A DNA stretch of 64,000 bases, taken from NCBI RefSeq assembly GCF_004323735.1, contig NZ_CP036455.1:5079101-5143100 (forward strand), read 5' to 3'. The DNA is from Streptomonospora litoralis. GTDB taxonomy: Bacteria > Actinomycetota > Actinomycetes > Streptosporangiales > Streptosporangiaceae. Below, piece after piece: positions 1 to 64,000 of this stretch. The notes beneath the pieces were generated by a model. The model searched no databases. It was not told the DNA's origin and saw only the letters and a program-made list of their open reading frames with translations. Both the position numbers and the translations under genes were made by a program. Within the stretch, counting starts at the first letter, position 1; each line of letters starts with the position of its first letter.

Positions 1-3000
1 TATCAAGAAAATCGTATGGTTTTGGCCGAGGGAACGTCAAAAACACATCAGAGGGTGAATAGTTAATGTCAGTACGCATTGTTGATCCATATTTCACCGC
101 CCAAATTTGATGCAAGCTTGACGACAATACGGCCTGATCCGAAAAAGAATCCGTCGCAAATACACCAAGCTTATGACTGAACACTTGACCGGTCGGAACC
201 CGCGCTGGCATCACCGTCTTACTAACGAGAGCAATGGCGAGCACCTCATCCATTCCAGAGATCGCTTTGCGCATAGCCCTCCCTGCCCTATAAAAGAGCC
301 ACCAAGGTGCCGTCCGGGCAGCTTTTGTCCTAGTCGCCCGATCGGCTTTAACTCGGTTGAGAACACGCTCATAAGGAAGACTGTACTGTCGCGCTTCAGC
401 CTCACTGCGCTCGTTGAAGTCAATAACCCATCTCGGTGCTGACTGATCTGGCCGAGAGTTAATATCTTCGCCGTTTAGATAGGGAAAGAGAACGTCCGAG
501 TTCGCGAAATCCGCAACTATCCAGGATTGAGCCTCTTCAAAATCAACAATAAACCCTTTACCAAGAACAACAGATCCCTGGAATGCGATATTCGCGTTCT
601 CTGTCAGTCGTGCAGGATCACCTTCCACCCGACCAGCGGGTTCCAGCAAGCTGGAGATGCGCTTCACGGCCAGGTCATCAGCCACACGGAGCGCTTCCGG
701 GGCGATGGAACGGCGGGTGCCCCAGACTGCGGCGAACTCCAAGTTCGCTGCAGCAGCTGGCCAGGACTGGCTCTGGATCGCGCGAGTAATGGTGAAACCC
801 TTATCCACCATTTGAGCGAGTCCGACTTCACGAGTGTCTCCCTGAGCAACAGTATTGGTTGCGATCAGGCCAAGGGTGCCCCATTCGGTCAGCAAGGACA
901 TAGACCGCAGAAGGCAGTAGCCCACGAGGTCCGCACGTCCGCGCCGCCCGTTCGCCAGAATGTGAACGAACCAGTCTCGCATATTGGTGCCCAGGGCCGC
1001 AGTGAGCTTTTGCCCTCCCAAGAACGGCGGATTTCCGACTACTGCGTCGAAACCACCGCGTTCGATCACGTCTGGCACGGCCAAAAACCAGTGCAGCGGC
1101 TTCCAGCGCTCATAGTCGGTTTCCACTGTGGGGCTCAGCCCAGCCGAAAGGAGCTCTTCCAGTAGCGCTCGGTTCGGTTGCTCATGTTCGGCAGGGTAAG
1201 CGCGGGCGGCAGCGAGGCGCAGGTTCTCATAGGCTTCGTTGAGCTTCTTGCCAGGCTTTCCACCGTGGCGGAGCCCGACGGCTACTACTCCGTCGGCGAG
1301 CTCAGCGAGCTGGCCAGTGAGCTCTTGGTACTCCCGCCACTGACGACGCTTGGTGGCGGCCGAACGCTGAGGGTCATCGTCACTGACTTCGCTAGCCAGG
1401 CTTCTCCGCAACGCTGCGGCGCGCCGAAGCACTCCGTCGACGTCGAGCTGCTCTACGCTGCGCTGGTCGGTCCCCATCTCGAACAGCCGGCCCTGGTCAG
1501 CTTGGGCCGGCTCAATGTGCAGGGCCTTGAGCTGGCTGGCGTCCGTGAGTCCCAGCAGGGAGTTGCCGTGCAAGACCTTGTCGTCAACGAAGGAAAACGG
1601 CAGCTTGGGATCAAGCGAGACCAGCCACAGCGAGAGCTTGCACATCTCCACGGCCATGCTGTTGATGTCGGCACCGTAGAGACACGTGGCCACCACCTTG
1701 CGGAGGGCACGCACGTACAGCTCGTGTGCGCTGCCCGCAGCCACCCTTTCGTCGCGCCACGCTTCCACCAGTCGGCCCGCCAAGTAGCGGGCGGCGGCTA
1801 CGAGGAACGCACCGGAACCGCACGCGATGTCGGCGACCTTGAGGTCCAGGATCTGCTCAGAGGACAGCAGTCGCCAGGCGGACTCGTGGGAGGTGTCGTG
1901 CGGGCCGGGGCGGTAGACCAGTGGCTCTAGGGCGTGCCGCACCACCTTCTCGGCCAAGGGACGCGGGGTGTAGTGCGCACCTGCGGTGGCACGGGAGGGG
2001 GTCTCCGCCACTAGGACGCCACCGGGGTGCACGACGAACGGACGGTTGCGCAAGTCGCGGCGGATGATGCCGACAAACGGCCTCAGCCGCTCGCGCAGCG
2101 CCGCATCCTGGGTGACATCGCGTAGTGCCCGCTCTGCATCCTCGGGCTCGGAGCTCAGCGCCTTGTCCAACGCCACTTTGGTGCTCGGCTTGGCGGCTGG
2201 CTGGTTGTCCTTGACCCAGGCCAGGATGGCGCTCGCCAGTCCGGTGCTGCCGGTGTGTCCGGAAGCGAGCTGTCGGAGCTGTGAAAGCGGCATCTCCGGC
2301 TCCTCACCGGAAGCCCCGATCAGCCCAACGACGACCTCGTCGGTTTCTTTAGTAGTGTGACCAAGAAGCCCTTCGTAGATGTAACCGATCTGTTCCACGT
2401 CGATGTCGCGGAACGAGATCCGCCGCGCCGGCTCTCCGCGCAGCTTGGCCATCTGTACCGAGCGCAGCACCTCCAGCATCACCCGGTCACTGACCGCGAT
2501 GGACAGGGCGCCGGCCTCGCTGCGGGCGGTGAGAAACGGGAAGCGTTTCGGGTCGAACAGCGAGCCGCCGTAGGAGGGCAGCCGCAGGTCCTCGAATGAC
2601 GCTCCCCGGTACAGCGCCTCGGACGTGGCCAGCAGCCGGTGCCAGGTCAGGCGGGTGGAATCCAGCGCCTGTGAGCCTTCCTCGTGCTCCCGCCGGTCCA
2701 GCTCGTCCAGGCGTCCGGCCATGCCGTAGCCCCGAGAGAAGAGCTCGTTTTCGGGGAGCAGGCCGCGTTCCTCTGCGAACAGCAGGAACACCACGCGCAT
2801 CATCACCGTCACCGCGGCGTCATAGACCTCGGCCCGGTCGTCGGGCAGCGGGTCGGGCTCGCCGCGTTCCACCGTGGCCAACGCGCCCTCCGACAGTGCC
2901 TGCACGAGCAGCTCCACCGCGCGGCGCACCTGCACACCGAGGGCTTCGGTGATCTCTTCGGCGGCAGCGACCGATTCTCGGAAAAGCGCTGGCAGTCGGT

Positions 3001-3700
3001 CTTCCGGCCTGCCCCCGACCAGGCGTTTGCGCTGCAGCAGTTCCAGGAAGGCGTTGCGGGTCTGCGGTTCCTCGATCCAGGTCTGGGCATCGACGATCCC
3101 GGAGGCGACCATGGTCTGCTCCTGGGCGCTGACCAGGCCCCACCAGCGGCCGTCGGTGACGACCCCGATCGAGGCCGGTCCGCGTCGCAGCAGTTCTTCC
3201 ATGCGGTCGATGGGGCTGGCTGCCCATCCGTCCTCCAGCGGATTGCGCAGCGAATCCACCGGATCGACCACGAGCACCAGAGCGCCGACCGTATCGCCGT
3301 GCACCAGCGCCCCGGTCGGGCGGACGGTGACCGCGTGGTTGGGCGAGGTGGCGGTAGTGGCAAGCGCGGGAGTGTCGGGGGCGGTCGTGTACCCCTCGCC
3401 CCAGCCGATGACATCGCCGAGCACCACTTCGATCCAGGTGTCGCGCTCGGCGCGGTAGACGTCGAGGGCGGCTTCGTGGTCGGACTGCCCGCGGGCGCTG
3501 TCCCAGTGCTCCCATGCCTTTTCGAAGGTGGGTTTGGCATCCTTCAGCTGTGCCAGAGCGTCGGATCCGGGGGCGGGCATGCCGTGGGGCCAGACCCGCT
3601 TCAGTGCGGGTACCGACAGGAACGGCCCGTCGGTGTCCACCAGCTCGAGCCAGGCGCGGTGCAGCTCTCGAGCGTCGGGGGCGCGGTAGCGGCGGCTCAT
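1..3700 (-). CDS. N6-adenine DNA methyltransferase, DrmMI/PglX-like (3' end beyond the window)
   Basis: Open reading frame from the ATG at 3700 to the left edge with no stop, about 1233 codons visible. A SAM-binding motif (ADIACGSGAF) lies near 1803-1845 and the N6-adenine methylase motif GNPPF near 1023-1040, in the order typical of Eco57I/PglX-like enzymes. The start overlaps the stop of the upstream helicase by 4 bp (ATGA), so the two are co-translated. In class 1 DISARM, drmD and drmMI are adjacent and the methylase marks host DNA while the helicase complex attacks phage DNA. The last ~500 bases are clearly more AT-rich than the rest. It could instead belong to another helicase-methylase restriction locus; drmA/B/C would lie left of the window. 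Confidence 0.85.
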   Translation of the reverse strand, partial: MSRRYRAPDARELHRAWLELVDTDGPFLSVPALKRVWPHGMPAPGSDALAQLKDAKPTFEKAWEHWDSARGQSDHEAALDVYRAERDTWIEVVLGDVIGWGEGYTTAPDTPALATTATSPNHAVTVRPTGALVHGDTVGALVLVVDPVDSLRNPLEDGWAASPIDRMEELLRRGPASIGVVTDGRWWGLVSAQEQTMVASGIVDAQTWIEEPQTRNAFLELLQRKRLVGGRPEDRLPALFRESVAAAEEITEALGVQVRRAVELLVQALSEGALATVERGEPDPLPDDRAEVYDAAVTVMMRVVFLLFAEERGLLPENELFSRGYGMAGRLDELDRREHEEGSQALDSTRLTWHRLLATSEALYRGASFEDLRLPSYGGSLFDPKRFPFLTARSEAGALSIAVSDRVMLEVLRSVQMAKLRGEPARRISFRDIDVEQIGYIYEGLLGHTTKETDEVVVGLIGASGEEPEMPLSQLRQLASGHTGSTGLASAILAWVKDNQPAAKPSTKVALDKALSSEPEDAERALRDVTQDAALRERLRPFVGIIRRDLRNRPFVVHPGGVLVAETPSRATAGAHYTPRPLAEKVVRHALEPLVYRPGPHDTSHESAWRLLSSEQILDLKVADIACGSGAFLVAAARYLAGRLVEAWRDERVAAGSAHELYVRALRKVVATCLYGADINSMAVEMCKLSLWLVSLDPKLPFSFVDDKVLHGNSLLGLTDASQLKALHIEPAQADQGRLFEMGTDQRSVEQLDVDGVLRRAAALRRSLASEVSDDDPQRSAATKRRQWREYQELTGQLAELADGVVAVGLRHGGKPGKKLNEAYENLRLAAARAYPAEHEQPNRALLEELLSAGLSPTVETDYERWKPLHWFLAVPDVIERGGFDAVVGNPPFLGGQKLTAALGTNMRDWFVHILANGRRGRADLVGYCLLRSMSLLTEWGTLGLIATNTVAQGDTREVGLAQMVDKGFTITRAIQSQSWPAAAANLEFAAVWGTRRSIAPEALRVADDLAVKRISSLLEPAGRVEGDPARLTENANIAFQGSVVLGKGFIVDFEEAQSWIVADFANSDVLFPYLNGEDINSRPDQSAPRWVIDFNERSEAEARQYSLPYERVLNRVKADRATRTKAARTAPWWLFYRAGRAMRKAISGMDEVLAIALVSKTVMPARVPTGQVFSHKLGVFATDSFSDQAVLSSSLHQIWAVKYGSTMRTDINYSPSDVFLTFPRPKPYDFLD

Positions 3701-6700
3701 GATTCCAGCGCTTCCTTGCGTGCGTCGTCCGGGGTGAGGGCGAAGACCACGGCGGCGGCCGAGACGTAGGGGCGGATGTCGGTGTAGCGCTCCTGGATCG
3801 CGGCGGTCTCGCGCTGTTCCTCCCGCTCCAGGTTCGCCAGCCGGTCTTCCATTGCCCGCAGGTCGCGACGCCGCTGGTGCTGCTGGTCGTCGGGGAAGAG
3901 CGTCTCGTCTTCGACGCGGATTTCGCGTTCGAGCCGCTCGTGGGATTCGTTCAGGTTGCGGCGGAAGGCGGCGAAGATGTCGCGGACGCGGTCGGTGTCG
4001 TCTTGCCGGCGGGCCTGCAGGGCCTCGGTCACCTTCTCTTGACGGGTCTGGGCCTTGCGCTCCATCGCCGCCAGCAGCCGTGGCCGCAATCGCGAGTCCG
4101 GGGAGCTCCACATCCGAGCCAACGCGGCGCGCAGGTCGGGATCGGCCACGGCCAGGTCCTGGGCGTCCAGGGCTTGCTCCAGCACGGCTTCGGCCTTGGC
4201 CTCGGCCAGGGCTTGGCCGCGCATCCGGATGCCGGTGAGGAACACTTCCTCGTGCAGGCGCAGCCCGCCGCGGCCCACCAGCACCAGGCGGGAGGCCGCG
4301 GCCACGCACGACTGCGGAAGGTCTTCGACTACGACGGCGGTGACGCGGTGCACCGGGGAGTCGGAGCTGAACAGCGCGCTGCGAAGGGTGCGTGCCGCCT
4401 TCTGCATCAGGGCGTGGCCGAGGTGGAGGTGGACGAGGTCGTCGCGCCCCTCCGCGGCGTGGTCGTCGAAGGTGACCGGGCGCCACACGTCCGGTCGCAG
4501 CCGGGTGTCCAGCCCTTGCAGAGCGGGCTGCCACGCCGGTCCTACAGCGGGGATGCGGAAGACCGGGGCATCGGTGCGCTCGTCGCCGATCTCTTGCAGC
4601 GGCGGCTGGGCGGTCAGCTGCAGGGCAGTGTCGACCACCCGACGCGCGTTGTCGGGGGTCAAGTGCATCTGGGCCTTGCGGTCTTCGTAGGTGCGCGACA
4701 GCTCGGTCAGGCGCCGGTTGAGTTCCCGACCGCCGGCCAAAGCGCGGGTGATGATCGTTTCTCCGCTTTCCGCGGCATCGGGGCGAGAGCGCCCTGCCGA
4801 GCGGGCCGGGCTGAAGTGCTGCTGCACCTCCTGATCGATCACCTGGTTCACCGAGCCGAGGTCCTGGGCCACCGAACCCACCTTTTCGGCGATTCGGCGC
4901 AGGAAGTCCAGGTCCGCCGCGTAGGTCTGCGAGTCGGAGTCCGGGGCGAAGTGGTAGATCTGCGGGGTGTGGCGCTGGCCGTAGCGGTCGATACGCCCGA
5001 TGCGCTGTTCCAGGCGCGAGGGGTTGAAGGGGACGTCGTAGTTCACCAGCCGGTAGCAATGCGTCTGCAGATCGATGCCCTCCCCGGCCGAGTCGGTGGC
5101 CACCAGCACCCGTACACGATCATCAGCCGGCTCCTCGGCCGGGTCGCGGGTGAACCGTGCTCGGATGTCCTCGCGCTCCTCCAAGGGAGTGGAGCCCTGG
5201 ATGGTCGCCAGCACGTCGCGATAGCCGCGCTGTGCGAGCACCCCTGCGATCCAGTCGAGGGTCTGGGCGTACTCGGTGAACACCACCACGCGCTCGTTCG
5301 TCCACGTGGTGTTGTCCGGACGGCAGACCGCGTCGAGAAACCCGATCAACGCCTGCAACCGGCTGTCCGGGCGGTGCTCGAACCCGCGGCCCCACTGCAC
5401 CAGTGCCCGCACGTCGGCCGGGGCTGCGGCGCCAAGCGGATGGTCCTTCTTGCTTTGGCGCAGGGCGGTGAATTCGGGGTGCTCGTCGCGGCCTTCCTCT
5501 TCGTCGGACTGCTCGCTCCCCATGACTTCCTGGTAGTAGCCGTCCGGGTCCTCTTCGGCCGTATGGGGCAGCCGGCCGGTGGCGGCGGACTGCTCGTAGA
5601 GCTCCAGGGTGCCGGCGAAGGACCACGGGCTGGACAGGAACCGCTTCTTGAGCAGCATTCCCACCAGGTCTCCCGAGCCCTGTGCGCGGGTGCGGGCGCC
5701 GGCGTCCAGCACTTGCTGCAGCAGGGCGAAGTGCCGCTGCTCGTCCTCGCCGGGGGTGAAGGGGATGGCCTTGAGCTCGCGAGTGGGGAACTCCTCGTCG
5801 GGGACCTGGGACTTGAGACGGCGCACCGCCACCTCGTTCAGCGCGCGTTCGTCCAGGAGCGCGCCCCGGCTGAACCGGCGGTCGTCGATCATCTCCATCA
5901 GCGCGGTGAAGGACTCGGAGTATCCGTTGTGCGGGGTTGCGCTGAGGAACAGGCGGTGTTCGCACTTCTCCGCCAGAGCACGCGTGGCCAGGGTGCGCTT
6001 GCTGTCCACCGCATAGCCGCGGCGCCCGCCCGCCGCGGAAGGGCTGGACGGTGCGACGTGGTGAGCCTCGTCCACGATCAGCAGGTCGAAGGCGAACCGT
6101 CGCGCGGTGTTTGCGTCTCGGACGTCGGCGTAGACCTCGCGCAACAGGCGCTGCGCGCGCAGGGTGGGCAGCCACGCCATACTCACGATCACCCGGGGGT
6201 AGAGCCGGAACGGGTTGGCGTTGAGGCCGTGGGTGCGCCGGAGTTGGGCCATGAATTCGCTGTCCACCAGCTGGAACTCCAGGCCGAACTTCTCGCGCAT
6301 CTCGTCGCGCCACTTCAGCCGAAGGCTCGGGGGGCACACGATCACCACCGAGCGGGCGCGGTGGCGCAGCAGTAGCTCCTGGGCGACCAGGCCGGCCTCG
6401 ATGGTCTTGCCCAGGCCCACGTCGTCTGCGAGTAGGAGGTTGGTGCGGGCGGAGCCGAGCGCGCGCCGCAAGGGCTCGAGTTGGTAGGGCTTGATGTCGG
6501 CGCCGCTGCGGAACGGGGCCTGGTAGGAGTCGGTGTCGGCGGAGGTGACCGCGCCCCAGCGCACCGCGTCGACGAACGCCGCCAACGTGTTGGGGTCGTC
6601 GAAACCGTCGGCGGTGATGGACTCGGGCAGCCCTTGGTCGGGGGCGAGGGTGTGGCCGACCTCCAACTCCCATACCACCGACAGTTCCTCGCCGAGGCGG

Positions 6701-6912
6701 TCCTCCTCCAGCGACTGCAGGGCCACGACGTGAGTGAGGCCCGGCACGCCCTCGTCGGCGGGGCTGCGGGGCAGGCCCTGTCGGCGGACCTCGGCCACGG
6801 CCCAGGTCGAGCCGCGCACGTTGACCACCTGACCCGGCTCGGGGACTTCCGGCATGGCGGGAACCCCCGTACCGCTGTCATCCACCGCGGTCTCTTGCGA
6901 CGCGACTGCCAT
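3697..6912 (-). CDS. SNF2/DEAD-like helicase, DrmD-like (DISARM class 1)
   Basis: 1071 aa. Walker A is DDVGLGKT (K169), followed by a DEAH box (VDEAHH), the helicase C-terminal motif DSAGEGIDLQ and motif VI QRIGRIDRYGQ, so this is a complete SF2 ATPase with an SNF2-type core and a long helical C-terminal half. The length matches DrmD. It is the first gene of a minus-strand operon and overlaps the DNA methylase by 4 bp. Known of the family: DrmD with DrmMI defines class 1 DISARM anti-phage systems. Inferred role: ATP-driven handling of incoming DNA. No drmA/B/C genes lie upstream, so they would be downstream, outside the window. Confidence 0.8.
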   Translation of the reverse strand: MAVASQETAVDDSGTGVPAMPEVPEPGQVVNVRGSTWAVAEVRRQGLPRSPADEGVPGLTHVVALQSLEEDRLGEELSVVWELEVGHTLAPDQGLPESITADGFDDPNTLAAFVDAVRWGAVTSADTDSYQAPFRSGADIKPYQLEPLRRALGSARTNLLLADDVGLGKTIEAGLVAQELLLRHRARSVVIVCPPSLRLKWRDEMREKFGLEFQLVDSEFMAQLRRTHGLNANPFRLYPRVIVSMAWLPTLRAQRLLREVYADVRDANTARRFAFDLLIVDEAHHVAPSSPSAAGGRRGYAVDSKRTLATRALAEKCEHRLFLSATPHNGYSESFTALMEMIDDRRFSRGALLDERALNEVAVRRLKSQVPDEEFPTRELKAIPFTPGEDEQRHFALLQQVLDAGARTRAQGSGDLVGMLLKKRFLSSPWSFAGTLELYEQSAATGRLPHTAEEDPDGYYQEVMGSEQSDEEEGRDEHPEFTALRQSKKDHPLGAAAPADVRALVQWGRGFEHRPDSRLQALIGFLDAVCRPDNTTWTNERVVVFTEYAQTLDWIAGVLAQRGYRDVLATIQGSTPLEEREDIRARFTRDPAEEPADDRVRVLVATDSAGEGIDLQTHCYRLVNYDVPFNPSRLEQRIGRIDRYGQRHTPQIYHFAPDSDSQTYAADLDFLRRIAEKVGSVAQDLGSVNQVIDQEVQQHFSPARSAGRSRPDAAESGETIITRALAGGRELNRRLTELSRTYEDRKAQMHLTPDNARRVVDTALQLTAQPPLQEIGDERTDAPVFRIPAVGPAWQPALQGLDTRLRPDVWRPVTFDDHAAEGRDDLVHLHLGHALMQKAARTLRSALFSSDSPVHRVTAVVVEDLPQSCVAAASRLVLVGRGGLRLHEEVFLTGIRMRGQALAEAKAEAVLEQALDAQDLAVADPDLRAALARMWSSPDSRLRPRLLAAMERKAQTRQEKVTEALQARRQDDTDRVRDIFAAFRRNLNESHERLEREIRVEDETLFPDDQQHQRRRDLRAMEDRLANLEREEQRETAAIQERYTDIRPYVSAAAVVFALTPDDARKEALES

Positions 6913-7239
6913 CTCGATCCGACCCTTTCACGCGCACACTGCGGACCGTCTTCTCAGGCCCTGACGGCGATGTGGGTCCAACCCTAGGGGAGCGACCGAG
7001 GTCGGGGAGCTATGTGGAGGACGGGATATGAGGGCGCTGTGCACGCCCCGGCGGAGACCGGGCTGCCATGCCAACGTGGCCCGTCGGTTGCCATCGGGCT
7101 GAATGAGGACGTTGCACGGCTGAAGGCCACAGTCCATGCCACCGGACGTCTGTTCGGCGCGCAGCAGCGGCGCAAGCCGTCTGGAGTCGCGGCCTGTTCC
7201 AGCCAATCGCCGTCTTGAACGCCGGAGGCATGTGATGAT
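6913..7239. other. Intergenic stretch upstream of the helicase operon
   Basis: About 330 bases with no reading frame that shows protein-like composition on either strand. It must contain the promoter of the minus-strand helicase-methylase operon, but I cannot point to convincing -10/-35 boxes. Confidence 0.4.
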
Positions 7240-7652
7240 CGGCGCTAACGGCATTCGCCCCGAACCGATCCGTTGTGCTGCTGCTTCACGTCCCGGTTTC
7301 GGACCACGTGCTGATGATGTAGCGGGCCAACATCGAGGGCGTCGACGGACAACTGGGTGTCCCTGGTGGCCACCTTGCGCGAGGTCGCCGAAGAGGTGGG
7401 CGTGGACGTCGAGCCGAGCGATCTGGAGTACGGCCACGTCGCCCACCACCGAAACGCTCAAGGCGAGACCCGCATCGGGTTCCTCTTCACCGCACGCCAG
7501 TAGGCGGGCGAGCCGGCCAACAATGAACCCGACCGGTGCGCGGGCCTGCGCTGGGTCGAGCCCGACTCGCCGCCCCCGCCACGATCCCCTACACCGCTGA
7601 CATCATCCGCCTCACACAAGTCGGCGAGCCCTTCTCCGTCCACGGGTGGTGA
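7240..7652 (+). pseudogene. NUDIX hydrolase relic
   Basis: Pieces of a NUDIX protein are spread over more than one frame. One piece reads VVLLLHVPVSDHVLMM, a TAG stop, then RANIEGVDGQLGVPGGH, which is the first half of the Nudix box. The next, in another frame, reads TLREVAEEVGVDVEP, the second half of the box; the acidic GE segment between them is missing. That frame then hits a second TAG (ARQ-stop-AGEP) and shifts once more before the tail IPYTADIIRLTQ. Two stops, an internal deletion and a frameshift make this a dead gene. The intact NUDIX gene at 16.1 kb is a different family member. Confidence 0.75.
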
Positions 7653-7666
7653 CCAGCGGGGCTTCC

Positions 7667-9445
7667 CTAGAGCCGCTCGGGGGTGGCGATGCCGAGCAGG
7701 TTCATCCCGGTGCGCAGGGTCTGGCCGGTGAGTTCGCAGAGCATGAGTCGGTTGCCGATGATCTCGGCGCTGGGTGCTTTGAGGACCGGGCACTGCTCGT
7801 AGAAGGTGGTGAAGGCCGACGCCAGGGCGAAGAGGTAGGAGCACAGGCGGTGCGGCTCGTAGGTGGCGACGACGTCCCGCAGTGCGGCCCCGAACTCGTC
7901 GAGGAGCAGGCCGAGATCGCGTTCGGCCGCCTCCAACGGCAGGTCGGGGCCGGCCTGCGGGCTTTGGTCGGCTTTGCGCAGGATCGAGCGGATCCGTGCG
8001 TAGGCGTATTGGAGGTAGACGCCGGTGTTGCCGTTGAGCGAGACCATGCGGTCGACGTCGAAGATGTAGTCGCGTGTGCGCGAGGTCGACAGGTCGGCGT
8101 ATTTGACGGCTCCGATGCCGACCTGGCGGGCGCGTTCTTCGAGTTCGTCCTGCGGCATGTGGGGGTTCTTCTCGGTCACGACCGTTCGGGCGCGGTCGAC
8201 GGCTTCCTGTAGCAGCTCCATGAGGCGCACGGTTTCGCCCGAGCGTGTTTTGAAGGGGCGGCCGTCGGGGCCCAGGACCGTTCCGAATGCCAAGTGCCGC
8301 GCGGAGACGGGCTCGGCCAGCCACCCGGCTCGGCGGGCGGTCTCGAAGACCATCTGGAAGTGCAGGGCTTGGCGGGCGTCGACGACGTAGAGCAGTTGGT
8401 GGGCGCCGAGGTCTTTGGTCCGGTAGCGGATGGCGGCCAGATCGGTGGCGGCATAGCCGTAGCCGCCGTCCTTCTTCTGCACGATCAGCGGGGTGAGTTG
8501 GCCGTCCGGGCCGGTGATGTCGTCGAAGAAGACGCACAGTGCCCCGTCGGAGCGCACCGCCACGCCGGTGCGCTCCAGCTCCTCGCTGACCTCGGCGAGG
8601 TAGGGGTTGTAGAAGGACTCGCCGACGGTGTCCTCGTCTGTGAGCAGCACGTCGAGGCGTTCGTAGACGGCTTCGAAGTAGACCTTGGACTCGGCGACGA
8701 TACGGTGCCAGGCTTCCACGGTCTCGGCGTCGCCGGCTTGGAGCTCGACGACGCGGTGGCGGGCGCGGTCGGCGAAATCGGGGTCGGTGTCGAAGCGGGC
8801 GCGGGCATCGCGGTAGAGCCGGTTGAGCCGCGACATGGAGGCGTTGGCCGCGTCGGCGTCGTCGGTGGCCGCGTCGGCGTCGTCGGTGGCCGCGTCGAGT
8901 TGTTCGGGGCGTTCGCGCAGGTCCTGGATCAGCATCCCGAATTGGGTGCCCCAGTCGCCGATGTGGTTGTGGCGAACCACCGTCTCTCCGCCGGCCTGGA
9001 GGATGCGCACGACCGCGTCGCCGATGATGGTGGAGCGCAGGTGCCCCACGTGCATCTCTTTGGCGATGTTGGGCTGGGAGTAGTCGATGACGGTCGTGCC
9101 GGCATCCTCCAGCGGCGCGACGCCCAGTTGCGGGTCGTGGGCGCGTTCGGTTGTGCGTTGGCCGATCGCGGCGTCGCTGAGGGTGATGTTGATGAAGCCG
9201 GGGCCGGAGACTTCGGCTGCGGCGATGGTGGGGCCGTAGTCGAGACGGGTGAGGACCTGTTCGGCGAGGGCGCGCGGGTTGTGGCCCAGTTTCTTGGCGA
9301 GCCCCAGGAGGCCGTTGGCCTGGAAGTCGGCCCGGTCGCTTCGTCGCAGTTGCGGGTCGATGTCGCCGGCCTCGGGGAGGGCGGCGGCGATCGCCTGCTG
9401 GAGGCGGTGGTGCAGCTCGTCTGCGACGGAGAGGACTGTGGCCAT
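7667..9445 (-). CDS. argS: Arginyl-tRNA synthetase (probable second, cluster-linked copy)
   Basis: 592 aa, full length for class I ArgRS. The N-terminal domain (residues ~1-100), the HIGH-type motif HVGHLRST, the degenerate KMSKS-type FKTRSGE and the C-terminal DALR anticodon-binding domain ([15 protein letters not shown]) are all present. It charges tRNA-Arg with arginine in the cytoplasm. An open frame runs upstream, but the ATG at 9445 gives the normal N-terminus and follows a TATAGA box at 9458-9463, suggesting its own promoter and short leader. A short DNA tandem repeat near 8849-8905 encodes an acidic DAATDDAD repeat. Actinobacterial housekeeping argS usually sits beside lysA/hom; here it follows a biosynthetic operon by 146 bp, so a paralogue for self-resistance or aminoacyl-tRNA supply is inferred. 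Confidence 0.9.
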
Positions 9446-9591
9446 GAAGGGGCCGTTTCTATACGAAGGTCGGTTCGGGATGACGGGGGCTCGCTGAGCC
9501 GGTGCCAGTGTAGCGACGCCGCTGCCGCCGGATGTGGCTTCGCGCAGCTCGCCCGGGTGCGGCGGCCAGTGGGCTGGCCTGGGCGCCGTGA

Positions 9592-10458
9592 TTACCCGCC
9601 GCCGGCGGGCAGCGGGTGGCGTGTGAATCGGATGGTGTGCATTCCGGCCGGGACGGCGACGGTGCCGTCGTCGTGCTGGTAGCCGGTGAGGAACGCGGTC
9701 ACGGCGCGGTGGATGTCGACGGCGGCGGTGAGGGCGGGAAACCCTTTGAAGTGTCCCTGCATGAACCATTGGTGGGCGTGACCCGGATCCGGGGCCCGCA
9801 TATGCCCGCGGTGGTGGGTGGTGGTCACGGTCCCCGGGGTCTGGGCGAGGTGGTCGAGCAGCAGGCGCAGGGTGAAGTCCCGGCCTGTTCCGGGGAAGGG
9901 CGCGATGGTCTCCCACAGTCGGGTCACGAAGCGTTGTTCGTCGGAGGCGGGGTCGAAGAAGAGCACGAGGAGCTGGCCGGAGGGCGTGAGTAGGTCCGTG
10001 AGGGCGGTCAGGAACGCCGTGGCGTCTTGGGTCCCCTGCTGGAGGGGTTTGGGCGTGATCTCGGTGCCGGTGTTGGTCTCCAAGCACGCCAGCAGCGGAT
10101 AGTTCAGGCACCAGCAGGCGGCGATGAGGTCGAAGGTGGGCCGTGGTCGCTGAGCGCGGGCCGCGGTGACGAACGATCGGGCGTCGGCGTGGACGGCATG
10201 AACGTTCGGGTGCCGTGCGCGTGTGCTGTCCAGCATGGCCGGGTTGCTGTCCAGGCAGGTCACCTCGTCGGCGTGTGCGGTGATGGTCGGGGTCATGCGT
10301 CCCGTGCCGCAGCCGATCTCCAGGGCTCTTCGGGGCCGTGGGCGAGGCAGGGCGGCCAGTTCCGCGGCGAGGAGTTCGTCGTCGGTGTGCCCGCCGAATT
10401 CGTAGACCGGCAGGAGGAGGTCGTAGAGACCGTGCTGTTGGTAGATGGCCTCAGCCAT
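9592..10458 (-). CDS. SAM-dependent methyltransferase
   Basis: 288 aa class I methyltransferase with motif [12 protein letters not shown] and an acidic motif II ([11 protein letters not shown]), followed by a post-core [12 protein letters not shown] segment. The start overlaps the end of the adenylate-forming ligase by 8 bp, so it is the last gene of the four-gene overlapping operon that begins at 14185. The substrate is unknown; context suggests modification of a small molecule made by the operon rather than of DNA or protein. Confidence 0.8.
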
Positions 10459-11695
10459 GGCTGACGTCCTCCGTGGCGGGTGTGGGGCGCGGGATCTTGT
10501 GGGAGTGCAGGAGACGGCCGGTGCTCTGCACGGTTATGGATCGGGGTGGCAGGTCGAGGCGGTCGGCCGCCCGCGTGCGCAGGGCGGCGATACGTGCGGG
10601 GTCGGTGCGGCCGTGCAGACGGATGCGCACGTGCCCGGGGGTCGGGTGGTGGATGTAGGCGCTTCGGGTGCCCAGGAGAGGCCCGATGTGGTCGAGGACG
10701 TCGCGGGGCCAGGCCCCGTTGATCGGGTGGTCGTCGGCGCGGCCGAGCAGGCGCAGCCGGCCGGAAGCGTCGATGCGGCCGATGTCGGAGGTGACGAGGC
10801 CTCCTGGGTGGGGCGGAGGCGTGGAGCCGGCGAGGGGGATGCCGACGACCGGGGTGTGCAGCGCGATGCGGGGGTGGCCGTCGCGTTCGGCGATGCTGGT
10901 CTCGACGTGGGGCATGGCGGTGCCGACGGTGCCCAGTGATCGTTCGTGGGCTTCGCGGTCGAAGTGGGTGAGGCTTCCGGTCTCGGTGAGTCCGTAGCCT
11001 TCGCGCACGTCGGCGATGTGTTCGCGATAGTGGCGGATCGTGGCTGTGGAGAGCGGGGCGCCGCCGGAGTCGATGAGGACGTTCTCGGCGAGTCGCCGGT
11101 GGGGCGGGGCGGCCAGCAGTACGGGGTTGCCCAAGATGATGCAGCGGTCGTGCTCGGAGGCCAGGCGGTCGGCGTCGGCGAAGGCCGCCTGCGGTGAGGC
11201 GGCCAGGTGCAGGCGAGCGCCGAGGTTGGCGGCCAGGCACAGCCCGGCGATGAAGGCGAAGTTGTAGGCGATGGGCAGGTGGGTGACGATGACGCTCGCT
11301 TCGGTGGCGGTGTAGACGTCGGCGTACCAGGTGGCGAGTTGGTCGAGGTGGTGGGCCGTGAAGGCGTAGGCGCGTTCGCTTCCCGTGCTGCCGGAGCTGT
11401 AGAGGGCGACCCGCCAGTCGGTCTCGCCTGCAGGGGCGCCGATCGTGGTCGGTGCGGCCGACAGCGCCGATGCCGGTGGCGTTCTGCGGCCGACGCCGGC
11501 GGGTTGGAGGATGATCGGTTGGCCTTGGGCCAGTGCCCATGCTGTAGCGCAGGCCAGCGCCCGTTGGTCGGTGCCGGAAAGGGCGATCGGCCGGTGTTGC
11601 GGGGTCGTCGGCAGGGTCGAGCCCGTCAGGCGCCGCCCGAGGCCGCGGGCGGATGTGGTGGGGGTGTCGCCGGTGGAGATCGCGAAGTCATGCAT
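10451..11695 (-). CDS. Adenylate-forming ligase (AMP-binding enzyme), small
   Basis: 414 aa, shorter than most ANL enzymes. P-loop-like A3 motif YSSGSTGSERA, A5 motif EGYGLTETG, A7 SDIGRID, A8 RLRLLGRADD and a C-terminal lysine in HKIPRP (A10) are present, so both the AMP-forming core and the catalytic lysine survive. It probably activates a carboxylic acid as an acyl-adenylate. No carrier-protein gene is seen nearby, so the acceptor may be CoA, an amine or a tRNA-linked intermediate (inference). It overlaps the SDR upstream and the methyltransferase downstream, each by 8 bp. Confidence 0.8.
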   Translation of the reverse strand: MHDFAISTGDTPTTSARGLGRRLTGSTLPTTPQHRPIALSGTDQRALACATAWALAQGQPIILQPAGVGRRTPPASALSAAPTTIGAPAGETDWRVALYSSGSTGSERAYAFTAHHLDQLATWYADVYTATEASVIVTHLPIAYNFAFIAGLCLAANLGARLHLAASPQAAFADADRLASEHDRCIILGNPVLLAAPPHRRLAENVLIDSGGAPLSTATIRHYREHIADVREGYGLTETGSLTHFDREAHERSLGTVGTAMPHVETSIAERDGHPRIALHTPVVGIPLAGSTPPPHPGGLVTSDIGRIDASGRLRLLGRADDHPINGAWPRDVLDHIGPLLGTRSAYIHHPTPGHVRIRLHGRTDPARIAALRTRAADRLDLPPRSITVQSTGRLLHSHKIPRPTPATEDVSHG

Positions 11696-12332
11696 GGTGC
11701 CACATCCGCACAGCCGGGGTCGGAGGGGGCGTGGTGAGGAATGCGGTGGCGCACTCGGCCGCGTCGCGTGCCGCGGGCGCGGGTTCGGGTCGGGGTGTGT
11801 CTCGTGGGGTGCCCATGGGGACTCCGATATCGGGCAGGCGCATCAGCAGCAGGGGCATGGCCTCGTCGTCGGCCACCGCGTGGCGTGCGCCGTCTTCCAG
11901 GGCCGCTTTGCTGGCTGCGTAGACGAGTGTGGCCGTGGTGCTGCCTCCGACGACGTCGCTGGAGATGACGGCGACCGGGAGAGGAGACGCCGCGGCTCGG
12001 TGGGTCGCGGCTGCCGCCAGCAGGCGCAGCTGCGACAGGCAGTTGGTCCGCATGCAGGTGTCGAAGTCGCTGTCGGCCAGGTCGGTGAGGCTGCGTCGAC
12101 TGTCGATGCCGGTGGCGAGCACGACGCCGGTGATCGGCGTGGAGACGGCGCTGCAGGCATCGGCTATTCCGCCGTGGGTGGACAGGTCGGCACTGATGAA
12201 GGTGTCGGAGGGGCGCAGCCCCGCGGGGCGGCTGCGCGACACGGCGATGATGCGGGGGAACGCGGGTTCCAGGTGCGCCAGCAGTATTTGGCCCAGCGTT
12301 CCGCTGGCGCCGGAGACGAGGAGTGCCGTCAC
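11688..12332 (-). CDS. Short-chain dehydrogenase/reductase
   Basis: 214 aa. The NAD(P)-binding motif GASGTLG is at the N-terminus, and AVISSDVVGG followed by VYAASKAAL supplies the catalytic Ser and the YxxxK pair. The GTG at 12332 overlaps the stop of the preceding gene by 4 bp (GTGA). A longer frame extends upstream but would bury 130 residues in the neighbour, so the GTG is preferred. It likely reduces or oxidises a carbonyl or alcohol in the product of the four-gene operon. Confidence 0.8.
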   Translation of the reverse strand: MTALLVSGASGTLGQILLAHLEPAFPRIIAVSRSRPAGLRPSDTFISADLSTHGGIADACSAVSTPITGVVLATGIDSRRSLTDLADSDFDTCMRTNCLSQLRLLAAAATHRAAASPLPVAVISSDVVGGSTTATLVYAASKAALEDGARHAVADDEAMPLLLMRLPDIGVPMGTPRDTPRPEPAPAARDAAECATAFLTTPPPTPAVRMWHHA

Positions 12333-14185
12333 TGTTCCCCCTCCAGCACCAGGCGGCCGCTGTGGGCGTTGAAGTGCAGGGTGAGAAGCCGTATCGGCAG
12401 GTCCAGCAGGTCGATGACGGCTCTGACCTTGCCTTGTTGGACCTCGTAATAGTCTTCCAAGACGTTCAGATGCGTGAGGGTTCCGGCGTCGAGGACGGAT
12501 TCGACGAGTCGGCACACGCCGGGATCCGGCGCTTCCGGCGCGGTGACGTCGGTGAACAGCATGTAGAAGCGCTCGAGCCGGCCGATCTTCTCGTCGTGGT
12601 CGCCGGCGGCGTCGAGGATCCGGCAGGCGTGTTCGTGGACGCCGTCGGCGAGGTCGAAGCGCTCGCGGAAGTAGGTGTCGAACCGGGCGGGAGCACTCCG
12701 GTAGACCAGCAGCGCCGTTTCGAAGAAGACGCACCCGGTGGCGTTTTCGCCCGGCACGTCCTCGAACAGCTCGCAGTGGTTGCCGTTGTCCAGGGTCAGG
12801 AACATGTTGTCGCCGCGTCGTCGGCAGCGTTCGGCGAGCCCGAGGGTGTGCAGACGTTGCCAGAGGCCGCAGGCGATGCTGCGGACGATGGGGCTCGACT
12901 CGGCGATGAGGTGCATGGCGGCCTCAGGGAAGTGGCGCTGCAGGAAGGTGCGGTAGTCGGCGGGGCGCAGCTTCACCAGCACGTGGTCGTCGTCGACCAT
13001 CGGGGTGAGTGTCGGCGCGGGCAGACGGTTCCGGTTCAGGGCTTCCACTGCGGCCGCGCCGAGTTGGGCGCCGAGCTCCTGGTCGATGTCGAGATCGCGG
13101 TCGAGGTGGACGTGGCCGCATTCCATGCTCGCGATCTGCGAGCCGCTCCAGGCTGCGAACAGGCGCTGCGCCTGCTCGCGCATGTGCGTCGCCGAGACTG
13201 CGGTCCTGGCCGGCGGGACCAAGGGCGGAGCGACCCATTCTGGCTGGGTCGCTTCGGTGACGGTCAGCCGCCGGTCCGGGTGGAGCCGCACCTTTACGCC
13301 GTGGGCAGTGACGTGTTCCGTGCTGGCGGCGTCGGTGTGGACCCTCGGCAGATGCTGGAGGCACCAGTCGAGGGGCGGCTGGTCGGTGTGGATGAGGTGC
13401 CCACCGGGGTGCGACCACGCGAGGCTGCTCGTTCGGGTGTCAGACGTGGTCTCGACCAGGGCCACGTCGATCCAGGCGCGCACCGGAGTGGCGACGGCAT
13501 AGGCCCACACGGCCAGCGCCGCCTCGGCCGGGGTCAGATACTGCAGCAGTGCGCTGCAGAGGTAGGCGACTTCTTTCCTCGTCCTGCGTCGCGGTGAGGA
13601 CACGCAGAGCAGGAAGTCGCGCTGGGCCGGCAGCCACACCGACGTGTGCGCGGTGAGTTCGTGCTCGGCCATGCGCGGTTCGCGAAGCTGCGGTGCGGGA
13701 CGGCGAGCGCCCCGCTGACTCAGCCGTGAACGCACCACGATGAGCAGTTCAGACAGGACCTTGAGGTCCTCGGGCATGCGGTCGGAGTTGCGCAGGCGAC
13801 GGACCGCCTGATCGGCGTCGGTATCGTCCAGGCCGAGCGAGCCGATGTCCACGATCCGGGAGAAGTGCACGAGTTCCTGCTGCAGCTCGCTGGCCGCAGC
13901 GACCTCCAGCAGCGGTGCCCGCCCCGTCTCCAGGAACGCGGCCAGCACATCGACCGCGTCGTCGGTACCGGTCGACGGTGCCCGCAGGGTTTGCCAGCAG
14001 TCGCGGGGCACCGCGTCGCCATGCAGGAACAGCAGAGCCGACACCCGGGCCAGGAGCCGCCGGAAGGCGGCATCGACCTCGGCGTCCGGCAGCTCGCGGG
14101 TCGTGCGGTGTTCCAGGGCGGAGTAGGCCGCCAGCAGTTCCCGCTGGAGCCCGCTCCCCGCCCGATACGTAGAACTCTTGATCAT
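12329..14185 (-). CDS. Protein of unknown function, first gene of the biosynthetic operon
   Basis: 618 aa and soluble (no signal peptide or membrane segment). The ATG at 14185 is preceded by GAGGGGCGAGG, a good ribosome site. I recognise no family. Visible features: a helical, leucine-rich N-terminal ~130 residues, a His-rich stretch (HPGGHLIHTDQP), a segment CGHVHLDRDLDID, and a C-terminal half with FLTLDNGNHCELFED and ERFYMLFTDV. Signatures of NIS synthetases and lantibiotic dehydratases were looked for and not found. Its position at the head of an operon with an SDR, a ligase and a methyltransferase suggests the scaffold-forming or condensing step, but this is inference. Confidence 0.7.
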   Translation of the reverse strand: MIKSSTYRAGSGLQRELLAAYSALEHRTTRELPDAEVDAAFRRLLARVSALLFLHGDAVPRDCWQTLRAPSTGTDDAVDVLAAFLETGRAPLLEVAAASELQQELVHFSRIVDIGSLGLDDTDADQAVRRLRNSDRMPEDLKVLSELLIVVRSRLSQRGARRPAPQLREPRMAEHELTAHTSVWLPAQRDFLLCVSSPRRRTRKEVAYLCSALLQYLTPAEAALAVWAYAVATPVRAWIDVALVETTSDTRTSSLAWSHPGGHLIHTDQPPLDWCLQHLPRVHTDAASTEHVTAHGVKVRLHPDRRLTVTEATQPEWVAPPLVPPARTAVSATHMREQAQRLFAAWSGSQIASMECGHVHLDRDLDIDQELGAQLGAAAVEALNRNRLPAPTLTPMVDDDHVLVKLRPADYRTFLQRHFPEAAMHLIAESSPIVRSIACGLWQRLHTLGLAERCRRRGDNMFLTLDNGNHCELFEDVPGENATGCVFFETALLVYRSAPARFDTYFRERFDLADGVHEHACRILDAAGDHDEKIGRLERFYMLFTDVTAPEAPDPGVCRLVESVLDAGTLTHLNVLEDYYEVQQGKVRAVIDLLDLPIRLLTLHFNAHSGRLVLEGEQ

Positions 14186-14291
14186 CCTCGCCCCTCGTCT
14201 AACTCGATGCAGGAGCAGACTAGTCCCGTAAACTAGCAAGGAAAAGGAATAGTTCGCTTACTCGTGCGTGGCGTGGCGGGAGCGGCGGGGC

Positions 14292-15131
14292 TCAGGCGTG
14301 CTCGCGGGCGAGGTCGGCGAGGAAGTCGCGCGCGTGATCGTCGTAGATCGCGCAGTCGGCGAACATCGCGAAGAGCGTGAGGTGGAAGTCCACATCGCGC
14401 GGGTCGGTGAGCATGCGGTGGGTGGTGAAGCTCTCCACCGAGACCTCGCGCTCGTCGCGGACGGTGAACCCGCTCTTGGGGACCTCGGGGACCTGCGTGC
14501 GCCACGGGATCACGCCGATGGAGACGTTGGCCAGCGTGGAGAGGTTGGCGAGGCGGTCCATCTGGGCCGACATCGTCGCCGAGTCCCCGATGCGCCAGCG
14601 CAGAGCCGCCTCGGTGACGACGAAGGAGAATTCGCGCTCGGGGTCGAACAGGCTGGATTGGCGGCTCAGGCGCGCGGCGACCGCTTCGCCCACGTCCACA
14701 CCGGCTTTGGACAGCGGCTGGCTGAAGACCACGCGGGCGTACTCGGCCGTCTGCAGCAGGCCGGGCACCATGCTGGGCTGGAAGGTCCGCACCATGGCGG
14801 TGGCGGTTTCCTTGCGCCGGATGTCCTCCTGGACCCGGTGCAGTCCGCGTTTGCGGAGCATGCTCAGGGAGCGGTAGCGGTCGTTGAGCTGTTCCGCGCG
14901 CACCTCCAGCTCCCGGCGCTTGTGCTCGGGGGCGCGGTAGACATCCAGCAGCAGGCGGACATCGTCGCGTGAGGCGGTGACGCGCCCGGTCTCCACCTTG
15001 GAGACCTTCGACTGGCTCCAGCCGAGGCGCTCGGCCACAGCGGTTCCCGACATACCGACTGCCACGCGGAGCCGGCGCAGTTGCTCGGCCAGCTCCGCGC
15101 GTTCACGCTCGAAGGATTCCGGTGTCGACAT
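14292..15131 (-). CDS. XRE-family regulator with DUF5753
   Basis: 279 aa. The N-terminal helix-turn-helix (AVAERLGWSQSKVSKVETGR) is followed by the DUF5753 sensor domain (FQPSMVPGLLQTAEYAR...). This arrangement is very common in actinomycetes, where such proteins pair with small partners and control development or secondary metabolism. Its ATG overlaps the stop of the DUF6879 gene by 1 bp, and it lies 106 bp upstream of the biosynthetic operon on the same strand, making it the obvious candidate regulator. Confidence 0.9.
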   Translation of the reverse strand: MSTPESFERERAELAEQLRRLRVAVGMSGTAVAERLGWSQSKVSKVETGRVTASRDDVRLLLDVYRAPEHKRRELEVRAEQLNDRYRSLSMLRKRGLHRVQEDIRRKETATAMVRTFQPSMVPGLLQTAEYARVVFSQPLSKAGVDVGEAVAARLSRQSSLFDPEREFSFVVTEAALRWRIGDSATMSAQMDRLANLSTLANVSIGVIPWRTQVPEVPKSGFTVRDEREVSVESFTTHRMLTDPRDVDFHLTLFAMFADCAIYDDHARDFLADLAREHA

Positions 15132-15676
15132 CAGCTCCGGTGGTATTCGGGGTGCGCCTCCCAGTACTCGGTGAAGCCTACGGCGTTGGCCAGAGCAAGA
15201 TCACGCTGGGCGCGGTAGTGGGCGAGGTCGGGAGCACTCAGCAACTCCGGGTGGAGGAACTCGCCGTCGTCGCGGTAGTGCATGAGGACGACGTCGGTGT
15301 CGTCGAAGATCCAGAAGTCCTCGTCGATCAACCCCTCCGGGCGCGGCCGCTCGGCGGTGTCCAGCAGGAAGACCCGGTCCCCGCAGCGGGAGTTGTAGGC
15401 ATAGCCCCACTCCATCTCATAGCGCAGGTAGTCGGTGGGCGGGCCGGTAAAGACGTGCACCCGCGAATAGTCGATGCCGCGGCTGGTCTGCTCCGCCACC
15501 CGCTTCATGTACGGCGTCGGTTCGCGGTCTTTGGGACACGGCTCCCCCGCCAGGTAGGCACGCAGCTTGTCGGCCTCGGAGACGGGGTTGTAGACCGGCA
15601 GCGTCTCCAGGCGGAACACGCTGGAGGTCGCGTTGCGGAACAGCGTCCCGAAGTCGCTGGACTCAAGAACCGGCAT
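15131..15676 (-). CDS. DUF6879 family protein
   Basis: 181 aa, matching the DUF6879 family commonly found next to XRE/DUF5753 regulators: PYMKRVAEQTSRGIDYSRVHV, YLRYEMEWGY and FDDTDVVLMHY are typical. Function is unknown; an accessory role with the regulator is inferred from conserved adjacency. It overlaps the upstream small gene by 14 bp and abuts the regulator. Confidence 0.8.
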   Translation of the reverse strand: MPVLESSDFGTLFRNATSSVFRLETLPVYNPVSEADKLRAYLAGEPCPKDREPTPYMKRVAEQTSRGIDYSRVHVFTGPPTDYLRYEMEWGYAYNSRCGDRVFLLDTAERPRPEGLIDEDFWIFDDTDVVLMHYRDDGEFLHPELLSAPDLAHYRAQRDLALANAVGFTEYWEAHPEYHRS

Positions 15677-15860
15677 CGAAGCTCGTCAGCAGCTCAGCGG
15701 GGACCTCCACGGCGGCCTCGCCGGCCGGCAGCCCCAGCTCGGCCAAGGCGTGGGCATCGCTTACGGCATAGCCCTGCACGACCACCGTCCCTCGGTCCGT
15801 CGCATACAGCGTCGGACAGTTGTCGTCCTCGCATGTCCCACCGATCCTGCGCAACTCCAC
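15663..15860 (-). CDS. Small conserved partner of the DUF6879/XRE pair
   Basis: 65 aa. It begins with a Cys pair (CEDDNCPTLY) followed by ATDRGTVVVQGY, a pattern common in the short protein encoded before DUF6879 genes. It is the first gene of the minus-strand regulatory operon. No enzymatic motif; a regulatory-partner role is inferred. Confidence 0.7.
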   Translation of the reverse strand: MELRRIGGTCEDDNCPTLYATDRGTVVVQGYAVSDAHALAELGLPAGEAAVEVPAELLTSFDAGS

Positions 15861-15895
15861 GTCCGCCTCCTGACTGAGACAACCTCTTCAACACG

Positions 15896-15913
15896 AATAT
15901 TCTTACATGTAAG
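15896..15913. promoter_or_regulatory. Candidate operator: GAATATTC plus CTTACATGTAAG palindromes
   Basis: A perfect 12-bp palindrome CTTACATGTAAG (15902-15913) overlaps the 8-bp palindrome GAATATTC (15896-15903), in an AT-rich pocket 36-53 bp upstream of the first gene of the small protein/DUF6879/XRE operon. The position suits autoregulation by the XRE protein. Confidence 0.45.
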
Positions 15914-16063
15914 TACGGTTCGGGAATAGCCGTGGAGTCAGATCCCGCTCACTGCGTCCTCGATGCACTCGGCGGCAGGTTCCTGGCGCGTCGAGGGCTG
16001 GCCCGCGCAGGCAGTTGCCCGCGGCCGCGTCCCTGCCGGCGTTGGCCTCGCTAGGGTGCCGCT

Positions 16064-16504
16064 ATGGATACACGGGTGACGGGCCTCCTCGTGCACGACG
16101 GGCGCGTGCTGGTGCTCGACCAGGACACCGACGGGCCCCGCAGGTGGAGCCTGCCCGGCGGCCGGGTCGAGGAAGGCGAAACGCTGGACGATGCCCTCAT
16201 GCGCGAGATGCGGGAGGAGACCGGCATCGACGTCGAGGTCGAACGCCTCCTCTATGTCTGCGACCACATCGTCCCGGACAAGGGCGTGCACGTCGTGCAC
16301 ATGACCTTCGAGGTACACCGGGTGGGCGGCACCCTCGGCGACATCGCCGCGAGCATCGACACTCGCCCCATCCGCGGCGCCGAGTTCGTGAAGACGGCAG
16401 AGCTGCGCCAGCTCGGCTTCAGTGAGCGCTTCGTAGAGCTGGTTGAGGACGGATTCCCCGGTGCCGGCTCCTATATGGGGCCGAAATCGGCCATCGGCCT
16501 ATAA
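16064..16504 (+). CDS. NUDIX hydrolase
   Basis: 146 aa with a complete Nudix box: G-x5-E-x7-REMREETGI (GGRVEEGE then DALMREMREETG). It hydrolyses a nucleoside-diphosphate-linked substrate using Mg2+; the substrate is not predictable. A monocistronic gene followed by 166 bases without coding signal before the IS. Unlike the NUDIX relic at 7.4 kb it has no lesion. Confidence 0.85.
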   Translation: MDTRVTGLLVHDGRVLVLDQDTDGPRRWSLPGGRVEEGETLDDALMREMREETGIDVEVERLLYVCDHIVPDKGVHVVHMTFEVHRVGGTLGDIAASIDTRPIRGAEFVKTAELRQLGFSERFVELVEDGFPGAGSYMGPKSAIGL

Positions 16505-16670
16505 CGCAGCGACCAGGAGCACGACGGCTGTACGGGCGCGTTTACTCCTGTGGGACCGTCACCTCGACGGTGCTGCAAAACCGCACGCTATCTACCGCCC
16601 AGACCGCGGGAACGCATCGCTCTTCGCCCACCCACATGCCAGTGCCGAACGAAGCAGGACGGGGTCAGCG

Positions 16671-16691
16671 CCAGGGGTGATTCAAAGTCGT
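16671..16691 (+). repeat. Left terminal inverted repeat of the IS
   Basis: 21 bases identical to the reverse complement of 17947-17967. Confidence 0.95.
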
Positions 16692-16713
16692 TGATCGCCT
16701 CAGTTCTCGCTGG

Positions 16714-17826
16714 TCAGGCGATTCCGATGAGATCGAGCGGGCGGGTGAAGCACGCGTAGGAGACCCACCGGATCGCATCCGGGATGGTCGGGCGTGCCAG
16801 CGCGGAGAGCAGCAGCGCGGCCAGGCTGCGCAGCGCGGCGAGGTTGGCCGGCCCGTGGCCGCTGCGGACCTTGCAGGCGTCCTCGGCGAAGGTGGTGTCG
16901 CGGACATGGTGCAGCGCCTCGATCGCCCAATGGCCGCGCACCAGAGTGCCCAGCCGGGCGGCCCCGGCCCGCTCGGCCTCAAGGCTGGTGACCGCATAGG
17001 CGCAGGTCCACGACACCTTTCCGGTGCGCAGGTCGGTGACGTGGCGGCGGATGCGCACCGCTTGAACCGCGTGGGGGAATCCGAGGCCCTCGATGCTCAG
17101 CGCCTTGACGGTGCGGGTCTCGGCCCGGCCGTGTGCGCGGTGCCGGTCGGTGTCGCCCGTGGGGGCCTGTGCCCACGGCAATCGTGTGACCTGCTCGAAC
17201 AGCGAGGGCTGGTTGCGCTTGACCGTGAGGATGTAGTCGGCCCCGCGCTGCTCGGTGAGGTAGCGGGCGGTGGAGGTCTGGGTGTGCAGCGCGTCGGCGG
17301 TGACCACGGCCCCGCCGATGTCGAGTGGGCCCAGCAGGTCCTGGACGGCGGCGATCTCGCTGGTCTTGTCCGCCACGGGGACCTGGGCGGCGATGCGGCC
17401 GCCGGTATTCAGGGCCGCCAGGACATGGGCGGCCGCCTGACCGGCGGTGGCCGATCCGCGCAGTGTCTTGCCGTCGATGGCCAGGACGGTGGTGGACTCG
17501 GGGCGGGCCAGCGCGGCGACGCTCGCGGGGGCGCAGGCCAGAAGGACCCGGCGGATGGTGGAGGTGCTGGGCGCGGTGCGCACGTCCAGTTCAGGATCGG
17601 TGATGCGGCAGCCCAGGCGGGTGCGGGTGTGGTGAGGCGTGTTGGCGGCCCACTGGCCGATCGCGCGCAGCGAGCGGGATCCGCACAGCAGCGCGCACAG
17701 CGCGATGGCCAGAACGGTGCCGATTTCGTGGCGGATGCCGCGTTCGTCGCGCGGGTCGTCCACGGCGGTGAGGTTTTGGGCGAGGTCGCCGATGGCGGGC
17801 TGGGGCGTGGCAGACTGGTGGGGCAA
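16714..17826 (-). CDS. ISAs1-family transposase
   Basis: 370 aa DDE transposase. The family's N-terminal segment (AVDDPRDERGIRHEIGTVLAIAL), the first catalytic region LAIDGKTLRGS, VVTADALHTQ with the second Asp, ILTVKRNQPSL and the C-terminal RGHWAIEALHHVRDTTFAEDA are all present, so it appears intact. It fills the element between the two inverted repeats. Confidence 0.95.
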   Translation of the reverse strand: MPHQSATPQPAIGDLAQNLTAVDDPRDERGIRHEIGTVLAIALCALLCGSRSLRAIGQWAANTPHHTRTRLGCRITDPELDVRTAPSTSTIRRVLLACAPASVAALARPESTTVLAIDGKTLRGSATAGQAAAHVLAALNTGGRIAAQVPVADKTSEIAAVQDLLGPLDIGGAVVTADALHTQTSTARYLTEQRGADYILTVKRNQPSLFEQVTRLPWAQAPTGDTDRHRAHGRAETRTVKALSIEGLGFPHAVQAVRIRRHVTDLRTGKVSWTCAYAVTSLEAERAGAARLGTLVRGHWAIEALHHVRDTTFAEDACKVRSGHGPANLAALRSLAALLLSALARPTIPDAIRWVSYACFTRPLDLIGIA

Positions 17827-17946
17827 CGGAGTTCCGGTGGAGCCGGAGAGTGATGTCCCCGCGCTTCTACAGGAGCTCCGTTGTTGTATGTCGGCCGATC
17901 GCCGCGATCGTCATGATGCCGTGACCTGCTTCATCGCTCTCACCAG

Positions 17947-17967
17947 ACGACTTTGAATCACCCCTGG
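17947..17967 (-). repeat. Right terminal inverted repeat of the IS
   Basis: 21 bases, exact inverse of the left end at 16671-16691. Confidence 0.95.
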
Positions 17968-17968
17968 C

Positions 17969-18205
17969 TTGCGCTGGCCAGGAGATCCAACCGATAACCA
18001 CGTGAAGAACATGAACTCCGGCCTGCGGAACTTCGCCCCGGGCGTGCAAATGACGATCCGTAACTCCTCCACTCATCAGCTTCAGGGCCTAGATGAGCAA
18101 GCCGCCCTGGAGCGGCTGTCAGCGCTGAGCCTGCTGGCTCAGTGGGTAGACGAATGTGATTTGTTTCAGGCTCCAGATCAGTCCAAGGGTCCAGAAAAGA
18201 CCTGA
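17969..18205 (+). pseudogene. C-terminal fragment of a TIGR02391/Ymh-like protein
   Basis: A 78-codon frame that starts right at the IS edge. GVQMTIRNSSTHQ followed by AALERLSALSLLAQWVDECDL resembles the C-terminal 'RN..aH...EAL..L...SLLAR' region of the phage-related TIGR02391 family. The N-terminal part is missing and is not found on the other side of the IS, so it is a truncated remnant. Confidence 0.4.
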
Positions 18206-18348
18206 CCGGACCTGACCCTGCCGACCGCGCCCTCGCAGGTCACCGCTGCCCTGGCGAGTACGGGCTCCGATGCGGCCGCAAGTTCGTCGGTGTCCCGGCG
18301 TAGCGTCGAGCGCACACCCGAAGGCGGAGTCAGAGCGGGGCGATACCG

Positions 18349-18981
18349 ATGAGCGTGACCGTACACGGGACCCCTGGATGGAGTCTGGAGCACTCCGGAG
18401 GCCAGAGCTACGGACCTAACGCGCGCCGGGGCGCCTTCCACGAGAAACGCGTCGCCCAGGCCCTGGAGCAATGGCTGCGTGGGCGCTCCGACCACTTCCA
18501 CCTATTCCATGACCTAACCGGGTTCGACAAGGCGGGCGGAATCGGCACGAACTCGCCCGACCTGGGCACCACCAACATCGACCATGTCGTGCTGACCGGC
18601 GACAACTGGCTAGTCGTGGACTCCAAGGGGTGCGGCGCGGGAACCCTCGGACTTGACAACCACGGCAAGGGCGTGCTGATCACGGAGGGCGGCACCACTG
18701 TCGCGCAGAAGTGGCTCGACCACAGGCGCTCCTACGCGAGCGCGGGCATCCTCTTCCGTCTTACTGACGGGGTCAAGGGTCAGGCCACCTGGATCGTACC
18801 GGACGCAACGATGCTGCATCCCAGCATCCAGAAGGCGACCTTGACTAAGACGGGCGGTGTAGTGCTGCCGATGCGCGCACTGACCGACGGGTTCTTCGAT
18901 CAGCACTTCCCTGCCCCGCAGGCAGGCGCCGACGCCGAACACGTCTCCTGGCTCACGGAGCACCTGAGCACTCAGTCATAA
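18349..18981 (+). CDS. NERD-like nuclease-related protein
   Basis: 210 aa. The N-terminal half has the nuclease-related (NERD/Mrr-like) pattern: E32 in AFHEKRVAQAL, D78 in NIDHVVLTG and D91-S-K93 in LVVDSKGCG, spaced like a PD-(D/E)xK core. The C-terminal half is a less conserved alpha/beta region. No membrane segment. It lies between an IS-truncated gene and the TcmP gene in a defence-rich stretch, so a DNA-cleaving role is plausible but inferred. Confidence 0.65.
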   Translation: MSVTVHGTPGWSLEHSGGQSYGPNARRGAFHEKRVAQALEQWLRGRSDHFHLFHDLTGFDKAGGIGTNSPDLGTTNIDHVVLTGDNWLVVDSKGCGAGTLGLDNHGKGVLITEGGTTVAQKWLDHRRSYASAGILFRLTDGVKGQATWIVPDATMLHPSIQKATLTKTGGVVLPMRALTDGFFDQHFPAPQAGADAEHVSWLTEHLSTQS

Positions 18982-19370
18982 CCCAAATGCCAGCGGATCT
19001 TGGGTGAATGTCGCGATCATCTGGGATTCCCGGAACGCAAAAAACATGGAGCACGGTGGCCAGGCTGGCGACCACGAGCAGGACTGCCCGCTCGAAGCAA
19101 TGATCAGCGACGCGCTGCAGGAGCTCGATCGAACCAGTCGCCTCGTCTACCGATAGAGATCTGCGCCTTTCGGTACGATGCAATGCACGACGTGCCCCCT
19201 CCTGGCGGCGCGATCCTGGTGAACAGGAGTGAGCGTGAGAACTGGATCGAGCAACGCCAACACTTGCTACAGGACACCGTGGAGCAAGGGGTCGGAGACG
19301 GCCGCAGTGAGGCGCCATGTTCTGTGCCGCCGTCTACCCCAAGACGTGGGACGTCTAGAGGACGCGGCCG
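18982..19370 (+). other. Spacer with short frames only
   Basis: About 390 bases. A 36-codon frame at 19046-19156 (MEHGGQAGDH...) and a longer low-quality frame crossing into the next gene are visible, but neither has a convincing ribosome site or family match. The TcmP ribosome site AGAGGA lies at the end of this stretch. Confidence 0.4.
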
Positions 19371-20531
19371 ATGTCTAGGGGAACAGACGCCGGGCTGCTC
19401 GACAGCCCCAAACCACAGTCGGTCTACAAGCACGGACTCCTCGAGCAGTACATCATAAGATTCGCAACGATGACGGCTAGCCGGCTGACTCCGAAGCGAT
19501 CGGTTCTCTTTGATGGATTCGCTGGCCGAGGGCGCTTCGACTCGGGTGAACCGGGGTCGGCCGAGCACATGATGCTCGCCGCGCAGAAGGCCAAGGCGAG
19601 AACACAAATCGACCTCCTTCTGATGGAACAAGCCCAAGGGGACTACGAGACTCTCGACAAGGTTGCCGACGAATATCGCGCCCGCGGCATCCACATCGAC
19701 AGTCACCACGGAGACTGCGGGGGCCACCTCGACGAGGCGCTGCGGCTGGCTGCCGGGGCCAGCCTGTTCATGTTCCTCGATCCCTGTGGAGCCGTGCTCC
19801 CTATGGACTCGCTCAAACATGTCCTCCGCAAGCGTGGCACGTGGCCGGCGACTGAGATGCTATTGAACTTCAGCGCCGACCTGATCCGCCGGGCCGGAGG
19901 ACAGCTGAAGAAGGGCCAACTGAACCTCGGCGGTGTCGACAAAGCAGATGCCGTGTGCGGCGGCAAGTGGTGGCGCGATGTGGCGCTGCGGGCCCATGAG
20001 ACCTCTGGCGGACAAGTCTGGGAGCCGGCCGCAGAGACGGTCGCGCTCGAGTATGCGCGGCGTCTGGTGGCGGACACCGAGTACGGATTCGTCGTCGCGC
20101 CGGTGCGACGGCAGGTCCACCACCAGCCGATCTACTACCTGATCTTCCTTACCAAGAGCCCGCATGGATTCTGGATGTTCGGCGACGCCGCGGCCAAGGC
20201 GCGCGAGAAGTGGCTCCGTTTCCTCGGACCGGATCCTGACGAAGCAGCGACCATGCTCTGGGACACTGTGGCCGAGCAGGTCGAGCGCGAGCACACTAAG
20301 GCGATCGCGCACATCACCGACAACCTACGCTGCCTAACGGCGGATGGGCAGCAAAGAGAGGTCGTCAGACACGTTAAGGAGATCTACGGCGATCTCTATG
20401 GTGAGGCCAAAGAGACCGCGTTCACAGCGGCTCTTCGCGCACTAACGAAAGAGCCAGCTGAGATCGAGTATGTGACTCGAGGCAGCAAGCCCCACCAGCG
20501 CGTCATCCGCAACGTCACAGTCACGGACTAA
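19371..20531 (+). CDS. tcmP: Three-Cys-motif partner protein TcmP
   Basis: 386 aa. LFDGFAGRGRF (46-56) and FLDPCG (136-141) are the hallmark blocks of TcmP; the first resembles a Rossmann SAM-binding motif, suggesting a methyltransferase-like fold. Family knowledge: TcmP is encoded beside a protein with a three-Cys motif of the phage Gp37/Gp68 type. Exactly such a gene lies convergently, the two stop codons overlapping by 4 bp. AGAGGA 8 bases before the ATG is a good ribosome site. The joint function is unknown. Confidence 0.85.
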   Translation: MSRGTDAGLLDSPKPQSVYKHGLLEQYIIRFATMTASRLTPKRSVLFDGFAGRGRFDSGEPGSAEHMMLAAQKAKARTQIDLLLMEQAQGDYETLDKVADEYRARGIHIDSHHGDCGGHLDEALRLAAGASLFMFLDPCGAVLPMDSLKHVLRKRGTWPATEMLLNFSADLIRRAGGQLKKGQLNLGGVDKADAVCGGKWWRDVALRAHETSGGQVWEPAAETVALEYARRLVADTEYGFVVAPVRRQVHHQPIYYLIFLTKSPHGFWMFGDAAAKAREKWLRFLGPDPDEAATMLWDTVAEQVEREHTKAIAHITDNLRCLTADGQQREVVRHVKEIYGDLYGEAKETAFTAALRALTKEPAEIEYVTRGSKPHQRVIRNVTVTD

Positions 20532-21280
20532 GCCGACGCGACAACAAGCTCCGGCATGTCGTCCCAGGTACGTCCGTCCAGTTCCCGACCATTCGCCTTC
20601 GGCGTCCGACCACCCCACTGCTTGAAGAAGAACGCCACGTCGGCGTCGACGCACTGATCACGAATGTCCTCCACCCAGGCCGGATCCATGGCCCGTGCCC
20701 GTGGCCCCGACTCGCCACCCGCGATCACCCAGTCGATACCCTCCAGATTCAACACAGGCAGGGCCGTGATCAGTGGCTCGCACGACAAGAACCGCGTTGT
20801 GGCCGGGACATCGCGAAGACGGTCGACCCGGTCCACGACATCGAACGACTCCACCGACACACCCATCCAAAGATTTTCGGGCCACTCGAGTTTTTCGGCG
20901 AGCCTCGCCATACGACGAGCCCGCTTCGTCAGCACTTGGTAGGTGTGCTGCGGAGTCTCGCGAATCACGTCGAAAATGTCGCGGATGAAGTCGAGCGGAA
21001 CCTTGGCGTGGAACAGATCGCTCATCGAGTTCACGAACACGACCTTGGGCGTACGCCACCGCAGCGGCTGATCGAGCGCGCGAGGATGCGTCGTAACCCC
21101 GAATCCGGGCCCCGACGTACGGGGGTCACCATCGTTCTGGTACTTTTCCGCACCCATAGCCTGAAGGCGCTTCGCGAGTGCGAGCGCATAACAATTGTCG
21201 CAGCCAGCCGCGACCCTGTCACATCCGGTGACGGGGTTCCACGTTACCTCGGTCCATTCGATCCCGCTGTTCGTGGCCAC
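20528..21280 (-). CDS. DUF5131 (phage Gp37/Gp68-like) three-Cys-motif protein
   Basis: 250 aa. The motif C20-x6-C27-x2-C30-Y (TGCDRVAAGCDNCYA) is followed by FVNSMSDLFH, the YQVLTKRARRM block and GGESGPRARAM, the ordered signature blocks of this family. The GTG at 21280 was chosen because AGGAG lies 8 bases upstream; a longer frame adds non-conserved residues. The Cys spacing recalls, but is not, the CxxxCxxC cluster of radical SAM enzymes. It converges with tcmP. Confidence 0.85.
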   Translation of the reverse strand: MATNSGIEWTEVTWNPVTGCDRVAAGCDNCYALALAKRLQAMGAEKYQNDGDPRTSGPGFGVTTHPRALDQPLRWRTPKVVFVNSMSDLFHAKVPLDFIRDIFDVIRETPQHTYQVLTKRARRMARLAEKLEWPENLWMGVSVESFDVVDRVDRLRDVPATTRFLSCEPLITALPVLNLEGIDWVIAGGESGPRARAMDPAWVEDIRDQCVDADVAFFFKQWGGRTPKANGRELDGRTWDDMPELVVASA

Positions 21281-21415
21281 AACGTCACTCCTCTCGTCTC
21301 GGTGAGCGTATCGGCAACCAGACGAGGCCGTGAAGCGAACCGCCCCCGTCCCATCGATCACATGTGATCGTGCTCCCTGGCGGTCGTAATGAGCGTGCCA
21401 GCTGGCACCGACACT

Positions 21416-21990
21416 CTAGGTGCCGCGGGGTGGGAGGTTGTTGACATCGAGGCAGGGTGACATGAGGAGAGCAGGCCCCGACGGCGATGGTGAGAAGCGC
21501 CAACCACTCATCAAGCCGCTGGACAGGACCTGCTCTCGTGTGATCGAAAGACCTTCACGGCAGTTGAGCCGCCGGGGTGGGTGTTGGGAGAAGCGGCCGT
21601 CCCCCAACAGCTCCCAACCGCCGCGAGGATCTCTCAACGGAACCCACTCGCGCATGAGCAGCTCGTAGGCACCCCTCAGGGCGAAGCTCGGCCAGGCGTG
21701 GATCACACGCGACCACAGCGTCGGGTCGGCCACCGCGATGTTAGCCGCGAGCCTGGCGACGCTCCCGAGGATCAGCAGCGTCCACGGCAGCAGACCGACG
21801 GCCTGCCGGGCATCGGCCAGCAGCGCCATCGAGGACGCGACGATCATGCCATCTACGGATAGCGGGAATAGGGCCGCGCGCCAGGCGGGTTTCCCGTGGC
21901 GCTGGACCAGCTCGTACATGTGGCTGTAGCTGATCACCGCGGCGATCACGGACAGCATGAACACGGCGAGAATGGTTGTCCAGCGGGAAG
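21416..21990 (-). pseudogene. Decayed DUF2637 gene (copy 1)
   Basis: The membrane part (SYSHMYELVQRHGKPAWRAAL... to YELLMRE) is close to the two intact copies at 23.9 and 49.5 kb. Against them, the start codon is destroyed (TATGAA has become TACGGA), six bases are lost just after it, and the C-terminal ~110 residues including the helix-turn-helix tail are replaced by unrelated frame. It is therefore a relic, although a 182-codon frame remains open from an internal ATG. Confidence 0.75.
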
Positions 21991-22006
21991 AATCCGTACC
22001 ATGTCA

Positions 22007-22078
22007 CCACACGAGGACCTCCTGAGTACCGGCGCAGACTTCACGTTCACACCGGGCTCAGGAGGTCCTCCTTGTGGT
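22007..22078. repeat. Long inverted repeat
   Basis: GAGGACCTCCTGAG pairs perfectly over 14 bases with CTCAGGAGGTCCTC, extended outward by a partly matched CCACAC/GTGG. The loop is about 31 bases and itself carries a short CCGG pairing. It lies between the decayed DUF2637 gene and the 3' end of the 467-aa gene and could be a terminator or an element end. Confidence 0.7.
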
Positions 22079-22146
22079 CAACCGCCGTCGGGGCGTGTCG
22101 GCTGTTACCGACGTGCCCGGACATCACATCCAGCGCCCTTTCCCGG

Positions 22147-23550
22147 TCAGCAGCGAAACCCGCGGTCGGGGTCGCGCTGGTCCTTCCCAGCGAAAGTGTT
22201 GAACCAGCCTTGCGGACGCATGTCCCCCATCGCCTGGAGACGGTTCAGCTCAGAGTCGGGATCCTCAACACCATCGAACCTGGGATCGAACAGCAGCATC
22301 ACGTCGTGGTCCTCAAACAGAATCTCCAGGCAAAAATCCCAGTCGTAGTCGTCCCGGTGTTTCGGCAGCGCTTCGTGGGCCTCGTCATCCCGGTCCTGGA
22401 CCATCTCCCAGTGGGCCTGCGCCTCGTTCTTCAAGGCGAGCATCAGTACGACTTCCTCGGCGAGGCATCGCGGATGGGGCTGGTGACCCGCCTCCAGATC
22501 CCCGGCCAGGTCATCGCACGTCCTGGCCATGAGGCGACGCCACCCGACTGGCATCTTCCACGTGAATCGGGGAAGGGCGCCGAAGAACATCCACGCGTCG
22601 TCCATTCCGGTGACGGGCCGATCTCCGTTCTCCATGTCGTCGTAAGCTTCGTCCGCCATCATGCTGAGTGCGGAGTGAAGAATGTCGGCCGTGCGCGGAG
22701 TCAGCGTCCAAGACTCGCAGTCGGGGCACTCCTCTTTGTCGCAGTCGCAGTCAGTCAGGGGGAAGAGCTTCGCGAAGTCGGGGACGGTGCCCCATACGGC
22801 TTCCTTCGTATGGACAGGGTCAGGCCCCCTACGGAGCCGGAATCCGCTGTGGAAGGACTCCTTGATGGGCTGGGCCGACCAGTCGATGACTTCGTCCCCG
22901 TCATCCACCCGGAGCCACTTGGCGGATGACTGCTCGGCGATCGTGCCGGCACCAGGAACAGAGTCAAGGGGATCAGCCAGGTGCATCACTGCGCCGACGA
23001 GATCCTCCTGGTCGTAGTCGGATCGTTCGGTTTCCGGAGCCGGCTCGAAACCCTGGGCATGAGCGGCTCGGAGAAGCTGTTCCCTGTCATGCACGTAGAA
23101 CTCGCGCAGCTGGACGATGCGGACCACCGGTGCGGTCAGGTCGCTGAGCCGATCCTCGGGCGTGGTGTGCTCGTCGTTCCCCGCCTCTTCTTCTGAGGGG
23201 CTCGCCGCGAGAACCTCTTTCCAGGAGACGGCCGTGGTCTCCGGAGTGGGCCATACACCTGCCTGTAGGTGCTCCACGACCTTCCGGAACGAGGCTGCTG
23301 GTGCGTCGGGAAGTTCGGCGGCGATCGCGGTGGCTCGTGCTGCTGTCCATTGGCCCAGCCCCTCTGCGGCGATCGTAGTGAGCACCCTCGCGATACGTTG
23401 CGCGAGCGGAGCGTTTCCACAGGTGAGAACCGCCTGGAGCTGGTCCGGGCCTCCGTCGTGGGACAAGCGAACGAGTACGCGGTGCTTGGAGCGTGCATGC
23501 TCGCAGAGGAAGTCTTGAGGGGAACATGAAGAAGAGCTGTGTTCGGCCAT
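22147..23550 (-). CDS. Hypothetical protein, 467 aa, with a Cys cluster
   Basis: Acidic soluble protein of unknown function. A possible metal-binding knuckle CDCDKEECPDC lies at about residue 265; the flanks are rich in Asp/Glu and Trp. No recognised domain, signal peptide or membrane segment. It lies between a decayed and an intact DUF2637 gene on the same strand, so it is probably cargo of an actinobacterial integrative element. Confidence 0.7.
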   Translation of the reverse strand: MAEHSSSSCSPQDFLCEHARSKHRVLVRLSHDGGPDQLQAVLTCGNAPLAQRIARVLTTIAAEGLGQWTAARATAIAAELPDAPAASFRKVVEHLQAGVWPTPETTAVSWKEVLAASPSEEEAGNDEHTTPEDRLSDLTAPVVRIVQLREFYVHDREQLLRAAHAQGFEPAPETERSDYDQEDLVGAVMHLADPLDSVPGAGTIAEQSSAKWLRVDDGDEVIDWSAQPIKESFHSGFRLRRGPDPVHTKEAVWGTVPDFAKLFPLTDCDCDKEECPDCESWTLTPRTADILHSALSMMADEAYDDMENGDRPVTGMDDAWMFFGALPRFTWKMPVGWRRLMARTCDDLAGDLEAGHQPHPRCLAEEVVLMLALKNEAQAHWEMVQDRDDEAHEALPKHRDDYDWDFCLEILFEDHDVMLLFDPRFDGVEDPDSELNRLQAMGDMRPQGWFNTFAGKDQRDPDRGFRC

Positions 23551-23919
23551 AACCGATCCCTGGGCGTGAGGAGAGGGCGCTGGGGCGCCCAGCAGTACAG
23601 ACTCCGCTGGTGGGCGCGGTACGGGCCGAACCCCCGGACGAAGGAAAGATAAAGGAGCCGCTGGTGTTGTCGGTGCAGCCGACGACCCGGATCGGTCATT
23701 TCAGGGTAGCCGGGCATTCCTGCACGCGCTACCCCGCACATCGCTGCGCGCCGGGAGACACGCGCTGGGAGACAACTGGGAGATCGCAATCTCTCCCACT
23801 CGTTCTCAATAGCCGCGAACGACTCCCAAGAGACCCACCTGATCTGCCCCGTCTCCGAACGGGACTGGTCACAGAGACGGCTAAACTAGCTTGACACGGT
23901 AAAGAGCATCGGGACGACC
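23551..23919. other. Spacer upstream of the 467-aa gene
   Basis: About 370 bases with no convincing gene. It holds a weak hairpin (GGGAGA at 23778, TCTCCC at 23792) and must contain the promoter of the minus-strand 467-aa gene. Confidence 0.4.
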
Positions 23920-24678
23920 TCACACCACTGCCTGGTCGAATCGTCCTTGCTGGCCCCATTGCTTGATCAATCGGCCCCAGCGATCCTTGTGGTCGAAGTG
24001 GGCGGCTATCTCACGGCCGGTGGGGAGGGAACCGTCTTCCCGACGGTTGTCCAGGGCCCAGTGCCAGGCCTCGATCTGAATCCGCGATACCGACTCCGAC
24101 GGGACGGCCGTTTCCGTGGCGACTGCTGATGCGGCCTCGTTGGTTGCCTCGACCACGTGCAGCCTCGGACGGCCGTCCCCAGTCGCCCCGGGCGTATCCA
24201 CCCCCTCGGACGGAGCGGGCACCTCCGGATCGGCTCGGGCGGCCTCGGCTGTGTCCACGGTCTGCTCATCGTGTGCGTGCGCCGTGCGTGCGCCGCGAGC
24301 GTCGATGCGGAACTCGCGCATGAGCAACTCGTAGGCACCCATCAGAGCGAAGCTCGGCCACGCGTGGATCACCCGCGACCACAGCGTCGGATCGGCCACC
24401 GCGATGTTAGCCGCGAGGCTGGCGACGCTCCCGAGGATGAGCAGCGTCCAGGGAAGCAGGCCGCCGCGCCGGCCGTGGCGGGCGTCGGCCAGCAAAGCCA
24501 TCGACGACGCCACAATCATGCCGTCGACAGAGAGAGGAAACAGGGCCGCGCGCCAAGCGGGTTCGCCGTGGCGCTGGGCCAGCTCGTACATGTGGCTGTA
24601 GCTGACGACCGCGGCGATCACGGCCAACATCAATACGGCAAGGATGGTTGTCCAGCGGGACCAGAGGGTAGAATTCAT
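23920..24678 (-). CDS. DUF2637 membrane protein with C-terminal HTH-like tail (copy 2)
   Basis: 252 aa. Four membrane helices fill residues ~10-125 (the DUF2637 block), then a variable Ala/Glu-rich linker, then ~50 residues with a winged-helix look: LPTGREIAAHFDHKDRWGRLIKQWGQQG. From memory, DUF2637 proteins are common on actinobacterial plasmids and integrative conjugative elements; their function is not established. Its 5' half and upstream 108 bases are identical to copy 3; the linkers differ. Confidence 0.85.
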   Translation of the reverse strand: MNSTLWSRWTTILAVLMLAVIAAVVSYSHMYELAQRHGEPAWRAALFPLSVDGMIVASSMALLADARHGRRGGLLPWTLLILGSVASLAANIAVADPTLWSRVIHAWPSFALMGAYELLMREFRIDARGARTAHAHDEQTVDTAEAARADPEVPAPSEGVDTPGATGDGRPRLHVVEATNEAASAVATETAVPSESVSRIQIEAWHWALDNRREDGSLPTGREIAAHFDHKDRWGRLIKQWGQQGRFDQAVV

Positions 24679-24793
24679 AGCAGGTCACCGCCCCGCCAGA
24701 TTCAGCTCGGTGGTCAGGCGGACCCGAGCGGCCGAGAAAGCTGAGCGGGCCGAGTGGCTATAGGAATTTGGTTCGACTCCCCCCTCGGACACA
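24347..24793 (-). repeat. Left 447-bp perfect direct repeat
   Basis: By eye identical base for base to 49880-50326. It covers the first ~110 codons of DUF2637 copy 2, its leader and a tRNA-3'-end-like core. The similarity continues further left with scattered mismatches. Both copies have the same orientation and bracket the metal/redox island. Confidence 0.9.
24772..24793 (+). other. tRNA-3'-end-like core, candidate att site
   Basis: TTCGACT (a T-loop) followed by CCCCCCTCGGACACA looks like the last part of a tRNA: T-stem strand, a 7-base acceptor strand CTCGGAC and a discriminator A. No matching 5' half (GTCCGAG) is present, so it is not a functional tRNA. The same core ends the right repeat, and identity between the repeats stops right after it, as expected at a site-specific integration core. 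Confidence 0.45.
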
Positions 24794-24804
24794 AGATGAT
24801 CATG

Positions 24805-24833
24805 AAACCCCTGTGATGAGCAGGGGTTTTCTT
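24805..24833 (+). terminator. Rho-independent terminator after the left core
   Basis: AAACCCCTG pairs with CAGGGGTTT around a 7-base loop, followed by T-rich sequence. It lies 11 bases after the tRNA-like core, as expected behind a tRNA gene. Confidence 0.75.
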
Positions 24834-24884
24834 ATGGGCCCGAAATCGCGACTCAGAAGAACTCGCAGGTCATAGGCATAGGGG

Positions 24885-24904
24885 TTTGACTCCCCCTCGG
24901 ACAC
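24885..24904 (+). repeat. Variant copy of the tRNA-end-like core
   Basis: TTTGACTCCCCCTCGGACAC differs from the 24772 core by one substitution and one fewer C. GGGG directly before it could pair with the CCCC, giving a T-arm-like hairpin. It may be an older attachment remnant. Confidence 0.4.
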
Positions 24905-24954
24905 TCTCGATTTACCCATACCGCAGGCCAGAGGCGTACGAGCGCCGAAGGCCT

Positions 24955-25890
24955 GACCGGACGCCCGGTCTCGCGGAGCGATCGCCGCGGTGGGCCTTGA
25001 CCTTCGAGCCGACTTGAAGGCCTACATTCGGGGCCATGGCTGCACGCGACACCAACGGATCCGCACCCTCCTTCCGACCGGGCACGGCGCTGGTCACCGG
25101 CGCGTCCTCGGGTATCGGACGTGAGACGGCCCGGCTCCTGGCCGAGCGGGATTTCTGCGTCTTCGGCACCAGCCGCAGCGACCGCCCCGACTTCGCCGGC
25201 GTGCGGATGCTGCGGCTCGACGTGACAAGCGATGACTCCGTCGCCGCGTGCGTGGACAAGGTCCTCGACCAGGTCGGAACGATCGACGTGCTGGTCAACA
25301 ACGCCGGAACGCTGCACCGCGGGATCGCCGAGGAGACCGCGCTCGCCGAGGCCGCCGCGGTCTTCGACACCAACCTCTTCGGCGCCGCGCGGGTCGCCAA
25401 CACCATCCTGCCGCACATGCGCGAACGCGGCCGGGGCCGCATCGTCAACGTCGGATCCCTAGCCGCCTGGATCGGCGAGCCGGGCGAGGGCTACTACGCC
25501 GCCTCCAAGGCCGCCCTCGCCCGCTACACCGAGGCGCTGCGCCACGAGGTCCGCCATCTCGGCGTCGACGTCAGCCTGGTGGAGCCGGGCGCGTTCACCA
25601 CGGGCGTGGTCGACGCCGCCACCCGCTCCTCAGAGGAGATCGCCGACTACGACGATGTCCGCGCCAACGCCTTCGACACCCTCGAACGAGGGCTGCGCAA
25701 GGGCGGGAATCCCCGCAAGGCGGCCGGAGTCGTCGTCAAGGCGGCCACCGCCCGCAGGCCGAAGCCGCGCTACGCGGCCGGCAGCGAGGCGCTGTGGCTG
25801 CCGCCGCTGCGGCTGCTGCTGCCCCAATGGGTCCTGGAACGGCTGGTCAGGAAGGGCTTCGGTCTTCCGCCTGCGAAAGCGCGCAGCTGA
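24955..25890 (+). repeat. Duplicated SDR segment (partner at 62867-63808)
   Basis: The shared block opens with GACCGGACGCCCGGTC at both loci, has a small divergent gap, then runs through the leader and the whole SDR gene with scattered substitutions. The two copies are in direct orientation about 37.9 kb apart. Confidence 0.75.
25036..25890 (+). CDS. SDR family oxidoreductase (copy 1)
   Basis: 284 aa classical SDR: TGASSGIG (21-28), NNAG, catalytic Ser in NVGSLAAW, Y154-x3-K158 (YYAASK). A ~90-residue C-terminal extension ends in a Leu/Pro-rich stretch (LPPLRLLLPQWVLERL) that may touch the membrane. It probably oxidises or reduces a lipid or aldehyde; the substrate is unknown. A close duplicate sits at 62954; the similarity begins about 80 bases upstream of both starts. 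Confidence 0.9.
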   Translation: MAARDTNGSAPSFRPGTALVTGASSGIGRETARLLAERDFCVFGTSRSDRPDFAGVRMLRLDVTSDDSVAACVDKVLDQVGTIDVLVNNAGTLHRGIAEETALAEAAAVFDTNLFGAARVANTILPHMRERGRGRIVNVGSLAAWIGEPGEGYYAASKAALARYTEALRHEVRHLGVDVSLVEPGAFTTGVVDAATRSSEEIADYDDVRANAFDTLERGLRKGGNPRKAAGVVVKAATARRPKPRYAAGSEALWLPPLRLLLPQWVLERLVRKGFGLPPAKARS

Positions 25891-26094
25891 AGCGCTCCCC
25901 GCTGTGCACCGCCCGTACTTCCCGCGCGAGTGCACCGCGCCCACTCGAACAACACTCCACAGTGGATTCACCGTTTTATAGATTCACAGATTCCTGTACC
26001 GTCGGAGCGTGTTGACCCTTGTTGACCCTCGCCCTCGCCAGTCCTGCCCCGGACATGAACCGGCACGCCTGCGGGTCCAGTCGCGCATGCTGCG

Positions 26095-27375
26095 GTGACC
26101 GCTGACATGGCGGAGGTGAGGCACCGACACGACGTCGTAGTGGTGGGTGCCGGATTGAGCGGCCTTGTCGCCGCCACCCGCCTACGGCAGGCGGGAGTCG
26201 ACGTCGCGGTCGTGGAGGCGGACAGCGAGGTCGGCGGGCGCACACGCTCACGCACGCTGGCCGGCCGCACGGTCGACGTGGGCGGCGAACTCGTGGGCCG
26301 CGACTACACCCGGCTGCGCGGACTCGTCGCCGCTCTCGGGCTGCGTCTGGAACCGGCCGCGCCACCGATGCCGCACCTGCGGTTGGACCGGCGGGCGCGG
26401 CCGCCGCTGCGGCCGTCGGCGGCGTCGGGCCTCATGGCCGCCGCCGCGCGGCTGCACCACCTGTGCTCGCTGCTGCCCCCGCAAGCGCCCTGGCAGGCGC
26501 CGCTCGCCGACCGCCTCGACGCCCTCTCCCTGCAGGACTGGTTGGCGCGGGCACCGGTGGACCAACGCACCGCGCGCCTGCTGGGCGCGGCGGCCTGGGC
26601 CTTCACCACCGCGCCGCCGCACGGATTGTCCCTGCTGGCGTTCCTGCAGTGGTTGAAACCGGCCGGCGGCCTCTCGGCGCTGTGGCGCGAGACCCCCTGG
26701 CGCATCCGCGGCGGTGCGCAGCAGGTGGCCCGGCGCCTGGCCGCCCGGCTCGGCGACCGGGTCCTCTGCGGCGCCCCGGTCCAGGCGGTGGAACAGAACG
26801 GCGCCGAAGTGGCGGTGTACACCTCCGACGGAGCGGTGCGCCGGGCGCGGCGGGCGGTCGTGTGCACGCCACTGGCCACAACCGGCTCCATCACGTTCAC
26901 CCCGCAGCTGCCGGCCGCCCAGCGCCTGCTCGACCAGGTGCACAGCCCCGCCGTCACCAAACTCCTCGCCGCGTCGGCCGACGTGCCGCGCCGCGGCGTG
27001 CTCGCGGCCGGAGACGCGGTCATGCCGCTGGCCATGGCCGATACCCACCACGCCGTGGGCTTCGCCTACGGCACCGACACGGCTCTGCCGACCCCGCGCC
27101 TGCGCGACCACCTGATGGCCGTGCTCGGCCTGGACGGCGGTGCTTTGGCACCCGAGGCCATCGCCCTGGCCTGGCACGAGGAACCGCACATCGGCGGCGG
27201 CTACCCCGCCTTCGCCCCCGGCCAGCTCACCCGGCACGGCCCCGCCCTGCGCGCCGGCCACGACCGGGTGCACTTCGCCGGTGCCGACCGCAGCACGTGG
27301 CCGGGAACCATGGAAGGCGCCGTGCGCGACGGCGAACGCGTCGCCGCCGAGATCCGCACCCGCCTGGGCGCATAG
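26095..27375 (+). CDS. FAD-dependent amine oxidase family protein
   Basis: 426 aa. The N-terminal dinucleotide-binding motif VVVVGAGLSGL, the GGRTRS arginine motif of flavin amine oxidases and the C-terminal FAD-binding block VHFAGADRSTWPGTMEGAV are present, so the family call is firm. It oxidises an amine or a related substrate with FAD. The start could be the GTG at 26095 or the ATG at 26107; neither has a strong ribosome site. Upstream are two TTGACCC repeats 11 bp apart (26019-26036). Apparently monocistronic. Confidence 0.85.
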   Translation: MTADMAEVRHRHDVVVVGAGLSGLVAATRLRQAGVDVAVVEADSEVGGRTRSRTLAGRTVDVGGELVGRDYTRLRGLVAALGLRLEPAAPPMPHLRLDRRARPPLRPSAASGLMAAAARLHHLCSLLPPQAPWQAPLADRLDALSLQDWLARAPVDQRTARLLGAAAWAFTTAPPHGLSLLAFLQWLKPAGGLSALWRETPWRIRGGAQQVARRLAARLGDRVLCGAPVQAVEQNGAEVAVYTSDGAVRRARRAVVCTPLATTGSITFTPQLPAAQRLLDQVHSPAVTKLLAASADVPRRGVLAAGDAVMPLAMADTHHAVGFAYGTDTALPTPRLRDHLMAVLGLDGGALAPEAIALAWHEEPHIGGGYPAFAPGQLTRHGPALRAGHDRVHFAGADRSTWPGTMEGAVRDGERVAAEIRTRLGA

Positions 27376-27819
27376 ACGCCCTGCCCTAGAGCAGGGAGGG
27401 AAGCGGTTACCCGCGACGTTGGATCACCCGATGCACTGGGGACGCCCCACCTGGAAGCCATCGCTTCGAGCCCGCCATCGGCACCTTCCTACCGCCATCG
27501 TCCGCAGACCCATCCCCAGATCGCACCCCAGCGCTGTGCCGGGCCAACAGGATCGGCGACACCTGTGGCACCGGCCGCGCTCCTGCTCTTCCTCGGAAAG
27601 GAAGCGGTGCGCCTGGACAGGAGCGGCTGCAGCTCCCGGAGCGGGGCACGGACGGCTGTCCACGTCCGGCCCGGGGCGGGCCGCAGGCCACCGCTGAGCC
27701 GCACCCCCGCCCGCGTTGTGATGCGGCTCGCCGCTGACACGCGAGCCCGCCGTGGCCGCGGCAGGCCGGGTGGTCGCAGGATAGGGCCGGGGCCTTGGGG
27801 AGTGCTCTGCAGGCGTGTG
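27376..27819. other. Non-coding stretch between the amine oxidase and the redox genes
   Basis: About 440 bases with no reading frame of coding character. GGGAGGGAAGCGGTTAC at 27394-27410 matches 16 of 17 bases of a block just upstream of the 35671 promoter. Confidence 0.4.
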
Positions 27820-27825
27820 TAGGGT
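27820..27825 (+). promoter_or_regulatory. -10 box TAGGGT of a leaderless promoter
   Basis: TAGGGT ends 7 bases before the GTG at 27833. The same geometry (TAnnGT, 7 nt, GTG) recurs before the two paralogues at 35684 and 41097. Confidence 0.5.
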
Positions 27826-27832
27826 TCGTGGC

Positions 27833-28252
27833 GTGGTGGGGGCGACAGCGGCAGCGCAGCACCGGTCCGCGAGGCGGATCGCGGTGCTGGCACTGCTGGT
27901 CTTCGCCCACCTGTTCTGCGCGTCCTTCCACACCGCCTCCGCTGCGACCACGCAACCCGACGCCGCGCCACCTGCTGCCGAGACAGTGAGCGGCGAAGCG
28001 GCCCTTTCCGCCCTGGAACCGGCGCCACGCGACGCCGAAGGCCCCTTGTGCGACGAGGCCGGTGGCGTCGGCGTCGATCAGCGGAGCGGAGCGGCGCAGT
28101 TCCCAGCGTGGCTGGCCATCGGCTTGGCTACCGTCGTCGTGCTGTGGCTCGCGCCCCCGCCTCCGGCCACGTGGCGGCCCTGCTTCTTCGCCCCTGTGGC
28201 TGCGCTCAGCGGCACGCGACTACTCGCGTCGCTGTGCATCCTGCGGGTCTAA
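27833..28252 (+). CDS. Small two-TM protein, HxxC/DQR/RV family, member 1
   Basis: 139 aa. A basic N-terminus leads into a membrane helix ending in H-L-F-C (AHLFCA, ~25-30), then an Ala/Pro-rich extracytoplasmic loop with a Cys (PLCDEAG), the motif VDQRSGAA (81-88), a second helix and a C-terminus LLASLCILRV. The two paralogues at 35684 and 41097 share HxxC, the mid-loop Cys, DQR and the terminal RV. I know no family name. It precedes tlpA-ccdA-resB by 217 bp; a role in extracytoplasmic thiol, heme or metal handling is inferred. Confidence 0.75.
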   Translation: MVGATAAAQHRSARRIAVLALLVFAHLFCASFHTASAATTQPDAAPPAAETVSGEAALSALEPAPRDAEGPLCDEAGGVGVDQRSGAAQFPAWLAIGLATVVVLWLAPPPPATWRPCFFAPVAALSGTRLLASLCILRV

Positions 28253-28469
28253 TGCTTCCCGCGGCTGCGCCGCGCCGGGCCTGAGACCGCGCCGGCGCCG
28301 CGGCCCCTCCGTGCCCACCGCAGCACCTTGCCGGTGACGCTGCGGCGTGTCGGGCTTCCCACGGCCGATTCGGCTCCCGAGGCGCCGCAGTGGCAACTGC
28401 AGTGTGCCGACCGCACTTTCCTCGTCGGACGCCCTGCAGCGTTCGACCTCTGCCTCCGGGATCAGCGCC

Positions 28470-29096
28470 ATGACCAACAGTTCGACGACCGTCCGTATCC
28501 GCTCGCCGCTTCTGCGCGGCGCCGCCGCCCTCGCCGTTCTGGCAACACTCGCCGGCTGTGCCGGAACCACCGCCACCGAATCGAAGAACTCCGACGACCG
28601 CTATGTCGAAGGCGACGGATCCGCCACCGCCTTCGCGGCCGAAGAACGCGAGGCCGCTCCCGAGGTCGGCGGGACGACGCTCGACGGCCAACAAGCGCGC
28701 CTGACCGACTACGAGGGAGACGTCCTCGTCCTCAACTTCTGGGCGAGCTGGTGCCCGCCCTGCCGGGCGGAGATGCCGGTCCTCGAAGAGGTCTACAGCG
28801 AGCGGCGCGACGCCGGAGTGGCATTCCTCGGCATCAACATCAAGGACGACAAGACCGCGGCCCAGGCCTTCGAACGCAAGCAGGACGTGTCCTACCCCAG
28901 CATCCACGACCAGCCGGGCCGGATCGCTATGGCCTTCCGCGACACCGTGCCGCCCCAGGCCATCCCGACCACGCTGGTGATCGACCGCCGGGGCCGCATC
29001 GCCGCCCGGGTCATCGGCGCCACCGACTACAACCAGCTGAGTGGACTCGTCGAAACCGTCCTGGGCGAAGGCGGCGGAGAGGACGGTGGCACATGA
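28470..29096 (+). CDS. TlpA/ResA-like thioredoxin lipoprotein
   Basis: 208 aa. The signal peptide ends in the lipobox LAGC (lipid Cys30); the thioredoxin active site is W-C95-PP-C98 ([13 protein letters not shown]), with the TlpA-type cis-Pro region IPTTLVID. An extracytoplasmic reductant, probably of apocytochrome c, recharged by CcdA next door. The ATG at 28470 gives a proper signal peptide; a longer upstream frame does not. It overlaps ccdA by 4 bp. Confidence 0.9.
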
Positions 29097-29908
29097 TCTC
29101 CGAAACGGTCGTGGAAGGCTCCCTGCTCCTGGCCGTCCCGCTCGCGGCGGCGGCCGGGCTGGTGTCATTCCTGTCCCCCTGCGTCCTGCCGCTGGTACCG
29201 GGCTACCTCTCCTACGTCACGGGGATGAGCGGAACCGAGATCGCCGCCCGCCGCCGCGCGGACGCCGCCGGCACCAGCGGCGGCGCCGCCCAGACCGCCA
29301 CCGTTCCGATCGATGAGGTGCTGGAGGGACGGCGCTGGACCATGCTCGCCGGCAGCCTGCTGTTCATCGCCGGGTTCAGCGCGGTGTTCGTGTCCGTGGG
29401 CGTGTTCGTCGGCGGCATCGGCGGCCTGCTCCTCGACTACGCCGATGCCATCACCCGCGTGCTGGGCGTACTCACCGTCCTGCTGGGGTTGGCGTTCATG
29501 GGCGCGATCCCCGGCCTCAACCGGGAGGTCCGGCTGCACCGCCTCCCCCGGGCCGGGCTGGCCGGCGCCCCGCTCCTGGGCGTGCTTTTCGGCCTCGGCT
29601 GGACACCGTGCATCGGCCCCACCCTGGCGGCCGTGCAGTCGCTGGCCTTCACCGAGGGCAGCGCCGGCCGCGGCGCGCTGCTGTCGCTCTTCTACTGCCT
29701 GGGGCTGGGGCTGCCGTTCGTCGCCGCGGCGCTGGCCTACCGGCGCGCCCTGGGCGCCTTCGCCTGGGTCAGGCGCCACAACCGCGCCGTCATGGCCACC
29801 GGCGGCGCGATGCTCGTCCTGGTCGGCCTGCTCCTGGTCACCGGTGTCTGGAACGACATCACGACCGCCCTGCAGGGCTGGACCGCCACCTTCACGACGG
29901 TGATCTAA
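29093..29908 (+). CDS. ccdA: Cytochrome c biogenesis protein CcdA
   Basis: 271 aa integral membrane protein of the DsbD-beta/CcdA family. The two redox Cys are in [13 protein letters not shown] and [12 protein letters not shown], the diagnostic pair. It passes electrons from cytoplasmic thioredoxin across the membrane to TlpA-like proteins. The ATG overlaps tlpA (ATGA), and resB follows after 3 bases, so the three form one operon. Confidence 0.95.
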
Positions 29909-29911
29909 GCG

Positions 29912-31474
29912 ATGACTCCTCCCCGCACCTCCGCAACGCCGCGCTTGGCGCCCGCCGTAAACCTGGCCGCCCCGGCCCGGCTCTCCCCGCTGGGCTGGGC
30001 CCGCTGGGCCTGGCGGACCCTCACCTCGATGCGCACCGCGCTGATCCTGCTGTTCCTGCTGGCCATGGGCGCGATCCCCGGGTCGATGCTGCCCCAGCGC
30101 GTCGTCAGCACCGAGCAGGTCCAGAACTACTACGGGGACCACCCCGACCTCGCGCCCTGGCTGGACCGCTTCTACCTCTTCGACGTCTACTCCTCGCCCT
30201 GGTACGCCGCGATCTATCTGCTGCTGTTCGTGTCGCTGACCGGATGTGTGCTGCCCAGGGCCGCGGCGCATTACCGCGCCATGCGAGCGCGCCCGCCGCG
30301 CACCCCGCGCAACCTGGGCCGGATGCCCTACAGCGCCACGTTCTCCACCCGCGCCTCCCCGGAACAGGTGCTGGCCCAGGCGCGCACGGTGCTCACCGGC
30401 TATCGGATCGACGGCGACGGCGAATCCGTCGCCGCGGAGAAGGGCTACCTGCGCGAGAGCGGAAACGTCGTGTTCCACCTGGCGCTGCTCGCCCTGCTGG
30501 TGTCGCTTGCGGCGGGCTCCTTCGTCGGCTACCGGGGCAACATGCTGGTCGTCGAGGGCGACGGCTTCGCCAACACCCTGCCCTCCTACGACGCCTTCTA
30601 CCCGGGCAGCGCCGTCGACGCCGGCGACCTGGAGCCGTTCTCCTTCACCTTGGAGGAGTTCCAAGCCGACTTCATCGAGGACGGCAACCTCACGGGGCAG
30701 GCCGCGTCCTTCGCGGCCGAGCTGACCTACCGGGCCTCCCCCGAGTCCCCCGAGCGCGACCACCGCCTGGAGGTCAACCGCCCGCTCTCAGCCGGTGGTG
30801 CGCAGATCTACCTGCTCGGCCACGGCTACGCGCCGACCTTCCGGGTCACCGGCCCCGACGGCGACGTCGTCTTCGACCAGCCGGTGCCCTTCATCCCCCG
30901 CGAGGAGCGCAACTTCACCTCCGACGGCGTGGTGAAGGTCCCCGACACCGCCCCCGAGCAGCTGGGCTTCACCGGCGTCTTCCTGCCCTCAGCCACCGAG
31001 AACGCCCAGGGCGAGCTGGTCTCGGAGTTTCCCGAACCGCGCAAGCCCGTCGTCACGCTCACCGGATTCACGGGCGACCTCGGCCTGAACAGCGGCGCCT
31101 CGCAGTCGGTGTACCAGCTCGACACCGAGGACATGAAGGAGATCGGCGATTCGCCCCGGCTGTCCCCCGGCGACAGCTGGGAACTGCCCGGCGGCTCGAC
31201 GGTCACCTTCACCGGCGTCAGCGATTACATCTCCATGCAGGTCAACAGCGACCCGACCCGCGTTCCGGTGCTCCTGTCCGCCTCGACCATCGTGCTGGGA
31301 CTGCTGGCCACACTCTTCGTGCGCCCGCGCCGCCTCTGGATCCGCGCCAGAACCGGCGAGGACGGGCGCACCGTGGTCCAGGTGGGCGGGCTGGACAAAA
31401 CCGGCAACGTCGGCTCGACCACAGAGTTCCACCGGCTCAGTCTCCGGCTGCGCGACCGGGTGCGCACCCGGTGA
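29912..31474 (+). CDS. resB: Cytochrome c biogenesis protein ResB
   Basis: 520 aa. Three N-terminal helices (ALILLFLLAMGAIPGSMLPQ is the typical ResB opening), a large extracytoplasmic domain (~residues 210-440) and a last helix before the cytoplasmic tail. ResB works with CcsA/ResC in system II heme attachment. No ccsA is present anywhere in the window, although it usually follows resB; the partner must be encoded elsewhere or be absent. Confidence 0.95.
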   Translation: MTPPRTSATPRLAPAVNLAAPARLSPLGWARWAWRTLTSMRTALILLFLLAMGAIPGSMLPQRVVSTEQVQNYYGDHPDLAPWLDRFYLFDVYSSPWYAAIYLLLFVSLTGCVLPRAAAHYRAMRARPPRTPRNLGRMPYSATFSTRASPEQVLAQARTVLTGYRIDGDGESVAAEKGYLRESGNVVFHLALLALLVSLAAGSFVGYRGNMLVVEGDGFANTLPSYDAFYPGSAVDAGDLEPFSFTLEEFQADFIEDGNLTGQAASFAAELTYRASPESPERDHRLEVNRPLSAGGAQIYLLGHGYAPTFRVTGPDGDVVFDQPVPFIPREERNFTSDGVVKVPDTAPEQLGFTGVFLPSATENAQGELVSEFPEPRKPVVTLTGFTGDLGLNSGASQSVYQLDTEDMKEIGDSPRLSPGDSWELPGGSTVTFTGVSDYISMQVNSDPTRVPVLLSASTIVLGLLATLFVRPRRLWIRARTGEDGRTVVQVGGLDKTGNVGSTTEFHRLSLRLRDRVRTR

Positions 31475-31521
31475 ACCGGCGCGGGCGCTGCTCCGGGCAA
31501 CTGCTCCGGGCATCGGGCGCG

Positions 31522-32778
31522 TCATCCCCGCCCCGCCGCGGTCAAATAGATCAGGGCGGCGTTGAGGGCGACCACGGCCACCGCGATGGCGACCGCCGCC
31601 GCCACGGTCCACCGGCCGTTGGCGTGGCGGCCCATCACGTCGCCCCGCGAGGTGAGCACCACAAGGGGGATCAGCGCGAACGGGATACCGAAGGACAGCA
31701 CCACCTGCGACAGCACCAGCGCCCGTGTCGGGGCCGCGCCCAGGGCCAGCACGCCCAGGGCCGGCAGCAGGGTGATCAGGCGGCGCGCCAGCAGAGGGAC
31801 GCGGCGGCGCAGCAGCCCTTCCATGACCACCGCCCCCGCATAGCAGCCGACCGCGGTCGAGGAGAGACCGGAGGCCAGCAGCCCCACCGCGAACAGCAGC
31901 CCGACGGCCGGGCCGAGGTTCATGCTCACGGCGGCGTGCGCGCCCTCCAACGACCCTCCGGTCTCCACACCCTGCAGCGCGCTCGCCGCCAGCAGCAGCA
32001 TCCCCAGGTTGACGGCCCCGGCCAGCAGCATGGCCAGCCCCACGTCGAGCTTGTTGACCCTCAGCAGTCGCTCGCGCAGCCGGCCGCTCTGGCGGCCGTG
32101 CCGGTCGCGGGCGAGCGCGGAGTGGACGTAGACGGCGTGGGGCATCACCGTCGCGCCGAGCATCCCGGCCGCCAGCAGCACGCTCTCGGTTCCCAAGAAC
32201 CGGGGCACCAGGCCGGTCAGCGTTCCAGCGGGCGAGGGCGGTGCGAGGAACAGGCCCGCCATGAATCCCAGTGCGATCACGGCGAGCAGCCCGGTGATGA
32301 CGCGTTCGAAGGGCCGCTGGCCGAACCGGTTCTGCATCGCCAGCAGCCCGAGCGAGACGGCTCCGGTGATCACCCCGCCCATGATCAGCGGCACGTCGAA
32401 CAGGATGCGCAGGGCGATCGCACCGCCCAGCACCTCGGCGAGGTCGGTCGCCATGGCCACCGCCTCGGCTTGGCCCCAGTAACCGAGTCGTGCCGCGCGC
32501 GGCATGCGTTCGCGCAGCGCCTCAGGCAGGGACTGGCCGGTGACCAGCCCGAGTTTGGCGGAGAGGTACTGCACGAGGAACGCCATGAGGTTGGCCGCCA
32601 CGATGACCCAGACCAGCAGGTAGCCGTAGGTGGCGCCCGCGGCGACGTTGGTGGCGACGTTGCCGGGATCGACGTAGGCGATCGCGGCGACGAAGGCGGG
32701 GCCGAGCAGCGCGATGCCCGAACGCAGCCGCCCCGCCCGGGAGCGGGCGGTGCCCGCGGCGGTGTCGAGCAGACCCAC
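31522..32778 (-). CDS. mntH: Nramp-family Mn2+/Fe2+ transporter
   Basis: 418 aa with about 11 helices. The metal-site motif DPGN (AIAYVDPGNVATN) in TM1 and MPH (GATVMPHAVYVHS) in TM6 are intact, so it should import Mn2+ or Fe2+ using the proton gradient. Transcribed against its neighbours, with a candidate metalloregulator site upstream. Confidence 0.95.
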   Translation of the reverse strand: MGLLDTAAGTARSRAGRLRSGIALLGPAFVAAIAYVDPGNVATNVAAGATYGYLLVWVIVAANLMAFLVQYLSAKLGLVTGQSLPEALRERMPRAARLGYWGQAEAVAMATDLAEVLGGAIALRILFDVPLIMGGVITGAVSLGLLAMQNRFGQRPFERVITGLLAVIALGFMAGLFLAPPSPAGTLTGLVPRFLGTESVLLAAGMLGATVMPHAVYVHSALARDRHGRQSGRLRERLLRVNKLDVGLAMLLAGAVNLGMLLLAASALQGVETGGSLEGAHAAVSMNLGPAVGLLFAVGLLASGLSSTAVGCYAGAVVMEGLLRRRVPLLARRLITLLPALGVLALGAAPTRALVLSQVVLSFGIPFALIPLVVLTSRGDVMGRHANGRWTVAAAVAIAVAVVALNAALIYLTAAGRG

Positions 32779-32802
32779 GTTCTACCTCCGTACCGCCGGC
32801 GA

Positions 32803-32820
32803 ATGTTTGGCTAGGCGAAC
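32803..32820 (-). promoter_or_regulatory. Candidate DtxR/MntR-type operator before mntH
   Basis: TTTGGCTAGGCGAAC, 28 bp upstream of mntH, is an imperfect inverted repeat centred on CTAG and resembles the TTAGGCTAGCCTAA-like sites of DtxR-family manganese/iron repressors. Confidence 0.4.
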
Positions 32821-33051
32821 TTTTTATCATGGCCGAACGAACTCTCGGTTCACGGGGGCGCTTCAGGGTGAGCTTCGCGCCCACCCGGTTCCCTCGCCCG
32901 GTCCGCTGCACGACTCGGGGGCGACCGCTTCGGCAGGCAGCCCACGGGGGTCGCCGGAACGCCCGGGAGGTGCGTCGGTCAGGACCGCCTCGGCCGTGTT
33001 CTTGGTCGCCCCTCATCGTCATTCATCGCCGAAACAGGATATGATCGCGCT

Positions 33052-33432
33052 ATGGCGATGAATAGCGACTGTCCGGCGGCGACGGGCACGGACCTGGGGG
33101 CGGCCGAAGCCCTCTTCCACAGCCTCTCCGACGCCACCCGGCTGGCGATCGTGCGCCGACTGGCCCAGGGCGAGGCGCGGGTGGCCGATCTGGTGGAGCA
33201 GTTGGGACTGGCCCAGTCCACGGTGTCCAACCACGTGGCCTGCCTGCGCGACTGCGGCCTGGTCAAGGGCCGACCACAAGGACGGCAAGTGTTCTACGCC
33301 CTGTCCCGTCCCGAACTGCTGGACCTGCTGGCCTCGGCCGAGGTCTTGCTGGCCGCGACCGGCAGCGCGGTCGCCCTGTGCCCCAACTACGGCACCGACA
33401 GCCCGGCCACGACGACCAAGGGGGGTGCGTGA
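33052..33432 (+). CDS. ArsR-family metal sensor, CmtR-like (Cd/Pb type)
   Basis: 126 aa winged helix. C64 and C68 in SNHVACLRDCGLV and C110 in VALCPNYG match the positions of the three metal-binding Cys of mycobacterial CmtR, a Cd2+/Pb2+ sensor. It should repress itself and the P-type ATPase that starts at its stop codon (TGATG). TATGAT at 33040-33045 lies 6 bases before the ATG, suggesting a leaderless transcript; a second ATG at 33058 is possible. Confidence 0.9.
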   Translation: MAMNSDCPAATGTDLGAAEALFHSLSDATRLAIVRRLAQGEARVADLVEQLGLAQSTVSNHVACLRDCGLVKGRPQGRQVFYALSRPELLDLLASAEVLLAATGSAVALCPNYGTDSPATTTKGGA

Positions 33433-35402
33433 TGAGTGACGCGTGCTGCGGTGACGGCGAAGCCCGCACGGCGGACGAGGCCGAAGAGCACGAACCGGAG
33501 ACGCTGTGGCAGGTGAGCGAGATCCGCTTCGCCGCCATCGCCGGCGTGCTGCTGGCCGCCGGCTACGGCAGCGGCTGGGCCGGCGCTCCCGAAGCCGCGG
33601 CGCTGGTGCTCACGGCCGCGGCACTGGCGGTAGGGGCCTGGACGTTCGTTCCCGGCACGCTCCGCAGCCTGGTCAAGGGCAGGATCGGCGTCGGCACGCT
33701 GATGACCGTCGCCGCGATCGGCGCGGTGCTGCTGGGCGAGGTCGGCGAAGGCGCGATGCTGGCCTTCCTGTACTCCATCAGCGAAGGACTGGAAGAGTAC
33801 TCGGTTGCGCGCACCCGCCGGGGCCTGCGCGCGCTGCTGGACCTGGTACCCGCCCAGGCGAGGGTGGTGCGCGAGGGCAGCGAGCACAGCGTCGCCCCCG
33901 AGGAGCTGCGCGTCGGGGATGCCATGGTCGTCAGGCCGGGCGAGCGCATCGCCACCGACGGCGAGATCACCTCCGGCCGAACCGCGTTGGACACCTCGGC
34001 CATCACCGGCGAGTCGATGCCTGTCGAAGCCGGGCCGGGCGATGAGGTCTTCGCCGGATCCATCAACAGCACCGGCGTACTGGAAGTCGCCGTCACCACC
34101 ATTGCAGCCGACAACTCCCTGGCCCGCATCGTCACGATCGTCGAGGCCGAGCAGACCCGCAAGGGGGCCGGCCAGCGCCTGGCCGACAGGATCGCCAAAC
34201 CGCTGGTACCCGCAGTGATGATCGCGGCCGTGCTCATCGCCGCCCTCGGCTCCCTGCTGGGCGATACGCTGACCTGGATCGAGCGCGCCCTGGTCGTGCT
34301 GGTCGCCGCCTCACCGTGCGCGCTGGCGATCTCGGTGCCGGTCACCGTCGTGGCCGCGGTCGGCGCCGCATCGAAGTTCGGCGTGCTCATCAAGGGCGGC
34401 GCCGCCGTGGAGGCCCTCGGCCGGGTGCGGACCGTGGCGTTGGACAAGACCGGCACCCTCACCCGCAACCGGCCCGCCGTCATCGAGGTGGCCACCGCCG
34501 GCGACGCGACACGCGAGCAGGTGCTGGCGGTGGCGGCGGCCTTGGAGGAACGCAGCGAGCACCCGCTCGCCCGCGCCGTCCTCGCCGTCCTCGCCGAAGC
34601 CGACGTGACCGAGCACGCCACCGACGTCGACGCCGTCACGGGCGCCGGGCTCACCGGAGACCTGAACGGACGCCCGGTACGCCTGGGCCGGCCCGGCTGG
34701 ATCGACGCCGGCCCGCTCGCCGAGACGGTCCAGCGGATGCAGGCCGGGGGAGCCACCGCGGTCCTCGTCGAAGACGACGGTGCCCTGATCGGCGCGATCG
34801 CGGTGCGCGACGAACTGCGTCCCGAGGCCCGCGAGGTCGTTGCCGGGCTGCGGCGCGACGGCTACGAGGTGGCGATGCTCACCGGCGACAACCATGCCAC
34901 CGCCGCCGCGCTGGCCAGGGAGGCCGGAATCGCGGTGGTGCACGCCCAGCTGCGCCCGGAGGACAAGGCCCGCATCGTGGGCGAACTGCGGCAGAAGGCG
35001 CCCACGGCCATGGTCGGCGACGGTGTCAACGACGCGCCCGCCCTGGCCAGTGCCGATCTGGGGATCGCCATGGGCGCCATGGGCACCGACGTGGCGATCG
35101 AAACCGCGGATGTGGCGCTGATGGGCGAGGACCTGCGGCACCTGCCCCAGGCCCTGGCCCACGCCCGCCGCTCCCGGGCGATCATGTGGCAGAGCGTCGG
35201 CCTGTCCCTGGCCATCATCGTCGTTCTGATGCCGGCGGCGCTGTTCGGCGTGCTGGGTCTGGCCGCCGTCGTGCTGGTGCACGAGGTCGCCGAGGTCGTC
35301 GTCATCGCCAACGGCGTGCGCGCCGGCCGCGCCCGCCGCCTGGCCCTCACCGCCGGCAGCCCCACCGCCCCGCCGCGCGAGCGTGCGGGGGCGCAGGCGT
35401 GA
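33432..35402 (+). CDS. Heavy-metal P1B-type ATPase (SPC type)
   Basis: 656 aa. The phosphorylation site is DKTGT (D338), TGES and GDGVND are present, and the transmembrane metal motif is S294-P-C296 rather than CPC, the mark of P1B-4 pumps (Co/Ni/Fe/Zn, some Cd). No N-terminal HMA domain, only a Cys pair (MSDACCGDG). It exports a metal cation; the paired CmtR-like sensor suggests Cd/Pb/Zn response. One-base overlap with the sensor gene. Confidence 0.92.
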   Translation: MSDACCGDGEARTADEAEEHEPETLWQVSEIRFAAIAGVLLAAGYGSGWAGAPEAAALVLTAAALAVGAWTFVPGTLRSLVKGRIGVGTLMTVAAIGAVLLGEVGEGAMLAFLYSISEGLEEYSVARTRRGLRALLDLVPAQARVVREGSEHSVAPEELRVGDAMVVRPGERIATDGEITSGRTALDTSAITGESMPVEAGPGDEVFAGSINSTGVLEVAVTTIAADNSLARIVTIVEAEQTRKGAGQRLADRIAKPLVPAVMIAAVLIAALGSLLGDTLTWIERALVVLVAASPCALAISVPVTVVAAVGAASKFGVLIKGGAAVEALGRVRTVALDKTGTLTRNRPAVIEVATAGDATREQVLAVAAALEERSEHPLARAVLAVLAEADVTEHATDVDAVTGAGLTGDLNGRPVRLGRPGWIDAGPLAETVQRMQAGGATAVLVEDDGALIGAIAVRDELRPEAREVVAGLRRDGYEVAMLTGDNHATAAALAREAGIAVVHAQLRPEDKARIVGELRQKAPTAMVGDGVNDAPALASADLGIAMGAMGTDVAIETADVALMGEDLRHLPQALAHARRSRAIMWQSVGLSLAIIVVLMPAALFGVLGLAAVVLVHEVAEVVVIANGVRAGRARRLALTAGSPTAPPRERAGAQA

Positions 35403-35670
35403 TCCCGACGACACCAGAGGCGGCCAGCACGCTCCCCCGCGGGCACGTGTCGGCCTCCGCCCTCGCGCTCGCAGCCGTCCCGATCCTCAACCCCCGGCCG
35501 AGCAGCGGTTGACCGATGCGGTGCCGACCGCGGAGCAGGCGCCGCAGCGCGCGACCCGGTCGCGCCACGCAGACGCCGGGCCGCGAACCGCAGCGCGGCA
35601 AGGTCGTTTCCGCACAACACGGCCGAGAGCCAATTCCGGGGGGAGGGCAGCGGTTACGCGGTCCCCTCGG

Positions 35671-35676
35671 TAATGT
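35671..35676 (+). promoter_or_regulatory. -10 box TAATGT of a leaderless promoter
   Basis: It ends 7 bases before the GTG at 35684. A block GGGAGGGCAGCGGTTAC (35641-35657) lies over the -35 position and is shared with 27394-27410. Confidence 0.5.
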
Positions 35677-35683
35677 TCGCCCC

Positions 35684-36115
35684 GTGGCCGAGGCGAGCAG
35701 TGCACGACGACAGCGGGTCCCCCTTCGGGTGCTCCTGCTGTCGCTCGTCGTGCTGGGCCACTTCCTCTGCTCGGTCTGCCACGGCGCCGTCGCCGCGGCC
35801 GATACCCCGGCCGACGAAGGCCAGAGGGCCGTAGCCGTCCAGTCGGTCCAACCGGCGCAGCCGGCGATGGGCGCCGCGGTTCTGCACGGGCTGGATGAGG
35901 ACGGCCGCTCCGACTGCGCCGCCGCAGGCGATGCCGGCTTCGACCAGCGCACCGCAGCCGCCACAGGCCTCCTCCTGCTGGGCCTCGGCGCAGCCGTCCT
36001 GGTCGCCGCGCTCCGTCCACCGCAGCGGCCGCAACTCGGAATCGTCCGATGGCTGCCCATCACCGAGCGCAGCCGAGCGCCCCTGTTCCTCACACTGTGC
36101 ATCCAACGGGTCTAG
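35684..36115 (+). CDS. Small two-TM protein, HxxC/DQR/RV family, member 2
   Basis: 143 aa. A basic start, then a helix ending GHFLCSVCH (HxxC plus an extra C and H), an Ala-rich loop with SDCAAAG, the motif FDQRTAAA, a second helix and the C-terminus LFLTLCIQRV. The same block order as the members at 27833 and 41097. It precedes the dsbA-VKOR pair by 159 bp. The GTG is set by the conserved promoter spacing; an open frame extends 56 codons upstream without conserved content. Confidence 0.75.
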   Translation: MAEASSARRQRVPLRVLLLSLVVLGHFLCSVCHGAVAAADTPADEGQRAVAVQSVQPAQPAMGAAVLHGLDEDGRSDCAAAGDAGFDQRTAAATGLLLLGLGAAVLVAALRPPQRPQLGIVRWLPITERSRAPLFLTLCIQRV

Positions 36116-36274
36116 GCCGACGTTCCTAACGCGGATCCGGGCGCTGAAGCGCCGACCCGCACAACGTCCCCGTCCCCGGCCATCGCCCGTGGGCGCGCCG
36201 ACCGCTCGCCGACCGCCGCGCCGCGGCGACGCCGCAGTCCCCGCTCGGCCGAACCACTCATTTTCGGATGTGCA

Positions 36275-36970
36275 ATGACCCGCAATCTCGCGATCACCGT
36301 TGTCCTGATCCTCGGTGCCGTGGTCTCCCTCGGCATCTACGCCTACACCTCCAGCAGCGGCACGCCCGCTCCCAAGCCCCGTCCCGGCGCCGCGGCCTCC
36401 GCGGCGCCCTCCTCGCCGGCCGGTCCCGCACCGGAGGATCTGCTGGTACGCGACAACAGCCGCTACCTCTCCCGCACCGACGGCGCGGAGGTGACGGTCG
36501 TGGAATTCCTCGATTTCGAGTGCGAGGCCTGCCGCGCCCAGTTCCCCGTCATGGAAAAGCTGCGCGCCGAGTACGACGGGCGGATCGACTTCGTCATCCG
36601 CTACTTCCCGCTACCCGGCCACACCAACTCCACGACCGCGGCCACCGCCGTGGAGGCCGCGGCCCAGCAGGGCGCCCTGGAGGAGATGTACGTCAAGATG
36701 TACGAGACCCAGGCCGAGTGGGGCGAGTCGCAGGAGTCCAAGGCCGAGGTGTTCGTCGGCTTTGCCGAGGAGCTCGGACTCGACGTGGAACGGTTCCGCA
36801 CCGACATGGACGATCCCGCCACACTGGAGCGGGTGCGCGCCGACTTCGCCGACGGTGTCGAATTGGGGATCCGGGGCACGCCGACCATCTTCGTCAACGG
36901 CCGCCAGACCCAGCAGATGCCGAGCTATGAGGCGCTGTCGTCGATGATCGACGGGGAGCTGCAGGGATGA
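36275..36970 (+). CDS. DsbA-like membrane-anchored thiol oxidase
   Basis: 231 aa. An N-terminal signal anchor (LAITVVLILGAVVSLGIY), a Pro/Ala linker, then a DsbA/thioredoxin fold with active site C83-E-A-C86 and cis-Pro in GTPTIFVNG. It introduces disulfides into exported proteins; the VKOR encoded next, overlapping by 4 bp, would reoxidise it. This is the usual actinobacterial oxidative folding pair. Confidence 0.9.
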   Translation: MTRNLAITVVLILGAVVSLGIYAYTSSSGTPAPKPRPGAAASAAPSSPAGPAPEDLLVRDNSRYLSRTDGAEVTVVEFLDFECEACRAQFPVMEKLRAEYDGRIDFVIRYFPLPGHTNSTTAATAVEAAAQQGALEEMYVKMYETQAEWGESQESKAEVFVGFAEELGLDVERFRTDMDDPATLERVRADFADGVELGIRGTPTIFVNGRQTQQMPSYEALSSMIDGELQG

Positions 36971-37611
36971 CCGCCGCCCCCGTGGCCCGGGAGGCGCCCG
37001 CCGCTGCCCCCGGCAGCGGCGTCGGCATCATCAGCCGCGCTCTGCCCTGGCTGCTGGCCGTCGGCGGCGCCGTGGGGCTCGCCGCATCCGCCGCTCTGCT
37101 CATCGAGAAGATCCGGGTGCTGCAGGACCCCGACCACGTGCCCTCCTGCAGCCTCAACCCCGTGCTGTCCTGCGGCGCCGTGATGGACACCGCGCAGGCG
37201 GCGGCCTTCGGTGTGCCCAACCCGGTGATCGGCGTCGCCGGATTCGCCGTGGTGGCCACCGCCGGCGCGGCGCTGCTGGCGGGGGCGCGCTTCGACCGGT
37301 GGTTCTGGCTCGGACTGCAGGCGGGGACCGTTTTCGGGGTCGTCTTCGTGCACTGGCTGATCTTCCAGAGCCTGTATCGGATCAGCGCGCTGTGCCCGTA
37401 CTGCATGATCGTGTGGGCGGTGACGATCCCCGTCTTCTGGTACGTCACCCTGCACAACCTGCGCGCCGGCCATCTCCGGCCGCCGGCCGCTGTGCACCGG
37501 CCCCTCGACGTCCTCGCCCGCAACCACACCGCGGCCCTCACCCTGTGGGGCCTGGCGATCGCCGCGGCCATCGCCCAGGCGTTCGACACCTACTGGTCGG
37601 CGTTGCTGTAG
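36967..37611 (+). CDS. Vitamin K epoxide reductase family protein (VKOR)
   Basis: 214 aa, about five helices. The loop Cys C61 and C69 and the active site C143-PY-C146 (SALCPYCMIVW) are complete. It passes electrons from DsbA to membrane quinone, replacing DsbB in actinobacteria. The ATG overlaps the dsbA stop (ATGA). Confidence 0.92.
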   Translation: MTAAPVAREAPAAAPGSGVGIISRALPWLLAVGGAVGLAASAALLIEKIRVLQDPDHVPSCSLNPVLSCGAVMDTAQAAAFGVPNPVIGVAGFAVVATAGAALLAGARFDRWFWLGLQAGTVFGVVFVHWLIFQSLYRISALCPYCMIVWAVTIPVFWYVTLHNLRAGHLRPPAAVHRPLDVLARNHTAALTLWGLAIAAAIAQAFDTYWSALL

Positions 37612-37780
37612 GCGCTGCGCCCGCCGACCGTCCTCGCTGTCCAACCGCCTCCGGCGATCACTCTGCGGCCGATCGCCGGGGCCGGGAGGACCTCATACAC
37701 GATCCACGGTCCGATCGGCGGCGCGGCTGAACGCGTGCGCCCTCGGTCCCGTCCGCACCCTCTGCGGTTCTGGAGAAGTT

Positions 37781-38800
37781 GTGAACAACCGGATGAACAT
37801 CGACGACCACGGGATGTCGGGCCCCATGTGGATGCCGAGCGAACCGCCCACCCTGGCGAATGTGCTGGCCTGGCATCCCCAGCCCTATGCGCTGTTTCCC
37901 CTCCTGTGCGCCCTGCTCGCCGTCCTCTACGCCCTCGGCCTGATCCGCCTGCGCCAACGCGGCATCCGCTGGCCGATCGGCCGCACCGCGAGCTGGATCG
38001 TTGGCGTGGGCCTGATCCTGTGGGTGACGGCCACCGGCATCGAGGGCTACGGCATGGCGGTCTTCAGCGTCCACATGTTCCAGCACATGATCCTGACCAT
38101 GCTCGCGCCGGTGTTCCTGCTCATGGGCGCGCCGGTGACCATGCTGCTGCGGACGCTTCCCGCCGGGAAGGGGCGGCGCGCGGCACCGCGGCGCGCCCTG
38201 GTGTGGCTGCTGCACAGCCCGATCGCCAAGGTCGGCTCGCATCCGGCGTTCACTCTGGCGCTGTTCGTCTTCAGCCTCTACGGCATCTACTTCACCCCCA
38301 TCTTCGACTCGCTGATGAGCAGCGTGTGGGGGCATTACTTCATGCTGCTGCACTTCATCGCCACCGGGATCATCTTCTTCGGACCGGTGCTGATGATCGA
38401 TCCCTGGCCCGGGACGAAGAGCTACATCTTCCGCATCATGCTGATGCTGTCGAGCCTGCCCTTCCACGCGTTCTTCGCGATCGCGGTGATGATGTCTCCG
38501 GCCCCGATCGTGCACTTCTTCGCCACACCGCCGCCGTCGTGGAACATCGACGTCATGGACGACCAGCTGTGGGCGGGCGGTCTGACGTGGGTCTTCGGTG
38601 ACGCCCCCACGCTCGTGGTGATGCTCGCGCTGGCGATTCTGTGGATGCGATCCGACGACCGGCTCGCCCGCCGCAGCGACCGGCAGGCCGAGCGCGACGG
38701 CGACGCCGAGCTCAACGCCTACAACGCTTATCTGCAGCGGCTGGCCGAGCACGAGGCCGCCTGGTCGCGCGCCCACGGCCGCTCCGCCGGCAACGGCTGA
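37781..38800 (+). CDS. Cytochrome c oxidase assembly protein CtaG (caa3 type)
   Basis: 339 aa with about seven helices and the family's His/Met-rich membrane motifs (FSVHMFQHMILTMLAPVFLL, HYFMLLHF, SLPFHAFFA). CtaG proteins of this type help insert copper into cytochrome oxidase. The N-terminus carries further Met/His residues (NIDDHGMSGPMWMP), fitting copper binding. It follows VKOR by 169 bp and ends 3 bases from the convergent ZIP gene. Confidence 0.88.
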   Translation: MNNRMNIDDHGMSGPMWMPSEPPTLANVLAWHPQPYALFPLLCALLAVLYALGLIRLRQRGIRWPIGRTASWIVGVGLILWVTATGIEGYGMAVFSVHMFQHMILTMLAPVFLLMGAPVTMLLRTLPAGKGRRAAPRRALVWLLHSPIAKVGSHPAFTLALFVFSLYGIYFTPIFDSLMSSVWGHYFMLLHFIATGIIFFGPVLMIDPWPGTKSYIFRIMLMLSSLPFHAFFAIAVMMSPAPIVHFFATPPPSWNIDVMDDQLWAGGLTWVFGDAPTLVVMLALAILWMRSDDRLARRSDRQAERDGDAELNAYNAYLQRLAEHEAAWSRAHGRSAGNG

Positions 38801-38803
38801 TGC

Positions 38804-39535
38804 TCATCGGAGGTAGGTGGTCGCGGCGGCGAAGACCACGAAACCCAAGGTGAGGTAGAAGCTGTCCAGGCGGCTCCGCTTGGCCTCGTGGGCTTCGGGG
38901 ATCATCTCCTCGACCACCACACTGAGCAGCGCGCCGCCGGTGAAGGCCAGCACCGACAGCGTCACTACGTCCGGCGCGCCGCGCAGCGCGAGATAGCCCA
39001 GTGCCGCGCCGAGCAGAATCGGCACCACGAAGCCGAGCCCGGCCGGCACCCGCCAACGCAGCCGGACCCCGGCGCGGCGAAACGCCGCCTGGGCGGCGAA
39101 TCCCTCCGGCAGGTCGGCGGGCGCCTGGCCCACGGCCAGCAGCAGCCCCAAGCCGGGGTTGATGACGCTGCCGGTGCCGATCATGACGCCGTCGCTGAAC
39201 AGGTCCAGCGCCACACCGAAGTAGATGCCCAACCAGCCTCCGCCTGCACCGGAGGCCGAAGCGCGCGCCCGCAGATACCCGGACAGCGCGTCGACTCCGA
39301 GGAACAGGCCGCCGCCCACGGCGAAGGCGACCATGGGAAGCCAGGCCGGATCCGCCTCCAGCGCACGCGGCATCAACTCCAGGCCCACCACCGCGATGAC
39401 GATCCCGCCGGCCAGATGCAGCGCCGCGCTGAACACCCGCGCCGACAGCGACACCGCCTCGGCCAGCAGCCCACCCAGCATGTTGGCCGCCGCGGGCACC
39501 AGCGCCAGCAGCACCACGAGCAGCAGATCACCCAT
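38804..39535 (-). CDS. ZIP-like metal transporter with altered metal site
   Basis: 243 aa, about eight helices, with the GufA-type layout. The usual HNxxDG and HNxPEG motifs read DLFSDG (111-116) and ADLPEG (140-145): the histidines are replaced while Asp/Glu/Gly remain. VVEEMIPEAHE in the last third is typical. It may transport a different divalent metal or have lost activity. Confidence 0.75.
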   Translation of the reverse strand: MGDLLLVVLLALVPAAANMLGGLLAEAVSLSARVFSAALHLAGGIVIAVVGLELMPRALEADPAWLPMVAFAVGGGLFLGVDALSGYLRARASASGAGGGWLGIYFGVALDLFSDGVMIGTGSVINPGLGLLLAVGQAPADLPEGFAAQAAFRRAGVRLRWRVPAGLGFVVPILLGAALGYLALRGAPDVVTLSVLAFTGGALLSVVVEEMIPEAHEAKRSRLDSFYLTLGFVVFAAATTYLR

Positions 39536-39583
39536 GGCGGTTCCACTGCCCGCAGCGGCAACCGATCACCGACGCGTGGAGAC

Positions 39584-40498
39584 CTACCAGCCGATCTCGT
39601 CGCAGCCGACGTGGTCGGACGGTTCGATCTGCAGGGTGGCGTGGGAGACCCCGTGGCTCTCGCGCAGCACATCGCGGGCCCGGTCCAACACGGCGTGGCC
39701 GTCGGCGTCGTCACCGGCGACCAGATGCGCGGTCGCCACGTGCATGCCCGACGTCAACGTCCACAGGTGCAGGTCGTGCACGTCGCGGACGCCGTCGACC
39801 CCCACCAGGTCGTCGGCCACCGCCGTCGGATCTACGCCCTCCGGTGCATGCTGCGCGAGAACGGCGAGGACCTGGCGCCCCAGCGCGACGGCGCGAACGG
39901 CCACGAACGCGCCGATCGCCAGCGCGACGATCGTATCCCACAACGGCTGACCGGTCGCCATCACCAGCCAGCCCGCCACGATCACGCCCACCGAGCCCGC
40001 CGTATCGGCCAGAACTTCCAGATAGGCGCCCTTGACGTTGAGGCTCTCCGACGATCCCGAGCGCAGCAGGAACAACGCCCCCAGATTGACGACCAGTCCG
40101 ATTCCGCCGACCACCAGCATCGGCCCCGAGGCGACCTCGGCCGCACCACCGATCCGCGACACCGCCTCGGCGACCACGTAGACCGCGACACCGAGCATCA
40201 GCAGCACCGCCAGCAACGAGGCGAACACCTCCGCCCTGTAGGAGCCGAAGGTGCGCCGCCCCGTGGGGTCGGGCCTGGTCGCGATCCGGGTGGCCACCAG
40301 CGCCGCGCCCAGCGCCACCACGTCGGCGGCCATGTGCCCGGCGTCCGACAGCAGGGCCAGCGAGCCCGACAGCAGCCCGTAGACCAGCTCGACCACGAAG
40401 TAGGAGCCGATCAGCCCGAACGCCACAGCCAACCGCCACCGGTGCCGGCCGCCGGCGTGGTCGGCGTGTCCGCCGCCGTGCGAATGCCCCGCACCCAT
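39584..40498 (-). CDS. Cation diffusion facilitator (CzcD/ZitB-like Zn2+ exporter)
   Basis: 304 aa. A His-rich N-terminus (GHSHGGGHADH), six helices with the HxxxD metal site (LLSDAGHMAAD) and the C-terminal domain (DVHDLHLWTLTSGMH). It exports Zn2+ or Co2+ in exchange for protons. It starts on the stop codon of the CzrA-like sensor, which should control it. Confidence 0.93.
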   Translation of the reverse strand: MGAGHSHGGGHADHAGGRHRWRLAVAFGLIGSYFVVELVYGLLSGSLALLSDAGHMAADVVALGAALVATRIATRPDPTGRRTFGSYRAEVFASLLAVLLMLGVAVYVVAEAVSRIGGAAEVASGPMLVVGGIGLVVNLGALFLLRSGSSESLNVKGAYLEVLADTAGSVGVIVAGWLVMATGQPLWDTIVALAIGAFVAVRAVALGRQVLAVLAQHAPEGVDPTAVADDLVGVDGVRDVHDLHLWTLTSGMHVATAHLVAGDDADGHAVLDRARDVLRESHGVSHATLQIEPSDHVGCDEIGW

Positions 40499-40905
40499 CA
40501 GGCCTCCTCCTCGGTGTGCACGTCCGCGGTGTGCTCGGCGTGGGCGACCGCCACATCCAGCAGCATCCGGACGTGGGCGTCGTCGAGCCGGTAGTAGAAC
40601 ATCCGCCCGGACCGGCGCGCCGCCACCACGCGGTGCGCCCGCAGCAGCCGCAGCGCATGCGAGGTCGCCGACTCGCTCAGCCCCGTGGCCGCCGCGAGAT
40701 CGCACACGCACAGTTCGCCCTCCAGCAGCGCCAGCAGCAGCCGCAGGCGGCCCGGGTCCGAGAGCAGCCCGAACACATCGGAGGTGTTGGCCAGATCCGA
40801 CTCCGCGGGCATCCGCCTGCGCACGTCCGCGACCCGGAACGCGTCGACCACGCGAGCCTCGCATCCATCGGCATGCTTCGCGCTCTCATCTGAAGAGATG
40901 TTCAT
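40498..40905 (-). CDS. ArsR-family Zn/Co sensor, CzrA/SmtB-like
   Basis: 135 aa from the ATG at 40905. The alpha-5 metal site D109-x-H111-x10-H122-x2-H125 has exactly the spacing of CzrA, and alpha-3 has ELCVCDL, so it should sense Zn2+ or Co2+ and release DNA. The chosen start follows TTGACA at 40935-40940 and a weak -10 (TTGTGT at 40912-40917) by 6 bases, i.e. leaderless; an upstream in-frame extension would cross that promoter. Confidence 0.9.
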   Translation of the reverse strand: MNISSDESAKHADGCEARVVDAFRVADVRRRMPAESDLANTSDVFGLLSDPGRLRLLLALLEGELCVCDLAAATGLSESATSHALRLLRAHRVVAARRSGRMFYYRLDDAHVRMLLDVAVAHAEHTADVHTEEEA

Positions 40906-40907
40906 AC
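40887..40907 (-). promoter_or_regulatory. ArsR/SmtB-type operator
   Basis: TGAA-n6-TTCA inverted repeat (40891-40904), the core of SmtB/CzrA operators, lying on the transcription and translation start of the sensor gene. Confidence 0.65.
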
Positions 40908-41083
40908 GTCGACACAATCGGACGGACGCGGCTCTGTCAATCGGTCGAATCCAAAGCCCTTCGGATGGACACGGCTGCGCCACGACCCGCCGAAGCGGCC
41001 ACAGGCTGTGCCGCTTCGCAGGCGCTCCCGTGTGGCCGAGCCTGCCGCATACGTCTGCCGGGCTTCGGACCCGCTCCTTTGGA

Positions 41084-41089
41084 TAGGGT
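41084..41089 (+). promoter_or_regulatory. -10 box TAGGGT of a leaderless promoter
   Basis: It ends 7 bases before the GTG at 41097, exactly the spacing seen before the paralogues at 27833 and 35684. Confidence 0.5.
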
Positions 41090-41096
41090 TTATGCC

Positions 41097-41501
41097 GTGT
41101 TGGCGGCGGCTCCGAGACGACAGCGGCGACCCGGTTTCCGGGCCGTCCTACTGTCGCTGCTGTTCGTCACCCACTTCTTCTGCGCCGCGGGGGCGATGGA
41201 CACCGCCGCAGCGGCTGAGACGGAGAAAACCACCGCCGTTTCCGCATCTGCAACAGCGGTAGCCGACATCCCCGCCTCCGACGGCGCCGACGAGCACCAC
41301 CTGTGCCAGGCGGATTCGAGCGCCGGCGCGGACCAGCGCCCCACCGCGGTCGCGGCGGCCGTGCTGCTGGGTCTCGGCGCCGGCACCTCCTTGCTGCAGG
41401 CTGCCCGCTCAACCGCGGTTCTATGGCGGCCCTCCGCTTTTGTCGCCGCTGCCTGGAGCGGAGCCCGACTGCTTTTCTCCCTCGGCGTCCAACGGGTCTA
41501 G
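41097..41501 (+). CDS. Small two-TM protein, HxxC/DQR/RV family, member 3
   Basis: 134 aa. A basic start, then a helix ending THFFCAAG (HxxC), a loop with HHLCQADS, the motif ADQRPTAVA, a second helix and the C-terminus LLFSLGVQRV; the penultimate Cys of members 1 and 2 is Gly here. It lies 203 bp upstream of the L,D-transpeptidase and next to the zinc sensor/exporter pair. Function unknown. Confidence 0.75.
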   Translation: MLAAAPRRQRRPGFRAVLLSLLFVTHFFCAAGAMDTAAAAETEKTTAVSASATAVADIPASDGADEHHLCQADSSAGADQRPTAVAAAVLLGLGAGTSLLQAARSTAVLWRPSAFVAAAWSGARLLFSLGVQRV

Positions 41502-41704
41502 GACCCTCCGCGCCGAGGCATCCGGCCGATATGCACGCCGGGCGGTTGCGCCGTCCCTGCCGTAGCCGCCCGGCCGCCCTCCGGCGTTCAACGCCGCGGG
41601 ACCGGCCTGAACGGCACGGCCGCCACCGAACTCCCCTCTCTGCCCCGGCTCCGTACCTCGCTCTCTCACCAGCGATCATGAAATAGCCACACGGAGAATC
41701 CACG

Positions 41705-42982
41705 ATGATGGTCCCCGCCCTCACCACACCGGCCAGGCGCCTGGCCCTGGGCGCGCTCGCCCTCGGCATGCTGAGTGCAACCGCGTGCTCGGCTCCCGAA
41801 GCCGACAACTCGGGCAGCGAGGAGTCGCAGAGCGGCCCTGCCCCCGCCGAGGTTCGGATCTCGCCGGAGGACGGCGCCGCCGACGTCCGGCCCGACCTGC
41901 CCGTCACCGTCGAAACCGACAACGGCACGATCACCGACGTGCAGGTCGATACGGCCGGGCGGAAGAACACCGGCGCCAACAAGACGACCGGCACCCTCGA
42001 CGACGACAAGACCGCCTGGACCAGCGACTGGACCCTCACTCCCGGCACCGACATCACGGTCACCGCCACCGCCGAGAACGCCGAAGGCAAGACGACCGAG
42101 GTCGTCAGCGAGTTCAGCACCAAGCCGGCCGTCGAGGGACAGCGCCTGGAGCTGGAGTCGAACTTCCCCACCAGCGGCCAAACGGTCGGCGTGGGGATGC
42201 CCGTCATCGTCAACTTCGACCTGCCCGTGCAGAACAAGGCGCAGGTGGAGAACTCCATGGAGGTCATCTCCGAGGAGCCGGTCCAGGGCGCCTGGAACTG
42301 GTTCGGCGACCAGATGGTCGCCTTCCGTCCCAAGGAGTACTGGCAACCGAACCAGGACGTGACCGTGAACCTGCGCCTGGCCGGCGTCCCAGCGAGCGAG
42401 GGCGTCTACGGCATCGAGAACCACCAGCTCAACTTCACCGTCGGCCGCTCCCAGATCAGCACCATCGACAGCGGCACCAAGCGCATGACCGTCGAACGCG
42501 GCGGACAGCAGATCAAGGACTTCCCCACCAGCATCGGCAAGGCCGACGTCCGGAAGTACACCACCACCAGCGGCACCCACCTCACGATGGAGAAGTACAA
42601 GGACCTGGTCATGGACTCCTCCACCGTGGGCGTCCCGGTCGACAGCCCCGAGGGCTACAAGCTCGACGTCAAGTACGCCGTCCGCTTCTCCAACAGCGGC
42701 GAGTTCACCCACGCCGCCCCGTGGAACGACCAGCTCGGCGAGGCCAACCTCAGCCACGGCTGCCCCAACCTCGCCAACGCCGACGCCAAGTGGTTCTACG
42801 AGAACACCTACATGGGCGACCCGCTCGTCGTCACCGGCACCGACCGCGAACTCGAAGTCGACAACGGGTGGGGCTACTGGCAGCGCTCGTGGGAGGAGTG
42901 GTTGGCCAACAGCGAGACCGGCGAACCCGACGACACCGGCGAAGCCGGCACTCCCGGATCCCCGCTCAGCAACGCCGAGTAG
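41705..42982 (+). CDS. L,D-transpeptidase lipoprotein with Ig-like domains
   Basis: 425 aa. A signal peptide with a lipobox (SATAC, C28), two Ig-like modules (~50-260), and a YkuD catalytic domain with HAAPW and S350-H-G-C353-P-N-L; the usual SHGCVNL has Pro for Val. It forms 3-3 cross-links in peptidoglycan, the layout of mycobacterial LdtMt2. GGAGA sits about 9 bases before the ATG. Confidence 0.92.
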   Translation: MMVPALTTPARRLALGALALGMLSATACSAPEADNSGSEESQSGPAPAEVRISPEDGAADVRPDLPVTVETDNGTITDVQVDTAGRKNTGANKTTGTLDDDKTAWTSDWTLTPGTDITVTATAENAEGKTTEVVSEFSTKPAVEGQRLELESNFPTSGQTVGVGMPVIVNFDLPVQNKAQVENSMEVISEEPVQGAWNWFGDQMVAFRPKEYWQPNQDVTVNLRLAGVPASEGVYGIENHQLNFTVGRSQISTIDSGTKRMTVERGGQQIKDFPTSIGKADVRKYTTTSGTHLTMEKYKDLVMDSSTVGVPVDSPEGYKLDVKYAVRFSNSGEFTHAAPWNDQLGEANLSHGCPNLANADAKWFYENTYMGDPLVVTGTDRELEVDNGWGYWQRSWEEWLANSETGEPDDTGEAGTPGSPLSNAE

Positions 42983-43236
42983 CTCCCGAACCTGCCGGCG
43001 ACTGACCGGGCCCTCCGCCCAGGGATCGGCCGGAACCATGGCAGCCCCGTCACTGTTATCCCCTGGGCGTCTTGGGCCGCGGTGCGTTGCGGACTACGGC
43101 CGATCCCGTGTCGAACGCACCGCCCGGACCGGCTGGCGAAGCCGACGCAGCGGCCCGGGCTGGGCACCCATCCGCCGTGCTCGTCGTACCTGAGACGGAA
43201 AGCACCGCTCGGGTGTGGCCTTCTGCCGCACCGGGG

Positions 43237-43268
43237 TTGCATCCTGTACCTGGGTACAGGCTTACGGT
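43237..43268 (+). promoter_or_regulatory. MerR-type promoter/operator
   Basis: TTGCAT (-35) and TACGGT (-10) are separated by 20 bp filled by the perfect palindrome CCTGTACCTGGGTACAGG. A long spacer with a central palindrome is the hallmark of MerR-activated promoters. The ATG at 43276 follows the -10 by 7 bases, so the transcript is probably leaderless. Confidence 0.85.
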
Positions 43269-43275
43269 CGCAGGC

Positions 43276-43830
43276 ATGAGAGCACGAGAGCATGGCGCCC
43301 GCGGGCGCCGCCGCGACGACGGAGACGGTGACGCCATGGCGACCACGGGCGACGACACCTCAGTCGATACCGCGCGCAGGCTCGCCCCGCGGCGGCTGGC
43401 GGCCGGCGCCGGCTGGGGTGCGCTGGCCACCGCGGCGATGAGCGCGGTGATGCTGGCGGCCACAGCGACCGGCCTGGCGCCGATGCCGGAACCGATCCCG
43501 GCGGCGCTGGTCTCCCGCACGCTGGGCGACCTGCCCCAGCCCGGAACAGTCGCGCTGGCCGCCATTACCCATCTGGCCTACGGCGCGTTGGCCGGTGCCG
43601 TCCTGGCCGGCCTCCTCCGGCGGGGCACCGCGGGGCGCGGCGCCCTCTACGGGGCGGTGCTTTGGGCGCTGATGGGACTGGTGTGGCTGCCCTATGCCGG
43701 GTGGGGCTTGTTCGGCATGGCCCTGACCCCGCGGATCGCGGTGGCGACGCTGGTGCTGCACCTGGTCTACGGGATCACGCTGGGCCTGCTGCTCGACCGG
43801 CCCACGAAAACCAAGGGAGGCCCCCGATGA
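43276..43830 (+). CDS. Four-TM membrane protein, first gene of the MerR operon
   Basis: 184 aa. A charged N-terminal ~45 residues, then about four helices (WGALATAAMSAVMLAATATG, ITHLAYGALAGAVLAGLL, LYGAVLWALMGLVWLPYAGW, VATLVLHLVYGITLGLLL). No Cys pair, so not MerT. Family not recognised with confidence. Start fixed by the MerR-type promoter; its stop overlaps the next start by 4 bp. Confidence 0.75.
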   Translation: MRAREHGARGRRRDDGDGDAMATTGDDTSVDTARRLAPRRLAAGAGWGALATAAMSAVMLAATATGLAPMPEPIPAALVSRTLGDLPQPGTVALAAITHLAYGALAGAVLAGLLRRGTAGRGALYGAVLWALMGLVWLPYAGWGLFGMALTPRIAVATLVLHLVYGITLGLLLDRPTKTKGGPR

Positions 43831-44324
43831 GCGACCACGGCACAGGTGGCTCCGGCGCCGTAAGCCGGAGCCGGGGTGCCCTCGCCCCACCGGAGCCGGA
43901 AGGGGCAGCGTGCACACCGGGAGCCTGCACCTGCACCGGTCAGGAGAATGCGGCACCCCGAGAGGGCATTGCAACCGGTCACGGGGACGGCGCACCGGCA
44001 GAGTCGGGATGGGCGCCGCCGGAGTGCGCCCTTCCCGCAGACCGGCGACCGGAACGGGTCGCCGAGTTCGACGCGCTGTTCTCCGCCGCAGTGCAGGGGG
44101 TGGCCCGGCCGGAGCCGACCGTGCTGCGCCTGGTGTTGGACGCACGCCACGAGGCCGCTGCACGCGAGTTGGCGGCGCAGGAAAGCGGCTGCTGCTCGTT
44201 CTTCACGTTCACCTTTACACCGAGCACCGACGGAGTGCACTGGCATATCACGGTGCCCGAAGCACAAACGGAGGTACTGGACGCCCTCGCGGAACGGGCA
44301 ACGGCGGCGGGGGCGTCCCGATGA
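43827..44324 (+). CDS. Cys-rich protein of the MerR operon (CCSF motif)
   Basis: 165 aa. The N-terminal region has CTPGACTCTG, a possible soft-metal site; the C-terminal domain has QESGCCSFFTFTF and HWHITVPE, a block I associate with proteins encoded beside actinobacterial MerR-like regulators. A metal-binding or chaperone role is inferred. It overlaps both neighbours by 4 bp. Confidence 0.7.
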   Translation: MSDHGTGGSGAVSRSRGALAPPEPEGAACTPGACTCTGQENAAPREGIATGHGDGAPAESGWAPPECALPADRRPERVAEFDALFSAAVQGVARPEPTVLRLVLDARHEAAARELAAQESGCCSFFTFTFTPSTDGVHWHITVPEAQTEVLDALAERATAAGASR

Positions 44325-44770
44325 GCGGAGAGGCGCTGCGCAGCGGCCAGGTCGCCGAGGCCGCCGGGGTCAACCTGCAGACACTGCGCTACTACGAGCG
44401 TCGCGGCCTGCTGGCCGAACCGCAGCGCTCCAACGGCGGGCACCGGCTGTATCCGCCGGAGGCAGTCACCGTCCTGCGGGTGATCAAGGCCGCGCAACGC
44501 CTGGGCTTCACCCTGCAGGAGGTCGCCGATCTGCTGGAGGCCGGAACCCGCCCGCACCGGCGCCCCGGCGACGGGCTGCACCGGCGCGCCCAGGACAAGC
44601 TCGCCGAGGTCGAGGCGAAGATCGCCGATCTGGCCGTCATCCGCCAAGCGCTGACCGACGCCTTGGCGGCAGGCTGCGACGACCTCACCTCCTGCGCCAC
44701 AAGCTCCTGCTGCCCACTGCCCTTCGCCGACCTCGCCGAGGAGAACCGCGATGCCGAACCCTGCCACTGA
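44321..44770 (+). CDS. MerR-family metal-responsive regulator
   Basis: 149 aa. N-terminal MerR HTH (SGQVAEAAGVNLQTLRYYERRGLL) and dimerisation helix. C-terminal Cys C119, C125, C130 and C131 (GCDDLTSC...SCC) could bind metal, but the Cys equivalent to MerR C82 is absent, so the inducer may not be Hg2+. It presumably acts on the 43237-43268 promoter that drives its own operon. Confidence 0.88.
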   Translation: MSGEALRSGQVAEAAGVNLQTLRYYERRGLLAEPQRSNGGHRLYPPEAVTVLRVIKAAQRLGFTLQEVADLLEAGTRPHRRPGDGLHRRAQDKLAEVEAKIADLAVIRQALTDALAAGCDDLTSCATSSCCPLPFADLAEENRDAEPCH

Positions 44771-45062
44771 CCTCCGCCCCGGCCGCGCTCCCAAGACCCT
44801 GGCCGGGTTGGCCGGTCTGGCCTGCGTGGCGTGCTGCCTGCTGCCCGCCCTCATCGCCGCCGGGGTCCTCGGCGGCTCAGCCGCCGCGCTGGTCGGCGGT
44901 CTGCCCGCGCTGGCCGCGGCCCTGGCCGTGCTCGCCGGCGCCGTGTGGTGGTTCCAGCGCCGCCGTCGACGGTCCTGCTCGTGCGGCGGCTCCTCTTCCC
45001 GGGAGGAGTGCGCGTGCGCGCGCGTCGCCCCGGCATCGGATACGCACGGGCGAACTGCGTAA
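44751..45062 (+). CDS. Small two-TM Cys-rich protein, MerF/MerT-like
   Basis: 103 aa. ACVACCLLP in the first helix recalls the CC-P motif of MerT/MerF mercury transporters, and the C-terminus has more Cys (RSCSCGGSS, EECACA). It overlaps the regulator by 20 bp. No merA or merB is nearby, so transport or metal trapping rather than classic mercury reduction is likely. Confidence 0.65.
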   Translation: MPNPATDLRPGRAPKTLAGLAGLACVACCLLPALIAAGVLGGSAAALVGGLPALAAALAVLAGAVWWFQRRRRRSCSCGGSSSREECACARVAPASDTHGRTA

Positions 45063-45187
45063 TGTCGCGCGTGTGACTGCGCGCCCGCGCCAGGGCCGAG
45101 GAGCCCGTATTCGCGGCGCCGTCGGCTGCGGTCAGGATGGGGGAGCACGCCGGCCGCCGGGGCCGGCGGAGATCAGGACGCGGGGAG

Positions 45188-46168
45188 ATGCGGGTGCCGC
45201 AGGAGTCGCAGGGTCTGGCCGCGGGGATGGAACGCCACCAGGTGGTCGTCTATGTGGGGGCTCTGGCGGCGGGAGCCGCGGTCGGCTGGGCCGCTCCTGC
45301 TGCGGGGCCCGGACTCGAGCACGCCATCAATCCGGTGCTGGGGGCACTGCTGTATGTGACGTTCCTGCAGGTGCCCGCAGCCGACCTGCTCCGTTCCCTG
45401 CGCTCGGGCCGGTTCCTGGCCGCCGCGCTGGTGGTGAACTTCGTCGTGGTTCCCTTGGTGGTCGCGGCGATGTTCGCGTTCCTGCCCGATGACCAGGCGA
45501 TCCGGCTGGGCGTGCTGCTGGTGCTGCTCACCCCGTGCGTGGACTATGTGATCGTCTTCAGCGGGCTGGCCGGGGGCAGCAGCGGGCGGCTGCTCGCGGT
45601 GACGCCTGTGCTGCTCGTCGCGCAGATGATCCTGCTGCCCGGTTTCCTCTGGCTGTTCATGGGGCCGTCTCTGGCCGAGGTGGTCGAGGCCGGCCCGTTC
45701 GTCGAGGCGTTCGTGGTTCTGATCGCCGTCCCCCTGTCGCTGGCCTGGCTCACCCAGGCCTGGGCCGCCCGCCGGGCGGCGGGCCGGAAGGTCGTCGGCG
45801 TCCTGGGCACGACGATGGTGCCGCTGATGGCGGCCACTCTGCTGACCGTGGTCGCCTCCCAAGTGCCCAAGCTGGGTGGAAGTCTCGCCGATGTGGCCCG
45901 CGTGGTGCCGTTCTACGTGCTGTTCCTCGTCGTGATGGCGTTCGCGGGCCTCGCCGTGGTCCGCCTGTTCCGCCTGGACGCGCCCGCCGGGCGGGCGATC
46001 GTGTTCACCGGCGCGACACGCAACTCCCTGGTCGTCCTCCCGCTCGCCCTGGCCCTGCCCGACACGCTCGCCGTCGCGTCCCTGGTTGTGGTCACCCAGA
46101 CCCTGGTCGAGGTGATCGGCATGGTCGTCTACGTCCGCGCAGCACCCCGGCTGCTACCCGCCGGCTGA
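45188..46168 (+). CDS. ACR3/bile-acid-symporter family transporter (arsenite-type exporter)
   Basis: About 326 aa with ten helices. LTPCVDYVIVFSGL carries the conserved Cys of ACR3 arsenite exporters, and TGATRNSLVVLPLAL is the second family block. It probably expels arsenite or a related oxyanion. The ATG at 45188 has a GGGGAG directly before it; the ATG at 45227 is an alternative that still keeps all helices. Confidence 0.8.
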   Translation: MRVPQESQGLAAGMERHQVVVYVGALAAGAAVGWAAPAAGPGLEHAINPVLGALLYVTFLQVPAADLLRSLRSGRFLAAALVVNFVVVPLVVAAMFAFLPDDQAIRLGVLLVLLTPCVDYVIVFSGLAGGSSGRLLAVTPVLLVAQMILLPGFLWLFMGPSLAEVVEAGPFVEAFVVLIAVPLSLAWLTQAWAARRAAGRKVVGVLGTTMVPLMAATLLTVVASQVPKLGGSLADVARVVPFYVLFLVVMAFAGLAVVRLFRLDAPAGRAIVFTGATRNSLVVLPLALALPDTLAVASLVVVTQTLVEVIGMVVYVRAAPRLLPAG

Positions 46169-46276
46169 AGCAGGCCGCGCATGCCGGGTGAATGCCACCC
46201 GGCTCTCCCAACGGAGCGAGAAGGCGGAAGTACCGCAAGCCGATCGCGGTTGCCCATGTCGGCGGGCTGCCGTGCG

Positions 46277-46597
46277 TCAGGGGCGTTCGAGTTTCTGGGA
46301 ATCCGCAGGGTGCCAGGGCCGGTCGGCGCAGGTGGGGCGAGGATCAGCGCTGACACGCACAGCGTGCACCACGGCGTCGCCGTGGGCCTCCGCCGTGCCG
46401 AGGTAGGTGTGGCCGGTCAGGTGGCACCAGGCGGGAAGGTCCAGCGGTGCGGCCGGGTCCGTGGTAATCACGTGCACGACGGAGCCCGCAGGCAGCTCGG
46501 CGATGCGGTCACGCAACCGGATCAGCAGCACCACGCAGACCAGCCCGGTACCGTCCACGACCGCTCCGGACTCGGGCAGCGGCGTCGGACCGCTCAC
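46277..46597 (-). CDS. TusA-family sulfur carrier protein
   Basis: 106 aa. VVDGTGLVCVVLLIRL has the active Cys (C21), though the usual CPxP is CVV; GSVVHVITTDPAAPLDLPAWCHLTGH is typical. It carries persulfide sulfur. The GTG overlaps the methyltransferase stop by 4 bp; a longer frame reads into that gene. Confidence 0.8.
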   Translation of the reverse strand: MSGPTPLPESGAVVDGTGLVCVVLLIRLRDRIAELPAGSVVHVITTDPAAPLDLPAWCHLTGHTYLGTAEAHGDAVVHAVRVSADPRPTCADRPWHPADSQKLERP

Positions 46598-47262
46598 CGG
46601 GGGCGCCGCTGGGTGATGCGCCAGAGGCGGCGCGGCAGGCCGCCCTCCTCGAAGGCATGCACCTCGTCGAGGTCCCACCCTTGGGCGAGGCGCTCGACCA
46701 ACTCCTGGGAGAAGAAGTGCACGGCGAAGCCGCCGTGCTCGAAGATGTCATCGCCATGGGCGGTTCCGGCCCCGTAGTGGGCGTCGCCGGTGTGGCGGAC
46801 GGTGTAGACGAAGGTCCCGCCCGGACGCAGCACACGCGCGACCTCGCCCACCAAGGCGGAGATCTCGGCAGTGGAAAGCGCCATGCACAGCAGCATGTGC
46901 GCGAACACCCCGTCCACGCTCTGTACGGCCAGTGGCAGCGGGTCGCGTGCGTCGTGGGCCACGGTCGCCAGCCGGCCGGTGAGCTGTTGGGCCTCGGCGT
47001 CCTGCTGGAGCTGGTCCAGTCCGCTCCGGCTGATGTCGGTTGCGGTGACGCGCAAGCCCGTGCGGGCGAAGTAAAGGGCGTCGCGGCCGTGGCCCGCACC
47101 CAATTCCAGCACCTCGCGTGCTCCCGCCTCGGCGAAGACCGCGGCGGCGTGCACGGCCGGGGCCGAGGGCTCGTGGCCGTACATGCGCGGATGGCCGGCG
47201 TAGGTGTGCTGCCAGTGCTTGCGCTGCTGGTCGGCCAGATCCGGGTCAGAACCGGTGGGCAT
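46594..47262 (-). CDS. SAM-dependent methyltransferase
   Basis: 222 aa, class I. VLELGAGHGRDALYFA is motif I; YTVRHTGDAHYG and FFSQELVERL complete the fold. The TehB/thiol-type look and its place with a rhodanese regulator, exporter and TusA suggest methylation of a metalloid or thiol (inference). Co-translated with tusA. Confidence 0.8.
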   Translation of the reverse strand: MPTGSDPDLADQQRKHWQHTYAGHPRMYGHEPSAPAVHAAAVFAEAGAREVLELGAGHGRDALYFARTGLRVTATDISRSGLDQLQQDAEAQQLTGRLATVAHDARDPLPLAVQSVDGVFAHMLLCMALSTAEISALVGEVARVLRPGGTFVYTVRHTGDAHYGAGTAHGDDIFEHGGFAVHFFSQELVERLAQGWDLDEVHAFEEGGLPRRLWRITQRRPR

Positions 47263-47316
47263 GGCGGCCTCCTGCGGGTCGAAGACGTGTCGGGGGATAT
47301 CGGGTATCGGGCCGCG

Positions 47317-48588
47317 TCAGTCGGACCGATGGCGGGCGCGCCGGGCGGCCAAGGGCACGATCGCCAGCGCGAGCACACCCCCGCCGACCGACAGGGCGGG
47401 GAACCCCGCGGCGGCGACCACCACGCCGCTGAGCATGCCGCCGCTCGCGCCGGCCAGGGCCACGCCCACGTCCACCGCGCCCTGGGTGCGCGCCCGGGTC
47501 GCCACGGCGGCGGCGTCGGTGACCATCGCGGTGCCGGCCAGCAGGCCGAAGTTCCACCCCAGCCCCAGCAGGGCCAGCGCCGTCGCGAGCACCGCCACCG
47601 ACGCGACCGGGGCCGCGGCGGCCACCAGGCCGGCCGCAAGCAGGGTGACGCCGGAGGCGACCAGCACTGGTTTGCGGCCAATACGGTCCACCAGGACCCC
47701 GGTCAGCGGCGAGGGCAGGTACATGAAGGCGATGTGCACGGCGATGACCAGCCCGGTGGCCCCCAGGTCGTGGCCGTGGGCCTGCATGTGGATGGGGGTC
47801 ATCGTCATGATGGCCAGCATCACGAGCTGAGTGAGCACCATCGCGCCACCGCCCAGGACGACCCCCGGGTTGAAGCGCGCGGGCGCGGGCTCCGGAGCCG
47901 GGGATGCGGCCTCGGCCGCGCCGGCGCCCGCGGGCGTCAGGGCGATGTTCCGGGCGTGCAGCAGCGGGTCGGGCCGCAGGAACACCCACAGGACCAGGGC
48001 GGCCAGGCCGTAGGCCGCCGCGGCCAGCACGAACGGGCCGGCCAGTGCCGGTGCTCCGACGACCCTGCCCAGGGGCTGGGTGGCCTCGGTGAGGTTGGGT
48101 CCGGCCACCGCGCCCAGGGTGGTGGCGACCAGGACGGTACTGATCGCACGCCCCCGCCGATGCGGTGGGGCCAGGTCGGCGCCGGCGTAGCGCGCCTGCA
48201 GGTTGGTGGCCGTACCCGCGCCGTAGACGAGCAGCGCGGCGAAGAACAGCCCGATGCTGTCGAGTGCGGCCGCGGCGACCACCCCCGCGCCGCCCGCGGC
48301 ACCGGCGGCATAGCCCCAGACGAGGCCGGTTCGCCGCCCCCGGCGGTGGGAGATCCGGCCCACCAGGAACGCCGCACCGGCCGAGCCCAGGGTGAACAGG
48401 GCGGCGGGCAGTCCGGCCAGACTGCTGGTCTGCAGCATCTCCTGGGCCAGCAGTGCGCCGACCGTGACGCCGGCGGCCAGGCCGGCGCCGCCCAGAACTT
48501 GGGCGGCGGCCACGGTGATCAGGGAGCGGCGCTGGAGGGCAGTGGGGAAGGCATCGGTGTCGCGGGGTTCCGAGGCGGTGGCGGCCAT
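47317..48588 (-). CDS. MFS transporter
   Basis: 423 aa with 12 helices; GRISHRRGRRTGL and DRIGRKP are the MFS inter-helix loops 2-3 and 8-9. An exporter controlled, from context, by the ArsR-rhodanese gene upstream. The ATG at 48588 (GGAAGGGA upstream) is preferred to an in-frame start 52 codons earlier. The substrate is unknown. Confidence 0.9.
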   Translation of the reverse strand: MAATASEPRDTDAFPTALQRRSLITVAAAQVLGGAGLAAGVTVGALLAQEMLQTSSLAGLPAALFTLGSAGAAFLVGRISHRRGRRTGLVWGYAAGAAGGAGVVAAAALDSIGLFFAALLVYGAGTATNLQARYAGADLAPPHRRGRAISTVLVATTLGAVAGPNLTEATQPLGRVVGAPALAGPFVLAAAAYGLAALVLWVFLRPDPLLHARNIALTPAGAGAAEAASPAPEPAPARFNPGVVLGGGAMVLTQLVMLAIMTMTPIHMQAHGHDLGATGLVIAVHIAFMYLPSPLTGVLVDRIGRKPVLVASGVTLLAAGLVAAAAPVASVAVLATALALLGLGWNFGLLAGTAMVTDAAAVATRARTQGAVDVGVALAGASGGMLSGVVVAAAGFPALSVGGGVLALAIVPLAARRARHRSD

Positions 48589-48637
48589 GTGCGGCGTCCC
48601 TTCCATGGGGGCGGATCTGCGGTGGAGTACCCCGGGA

Positions 48638-49324
48638 TTACGCGGAGCCGGTGTGGACCGGGCGCCCGGAGGCGCGCCACTCCAGCAGTCCTTCGTTGAG
48701 GCGGTAGGCGCGGCGGCCGTGGGAGCGCAGGACACGCACCGCATCGACCGCCATCACGCAGTAGTCGCCGCGGCAGTAGGCCACGATGTCGGTGTCCTCG
48801 GGCACCTCGTCCAATCGGCGGGTCAGCTCGTCGACAGGGATCGACACCGCCCCGGGCAGGTGGCCCGCGGCGAACTCCCCCTCGGGGCGCACGTCCAGCA
48901 CCAGGGCGCTGCCCTGATCCAGGCGGGCCAGCAGTTCGGCGCGGTCGACCTCTTCGATTTCGCCTTGGCCGGGCCCGGCGAAGTTTTGCCAGGCCCGTTC
49001 GACCTCAGCCAGATGGGTGCCGGCGACCTTCTGCACCAGCGAGAGCAGGGCGGCGACGTCGTCGCCGGCCAGCGTGTAGATGACGTGGTTCTTCACGCGG
49101 CGGGTGCGCACCAACTGGGCGCGTTTCAGGGTCTGCAGGTGCGCCGAGGCGGTGGAGACACCCAACCCCAGGGGCTGGGCCAGCGACTCCACGGAGCGCT
49201 CGCCTTGGGCCAGCAGGTCGAGCATCTGCAAGCGGGTGCCGCTGCCCAACGCCTTGCCGACCCGGGCGAACTCGCCCCACAGCTCGGCGCGCCCCGCCTC
49301 CCGACCATCTGTTCCACTATTCAT
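48638..49324 (-). CDS. ArsR-type regulator fused to a rhodanese domain
   Basis: 228 aa. Winged helix (residues ~15-95: LGVSTASAHLQTLKRAQLV) then a rhodanese domain with active-site loop C184-RGDY-C189. Such fusions act as redox or persulfide sensors that control sulfur or metalloid detoxification. First of a minus-strand group: regulator, MFS, methyltransferase, TusA. Confidence 0.92.
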   Translation of the reverse strand: MNSGTDGREAGRAELWGEFARVGKALGSGTRLQMLDLLAQGERSVESLAQPLGLGVSTASAHLQTLKRAQLVRTRRVKNHVIYTLAGDDVAALLSLVQKVAGTHLAEVERAWQNFAGPGQGEIEEVDRAELLARLDQGSALVLDVRPEGEFAAGHLPGAVSIPVDELTRRLDEVPEDTDIVAYCRGDYCVMAVDAVRVLRSHGRRAYRLNEGLLEWRASGRPVHTGSA

Positions 49325-49452
49325 TGGAATAGCGTATCTGATCGAAGACGCCAGCGGAGCGCCTGACTCGTACGGGGTTCGCCGATACTGGAACCGGTCG
49401 ACGCGTCAGGGCGGAACACGCGGGGAAGCAGCCCCGATCCGGGCTTTGGTAC

Positions 49453-50211
49453 TCACACCACCGCCTTGTCGAAACGGCCTTGCTGCCCCCATTGCTTGAT
49501 CAGTCGCCCCCAGCGGTCCTTGTGATCGAAGCGGGCCGCGATCTCGCGGCCGGTGGGGAGGGAACCGTCTTTGCCGCGGTTATCCAACGCCCACTGCCAC
49601 GCCTCGATCTGGATTCGCGGCACTGCTTCCGAAGAGCTCGCGATCTCTGCGGCAACGGCCTCCTCGTGCCCATCTACCGCCTCAACCACGTGCAGCCGCG
49701 GGCGTTGGGCCTCACTCGTGGTCTCGCGGGCGTCTTCGTTCCCCGGCGCCTTCGGCCGAGACGAATCAGTCGGCGCCTCGGCTGTGTCCACGGTCTGCTC
49801 ATCGTGTGCGTTCGCCGTGCGTGCGCCGCGGGCGTCGATGCGGAACTCGCGCATAAGCAACTCGTACGCGCCCATCAGGGCGAAGCTCGGCCACGCGTGG
49901 ATCACCCGCGACCACAGCGTCGGATCGGCCACCGCGATGTTAGCCGCGAGGCTGGCGACGCTCCCGAGGATGAGCAGCGTCCAGGGAAGCAGGCCGCCGC
50001 GCCGGCCGTGGCGGGCGTCGGCCAGCAAAGCCATCGACGACGCCACAATCATGCCGTCGACAGAGAGAGGAAACAGGGCCGCGCGCCAAGCGGGTTCGCC
50101 GTGGCGCTGGGCCAGCTCGTACATGTGGCTGTAGCTGACGACCGCGGCGATCACGGCCAACATCAATACGGCAAGGATGGTTGTCCAGCGGGACCAGAGG
50201 GTAGAATTCAT
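49453..50211 (-). CDS. DUF2637 membrane protein with C-terminal HTH-like tail (copy 3)
   Basis: 252 aa. The membrane half is essentially identical to copy 2 at 23920; the linker differs, and the tail (LPTGREIAARFDHKDRWGRLIKQWG) is again conserved. Equal length and conserved ends despite a diverged linker suggest both copies are under selection or were recently homogenised. Confidence 0.85.
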   Translation of the reverse strand: MNSTLWSRWTTILAVLMLAVIAAVVSYSHMYELAQRHGEPAWRAALFPLSVDGMIVASSMALLADARHGRRGGLLPWTLLILGSVASLAANIAVADPTLWSRVIHAWPSFALMGAYELLMREFRIDARGARTANAHDEQTVDTAEAPTDSSRPKAPGNEDARETTSEAQRPRLHVVEAVDGHEEAVAAEIASSSEAVPRIQIEAWQWALDNRGKDGSLPTGREIAARFDHKDRWGRLIKQWGQQGRFDKAVV

Positions 50212-50326
50212 AGCAGGTCACCGCCCCGCCAGATTCAGCTCGGTGGTCAGGCGGACCCGAGCGGCCGAGAAAGCTGAGCGGGCCGAGTGGCTATAGGAAT
50301 TTGGTTCGACTCCCCCCTCGGACACA
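49880..50326 (-). repeat. Right 447-bp perfect direct repeat
   Basis: Exact partner of 24347-24793, same orientation, 25,533 bp away. Confidence 0.9.
50305..50326 (+). other. tRNA-3'-end-like core, candidate att site (right)
   Basis: Same core as at 24772 (T-loop TTCGACT, then CCCCCCTCGGACACA). Sequence identity with the left copy stops here, and a different terminator follows. Confidence 0.45.
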
Positions 50327-50365
50327 TAGGTATGCGTGAGATTGCATATGGTTACATGGTAACGG

Positions 50366-50395
50366 AATCCCGGGGCTTTGTGTCCTGGGATTTTT
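50366..50395 (+). terminator. Rho-independent terminator after the right core
   Basis: AATCCCGGG pairs with CCTGGGATT (one G-T pair) across a 9-base loop, followed by TTTTT. Confidence 0.7.
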
Positions 50396-50500
50396 CATTG
50401 GTCCATCAGTTTGAATGCGCTCAGTATCCAGCCAAACTGCACAACCTTCCATGGGGGTTCGACTCAGCGTGGTGCGCGTGGTGCCACTGATGCGGCAGGC

Positions 50501-51829
50501 TCACAGGCGGATCACGATTTCCTCGGCGCCGTCTGGTGTGCTCAGTGCCCGCTCCATGGGGTCGTAGGTGAACGTCAGTCTCCGGTCACGGCACGCGGAG
50601 ACCAGCGCGGCTGACCCGCGGGGGACGTCGACCTCCTCGAAGGGAACACCGGGCCGTGCCAGGAGACGGACCAGGAACGTCCCGAGGTGGGCGGTGACGG
50701 CGTCCTCGCGAACGAAGACGTTGCGCATCTTGCCGTCGACCACATGCTCCTGGGCGTGCCAGGCCGTGCAGCGGTAGTTGGCCCGACCGTTGTTCCACGC
50801 GCCCTCCAACGCCCGGCCGCACAACCCGCAGCGCAGTAGACCGCGCAACAGGTAAGTGCGCGGCCGACCGCGTACGGCCGGAGTGGTCTGGGCGGCGCGG
50901 AACTCGGCTGCGCTCACGATCGCCGGATGGGCCGCCTGTTGGGAGTAGACCCATTCCTCGCCCGGATTCCACCGCGACACGGTCCGCGTACCCAGCCCCA
51001 CATTGTGAACGTCGAGGAGCCGTTCGGACTTGGACTGCTTGTTCCAGACCTGGCGGCCGGTGTAGCGCGGGTTGGACAGCAGCGACAGCACCGTTCCCGG
51101 ACCCCAGCCCTGACCGTCTCGGTGCCGGTTGCGCGCCGGATCCCGCGCCGCCGGGCAGAGCACGCCCTCGGCGTTCAACACGTTGGCAATCCGCTTGGCC
51201 CCGTTGCCGGCCAACCGCAACGCGAAAATGCGCCGCACCATCGGAGCGGTGACCGGATCCGGTTCAAGGCGATGGGCTCGGGCCCCCAGCGCGGCAAGGT
51301 CAGGGCGCGGATGCGGCCCGGCATCGATCAACCGGTATCCGTACGGCGGGCGGCCACCCAGGAACCTGCCCTCCAGCTCGGCCTGGGCGGCCATGGAGGC
51401 ATGCACCCGGATCTGGATACGGCGCCGCTCGGCCTTGGACATCGCCGCATACGCCGACATGATCAGCGTGTGGGCTTCGGAGTCCGGATCGATAGCGCCG
51501 CCGACCTCGGGCACCCACAGCGGCACGTCGAAGTGGACGAACAGCGGGAACGTCAGCCCGTACTGGTTGTCGTAGAACACCCGCTGCGGCTCGCCCACCA
51601 CCGCATCGAATCCCCGGCCCGGGTCCTCCAGCGCCGCCAGCAGCCGCGCCGACTCCGGACGCCGCGGCCAGGCCACAGCCCGGCTCTGCCCCACATCGAA
51701 GAACTCGGCCACGATCTCGCCGGACCCCGCGACCAGATGCTCGGCGCGACGCCGCTGCCACTGCCGCGAAGTGGCCGGATCCTGCAAGTCCTCCGTCGAT
51801 ACCCGCCCTGCCAACGCAAACCGGATCAT
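50501..51829 (-). CDS. Large serine recombinase
   Basis: 442 aa. The resolvase domain has catalytic S11 in AGRVSTEDLQ and RFxGGRPPYGYR at its end; then the recombinase domain and a zinc ribbon (RCGLCGRALEG...YRC). The C-terminus is shorter than in phage integrases. It lies 105 bp outside the right tRNA-like core and could move the neighbouring island or its own element. The start is the ATG at 51829. Confidence 0.92.
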   Translation of the reverse strand: MIRFALAGRVSTEDLQDPATSRQWQRRRAEHLVAGSGEIVAEFFDVGQSRAVAWPRRPESARLLAALEDPGRGFDAVVGEPQRVFYDNQYGLTFPLFVHFDVPLWVPEVGGAIDPDSEAHTLIMSAYAAMSKAERRRIQIRVHASMAAQAELEGRFLGGRPPYGYRLIDAGPHPRPDLAALGARAHRLEPDPVTAPMVRRIFALRLAGNGAKRIANVLNAEGVLCPAARDPARNRHRDGQGWGPGTVLSLLSNPRYTGRQVWNKQSKSERLLDVHNVGLGTRTVSRWNPGEEWVYSQQAAHPAIVSAAEFRAAQTTPAVRGRPRTYLLRGLLRCGLCGRALEGAWNNGRANYRCTAWHAQEHVVDGKMRNVFVREDAVTAHLGTFLVRLLARPGVPFEEVDVPRGSAALVSACRDRRLTFTYDPMERALSTPDGAEEIVIRL

Positions 51830-52029
51830 GGCTCCCCCTCACCTGCGAAAGACACGCTCTCTCGCTAGCGTCTCCCGCAGCGGTGGTTCAAGGTAGAGCG
51901 GTGGGTCGGACAAGCGCGGCCGCAGGAGTGTTCTCGCCAGCGGAACTTCCAGCGGGCATACTCGACCCAGGACGCAACTGCGTTGTATAGCTCATCCGGA
52001 TACTTCGCAGACATACTGCTAGAGCGTCT

Positions 52030-52061
52030 GCAATATAGAGTCCATTCGCTATAGCATGCAG
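52030..52061 (+). promoter_or_regulatory. AbiE promoter with inverted repeats
   Basis: TGCAATATAG and CTATAGCATGCA form an inverted repeat in an AT-rich stretch; TATAGC (52050-52055) could be the -10, 8 bases before the ATG. AbiEi antitoxins repress their own promoter through such repeats. Confidence 0.45.
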
Positions 52062-52063
52062 TC

Positions 52064-52765
52064 ATGCATCACTCGCCAGCCATCGCGCCTCTAGCGGATC
52101 TGGCCGAAGAACAGTGGGGGCTGTTCACCCGGCGCCAGGCCGAGTCCACCGGGATGGCCTGGAGCACCCTGTCGCGCATGGCCTCCGATGAGACCACCGC
52201 ACAACGCGTCGCCCACGGGGTCTACCGCCTGCGCGGCGCCCCGCCCACAGACCACCTCGACCTGCGCGCCGCCTGGCTGCAACTCGCACCCGCCGTCCCC
52301 GCCTGGGAACGCACCGCCGACACCGGCGTGGTCTCCCACCGTTCAGCGGCTTCCCTCTACGAGCTGGGACATCTCCCCGCCGACCTCCAGGAGTTCGTCC
52401 TGCCAACCCGCCGCCAAACCCGGCGCCCCGACGTCCGCCTGCACCGCGCCCGCCTGACCGACGACGAACACACCGTTCTACGGGGCCTGCCGGTCACTCG
52501 ACCCGCCCGCACCGCCGCCGACCTCCTCACCGACAACGAGGACCCCGGCGCCGTCGCACACCTCCTCACCGACGCGCTCAGAGCCGGCCACGAACACCCG
52601 ACCACCGTCGCCCAAGCTCTGGCTCCGCACGCCGCGCGCTTCGGACTGCGCCGCGGCGACGGAGCCGCACTGCTGCGCTGGCTCCTCGACCTCGCCGGCG
52701 CCCCGGAACGGCGCTACTGGCTCGACGCAACGCCCGATCAGGAAGGCAGCACACCGCCGCCGTGA
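52064..52765 (+). CDS. AbiEi-type antitoxin (type IV toxin-antitoxin)
   Basis: 233 aa. The N-terminal winged helix (GLFTRRQAESTGMAWSTLSRM, RVAHGVYRL) and the C-terminal AbiEi domain (GLPVTRPARTAADLL) are clear. It represses the operon and counters the nucleotidyltransferase toxin. Its stop overlaps the toxin start by 4 bp. Confidence 0.88.
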   Translation: MHHSPAIAPLADLAEEQWGLFTRRQAESTGMAWSTLSRMASDETTAQRVAHGVYRLRGAPPTDHLDLRAAWLQLAPAVPAWERTADTGVVSHRSAASLYELGHLPADLQEFVLPTRRQTRRPDVRLHRARLTDDEHTVLRGLPVTRPARTAADLLTDNEDPGAVAHLLTDALRAGHEHPTTVAQALAPHAARFGLRRGDGAALLRWLLDLAGAPERRYWLDATPDQEGSTPPP

Positions 52766-53667
52766 CCCTCCCTTACACCACCCCGACCGCGTTCCGCCGC
52801 GCTCTGACCGAGCGCCTGCGCGCAGCAGCCAAACCCAACGGCCCGTGGCCGCTGGCCGAACTCCAGCGCCAGTTCGCCTACGACCGGCTGCTCGCACGGC
52901 TTTACCACCTCGACACCGGATGGATCGTCAAGGGCGCCACCGCGCTCCTCGCCCGCGAACTCGCCGTTCGCCGCACCGTGGACATCGATGTCTACCGGCC
53001 CGGCGACCGCGGACAGGCAGAACACGACCTCCGGCGAGCCGCCGCCCTCGATCTCGGGGACTGGTTCATATTCGAAACGGGCCGCGCGACCCCGGTCTCC
53101 GACGGCGCCAACGGTGTCCGGATACCGACGACCGCCCGGATCGGAACCACCGAATGGGTGCGCTTCCACGTCGACGTGGTCGCCGAGGACATCCGCATGA
53201 CCGGCTCCCCGGAGGACGTCCCACCATTGCCCGCGGTCGCGATCCTCGGCCTGGATCGCCCCGGCTACCGGGTCTACCCACTTGCTGACCACATCGCCGA
53301 CAAGACCTGCGCCATCCTCGAACGCCACGGACCCGAAAAGCGCCCCTCCACCCGCTTCAAGGACCTCGTCGACATGCTCGCCGTCCTCGGCAGCCAATAC
53401 GTCGCCGCCGCGAACGCATCGCCCAACACCACGGCGCCTGGCGCGACACCGTCGTGCTGGAACGCCGCCGCGACGACCACGGCTGTGCGTAACGAACGCA
53501 GTCGTCAACGCAGCGGCGCCCCGCCCTGCCGCTGGGCCTGCAACGGCCGTTGCCGCTCAGCTCGCCGCCATGTCGAAGCGGCCCTGCTGTCCCCATTGCT
53601 TGATGGGGCGGCCCCAGCGGTCGCGGTCAACGACGCTCATGCAGGTCGAGGCCCCCATGCCGCGTAA
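52762..53667 (+). CDS. AbiEii nucleotidyltransferase toxin with a chimeric C-terminus
   Basis: 301 codons. WIVKGATALLARE and RRTVDIDVY are the nucleotidyltransferase core, and RFKDLVDMLAVL is the conserved C-terminal block. After about residue 215 the frame becomes low-complexity and reads antisense through a DUF2637 tail remnant (53557-53640), so the native C-terminus has been replaced. The catalytic part is intact; activity is uncertain. Confidence 0.8.
   Translation: MTLPYTTPTAFRRALTERLRAAAKPNGPWPLAELQRQFAYDRLLARLYHLDTGWIVKGATALLARELAVRRTVDIDVYRPGDRGQAEHDLRRAAALDLGDWFIFETGRATPVSDGANGVRIPTTARIGTTEWVRFHVDVVAEDIRMTGSPEDVPPLPAVAILGLDRPGYRVYPLADHIADKTCAILERHGPEKRPSTRFKDLVDMLAVLGSQYVAAANASPNTTAPGATPSCWNAAATTTAVRNERSRQRSGAPPCRWACNGRCRSARRHVEAALLSPLLDGAAPAVAVNDAHAGRGPHAA
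53557..53640 (-). pseudogene. DUF2637 C-terminal tail remnant (copy 4)
   Basis: The minus strand reads DRWGRPIKQWGQQGRFDMAAS and a stop, matching the last ~20 residues of the two intact DUF2637 proteins. The rest of the gene is missing. It marks a recombination scar at the 3' end of the AbiEii gene. Confidence 0.75.
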
Positions 53668-54215
53668 CCGATCACCCCCACGGCGGCGAACACGAGTGCT
53701 GTGGTCATCGCCGCGGTGCTGTCCGCGGGCTGCACCAGCCAGGTCAGTACCCGCAGCGCATCCGAGTCCGCCTCGATCGGCACGTTCGCCAGTACGGTCG
53801 CCCCGAAGGGAAAGCACCAGCCGAACGAACCGCCGGCCAGAACCGCGCCGACCCCGGCCAGACCGACCAGACCAACGGCATCTCTGACGATCACTTCGGT
53901 CTGCAGATGGGAATCGGCCAATACGTCCACCACGAGGGGGCCGGCCGCTGCCATCGCGGCGAGGGCGACCAGGTGCGCGGCACGCCGGGGCGGCCAGGTG
54001 AACGAAGCCGTACGCTCACGTGCGGCATCGAACCCGCACAGACCGGCCGAAGCCGCGGCCACTCCCAGTACCATCGTCACGCTCATCAGTCGGCTACCGG
54101 TCTGGTCGGCCCCCCACCAGAGGGTGAGTCCCCACAGCAGGACGGCCCCGGCCAGGAACCCGAGCAGTGCCATCGGTAGCTGCCGGGACCGCGTATAGAG
54201 GGTCAACCATCTCAT
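53637..54215 (-). CDS. Membrane protein, last gene of the ECF/ABC operon
   Basis: 192 aa, about six helices, no ATP-binding motif. It overlaps the preceding permease gene by 4 bp, so it is probably a second membrane subunit of the same exporter. Its last codons run up to the DUF2637 scar. Confidence 0.7.
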   Translation of the reverse strand: MRWLTLYTRSRQLPMALLGFLAGAVLLWGLTLWWGADQTGSRLMSVTMVLGVAAASAGLCGFDAARERTASFTWPPRRAAHLVALAAMAAAGPLVVDVLADSHLQTEVIVRDAVGLVGLAGVGAVLAGGSFGWCFPFGATVLANVPIEADSDALRVLTWLVQPADSTAAMTTALVFAAVGVIGYAAWGPRPA

Positions 54216-55618
54216 CGAGGGTTCACCCCTTGGGTGAGGAGATCGAGCTGGTCGCCCTCGCAGGTGAGCCCGGCCTCGCGCACGGCGGCGACCCGGCGTA
54301 TCTGCTCCTCGCGCGGTAGGGACCGCAGCGATTCCCAGGCCGGGCGCACCGTTTCTTGATAGGCGGAGCTATCCTCGGAGATCCACGGGTACAGGCCCGG
54401 TATCGGCTGCAGTTCCGCACCCAGCAGCCAGTTGGCCGTGACTATGCGCGCGGAGATCTCCGTCTCCTCAACGCCGCAGGCCGGGGTTCCGGCGCCGGCG
54501 AGGAGCGCCATAATCAGCCCGTCCGCACCATCGGAGTTCCCTCCTCCACTCTGCTCGAACTGCATCAGTGTGTCGGAGCTCACCGGGACCGTGTCCGCGG
54601 TCCGTGGCAGCGAAGCCCGCTCCTCATCACCGAAAGCGGGTACTTCCTCCACCGAGGTCGGCGCTTCCGGCAGGACTGCGAGCTTGGCGAGCGCCTGCCT
54701 GGCGGTACCGGCGAAATCGTCCAGCAGGTGCTCGTGCGCCCGGGTTACGCACACCCGCGGCCCGTCCTCGTCGCACACCAGCGCCGCCGCTTGGGTGTCG
54801 TGGGGGTAGGCCGCGCTCGCCTGGCCCGGTAGCAGGACCATGGCCAGCACACCGCCGAGGAGACCGGGGACCGCTGAGGCGATCCTTGTCCAAGAACCCC
54901 GCGCTGCCAGCAGGATGAACCCGGTCGCGGCGATACCGAGGAACCACAGCGCCTGGGCAAGGCTCACCTGGTGGGCCACCAGCCTGTAGGCGCTCTCGGC
55001 ACCGTCGAGTCCCGGTGAAAGCAGCGCCGCTTTCATGCGCCACGGGTCGGAACCGGCCTCTACGGAAATCTCGATATTCAGCAGCAGCATGACCAGCGCG
55101 TAGCCGCTGACCGCCACGAGCGGCGGCGTCACCATATACGGCAAGAGGTGGCCGAGCCCCATTCCCAGCAGGCTCCCCGCGACCAGCGCGAGAACACCGA
55201 CGGCGAACACGGCCAGCCAGGAGAGCGAGAAATAGCTGGTGGCAGAGGCCACCTGCGCCGCCCCTACCGCGAATATCGCTGTGCAGGCGACGGTCAAGCC
55301 GATCGCCACCGCTGCCGCGAGCGTCGCCGAGCGCTGCCACGAGGATCGCGGCGTGCTGGAAAGCACCTCGTCCATCCGCGAACGGCGCTGCCGAGTGCCC
55401 TGCCAGGCACCGAGGCCGACCACCACCGGCCAGGTGAACATGAGCATGAACCGCTGCCATTGCGCGAGTCCTTGCCACTGCTGGTCCCACGCGCCGGTCC
55501 CCTTGCCCCAGGGGCCGGGGAGCAGGTAGAGGAGGGCCAGTGTGAGCACGGCCAAGGCCAAGCAGGTCCACGGTGCGGTCGAGCGGCGCAGCTCGGTGCG
55601 CAGAATCCTCGTGCTCAT
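54212..55618 (-). CDS. ABC exporter permease with a C-terminal extracytoplasmic domain
   Basis: 468 aa. Six helices in the first ~265 residues (ABC-2-like), then ~200 residues with four Cys (CDEDGPRVCVT, TPACGVEE, LTCEGD) that lie outside if the last helix is as predicted. Overlaps the ATPase gene (ATGA). The external domain suggests substrate or peptidoglycan recognition (inference). Confidence 0.75.
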   Translation of the reverse strand: MSTRILRTELRRSTAPWTCLALAVLTLALLYLLPGPWGKGTGAWDQQWQGLAQWQRFMLMFTWPVVVGLGAWQGTRQRRSRMDEVLSSTPRSSWQRSATLAAAVAIGLTVACTAIFAVGAAQVASATSYFSLSWLAVFAVGVLALVAGSLLGMGLGHLLPYMVTPPLVAVSGYALVMLLLNIEISVEAGSDPWRMKAALLSPGLDGAESAYRLVAHQVSLAQALWFLGIAATGFILLAARGSWTRIASAVPGLLGGVLAMVLLPGQASAAYPHDTQAAALVCDEDGPRVCVTRAHEHLLDDFAGTARQALAKLAVLPEAPTSVEEVPAFGDEERASLPRTADTVPVSSDTLMQFEQSGGGNSDGADGLIMALLAGAGTPACGVEETEISARIVTANWLLGAELQPIPGLYPWISEDSSAYQETVRPAWESLRSLPREEQIRRVAAVREAGLTCEGDQLDLLTQGVNPR

Positions 55619-56427
55619 CGTGCTCCCTCCCTGGTGGCGTGGTGGCGGGCCAGCAGGGCCGAATATCCCCGCTCGCTCGGGCTGTCACCGGAATCGGTGC
55701 CGCTGCCCGCAGCGGCGAGATCGGCCGCTCGCCCTTGGAACACCAGGCGCCCCTCGTCGACAAGTGCCACATCGGTGCACACGGTGGCGACGTCCTCCAC
55801 CAGGTGCGTCGACACCACCGTGCAGGTGTCCTCGCTCAGCCCGCGCAGCAACTGCCTGAACTGCATGCGCTGCGATGGGTCCAGGCCCGCGGTCGGCTCA
55901 TCGAGCAGCAGGATCCGCGGGCCGTTCACGATGGCCTGGGCGATTCCGGCCCGGCGCGCCATGCCGCCAGAGAGCGTTTTCATCCGGTCATCGGCCCGGT
56001 CTGCCAGACCGACTTTTTCGATGGCATGCTGCACCGCATCGGCTATACCGCTCTTGGGTACCTCCTTGAGCCATGCCATGTACTCGACGAACTCGCGGAC
56101 GGTGAACCTGCGGTAGAAACCGAAGTCTTGCGGCAGGTACCCGATCTGGCGCCGTATGCGGCGCATATCGACGCGCCCTCTGACGGACTCGCCGAGCAGC
56201 TCCAGTCCACCGCCTGACGGGCGCAGTACCGTGGCCAGCGCCCGAATCAAAGTGGTCTTGCCTGCCCCGTTGGGACCCAGTAGGCCATGCACTCCCGTGC
56301 CGAACGCCAGATCGATCCCGTCCACGGCCATCCGCCGCCCGGCGGCGACCCGCAGCCCTTCGGCGCGGATCTCCCAGGCATGGGTCGCCGGGGCGGTCTC
56401 GGCCGCCCCCACCACGCGTGCCATCAC
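55615..56427 (-). CDS. ABC transporter ATP-binding protein
   Basis: 270 aa. Walker A GPNGAGKTT, Q-loop YLPQDFGFY, signature LSGGM, Walker B LLLDEPTAGLD, switch His in STHLVED. Belongs to the drug/bacteriocin exporter type. Energises the two permeases encoded downstream. Confidence 0.93.
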   Translation of the reverse strand: MMARVVGAAETAPATHAWEIRAEGLRVAAGRRMAVDGIDLAFGTGVHGLLGPNGAGKTTLIRALATVLRPSGGGLELLGESVRGRVDMRRIRRQIGYLPQDFGFYRRFTVREFVEYMAWLKEVPKSGIADAVQHAIEKVGLADRADDRMKTLSGGMARRAGIAQAIVNGPRILLLDEPTAGLDPSQRMQFRQLLRGLSEDTCTVVSTHLVEDVATVCTDVALVDEGRLVFQGRAADLAAAGSGTDSGDSPSERGYSALLARHHATREGAR

Positions 56428-56491
56428 ACTCTCCTGTCTTCTCCACCTGCTGGGTTTCCGGCTTGCATACCGGCTTGAATGCCGGCTGCTC

Positions 56492-57301
56492 TCACATCCG
56501 GACGAACGACCTGGCGCGCAGCATCAGCACCGCGGCTGCGACCGCGAAGACCGCGCCCCACACCGGACCGGCCACCGGGGTGACCGCTACCGGCAGTTGC
56601 GACGTCAGCAGGCCGGGAGCGAGCACACCCAGCGACCACAGCGTCACGACCACAGCGGCAGCGCGCTCCAACCTGATGACGCTGCCCAGCGCGAGGGTTA
56701 CGGCCGTGCAGGCCAGACACGGCAGTAACCAGAGCACCGATGACGTGCCTATGGTGAGGCCCGCGACGACCAGCACCGGCATCACCACCGCCAGCACGGC
56801 TACCGTGCGCCGCAGCAGCAGATAAAGCCCTGCTCGCGGGGTCGCGGCCACCAGCTCATACGCCGGATCGAGACTTCTCGTCCATACCGCGGCTATGCCG
56901 AGCACCGGAATGACCGGGGCCAGCAGCAGCACCAGCGGGCGGCCTCCGGGGATAGCGAAGAACGAATCGACGGCCACAGCCAGCACTGCCACCAGTGCCG
57001 CACCAGCGACCCACGGAAGCATCACCGGCGAGGTCCAGCCCGCCAACCGTGCCAGCCGCCTTCGCGGGGGTACGGGCGGGCCGGTGGTCAGGGACGATGC
57101 CAGTGCTTCCCAGGTTCGATCGACTAGCGCCGCCGTCCGGGGCGCCTGGCCGGGCACTTCCTCGGCGAGGCGGGCGCGACAGGACGGGCAGGATTCCAGG
57201 TGCGATTCCAGCGACCACAGCACCTCGCCGGCGATCGCGTCAGCGCGCGCGTAGCTGCGGATCAGCTCGATGGAAGCATGCGCCTTGTGCTGGTCGTTCA
57301 T
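56492..57301 (-). CDS. Anti-sigma factor with zinc-finger (zf-HC2) and membrane domain
   Basis: 269 aa. LESHLESCPSCRARL is the HxxxCxxC zinc-binding anti-sigma motif; from residue ~90 there are about six helices. It should hold the ECF sigma at the membrane until an envelope signal arrives. The start overlaps the sigma gene stop by 4 bp. Confidence 0.85.
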   Translation of the reverse strand: MNDQHKAHASIELIRSYARADAIAGEVLWSLESHLESCPSCRARLAEEVPGQAPRTAALVDRTWEALASSLTTGPPVPPRRRLARLAGWTSPVMLPWVAGAALVAVLAVAVDSFFAIPGGRPLVLLLAPVIPVLGIAAVWTRSLDPAYELVAATPRAGLYLLLRRTVAVLAVVMPVLVVAGLTIGTSSVLWLLPCLACTAVTLALGSVIRLERAAAVVVTLWSLGVLAPGLLTSQLPVAVTPVAGPVWGAVFAVAAAVLMLRARSFVRM

Positions 57302-57867
57302 GACAGTGCCTCCCGCATGATGATCCGCGCCCGGCGCGCCCGCGTCTTCACGGTTCCCTCCGGCAGTCCCAGCAGCACGGAGGTCTCCCGCACCGAGAGC
57401 CCGTCGAGCACCATGGCCTGCAGCACCTGCCGCAGTTCGGGTGCCAGCGTGTTCAACGCGCTTCCCAATTCGCCGCCGACCGCTCCGGCTAGCGCTTCGT
57501 CCTCCGCGGCTGGGGCGGCCACCGGTTCGGCGGCTTCCGGAGGCGGATGCACATACCGCGCACGACGCCGGAACGCGTCCACGAGCCGGCGCGCGGCGAT
57601 GGTCCACAGCCACCCCGCGGCGCTGCCGTCCACCGCTGTCCCGGCAAAACTTCCCGCCGCCCGCCATACGGCGAGGTAGGACTCCTGCAGCACCTCGGCC
57701 ACGATCTGCTCGTCGCTGCATCGGCGCCGCAAACGTAGGGCCAGCCATGGCGAGGTCCGGCGGTACAGCTCCTCGAAAGCCGCCCGGTCCCCCTTGGCAA
57801 CCAAGCGGACGAGGCCGGCCTCGTCGGCCGACTCGATCGCTCCCCGAGTTTTTCTCACGCTTGGCAA
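57298..57867 (-). CDS. ECF RNA polymerase sigma factor
   Basis: 189 aa. Region 2 (FEELYRRTSPWLALRLRRR, VLQESYLAVWR) and region 4 (LAPELRQVLQAMVLDGLSVRETSVLLGLPEGTVKTRARRAR) are complete. It likely directs its own operon, including the ABC exporter. The TTG at 57867 or the GTG at 57858 could be the start; neither has a clear ribosome site. Confidence 0.92.
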   Translation of the reverse strand: MPSVRKTRGAIESADEAGLVRLVAKGDRAAFEELYRRTSPWLALRLRRRCSDEQIVAEVLQESYLAVWRAAGSFAGTAVDGSAAGWLWTIAARRLVDAFRRRARYVHPPPEAAEPVAAPAAEDEALAGAVGGELGSALNTLAPELRQVLQAMVLDGLSVRETSVLLGLPEGTVKTRARRARIIMREALS

Positions 57868-57902
57868 GACGCGGCGGATCCGCGATCGGTTCTTACAAAC
57901 AA

Positions 57903-57916
57903 GTGACGTGAGTCAC
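57903..57916. promoter_or_regulatory. Palindrome GTGACGTGAGTCAC upstream of the sigma gene
   Basis: Inverted repeat GTGAC-n4-GTCAC, 36 bp before the sigma start; a plausible binding site for a dimeric regulator. Confidence 0.45.
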
Positions 57917-57936
57917 ATTGCTAGTGCTTGTGCCGC

Positions 57937-58042
57937 ATACCCGGCACGCCCGCCTTCCTGATCGAGGGAGGCGTTCTTCGGCGCACAGCCCTACTCGGAG
58001 TTCGAGAAGCGGATCGATCAGGCCCAAGACCCGGCGGACTGA
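57937..58042 (+). pseudogene. DsbA/thioredoxin-fold C-terminal relic
   Basis: IPGTPAFLIEG (a cis-Pro loop) reads in one frame; AFFGAQPYSEFEKRIDQAQ and a stop follow in the next, one base shifted. Together they match the end of a DsbA-family protein. No upstream part is present. About 135 bases after it hold nothing recognisable. Confidence 0.55.
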
Positions 58043-58177
58043 ATGCGCGGCTGACACATCAGCCCTGGAACGTCGACGCGGTCGCCGCGGACGTCGGCAT
58101 GACCGGGCCGCCGGACGAGGGCAGAAAAGGTCGCGCGGCGTCGCCTCCGGTCATTCGTTCGGGGCGGCGGTGGCCGC

Positions 58178-59281
58178 TCACCCCGCGAGCGGGGCCGCGT
58201 CGGCGGCGCGGAAACCGCCGAGGCGGTCTTCGAGTTGGCGGACCGCGGAGCGTCCGGCCCGGTTCGCGCCGATGGTACTGGCGGTAGGACCGTAGCCGAT
58301 CAGGTGGAGACGCGGGTCCGCCACGGCCCGGGTGCCGTCCACCCTGATACCGCCGCCGGACTCGCGCAGGTTCAGCGGTCCCAAATGGGCCACACTCGGT
58401 CGGAAGCCTGTGGCCCACAGCAGCGTGTCGGCCGCGACGAACCGTCCGTCATACCAGGCCACACCTTCAGGGGTCACGCGATCGAAGACGCGGTCCAGTA
58501 CGATGCGGCCGTCGTCGAGGGCCCGGGACAGCTCCGGCGGCAGGTACAGGCCCGTCGCGCTGACGACGCTGCCGGGCTGCTCACCGCGCCGTACCCGATC
58601 GGCGACCACCGCGACGGAGGCGCGGCCGAGCTCCGGGGTGAAGGGACCGGTCACGAGGTTGAGCGGGCGGCGGGTCAGCCAGGTGATGCTGCTCGCCACC
58701 CCCACCAGCTCCAGCAGCATGTCCACGGCGGACGCCCCGCCGCCGACCACCACCACGCGCTGCCCGGCGAACTCGGCGCCGCCCGCGAAGTCGGCGGTGT
58801 GCAACTGGCGCCCCAGAAAAGACGCACGGCCGGGGAAGTGCGGCCAGAACGGGCGCTCCCACGTGCCCGTCGCGTTGATCAGGCCGCGCGCCGACCACGA
58901 ACCCGCGGTGGTCTCCACCAGCAGCCGCCCGCCGGCACCCTCGCGGACCCGGCGGACACTCACCGGGCGGTGCACGCGCAGGTCGAACTCGCGCTCGTAT
59001 GCGGCGAAATACGCCGGGACGGCGGAGTTCACCGGCGCGGGACGCTCGGGAGCAGCCCACGGCATCCCGGGCAGGGCATGCACGCCGTTCACCGTCTCGG
59101 TGGTCAGCGAGTCCCACCGGTGCCGCCATGCGCCGCCGGGGCCGGTGTTGTGGTCAACGACCACGAAGTCGCGTCCGGGTTCCAGTCCGGCGTGCCGCAG
59201 GTAGTAGGCGCCGGACAGGCCCGCTTGTCCCGCACCGATCACCACGGCCTCCACCGGCCGCGCCGCTTCGCCTCGCGTCAT
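58178..59281 (-). CDS. Flavin-dependent monooxygenase / NAD(P)-binding oxidoreductase
   Basis: 367 aa. Two Rossmann motifs, VVIGAGQAGLSGAYYL (FAD) and VVVVGGGASAVDM (NADPH), with INATGTWERPFWP and LLWATGFRPS, as in YUCCA/CzcO-type monooxygenases. The ATG at 59281 was chosen although an open frame continues far upstream without homology. Substrate unknown. Confidence 0.88.
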   Translation of the reverse strand: MTRGEAARPVEAVVIGAGQAGLSGAYYLRHAGLEPGRDFVVVDHNTGPGGAWRHRWDSLTTETVNGVHALPGMPWAAPERPAPVNSAVPAYFAAYEREFDLRVHRPVSVRRVREGAGGRLLVETTAGSWSARGLINATGTWERPFWPHFPGRASFLGRQLHTADFAGGAEFAGQRVVVVGGGASAVDMLLELVGVASSITWLTRRPLNLVTGPFTPELGRASVAVVADRVRRGEQPGSVVSATGLYLPPELSRALDDGRIVLDRVFDRVTPEGVAWYDGRFVAADTLLWATGFRPSVAHLGPLNLRESGGGIRVDGTRAVADPRLHLIGYGPTASTIGANRAGRSAVRQLEDRLGGFRAADAAPLAG

Positions 59282-59529
59282 GTACAAGTCAACAGCCCCG
59301 CCAACGCGGGGATTCCGATGTCCGGCAACGGTCGGGGCATCAGCTGGTCCGCGTGCGTGCGGACAGCCTCGGGTCCACTGCGCCAGCAGCACCGCCCAGG
59401 CCGCCCAGGTGGTCGTGGTCCCAAGCGTGGCCACCGAGTTGCCATTCGGCGAACCCGTCCTCGCCCTCGACGTCCTGCCACACCTCCGTCGGGGCCTTCG
59501 CGCGGGTGCTCGGCCGGTGGGCGCCGGTA

Positions 59530-61074
59530 TCAGGGATTGGTGTACATCTCGACGGAGACCCGGACGAAGCGCCGCGCCTCCGCGGCGGACTCGCCGCGTC
59601 GACCGTCCGCCGCGGCCGTCGCCCCGTCCGCACTGTCCGGTCCCGGAATCCTCTCGGCAACTGGGGTCCCCCGATAGCCCGCGACGGGACCGTAGGAGCG
59701 CCGAAGCACGCCGGAGAATCCCCCGAGTGCGGGGTACCAGCCGTCTTTGCGCGCCAGCAGCTGCACCCGGTTCAGCTGGATCTCGCCGACCCCCTCGGCG
59801 TTGGCGGTGATGAGCAGCCGGTACCGCGAATAGGGCGCCGCTTCGGCCATCGCGAACTCGCGCACCAGGAACCGTTCGGGAAACGCCTCCCCGCTCCGCC
59901 GGTCGAGGGTCGTCCAGGTACTCCCGTCGTGGGAGCCTTGCATCACCCAGTCCTTCGGATCCCGCGAGCAGTGGTCGTCGGCCGAGGTCAGCGAGTATGC
60001 CGTGACGGCGGTCGGCTCGGGCAGGACGAACTCCAGCCGGGCCGATCCGGTGAAGGCGAGCCACTTGCCCGCGGTGCTGTGCAGCAGATTGGCCGCGACC
60101 TCGCCGGCGTCCCGGTTCTCGCCGCTGGCCGAGACCCGGGAGACGGGCACCGGGGTGCCGAGTTCCGGCTCGTCCGCGGTGAGCAACCGCACCCGCTGCA
60201 ACTGCGTCTCGGGCTGCATCCCCCAGTTGCGGCTGATGTCGAGCCGGTAGAGCGGATACGCCGCGGAGTTGGCGACGGAGTATTCGCGGTTCTGGTGCCG
60301 CTCGGGGAATGCCTGGCCCTGCCGCGAGTCGACGGTGAACCAGGTGCGGCCGTCCACCGAACCGCGCAGCCGCCAGTCCTGAGGGTCGCGGTCGCGGTAG
60401 TCGTTGGCGGCGGTGAGCTGGTAGGCGGTGACGGCGGCCGGTTCAGGCAGGACGAAGTCCAGCGTCGCGGTGGGCTCGAACGCCAGCCACTTGCCCCACT
60501 CGGCCAGCAGCTTCCCGGCGACCTCACCGGCCGCGCGGTGCTCGTCGCTGGCCCGGACCTCCTGCACCTGCGCCGGCACGGTACGAGCAGGGGCGGGACC
60601 GCTCCGCACGGCCACAGACGCGAAGGTGTCGCGATGGTCGCGCCAGGTGATCCGCTCGACGGGGCCCGCGCCGTCGTCCAGCACCATCCGCAACCGGCCG
60701 GTGACCGTCCGGTCGCCGTAGGCCTCCTCCTCGGTGGCGAACGTGCGCGGGTGGAAGCCGCTCATCTGTTCGGGGCCTGACCAGCGCGCACGCTCGACCC
60801 CGCGGTACTCCTGCCGCGCGCCGTCGGCGGTGCGCCGGTGGCCGCGGAAGGCCGTCATGCCGCCGTGGAAGGCGATCTCGGCCTCCGCCCCGCTCTCGGA
60901 TCGCCAACCCAGCTCCACCACTTCACAGGGCTCTCCCCGATCCAGGTGGACCGACAACGGCGCGGCCGCCTGCCATCGGCCGCCGGCGCGCACCTCGGTG
61001 TCGTAGACGACGACCGGGGCGCGGTGGGGGCTTCCCTCGGGTTCCGCGGGTCGGGAATCGGCATGGTCGGGCAT
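59530..61074 (-). CDS. Protein with two discoidin (F5/8 type C)-like repeats
   Basis: 514 aa. Two similar ~135-residue units (about 160-300 and 305-445) each contain LPEP.AVTAY.LT.A.D...RDP.DW..(R)GS.DG.TW, a galactose-binding-like jelly roll. The first 150 residues are a separate beta-rich domain. No signal peptide, odd for a carbohydrate-binding protein. Function unknown. The 250 bases downstream hold no firm gene. Confidence 0.75.
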   Translation of the reverse strand: MPDHADSRPAEPEGSPHRAPVVVYDTEVRAGGRWQAAAPLSVHLDRGEPCEVVELGWRSESGAEAEIAFHGGMTAFRGHRRTADGARQEYRGVERARWSGPEQMSGFHPRTFATEEEAYGDRTVTGRLRMVLDDGAGPVERITWRDHRDTFASVAVRSGPAPARTVPAQVQEVRASDEHRAAGEVAGKLLAEWGKWLAFEPTATLDFVLPEPAAVTAYQLTAANDYRDRDPQDWRLRGSVDGRTWFTVDSRQGQAFPERHQNREYSVANSAAYPLYRLDISRNWGMQPETQLQRVRLLTADEPELGTPVPVSRVSASGENRDAGEVAANLLHSTAGKWLAFTGSARLEFVLPEPTAVTAYSLTSADDHCSRDPKDWVMQGSHDGSTWTTLDRRSGEAFPERFLVREFAMAEAAPYSRYRLLITANAEGVGEIQLNRVQLLARKDGWYPALGGFSGVLRRSYGPVAGYRGTPVAERIPGPDSADGATAAADGRRGESAAEARRFVRVSVEMYTNP

Positions 61075-61206
61075 GGGGCGCTCCAGTCCTCCTGTCGGTC
61101 ATGCGGCGGGGCCGCTCGCATCGCCGCTCCGGCCGCGGCGCGCCCGGAAGGCACGGAGCACTCTCGCATCCCGGCCCGACAGTCGCCCGGCCGAGTACGG
61201 CCGCCG

Positions 61207-61360
61207 ATGAGTATGAAGCTCCTGGAACTGCTGCGGGGGGGTCGTCGACCGGACCGGCCAGACCGTGGTGATGGTGACCCACGACCCGGTCGCCGCCTCG
61301 CACGCGGTGCGGCCCCGCGTCCACCAGCCGGTACCCGCAGGACGCCTGCTGCACTGAGCT
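61207..61360 (+). pseudogene. ABC transporter ATPase 3' relic
   Basis: KLLELLRG, then after a 1-base slip at a G-run, VVDRTGQTVVMVTHDPVAAS: the H-loop region of a MacB/LolD-type ATPase. Walker motifs are missing and the end is frameshifted (VHQPVPAGRLLH). Confidence 0.6.
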
Positions 61361-61420
61361 GTGATCGCGGACCTGTGGACACCGTCGGCGCCGGCGGTGT
61401 CCACACATCCGCGATCACAG
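61359..61420. repeat. Long hairpin, 13 + 10 bp stem
   Basis: CTGTGATCGCGGA pairs with TCCGCGATCACAG; inside, GTGGACACCG pairs with CGGTGTCCAC; 3-base mismatches separate the stems, with a 10-base loop. It covers the 3' end of the membrane protein gene and may terminate transcription from both sides or mark an element end. Confidence 0.8.
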
Positions 61421-62431
61421 GAGATGGGCGCCTTCGCATTCGCGGCAGGCGGTGCGCGTGCGGTGGTGGTAAGAGTAGGCAGCGACGGCCAGGCCCAGCC
61501 CCCACAGCACGTAGGCGGGCACCGCTACCCAGAAGAAAGCCTGGGGCAATTGCTCGACCGGGTACGCGGGGCGCCCGTCGAGGCTTCGGTAGACCATGTT
61601 CACCAGGTCGGCGCCGAAGTAGGTGAGCAATCCGCCGGAGATTCCGATCGCCGGTCCCAGCACCAGCCACCTCGGGACACGCCGTCCGGCGAGACCCGGG
61701 ACCCAGCGCGGCCACACCCGTCCCCAGCGGTGCACCAGGGCGAGCGGCAGCAGCACCCCGGCAAGCACGAATCCGACCTCGAACAGCACCAGGGACGGGC
61801 CGCCTGCGAAGGGGACGGCCTCCATGCCGACGCCGGCCTGAGCGAGCACACGCAGCAACCAGCCGAGGATCGTGAGGTAGGCCGCCGCGTAGGCCCAGCG
61901 CGGGGTGGCTTCGCGTAGGTGGGCGACGGATCGGACGCGGCCGCACCCCAGGCACCCCAGCCCCGACGTCCGGCGATAGGCCGACGCGAGCGTGATGAGC
62001 AAGACGGCCAGTCCGAGGCAGCCCAGTCTGCTCAGGGCACCCAGCGGGTAGAGGCCGATTCCCAGGCCGGGCAGCAGCGCACCCACCACGTCCAAAAGCA
62101 GCGGTGTCACGGCGACCACCAGAGCACCGGCGGTCCCCAGCGCGCCGAGCAGCAGCAGGACGCCGACCGCACGGCCCGGGACCGGTCGCGTCATGCCCAC
62201 GGCGAGCAGTGCGGCCGCGCCGCACAGCGCTACCGCCCACCAGCCGGAGAAGAGCATCAGGTCGTAGCCGACCGGGGACATCTTCCCGGGCGGGCCGACG
62301 ATCCGCCAGTAAGCCTGGAGCCCGGCGTAGGCCGCCGACCAGGCGACGGTCGCGGCGGCGAGCCGTCGGGCACGGAGCCGGTCGGCCTCGGGGCGGCGGG
62401 CGGCCGGGGTGGCGTTGTCCATGGTCGCCAT
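61415..62431 (-). CDS. Multi-pass membrane protein with Cys pairs
   Basis: 338 aa from the ATG at 62431, about nine helices, no known transporter signature. CLGCGR in a central loop and CRECEG near the C-terminus form two CxxC-like pairs that might bind metal or a disulfide partner. Function unknown. Confidence 0.75.
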   Translation of the reverse strand: MATMDNATPAARRPEADRLRARRLAAATVAWSAAYAGLQAYWRIVGPPGKMSPVGYDLMLFSGWWAVALCGAAALLAVGMTRPVPGRAVGVLLLLGALGTAGALVVAVTPLLLDVVGALLPGLGIGLYPLGALSRLGCLGLAVLLITLASAYRRTSGLGCLGCGRVRSVAHLREATPRWAYAAAYLTILGWLLRVLAQAGVGMEAVPFAGGPSLVLFEVGFVLAGVLLPLALVHRWGRVWPRWVPGLAGRRVPRWLVLGPAIGISGGLLTYFGADLVNMVYRSLDGRPAYPVEQLPQAFFWVAVPAYVLWGLGLAVAAYSYHHRTRTACRECEGAHLL

Positions 62432-62480
62432 GGTGCCCGACGGGGGATGCGCGCTTCCCCTGCGGGCGCGTATCGGAAGC

Positions 62481-62522
62481 CCCCCGCGCCGCCGGGGCGC
62501 CGGCGCCCCGGCGGCGCGGGGG
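62481..62522. terminator. 42-base perfect GC palindrome, probable terminator
   Basis: Arms of 21 bases (for example CCGCCGGGGCGCC and its inverse) with no spacer, lying between the TetR relic and the membrane protein gene. No T-run; a hairpin of this strength may act as an actinomycete-style terminator. Confidence 0.6.
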
Positions 62523-62528
62523 ACGGCC

Positions 62529-62888
62529 CTATTGGGCGGCGGTTCCTGTGGACAGGCCCCGGGCAAGCAGGTCGAGGGCCGATCGCATCCGCTCGCTCAG
62601 ATCCACGGTTCCGGGAAGGACGGTCCAGACGAGAAACGCACCGTCGAGAAGTTCCACGAGGGAGCGTGCCGTGCAGCCAGTGTCGGTGATGTCGAACTCA
62701 CCGCGTTCGTTGCCCTGATCGAGGAGCCTGGCCGCGGCTTCGCTCCAGTCGGAGTAGTACCGCTCCAACAAGTCGCGCACCCGCTGTTGGCGGTGCGCCA
62801 GCGCGTAGAACTCCGTGGCTGCCCCTGGACGGCGCGCGAACACGGCACACCGGTACACAGCGGCGACCGGACGCCCGGTCCCTCGCAC
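62529..62888 (-). pseudogene. TetR-family regulator, C-terminal fragment
   Basis: ATEFYALAHRQQRVRDLLERYYSDW to SLVELLDGAFLVWTVL is the ligand-binding half of a TetR protein; the N-terminal HTH is missing. The truncation point coincides with the start of the duplicated SDR block at 62867, so that block probably replaced the 5' end. Confidence 0.6.
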
Positions 62889-63808
62889 CGCCTACAGGGT
62901 TTCCGCGGTGGGCCTTGGCCTTCGAGCCGGCTTGAGGGTCTACGTTCGGGGCCATGGCTGCACGCGACACGAGCGGATCCGCACCCTCCTCCCGGCCGGG
63001 CACGGCGCTGGTCACCGGCGCGTCCTCGGGCATCGGACGCGAAGCGGCCCGCCTCCTGGCCGAAAAAGGCTTCCGCGTCTTCGGCACCAGCCGCAGCGAC
63101 CGCCCCGGCTTCGACAGCGTGCGGATGCTTCGGCTCGACGTGACCAGCGATGCCTCCGTCGCCGCGTGCGTTGACAGGCTCCTCGACCAGGTCGGGATGG
63201 TCGACGTACTGGTCAACAACGCGGGAGCGCTGCACCGCGGGATCGCCGAAGAGACCGCGCTCACCGAGGCCGCCGCGGTCTTCGAGACCAACCTCTTCGG
63301 CGCCGCGCGGGTGGCCAACGCCGTCCTGCCGCACATGCGCGAACGCGGCCGGGGCCGCATCGTCAACGTCGGTTCGCTGGCCGCCTGGGTCGGTGAGCCC
63401 GGCGAGGGCTACTACGCCGCGTCCAAGGCCGCCCTCGCCCGCTACACCGAGGCGCTGCGCCACGAGGTGCGTCATCTCGGCGTCGACGTGAGCCTGGTGG
63501 AGCCGGGCGCCTTCACCACGGGCGTGGTCGAGGCCGCTACCCGCTCCTGCGGCGAGATCGCCGACTACGACCAGGTCCGCGCCAACGCCTTCGAGACCCT
63601 CGAACGAGGTCTGCGGAAGGGCGGCGACCCGCGCAGGGCCGCCGAAGTCGTCGTCAAGGCGGCCACCGCCCGCAGGCCGAAGCCGCGCTACGCGGCCGGC
63701 AGCGAGGCGCTGTGGCTGCCGCCGCTGCGGCTGCTGCTGCCTCAGTGGGTGCTGGAGCGGCTGGTCAGAAGGGGATTTCACCTTCCGACCGCGGCCACGC
63801 GCGGCTGA
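62867..63808 (+). repeat. Duplicated SDR segment (partner at 24955-25890)
   Basis: Second member of the direct duplication: leader plus entire SDR gene with scattered substitutions. Beyond the SDR stop the two loci are unrelated. Confidence 0.75.
62954..63808 (+). CDS. SDR family oxidoreductase (copy 2)
   Basis: 284 aa, same length as copy 1 with mostly conservative changes. TGASSGIG, NNAG and YYAASK are intact, so it should be active. The C-terminal Leu/Pro-rich extension is conserved. Substrate unknown. Confidence 0.9.
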   Translation: MAARDTSGSAPSSRPGTALVTGASSGIGREAARLLAEKGFRVFGTSRSDRPGFDSVRMLRLDVTSDASVAACVDRLLDQVGMVDVLVNNAGALHRGIAEETALTEAAAVFETNLFGAARVANAVLPHMRERGRGRIVNVGSLAAWVGEPGEGYYAASKAALARYTEALRHEVRHLGVDVSLVEPGAFTTGVVEAATRSCGEIADYDQVRANAFETLERGLRKGGDPRRAAEVVVKAATARRPKPRYAAGSEALWLPPLRLLLPQWVLERLVRRGFHLPTAATRG

Positions 63809-63948
63809 GACCTCCATGCTGTGCGGCGAACTCCGACGCTCTTCGGCCCCGGAGGCGACAGGGCTGCGCGGCCACAGCGGGGCGGGCGGCCGTGGGGTGA
63901 CGCCGGGCGTGGATCGACGGCCGCCGTGCCGGACAGGGAGTCGGGGCG

Positions 63949-64000
63949 TCAGCGTCGGATTCTGGTGTGGAAGTGGGCCCAGGTGACCATCGGGCCGGTG
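63949..64000 (-). CDS. Possible C-terminal end of a gene entering from the right
   Basis: The minus strand reads TGPMVTWAHFHTRIRR and a TGA at 63949-63951. Only 16 residues are visible; protein-like composition but no family can be assigned. The ~140 bases between it and the SDR show nothing. Confidence 0.3.
   Translation of the reverse strand, partial: TGPMVTWAHFHTRIRR

What the first reader, a model, noticed from the sequence alone, without database searches (positions are those of the whole stretch)
18349..21280. NERD-like nuclease with a convergent TcmP/DUF5131 three-Cys pair: candidate defence module
TcmP (DGFAGRG, FLDPCG) and DUF5131 (C-x6-C-x2-CY) are known genomic partners of unknown function. 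Here their stops overlap tail to tail and a PD-(D/E)xK-like nuclease sits directly upstream, between an IS, DISARM genes and integrative-element relics. The trio could be an undescribed nucleic-acid-modifying or anti-phage system.
Basis: partly seen in the sequence, partly recalled or inferred. Interest (0 to 1): 0.6.

Follow-up and report, generated by a model that had tools for sequence, protein, structure and literature searches.

The report
Methyltransferase-like and radical-SAM gene pair
The nuclease gene is only a chance neighbour, but the other two genes form a widespread mobile pair, already listed as a candidate phage-defence system, that looks like a methyltransferase working with a radical-SAM enzyme.

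Summary
All three genes are present as described, but they are not a trio. No homologue of the NERD gene (18349-18981) was found near TcmP/DUF5131 in 29 other family genomes, 73 genome loci or 83 viral loci (overlapping sets; one marginal hit, E=0.009).

The TcmP/DUF5131 pair is real and recurrent: adjacent in 28 of 30 family genomes, convergent in 17, and convergent in 64 of 73 genome loci, 58 of these within 61 nt. PADLOC-DB already lists it as candidates PDC-M30/M41. Predicted folds: TcmP resembles the rRNA methyltransferase RlmJ (Z 16-17), DUF5131 the radical-SAM enzyme spore photoproduct lyase (Z 14). In 8 of 9 Gordonia phages opened, but in neither of 2 mycobacteriophages, the pair lies between immunity repressor and integrase; phage CarolAnn has proven defence genes beside its repressor. 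Best reading: a nucleic-acid-modifying defence module expressed in lysogeny. Target, chemistry and defence are untested.

The parts
19371..20531 (+). TcmP: RlmJ-like methyltransferase fold (about residues 15-290) with a C-terminal helical/winged-helix-like region (about 300-386; inferred from predicted secondary structure only)
   Evidence: TIGR04474 E=2.7e-38; AlphaFold2 mean pLDDT 91.2; VIA-align rows DUF519/RlmJ Z 16.3-17.1, next family Z 13.2; hhalign to E. coli RlmJ over the KH...D-x-x-A-G-x-G-R-Y segment: E=7.5e-5, probability 62 with A1; E=7.2e-4, probability 26 with A4
20528..21280 (-). DUF5131: radical-SAM-type partial barrel, Cys motif C-x6-C-x2-C-Y; likely GTG start at 21280 (ORF open to 21361)
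   Evidence: PF07505 E=5.5e-102; TIGR04471 radical SAM mobile pair protein A E=7.8e-21, below its cut-off; AlphaFold2 mean pLDDT 91.5; spore photoproduct lyase Z 13.8-14.1
20528..20531 (.). 4-nt tail-to-tail overlap of the two stop codons
   Evidence: same -4 spacing in 11 of 64 convergent genome loci
19155..21416 (.). Extent of the homologous stretch shared with the closest relative found (Nocardiopsis metallicus, 90.7% DNA identity); excludes NERD
   Evidence: organism name from locus L081, whose contig has the same length as that of G107
18349..18981 (+). NERD-domain (PD-(D/E)xK-like) nuclease gene: a neighbour, not part of the module
   Evidence: PF08378 E=8e-7; 16 of 341 family genomes have a homologue, of which 4 also have TcmP, linked only here

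Best explanation
TcmP and DUF5131 form a two-gene mobile cassette that landed next to an unrelated NERD gene in a mosaic region. TcmP is a SAM-dependent methyltransferase-fold protein of the RlmJ type, with a C-terminal part that may bind nucleic acid. DUF5131 is a small radical-SAM enzyme closest in fold to the DNA-repair enzyme spore photoproduct lyase. Most likely the two act on the same nucleic acid: TcmP, the fast-evolving member, gives target choice and perhaps methyl transfer, and DUF5131, the strongly conserved member, does the radical chemistry. The modification is used in conflicts between phages and other mobile elements, above all as a prophage-, plasmid- or island-borne defence expressed in the resident state. 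Shown here: pairing, convergent layout, co-inheritance, purifying selection in one sequence pair, predicted folds, and position in the immunity cassettes of some temperate phages. Inferred: SAM binding and catalysis, the shared nucleic-acid substrate, TcmP as specificity factor, expression in lysogeny, and defence as the benefit.
For: Pairing: DUF5131 next to TcmP in 28 of 30 family genomes (own included), 17 convergent and 11 co-directional with DUF5131 first; 64 of 73 genome loci convergent; gap <=61 nt in 58 of 64 against 48 of 140 other convergent neighbours called in the same loci, overlap in 27 of 64 against 22 of 140. Co-inheritance: over 56 loci TcmP and DUF5131 identity matrices correlate at r=0.75, reached by 0 of 1000 permutations (shared taxonomy of the hosts is not corrected for); mean pairwise identity 42% for TcmP, 74% for DUF5131; window against the closest relative dN/dS about 0.16 and 0.06. 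Folds. Motifs: K20 invariant in 57 of 57 chosen TcmP rows and KH in 55 of 57; Cys triad and GGESG invariant in 62 of 62 chosen DUF5131 rows. Mobility: 25 plasmid records with TcmP, 9 phage records (6 phages by name) with TcmP by tblastn, 161 phage records with DUF5131; 40 of the 80 best viral DUF5131 loci have TcmP. Immunity cassette: in 8 of 9 Gordonia phages opened the convergent pair lies between immunity repressor and integrase; in 7 of these 8 TcmP directly follows the repressor on the same strand, overlapping it by 4 nt or 3 nt after it; all 8 genes are TcmP by HMM (E<=4e-39 with one model, <=3e-17 with the other). CarolAnn genes 43/44, coexpressed with that phage's repressor in lysogeny, are experimentally proven defence genes (PMC6426606, passages read). 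PADLOC candidates PDC-M30/M41, found by 'guilt-by-embedding' according to PMC10855318, which predicts PDC-M30 in 32 of 100 P. aeruginosa strains, 68.8% of these classed resistant (passages). A TcmP gene is listed next to the defence gene hna in a table of NolR-affected S. meliloti genes (PMC12445080, passages), and S. meliloti phiLM21-like prophages carry TcmP (PMC12429752, passage).
Against: No experiment on this pair was found. One Gordonia phage (Bakery) and both mycobacteriophages opened (Typha, prophiT36-2a) have DUF5131 without TcmP among recombination or replication genes, in Bakery and prophiT36-2a beside a DNA methyltransferase gene, which fits a benefit to the phage itself. The 8 positive Gordonia phages were the best hits and several are close relatives, so they are few independent events. 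Known or candidate defence genes were not visibly richer beside the pair than at the edge of the same loci (79 model families in 141 near proteins, 70 in 117 far proteins, many overlapping models of one protein). TcmP's motif IV is mostly DPCG, never the DPP[YF] of adenine-N6 enzymes (0 of 57 and 0 of 24 rows), so methyl transfer is unproven. Foldseek support for DUF5131 is modest: 1 chain at E<=0.001 (5.2e-4), TM-score at most 0.56, and aldolase-type barrels from rank 6. The P. aeruginosa figure is a correlation. Convergent genes are not one operon.
Confidence: 0.55

Rival explanations
1. Self-marking by mobile elements: the pair modifies the DNA of the phage, plasmid or island that carries it so that host restriction or other defences do not cut it (anti-restriction).
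For: Carried by phages, plasmids and viral contigs; two phage DUF5131 genes lie directly, or one small gene, downstream of a DNA methyltransferase gene inside DNA-metabolism gene sets; both proteins have the folds of base-modifying enzymes.
Against: In 8 of 9 Gordonia phages opened the pair is in the repressor-integrase cassette rather than the lytic operon; PADLOC has it from embedding in defence loci (PMC10855318 on the PDC class).
Confidence: 0.2
2. RNA-level module: TcmP methylates rRNA or tRNA like its fold relative RlmJ, and DUF5131 acts on RNA as RlmN or TYW1-type radical-SAM enzymes do, changing translation during phage infection or restoring damaged RNA.
For: TcmP best fold RlmJ, then Trm1; radical-SAM RNA enzymes RlmN and TYW1 also in DUF5131's list at Z about 10-11.
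Against: DUF5131's best match is a DNA enzyme (spore photoproduct lyase); fold lists do not settle the substrate; one record's 'RNA methyltransferase' label on DUF5131 is unverified annotation.
Confidence: 0.17
3. Undescribed three-gene defence system in which NERD is the nuclease effector.
For: Adjacent and co-oriented NERD and TcmP here; NERD retains a D...DSK motif.
Against: No homologue of this NERD in 29, 73 and 83 (overlapping) sets of loci, one marginal hit of E=0.009 apart; the stretch shared with the closest relative ends before NERD; 4 genomes hold both genes and only the window links them; no match to this NERD on plasmids or viral contigs at the limits used.
Confidence: 0.03

Closest known systems
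PADLOC-DB candidates PDC-M30 and PDC-M41 (phage defence candidates)
   Same: Component B models match the window's DUF5131 at E=1.1e-112 and 1.5e-108; one component A model matches 22 of 24 TcmP proteins of alignment A1 at E<=0.001, and the best A match is 8.2e-49.
   Different: The window's TcmP matches the A models only weakly (22.8 bits, E=1.2e-5), so it belongs to a diverged branch that PADLOC may not call.
TcmP of NCBIfam (TIGR04474) and Pfam DUF5131 (PF07505; 'phage Gp37/Gp68 family protein' in the plasmid record)
   Same: Both family models pass their curated cut-offs.
   Different: No function is given; the fold-level assignments here go beyond the family names.
Spore photoproduct lyase (radical-SAM DNA repair enzyme)
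   Same: Best fold match of DUF5131, Z 13.8-14.1, 194-196 residues at 2.8-2.9 A.
   Different: 11% identity; Cys motif C-x6-C-x2-C instead of C-x3-C-x2-C (latter recalled); no sequence-level hit in the PDB.
RlmJ, 23S rRNA m6A2030 methyltransferase
   Same: Best fold match of TcmP, Z 16.3-17.1 against 13.2 for the next family; shared KH and D-x-x-A-G-x-G-R-Y segment.
   Different: Motif IV mostly DPCG, not DPP[YF]; about 100 extra C-terminal residues; no sequence hit in the PDB.
CarolAnn gp43/gp44 and Sbash gp30/gp31 prophage defence pairs
   Same: Two genes of temperate actinophages; [quoted passage not shown]
   Different: Other proteins (a predicted membrane protein and one with a weak DUF4747 match, per that paper). 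The likeness is in position and, by inference from gene order only, in expression.
Radical SAM mobile pair protein A (TIGR04471)
   Same: DUF5131 matches it at E=7.8e-21.
   Different: 74.6 bits against a cut-off of 355: a relative, not a member.

Membership tests
Three-gene NERD-TcmP-DUF5131 system | Recurrent linkage of the three genes across genomes | tested here: not met
   No linked homologue at tblastn E<=1 in 29 loci nor at HMM E<1e-3 in 73 and 83 loci; shared stretch excludes NERD
TcmP (TIGR04474) | Score over NCBI's curated cut-off | tested here: met
   132.4 bits against 53
DUF5131 (PF07505) | Score over Pfam's gathering cut-off | tested here: met
   340.9 bits against 28.9
PADLOC PDC-M30/M41 | B component (DUF5131) present beside the A component | tested here: met
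   E=1.1e-112 / 1.5e-108; genes overlap by 4 nt
PADLOC PDC-M30/M41 | A component model match at PADLOC's own threshold | tested here: inconclusive
   22.8 bits, E=1.2e-5 for the window's TcmP; the system's threshold was not available
Radical SAM superfamily (DUF5131) | Partial TIM-barrel radical-SAM fold | tested here: met
   49 of the 50 rows listed are radical-SAM proteins (some by recall), Z up to 14.1; the other is a designed protein at rank 48
Radical SAM superfamily (DUF5131) | Three-Cys cluster motif near the N-terminus | tested here: met
   C20, C27, C30 invariant in 62 of 62 chosen rows, as the variant C-x6-C-x2-C; the canonical C-x3-C-x2-C is recalled and not met
Radical SAM superfamily (DUF5131) | Binds a [4Fe-4S] cluster and cleaves SAM | not testable with these tools
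   needs biochemistry
RlmJ (m6A rRNA methyltransferase) | RlmJ fold | tested here: met
   Z 16.3-17.1
RlmJ (m6A rRNA methyltransferase) | Adenine-N6 motif IV DPP[YF] (motif recalled) | tested here: not met
   0 of 57 rows of A4 (DPCG in 46) and 0 of 24 rows of A1 (DPCG in 8)
NERD (PF08378) | Score over gathering cut-off and PD-(D/E)xK-like residues | tested here: met
   30 bits against 22.1; D78 and D-S-K in the window, D-A-K in 7 of 8 aligned homologues
Prophage genes of the repressor-integrase cassette | Located between immunity repressor and integrase | tested here: met
   8 of 9 Gordonia phages opened, 0 of 2 mycobacteriophages; not the window itself, which has no such cassette in the stretch studied
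Prophage defence genes | Confers resistance to a heterotypic phage | not testable with these tools
   needs plating assays

The most novel reading that the evidence does not exclude
TcmP-DUF5131 is a defence system without any nuclease: a fast-evolving RlmJ-like protein chooses the target and, with or without methylating it, lets a strongly conserved radical-SAM enzyme make or undo a base modification of a kind not yet described, which blocks invading phages. It is carried, and expressed in lysogeny, by temperate phages, and is convergently arranged because the two products must be kept in balance.
Probability: 0.25. Interest if true: 0.8.

Novelty: new member of a known kind. Interest (0 to 1): 0.45.

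Why it matters
The pair is widespread in actinobacteria, phages and plasmids, carries an automatic annotation without function, and has almost no literature: in the held open-access library 'three-Cys-motif' occurs in 3 papers, once in each (passages of two seen, the third seen only in the listing), and 'DUF5131' in none. The fold assignments and the phage immunity-cassette position turn an annotation into a testable claim: a radical-SAM plus methyltransferase-fold module in phage conflict. The Gordonia phages that carry it grow on Gordonia terrae, as their records state.

Tried and rejected
NERD as third partner: rejected. A recurrent alternative third gene: none stands out among the two nearest called genes on each side of 36 loci (141 of 162 called neighbours scanned; left out were 5 of 41 loci (L089, L138, L145, L146, L151), genes over 4.5 kb and one second TcmP; the far set was 117 of 126). 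The commonest Pfam families among them are phage integrase (5 of 141), NUDIX and GntR (3 each), GmrSD_N (2); only 25 of 92 families were listed, so single occurrences are not all visible. My gene callers are simple scripts, so some called neighbours, and some of the 140 control gene pairs, are spurious; the pair's own spacing there comes from HMM-identified reading frames, not from the same caller. DNA methyltransferase as a general substitute partner of TcmP-less viral DUF5131: 2 C5-methylase and 1 D12 matches among 129 neighbour proteins of 40 loci (129 of 150 picked ORFs scanned, 25 of 40 families listed). Conserved leader or ncRNA: the DNA upstream of both genes is not conserved across all 11 sequences aligned; beyond the closest relative only pairs of close loci resemble each other; Rfam finds nothing at 16-26 kb; no tRNA in the window. 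Sequence-level relatives in the PDB: none for either profile at E<=10. A congener comparison to find the empty site gave only scattered matches, so the boundary rests on the single relative. Absences from the VIA-align lists were not used.

Details on the counts: the sets of loci overlap (at least 9 of the 73 genome loci lie on contigs of the same length as contigs of the 29 family genomes; L156 and L157 are one viral contig). 9 of 73 genome loci are shorter than 10 kb and 22 of 83 viral loci shorter than 8 kb, so distant linkage could be missed there; 40 of the 83 viral loci have no TcmP. Of the 8 genome loci without DUF5131 three end just after TcmP (L124, L139, L152), four have a TcmP fragment (L137, L144, L147, L153) and one, the archaeon L149, has a full TcmP. 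In one search locus L050 shows a 772-nt gap that is an artefact of a bad ORF start; the same contig gives 16 nt as L114. L145 is counted as co-directional because its second TcmP scored best; it also has a convergent one. Alignments for the models: 56 of 70 candidate TcmP and 61 of 140 candidate DUF5131 rows were chosen by hand.
Full report
What is there. Three genes stand at the stated place: a 210-residue NERD-domain protein (18349-18981, +), a 386-residue TcmP (19371-20531, +) and DUF5131 (20528-21280, -; ORF open to 21361). Family models confirm all three. The stops of TcmP and DUF5131 overlap by four bases. The third-position GC of the pair (0.74-0.76) is lower than that of most flanking genes (0.8-0.9), as expected of acquired DNA.

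Is NERD part of it? No. Of 341 genomes of the family, 30 have TcmP (own included; 17 of 68 genera). I fetched 11-19.5 kb around the 29 others: tblastn with the window's NERD finds nothing at E<=1 in any of them. The Pfam NERD model finds NERD genes in all 30 genomes, but besides the window only one within 5 kb of TcmP (G311, 2.0 kb) and one more within 10 kb (G282, 8.8 kb), neither detectably related to the window's NERD by tblastn. An HMM of the window's own NERD subfamily finds no match at E<1e-3 in 73 genome loci or 83 viral loci; the only hit up to E=0.01 is L127 at E=0.009. These sets overlap in part. Homologues of this NERD exist in 16 of 341 genomes; four genomes hold both NERD and TcmP, and only the window links them; in G107 they are about 670 kb apart, in G196 and G267 on different contigs. 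Finally the closest relative found, Nocardiopsis metallicus, shares 2.27 kb at 90.7% identity with the window, from 19155 to 21416, which covers the pair and excludes NERD. On the other side the shared block ends at the 3' end of a DUF2637 ORF (21416-21964) whose upstream part repeats the DUF2637 gene at 23920-24678 at 86-92% over 340 bp. The simplest history, an inference, is a TcmP-DUF5131 cassette inserted between NERD and a duplicated DUF2637 gene.

Is the pair real? Yes. DUF5131 adjoins TcmP in 28 of 30 family genomes (own included; one lacks it in 19.5 kb, one has a truncated TcmP and no DUF5131 in 11.4 kb): 17 convergent, 11 co-directional with DUF5131 first. A scan of 84,980 species genomes gave 73 loci encoding relatives of TcmP, 72-91% identical even in Nocardiopsis, Mycolicibacterium, Mycobacterium, Arthrobacter, Tsukamurella and Microbacterium, which points to transfer between families. 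In 64 of 73 the two genes are convergent; 8 show no DUF5131, seven of these because the contig ends or TcmP is a fragment; 1 was scored co-directional. The tail-to-tail spacing is tight: 58 of 64 within 61 nt and 27 of 64 overlapping, against 48 and 22 of 140 other convergent neighbours called in the same loci; six pairs are 248-2768 nt apart. Over 56 loci the two identity matrices correlate (r=0.75; 0 of 1000 permutations as high; host taxonomy not corrected for), TcmP is much less conserved (mean 42% against 74%), and the window genes compared with the closest relative show dN/dS near 0.16 and 0.06. Loci with two TcmP genes and one DUF5131 occur in Tsukamurella, two Microbacterium and S. meliloti pSymA, as if one DUF5131 can serve several TcmPs; that is inference.

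What the proteins look like. AlphaFold2 models are confident (pLDDT 91.2 and 91.5). DUF5131 matches spore photoproduct lyase best (Z 13.8-14.1, 194-196 residues, 2.8-2.9 A), followed by other radical-SAM enzymes at Z 10-12, including SuiB, viperins and RlmN. Foldseek alone is weaker: spore photoproduct lyase is first, but only one chain reaches E<=0.001 and aldolase-type barrels appear from rank 6. Its three cysteines (C20, C27, C30) are invariant in 62 of 62 chosen sequences and lie just after the first strand, where the cluster motif of radical-SAM enzymes sits (position recalled). TcmP matches RlmJ and its DUF519 relative at Z 16.3-17.1, clear of the next family at 13.2; hhalign independently aligns the KH...D-x-x-A-G-x-G-R-Y segment to E. 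coli RlmJ (E=7.5e-5 and 7.2e-4, probabilities 62 and 26 with two alignments), while another rRNA methyltransferase, RsmJ, gives E=0.22 over 7 columns. K20 is invariant in 57 of 57 rows. Motif IV is DPCG in 46 of 57 rows of A4 and 8 of 24 of A1, and never DPP[YF], so the methylated group, if any, need not be adenine N6. The C-terminal region of TcmP has a helix-helix-strand-strand pattern that suggests a winged helix; this was not tested by a fold search of that part alone. Neither profile finds any PDB sequence at E<=10. A shared fold does not show a function.

Where it lives. TcmP is on 25 plasmid records and, by tblastn, in 9 phage records (6 phages by name); DUF5131 is in 161 phage records. 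Of the 80 best viral-contig DUF5131 loci, 40 have TcmP beside it. I opened eleven phages. In eight Gordonia phages (Fairfaxidum, Jablanski, Easley, BaxterFox, Bosnia, Angelique, PantheRoc and WelcomeAyanna) a TcmP gene (HMM E<=4e-39 with one model, <=3e-17 with the other) converges on DUF5131 with a 4-nt (six phages) or 11-nt (two) overlap, between the immunity repressor and the integrase. In BaxterFox the DUF5131 reading frame is not annotated but present. In seven, TcmP directly follows the repressor on the same strand; in Jablanski two genes intervene and the repressor is on the other strand. These eight were chosen as best hits and several are close relatives. The CarolAnn study shows that genes 43 and 44 of another Gordonia phage, coexpressed with its repressor in lysogeny, defend against other phages (PMC6426606; passages read); those proteins are of other kinds. 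By contrast, in Gordonia phage Bakery and in the mycobacteriophages Typha and prophiT36-2a DUF5131 sits without any TcmP in the 7.7-7.9 kb read, among recombination or replication genes, in Bakery directly and in prophiT36-2a one small gene downstream of a DNA methyltransferase gene. So a phage-serving role is not excluded.

What is known. NCBIfam names TcmP for its partner; PADLOC-DB v2 carries both as PDC-M30 and PDC-M41. One P. aeruginosa survey predicts PDC-M30 in 32 of 100 strains, 68.8% of them in the resistant class (PMC10855318, passages read). In S. meliloti a TcmP gene is listed next to the defence gene hna among NolR-affected genes; whether they are one transcription unit is marked there by shading that the text copy does not show (PMC12445080, passages read). 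S. meliloti phiLM21-like prophages carry TcmP (PMC12429752, one passage). The searches for TcmP, three-Cys-motif, DUF5131, Gp37 Gp68, radical SAM mobile pair, and radical SAM with anti-phage terms found no functional study of the pair in the held open-access library (for only the listing was seen, 40 of 394 and 4 of 4 papers); subscription papers and most preprints are not covered.

Verdict. I put the defence reading at about 0.55, self-marking at 0.2 and RNA-level action at 0.17, the last partly overlapping the first.

Noticed in passing
window 21416-21964, 23920-24678, and about 49453-50326: DUF2637 gene partly duplicated (21646-21988 matches 24312-24660 at 86-92%); the stretch 24700-24793 recurs at 100% at window 50233-50326 next to a further 252-aa ORF.
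   Followed up: partly
window 7667-12734: Arginyl-tRNA synthetase with an apparent N-terminal extension of about 230 residues, with methyltransferase, AMP-binding and short-chain dehydrogenase genes beside it on the same strand: looks like an aminoacyl-tRNA-linked biosynthetic cluster.
   Followed up: no
window 3697-6912 and G000:C1:5072969-5073280: DrmD of DISARM in the window, and an MZB/DUF1998 match about 6 kb left of it that could be DrmB.
   Followed up: partly
window 24955-25907 and 62865-63824: The short-chain dehydrogenase region is repeated at 89% near the right end of the window.
   Followed up: no
L085, L145, L146, L262: Loci with two TcmP genes for one DUF5131 (Tsukamurella, two Microbacterium, S. 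meliloti pSymA).
   Followed up: partly
L260 and L087: EcoRI-family adenine methyltransferase, DUF262 and TcmP in one run of genes, converging on DUF5131, on Rhodococcus ruber plasmid pYYL1.1; in Microbacterium L087 two genes of similar size and position precede TcmP, with related upstream DNA.
   Followed up: partly
L257, L258, L259: Phage DUF5131 without TcmP in recombination/replication gene sets; in two of the three phages near a DNA methyltransferase gene.
   Followed up: partly
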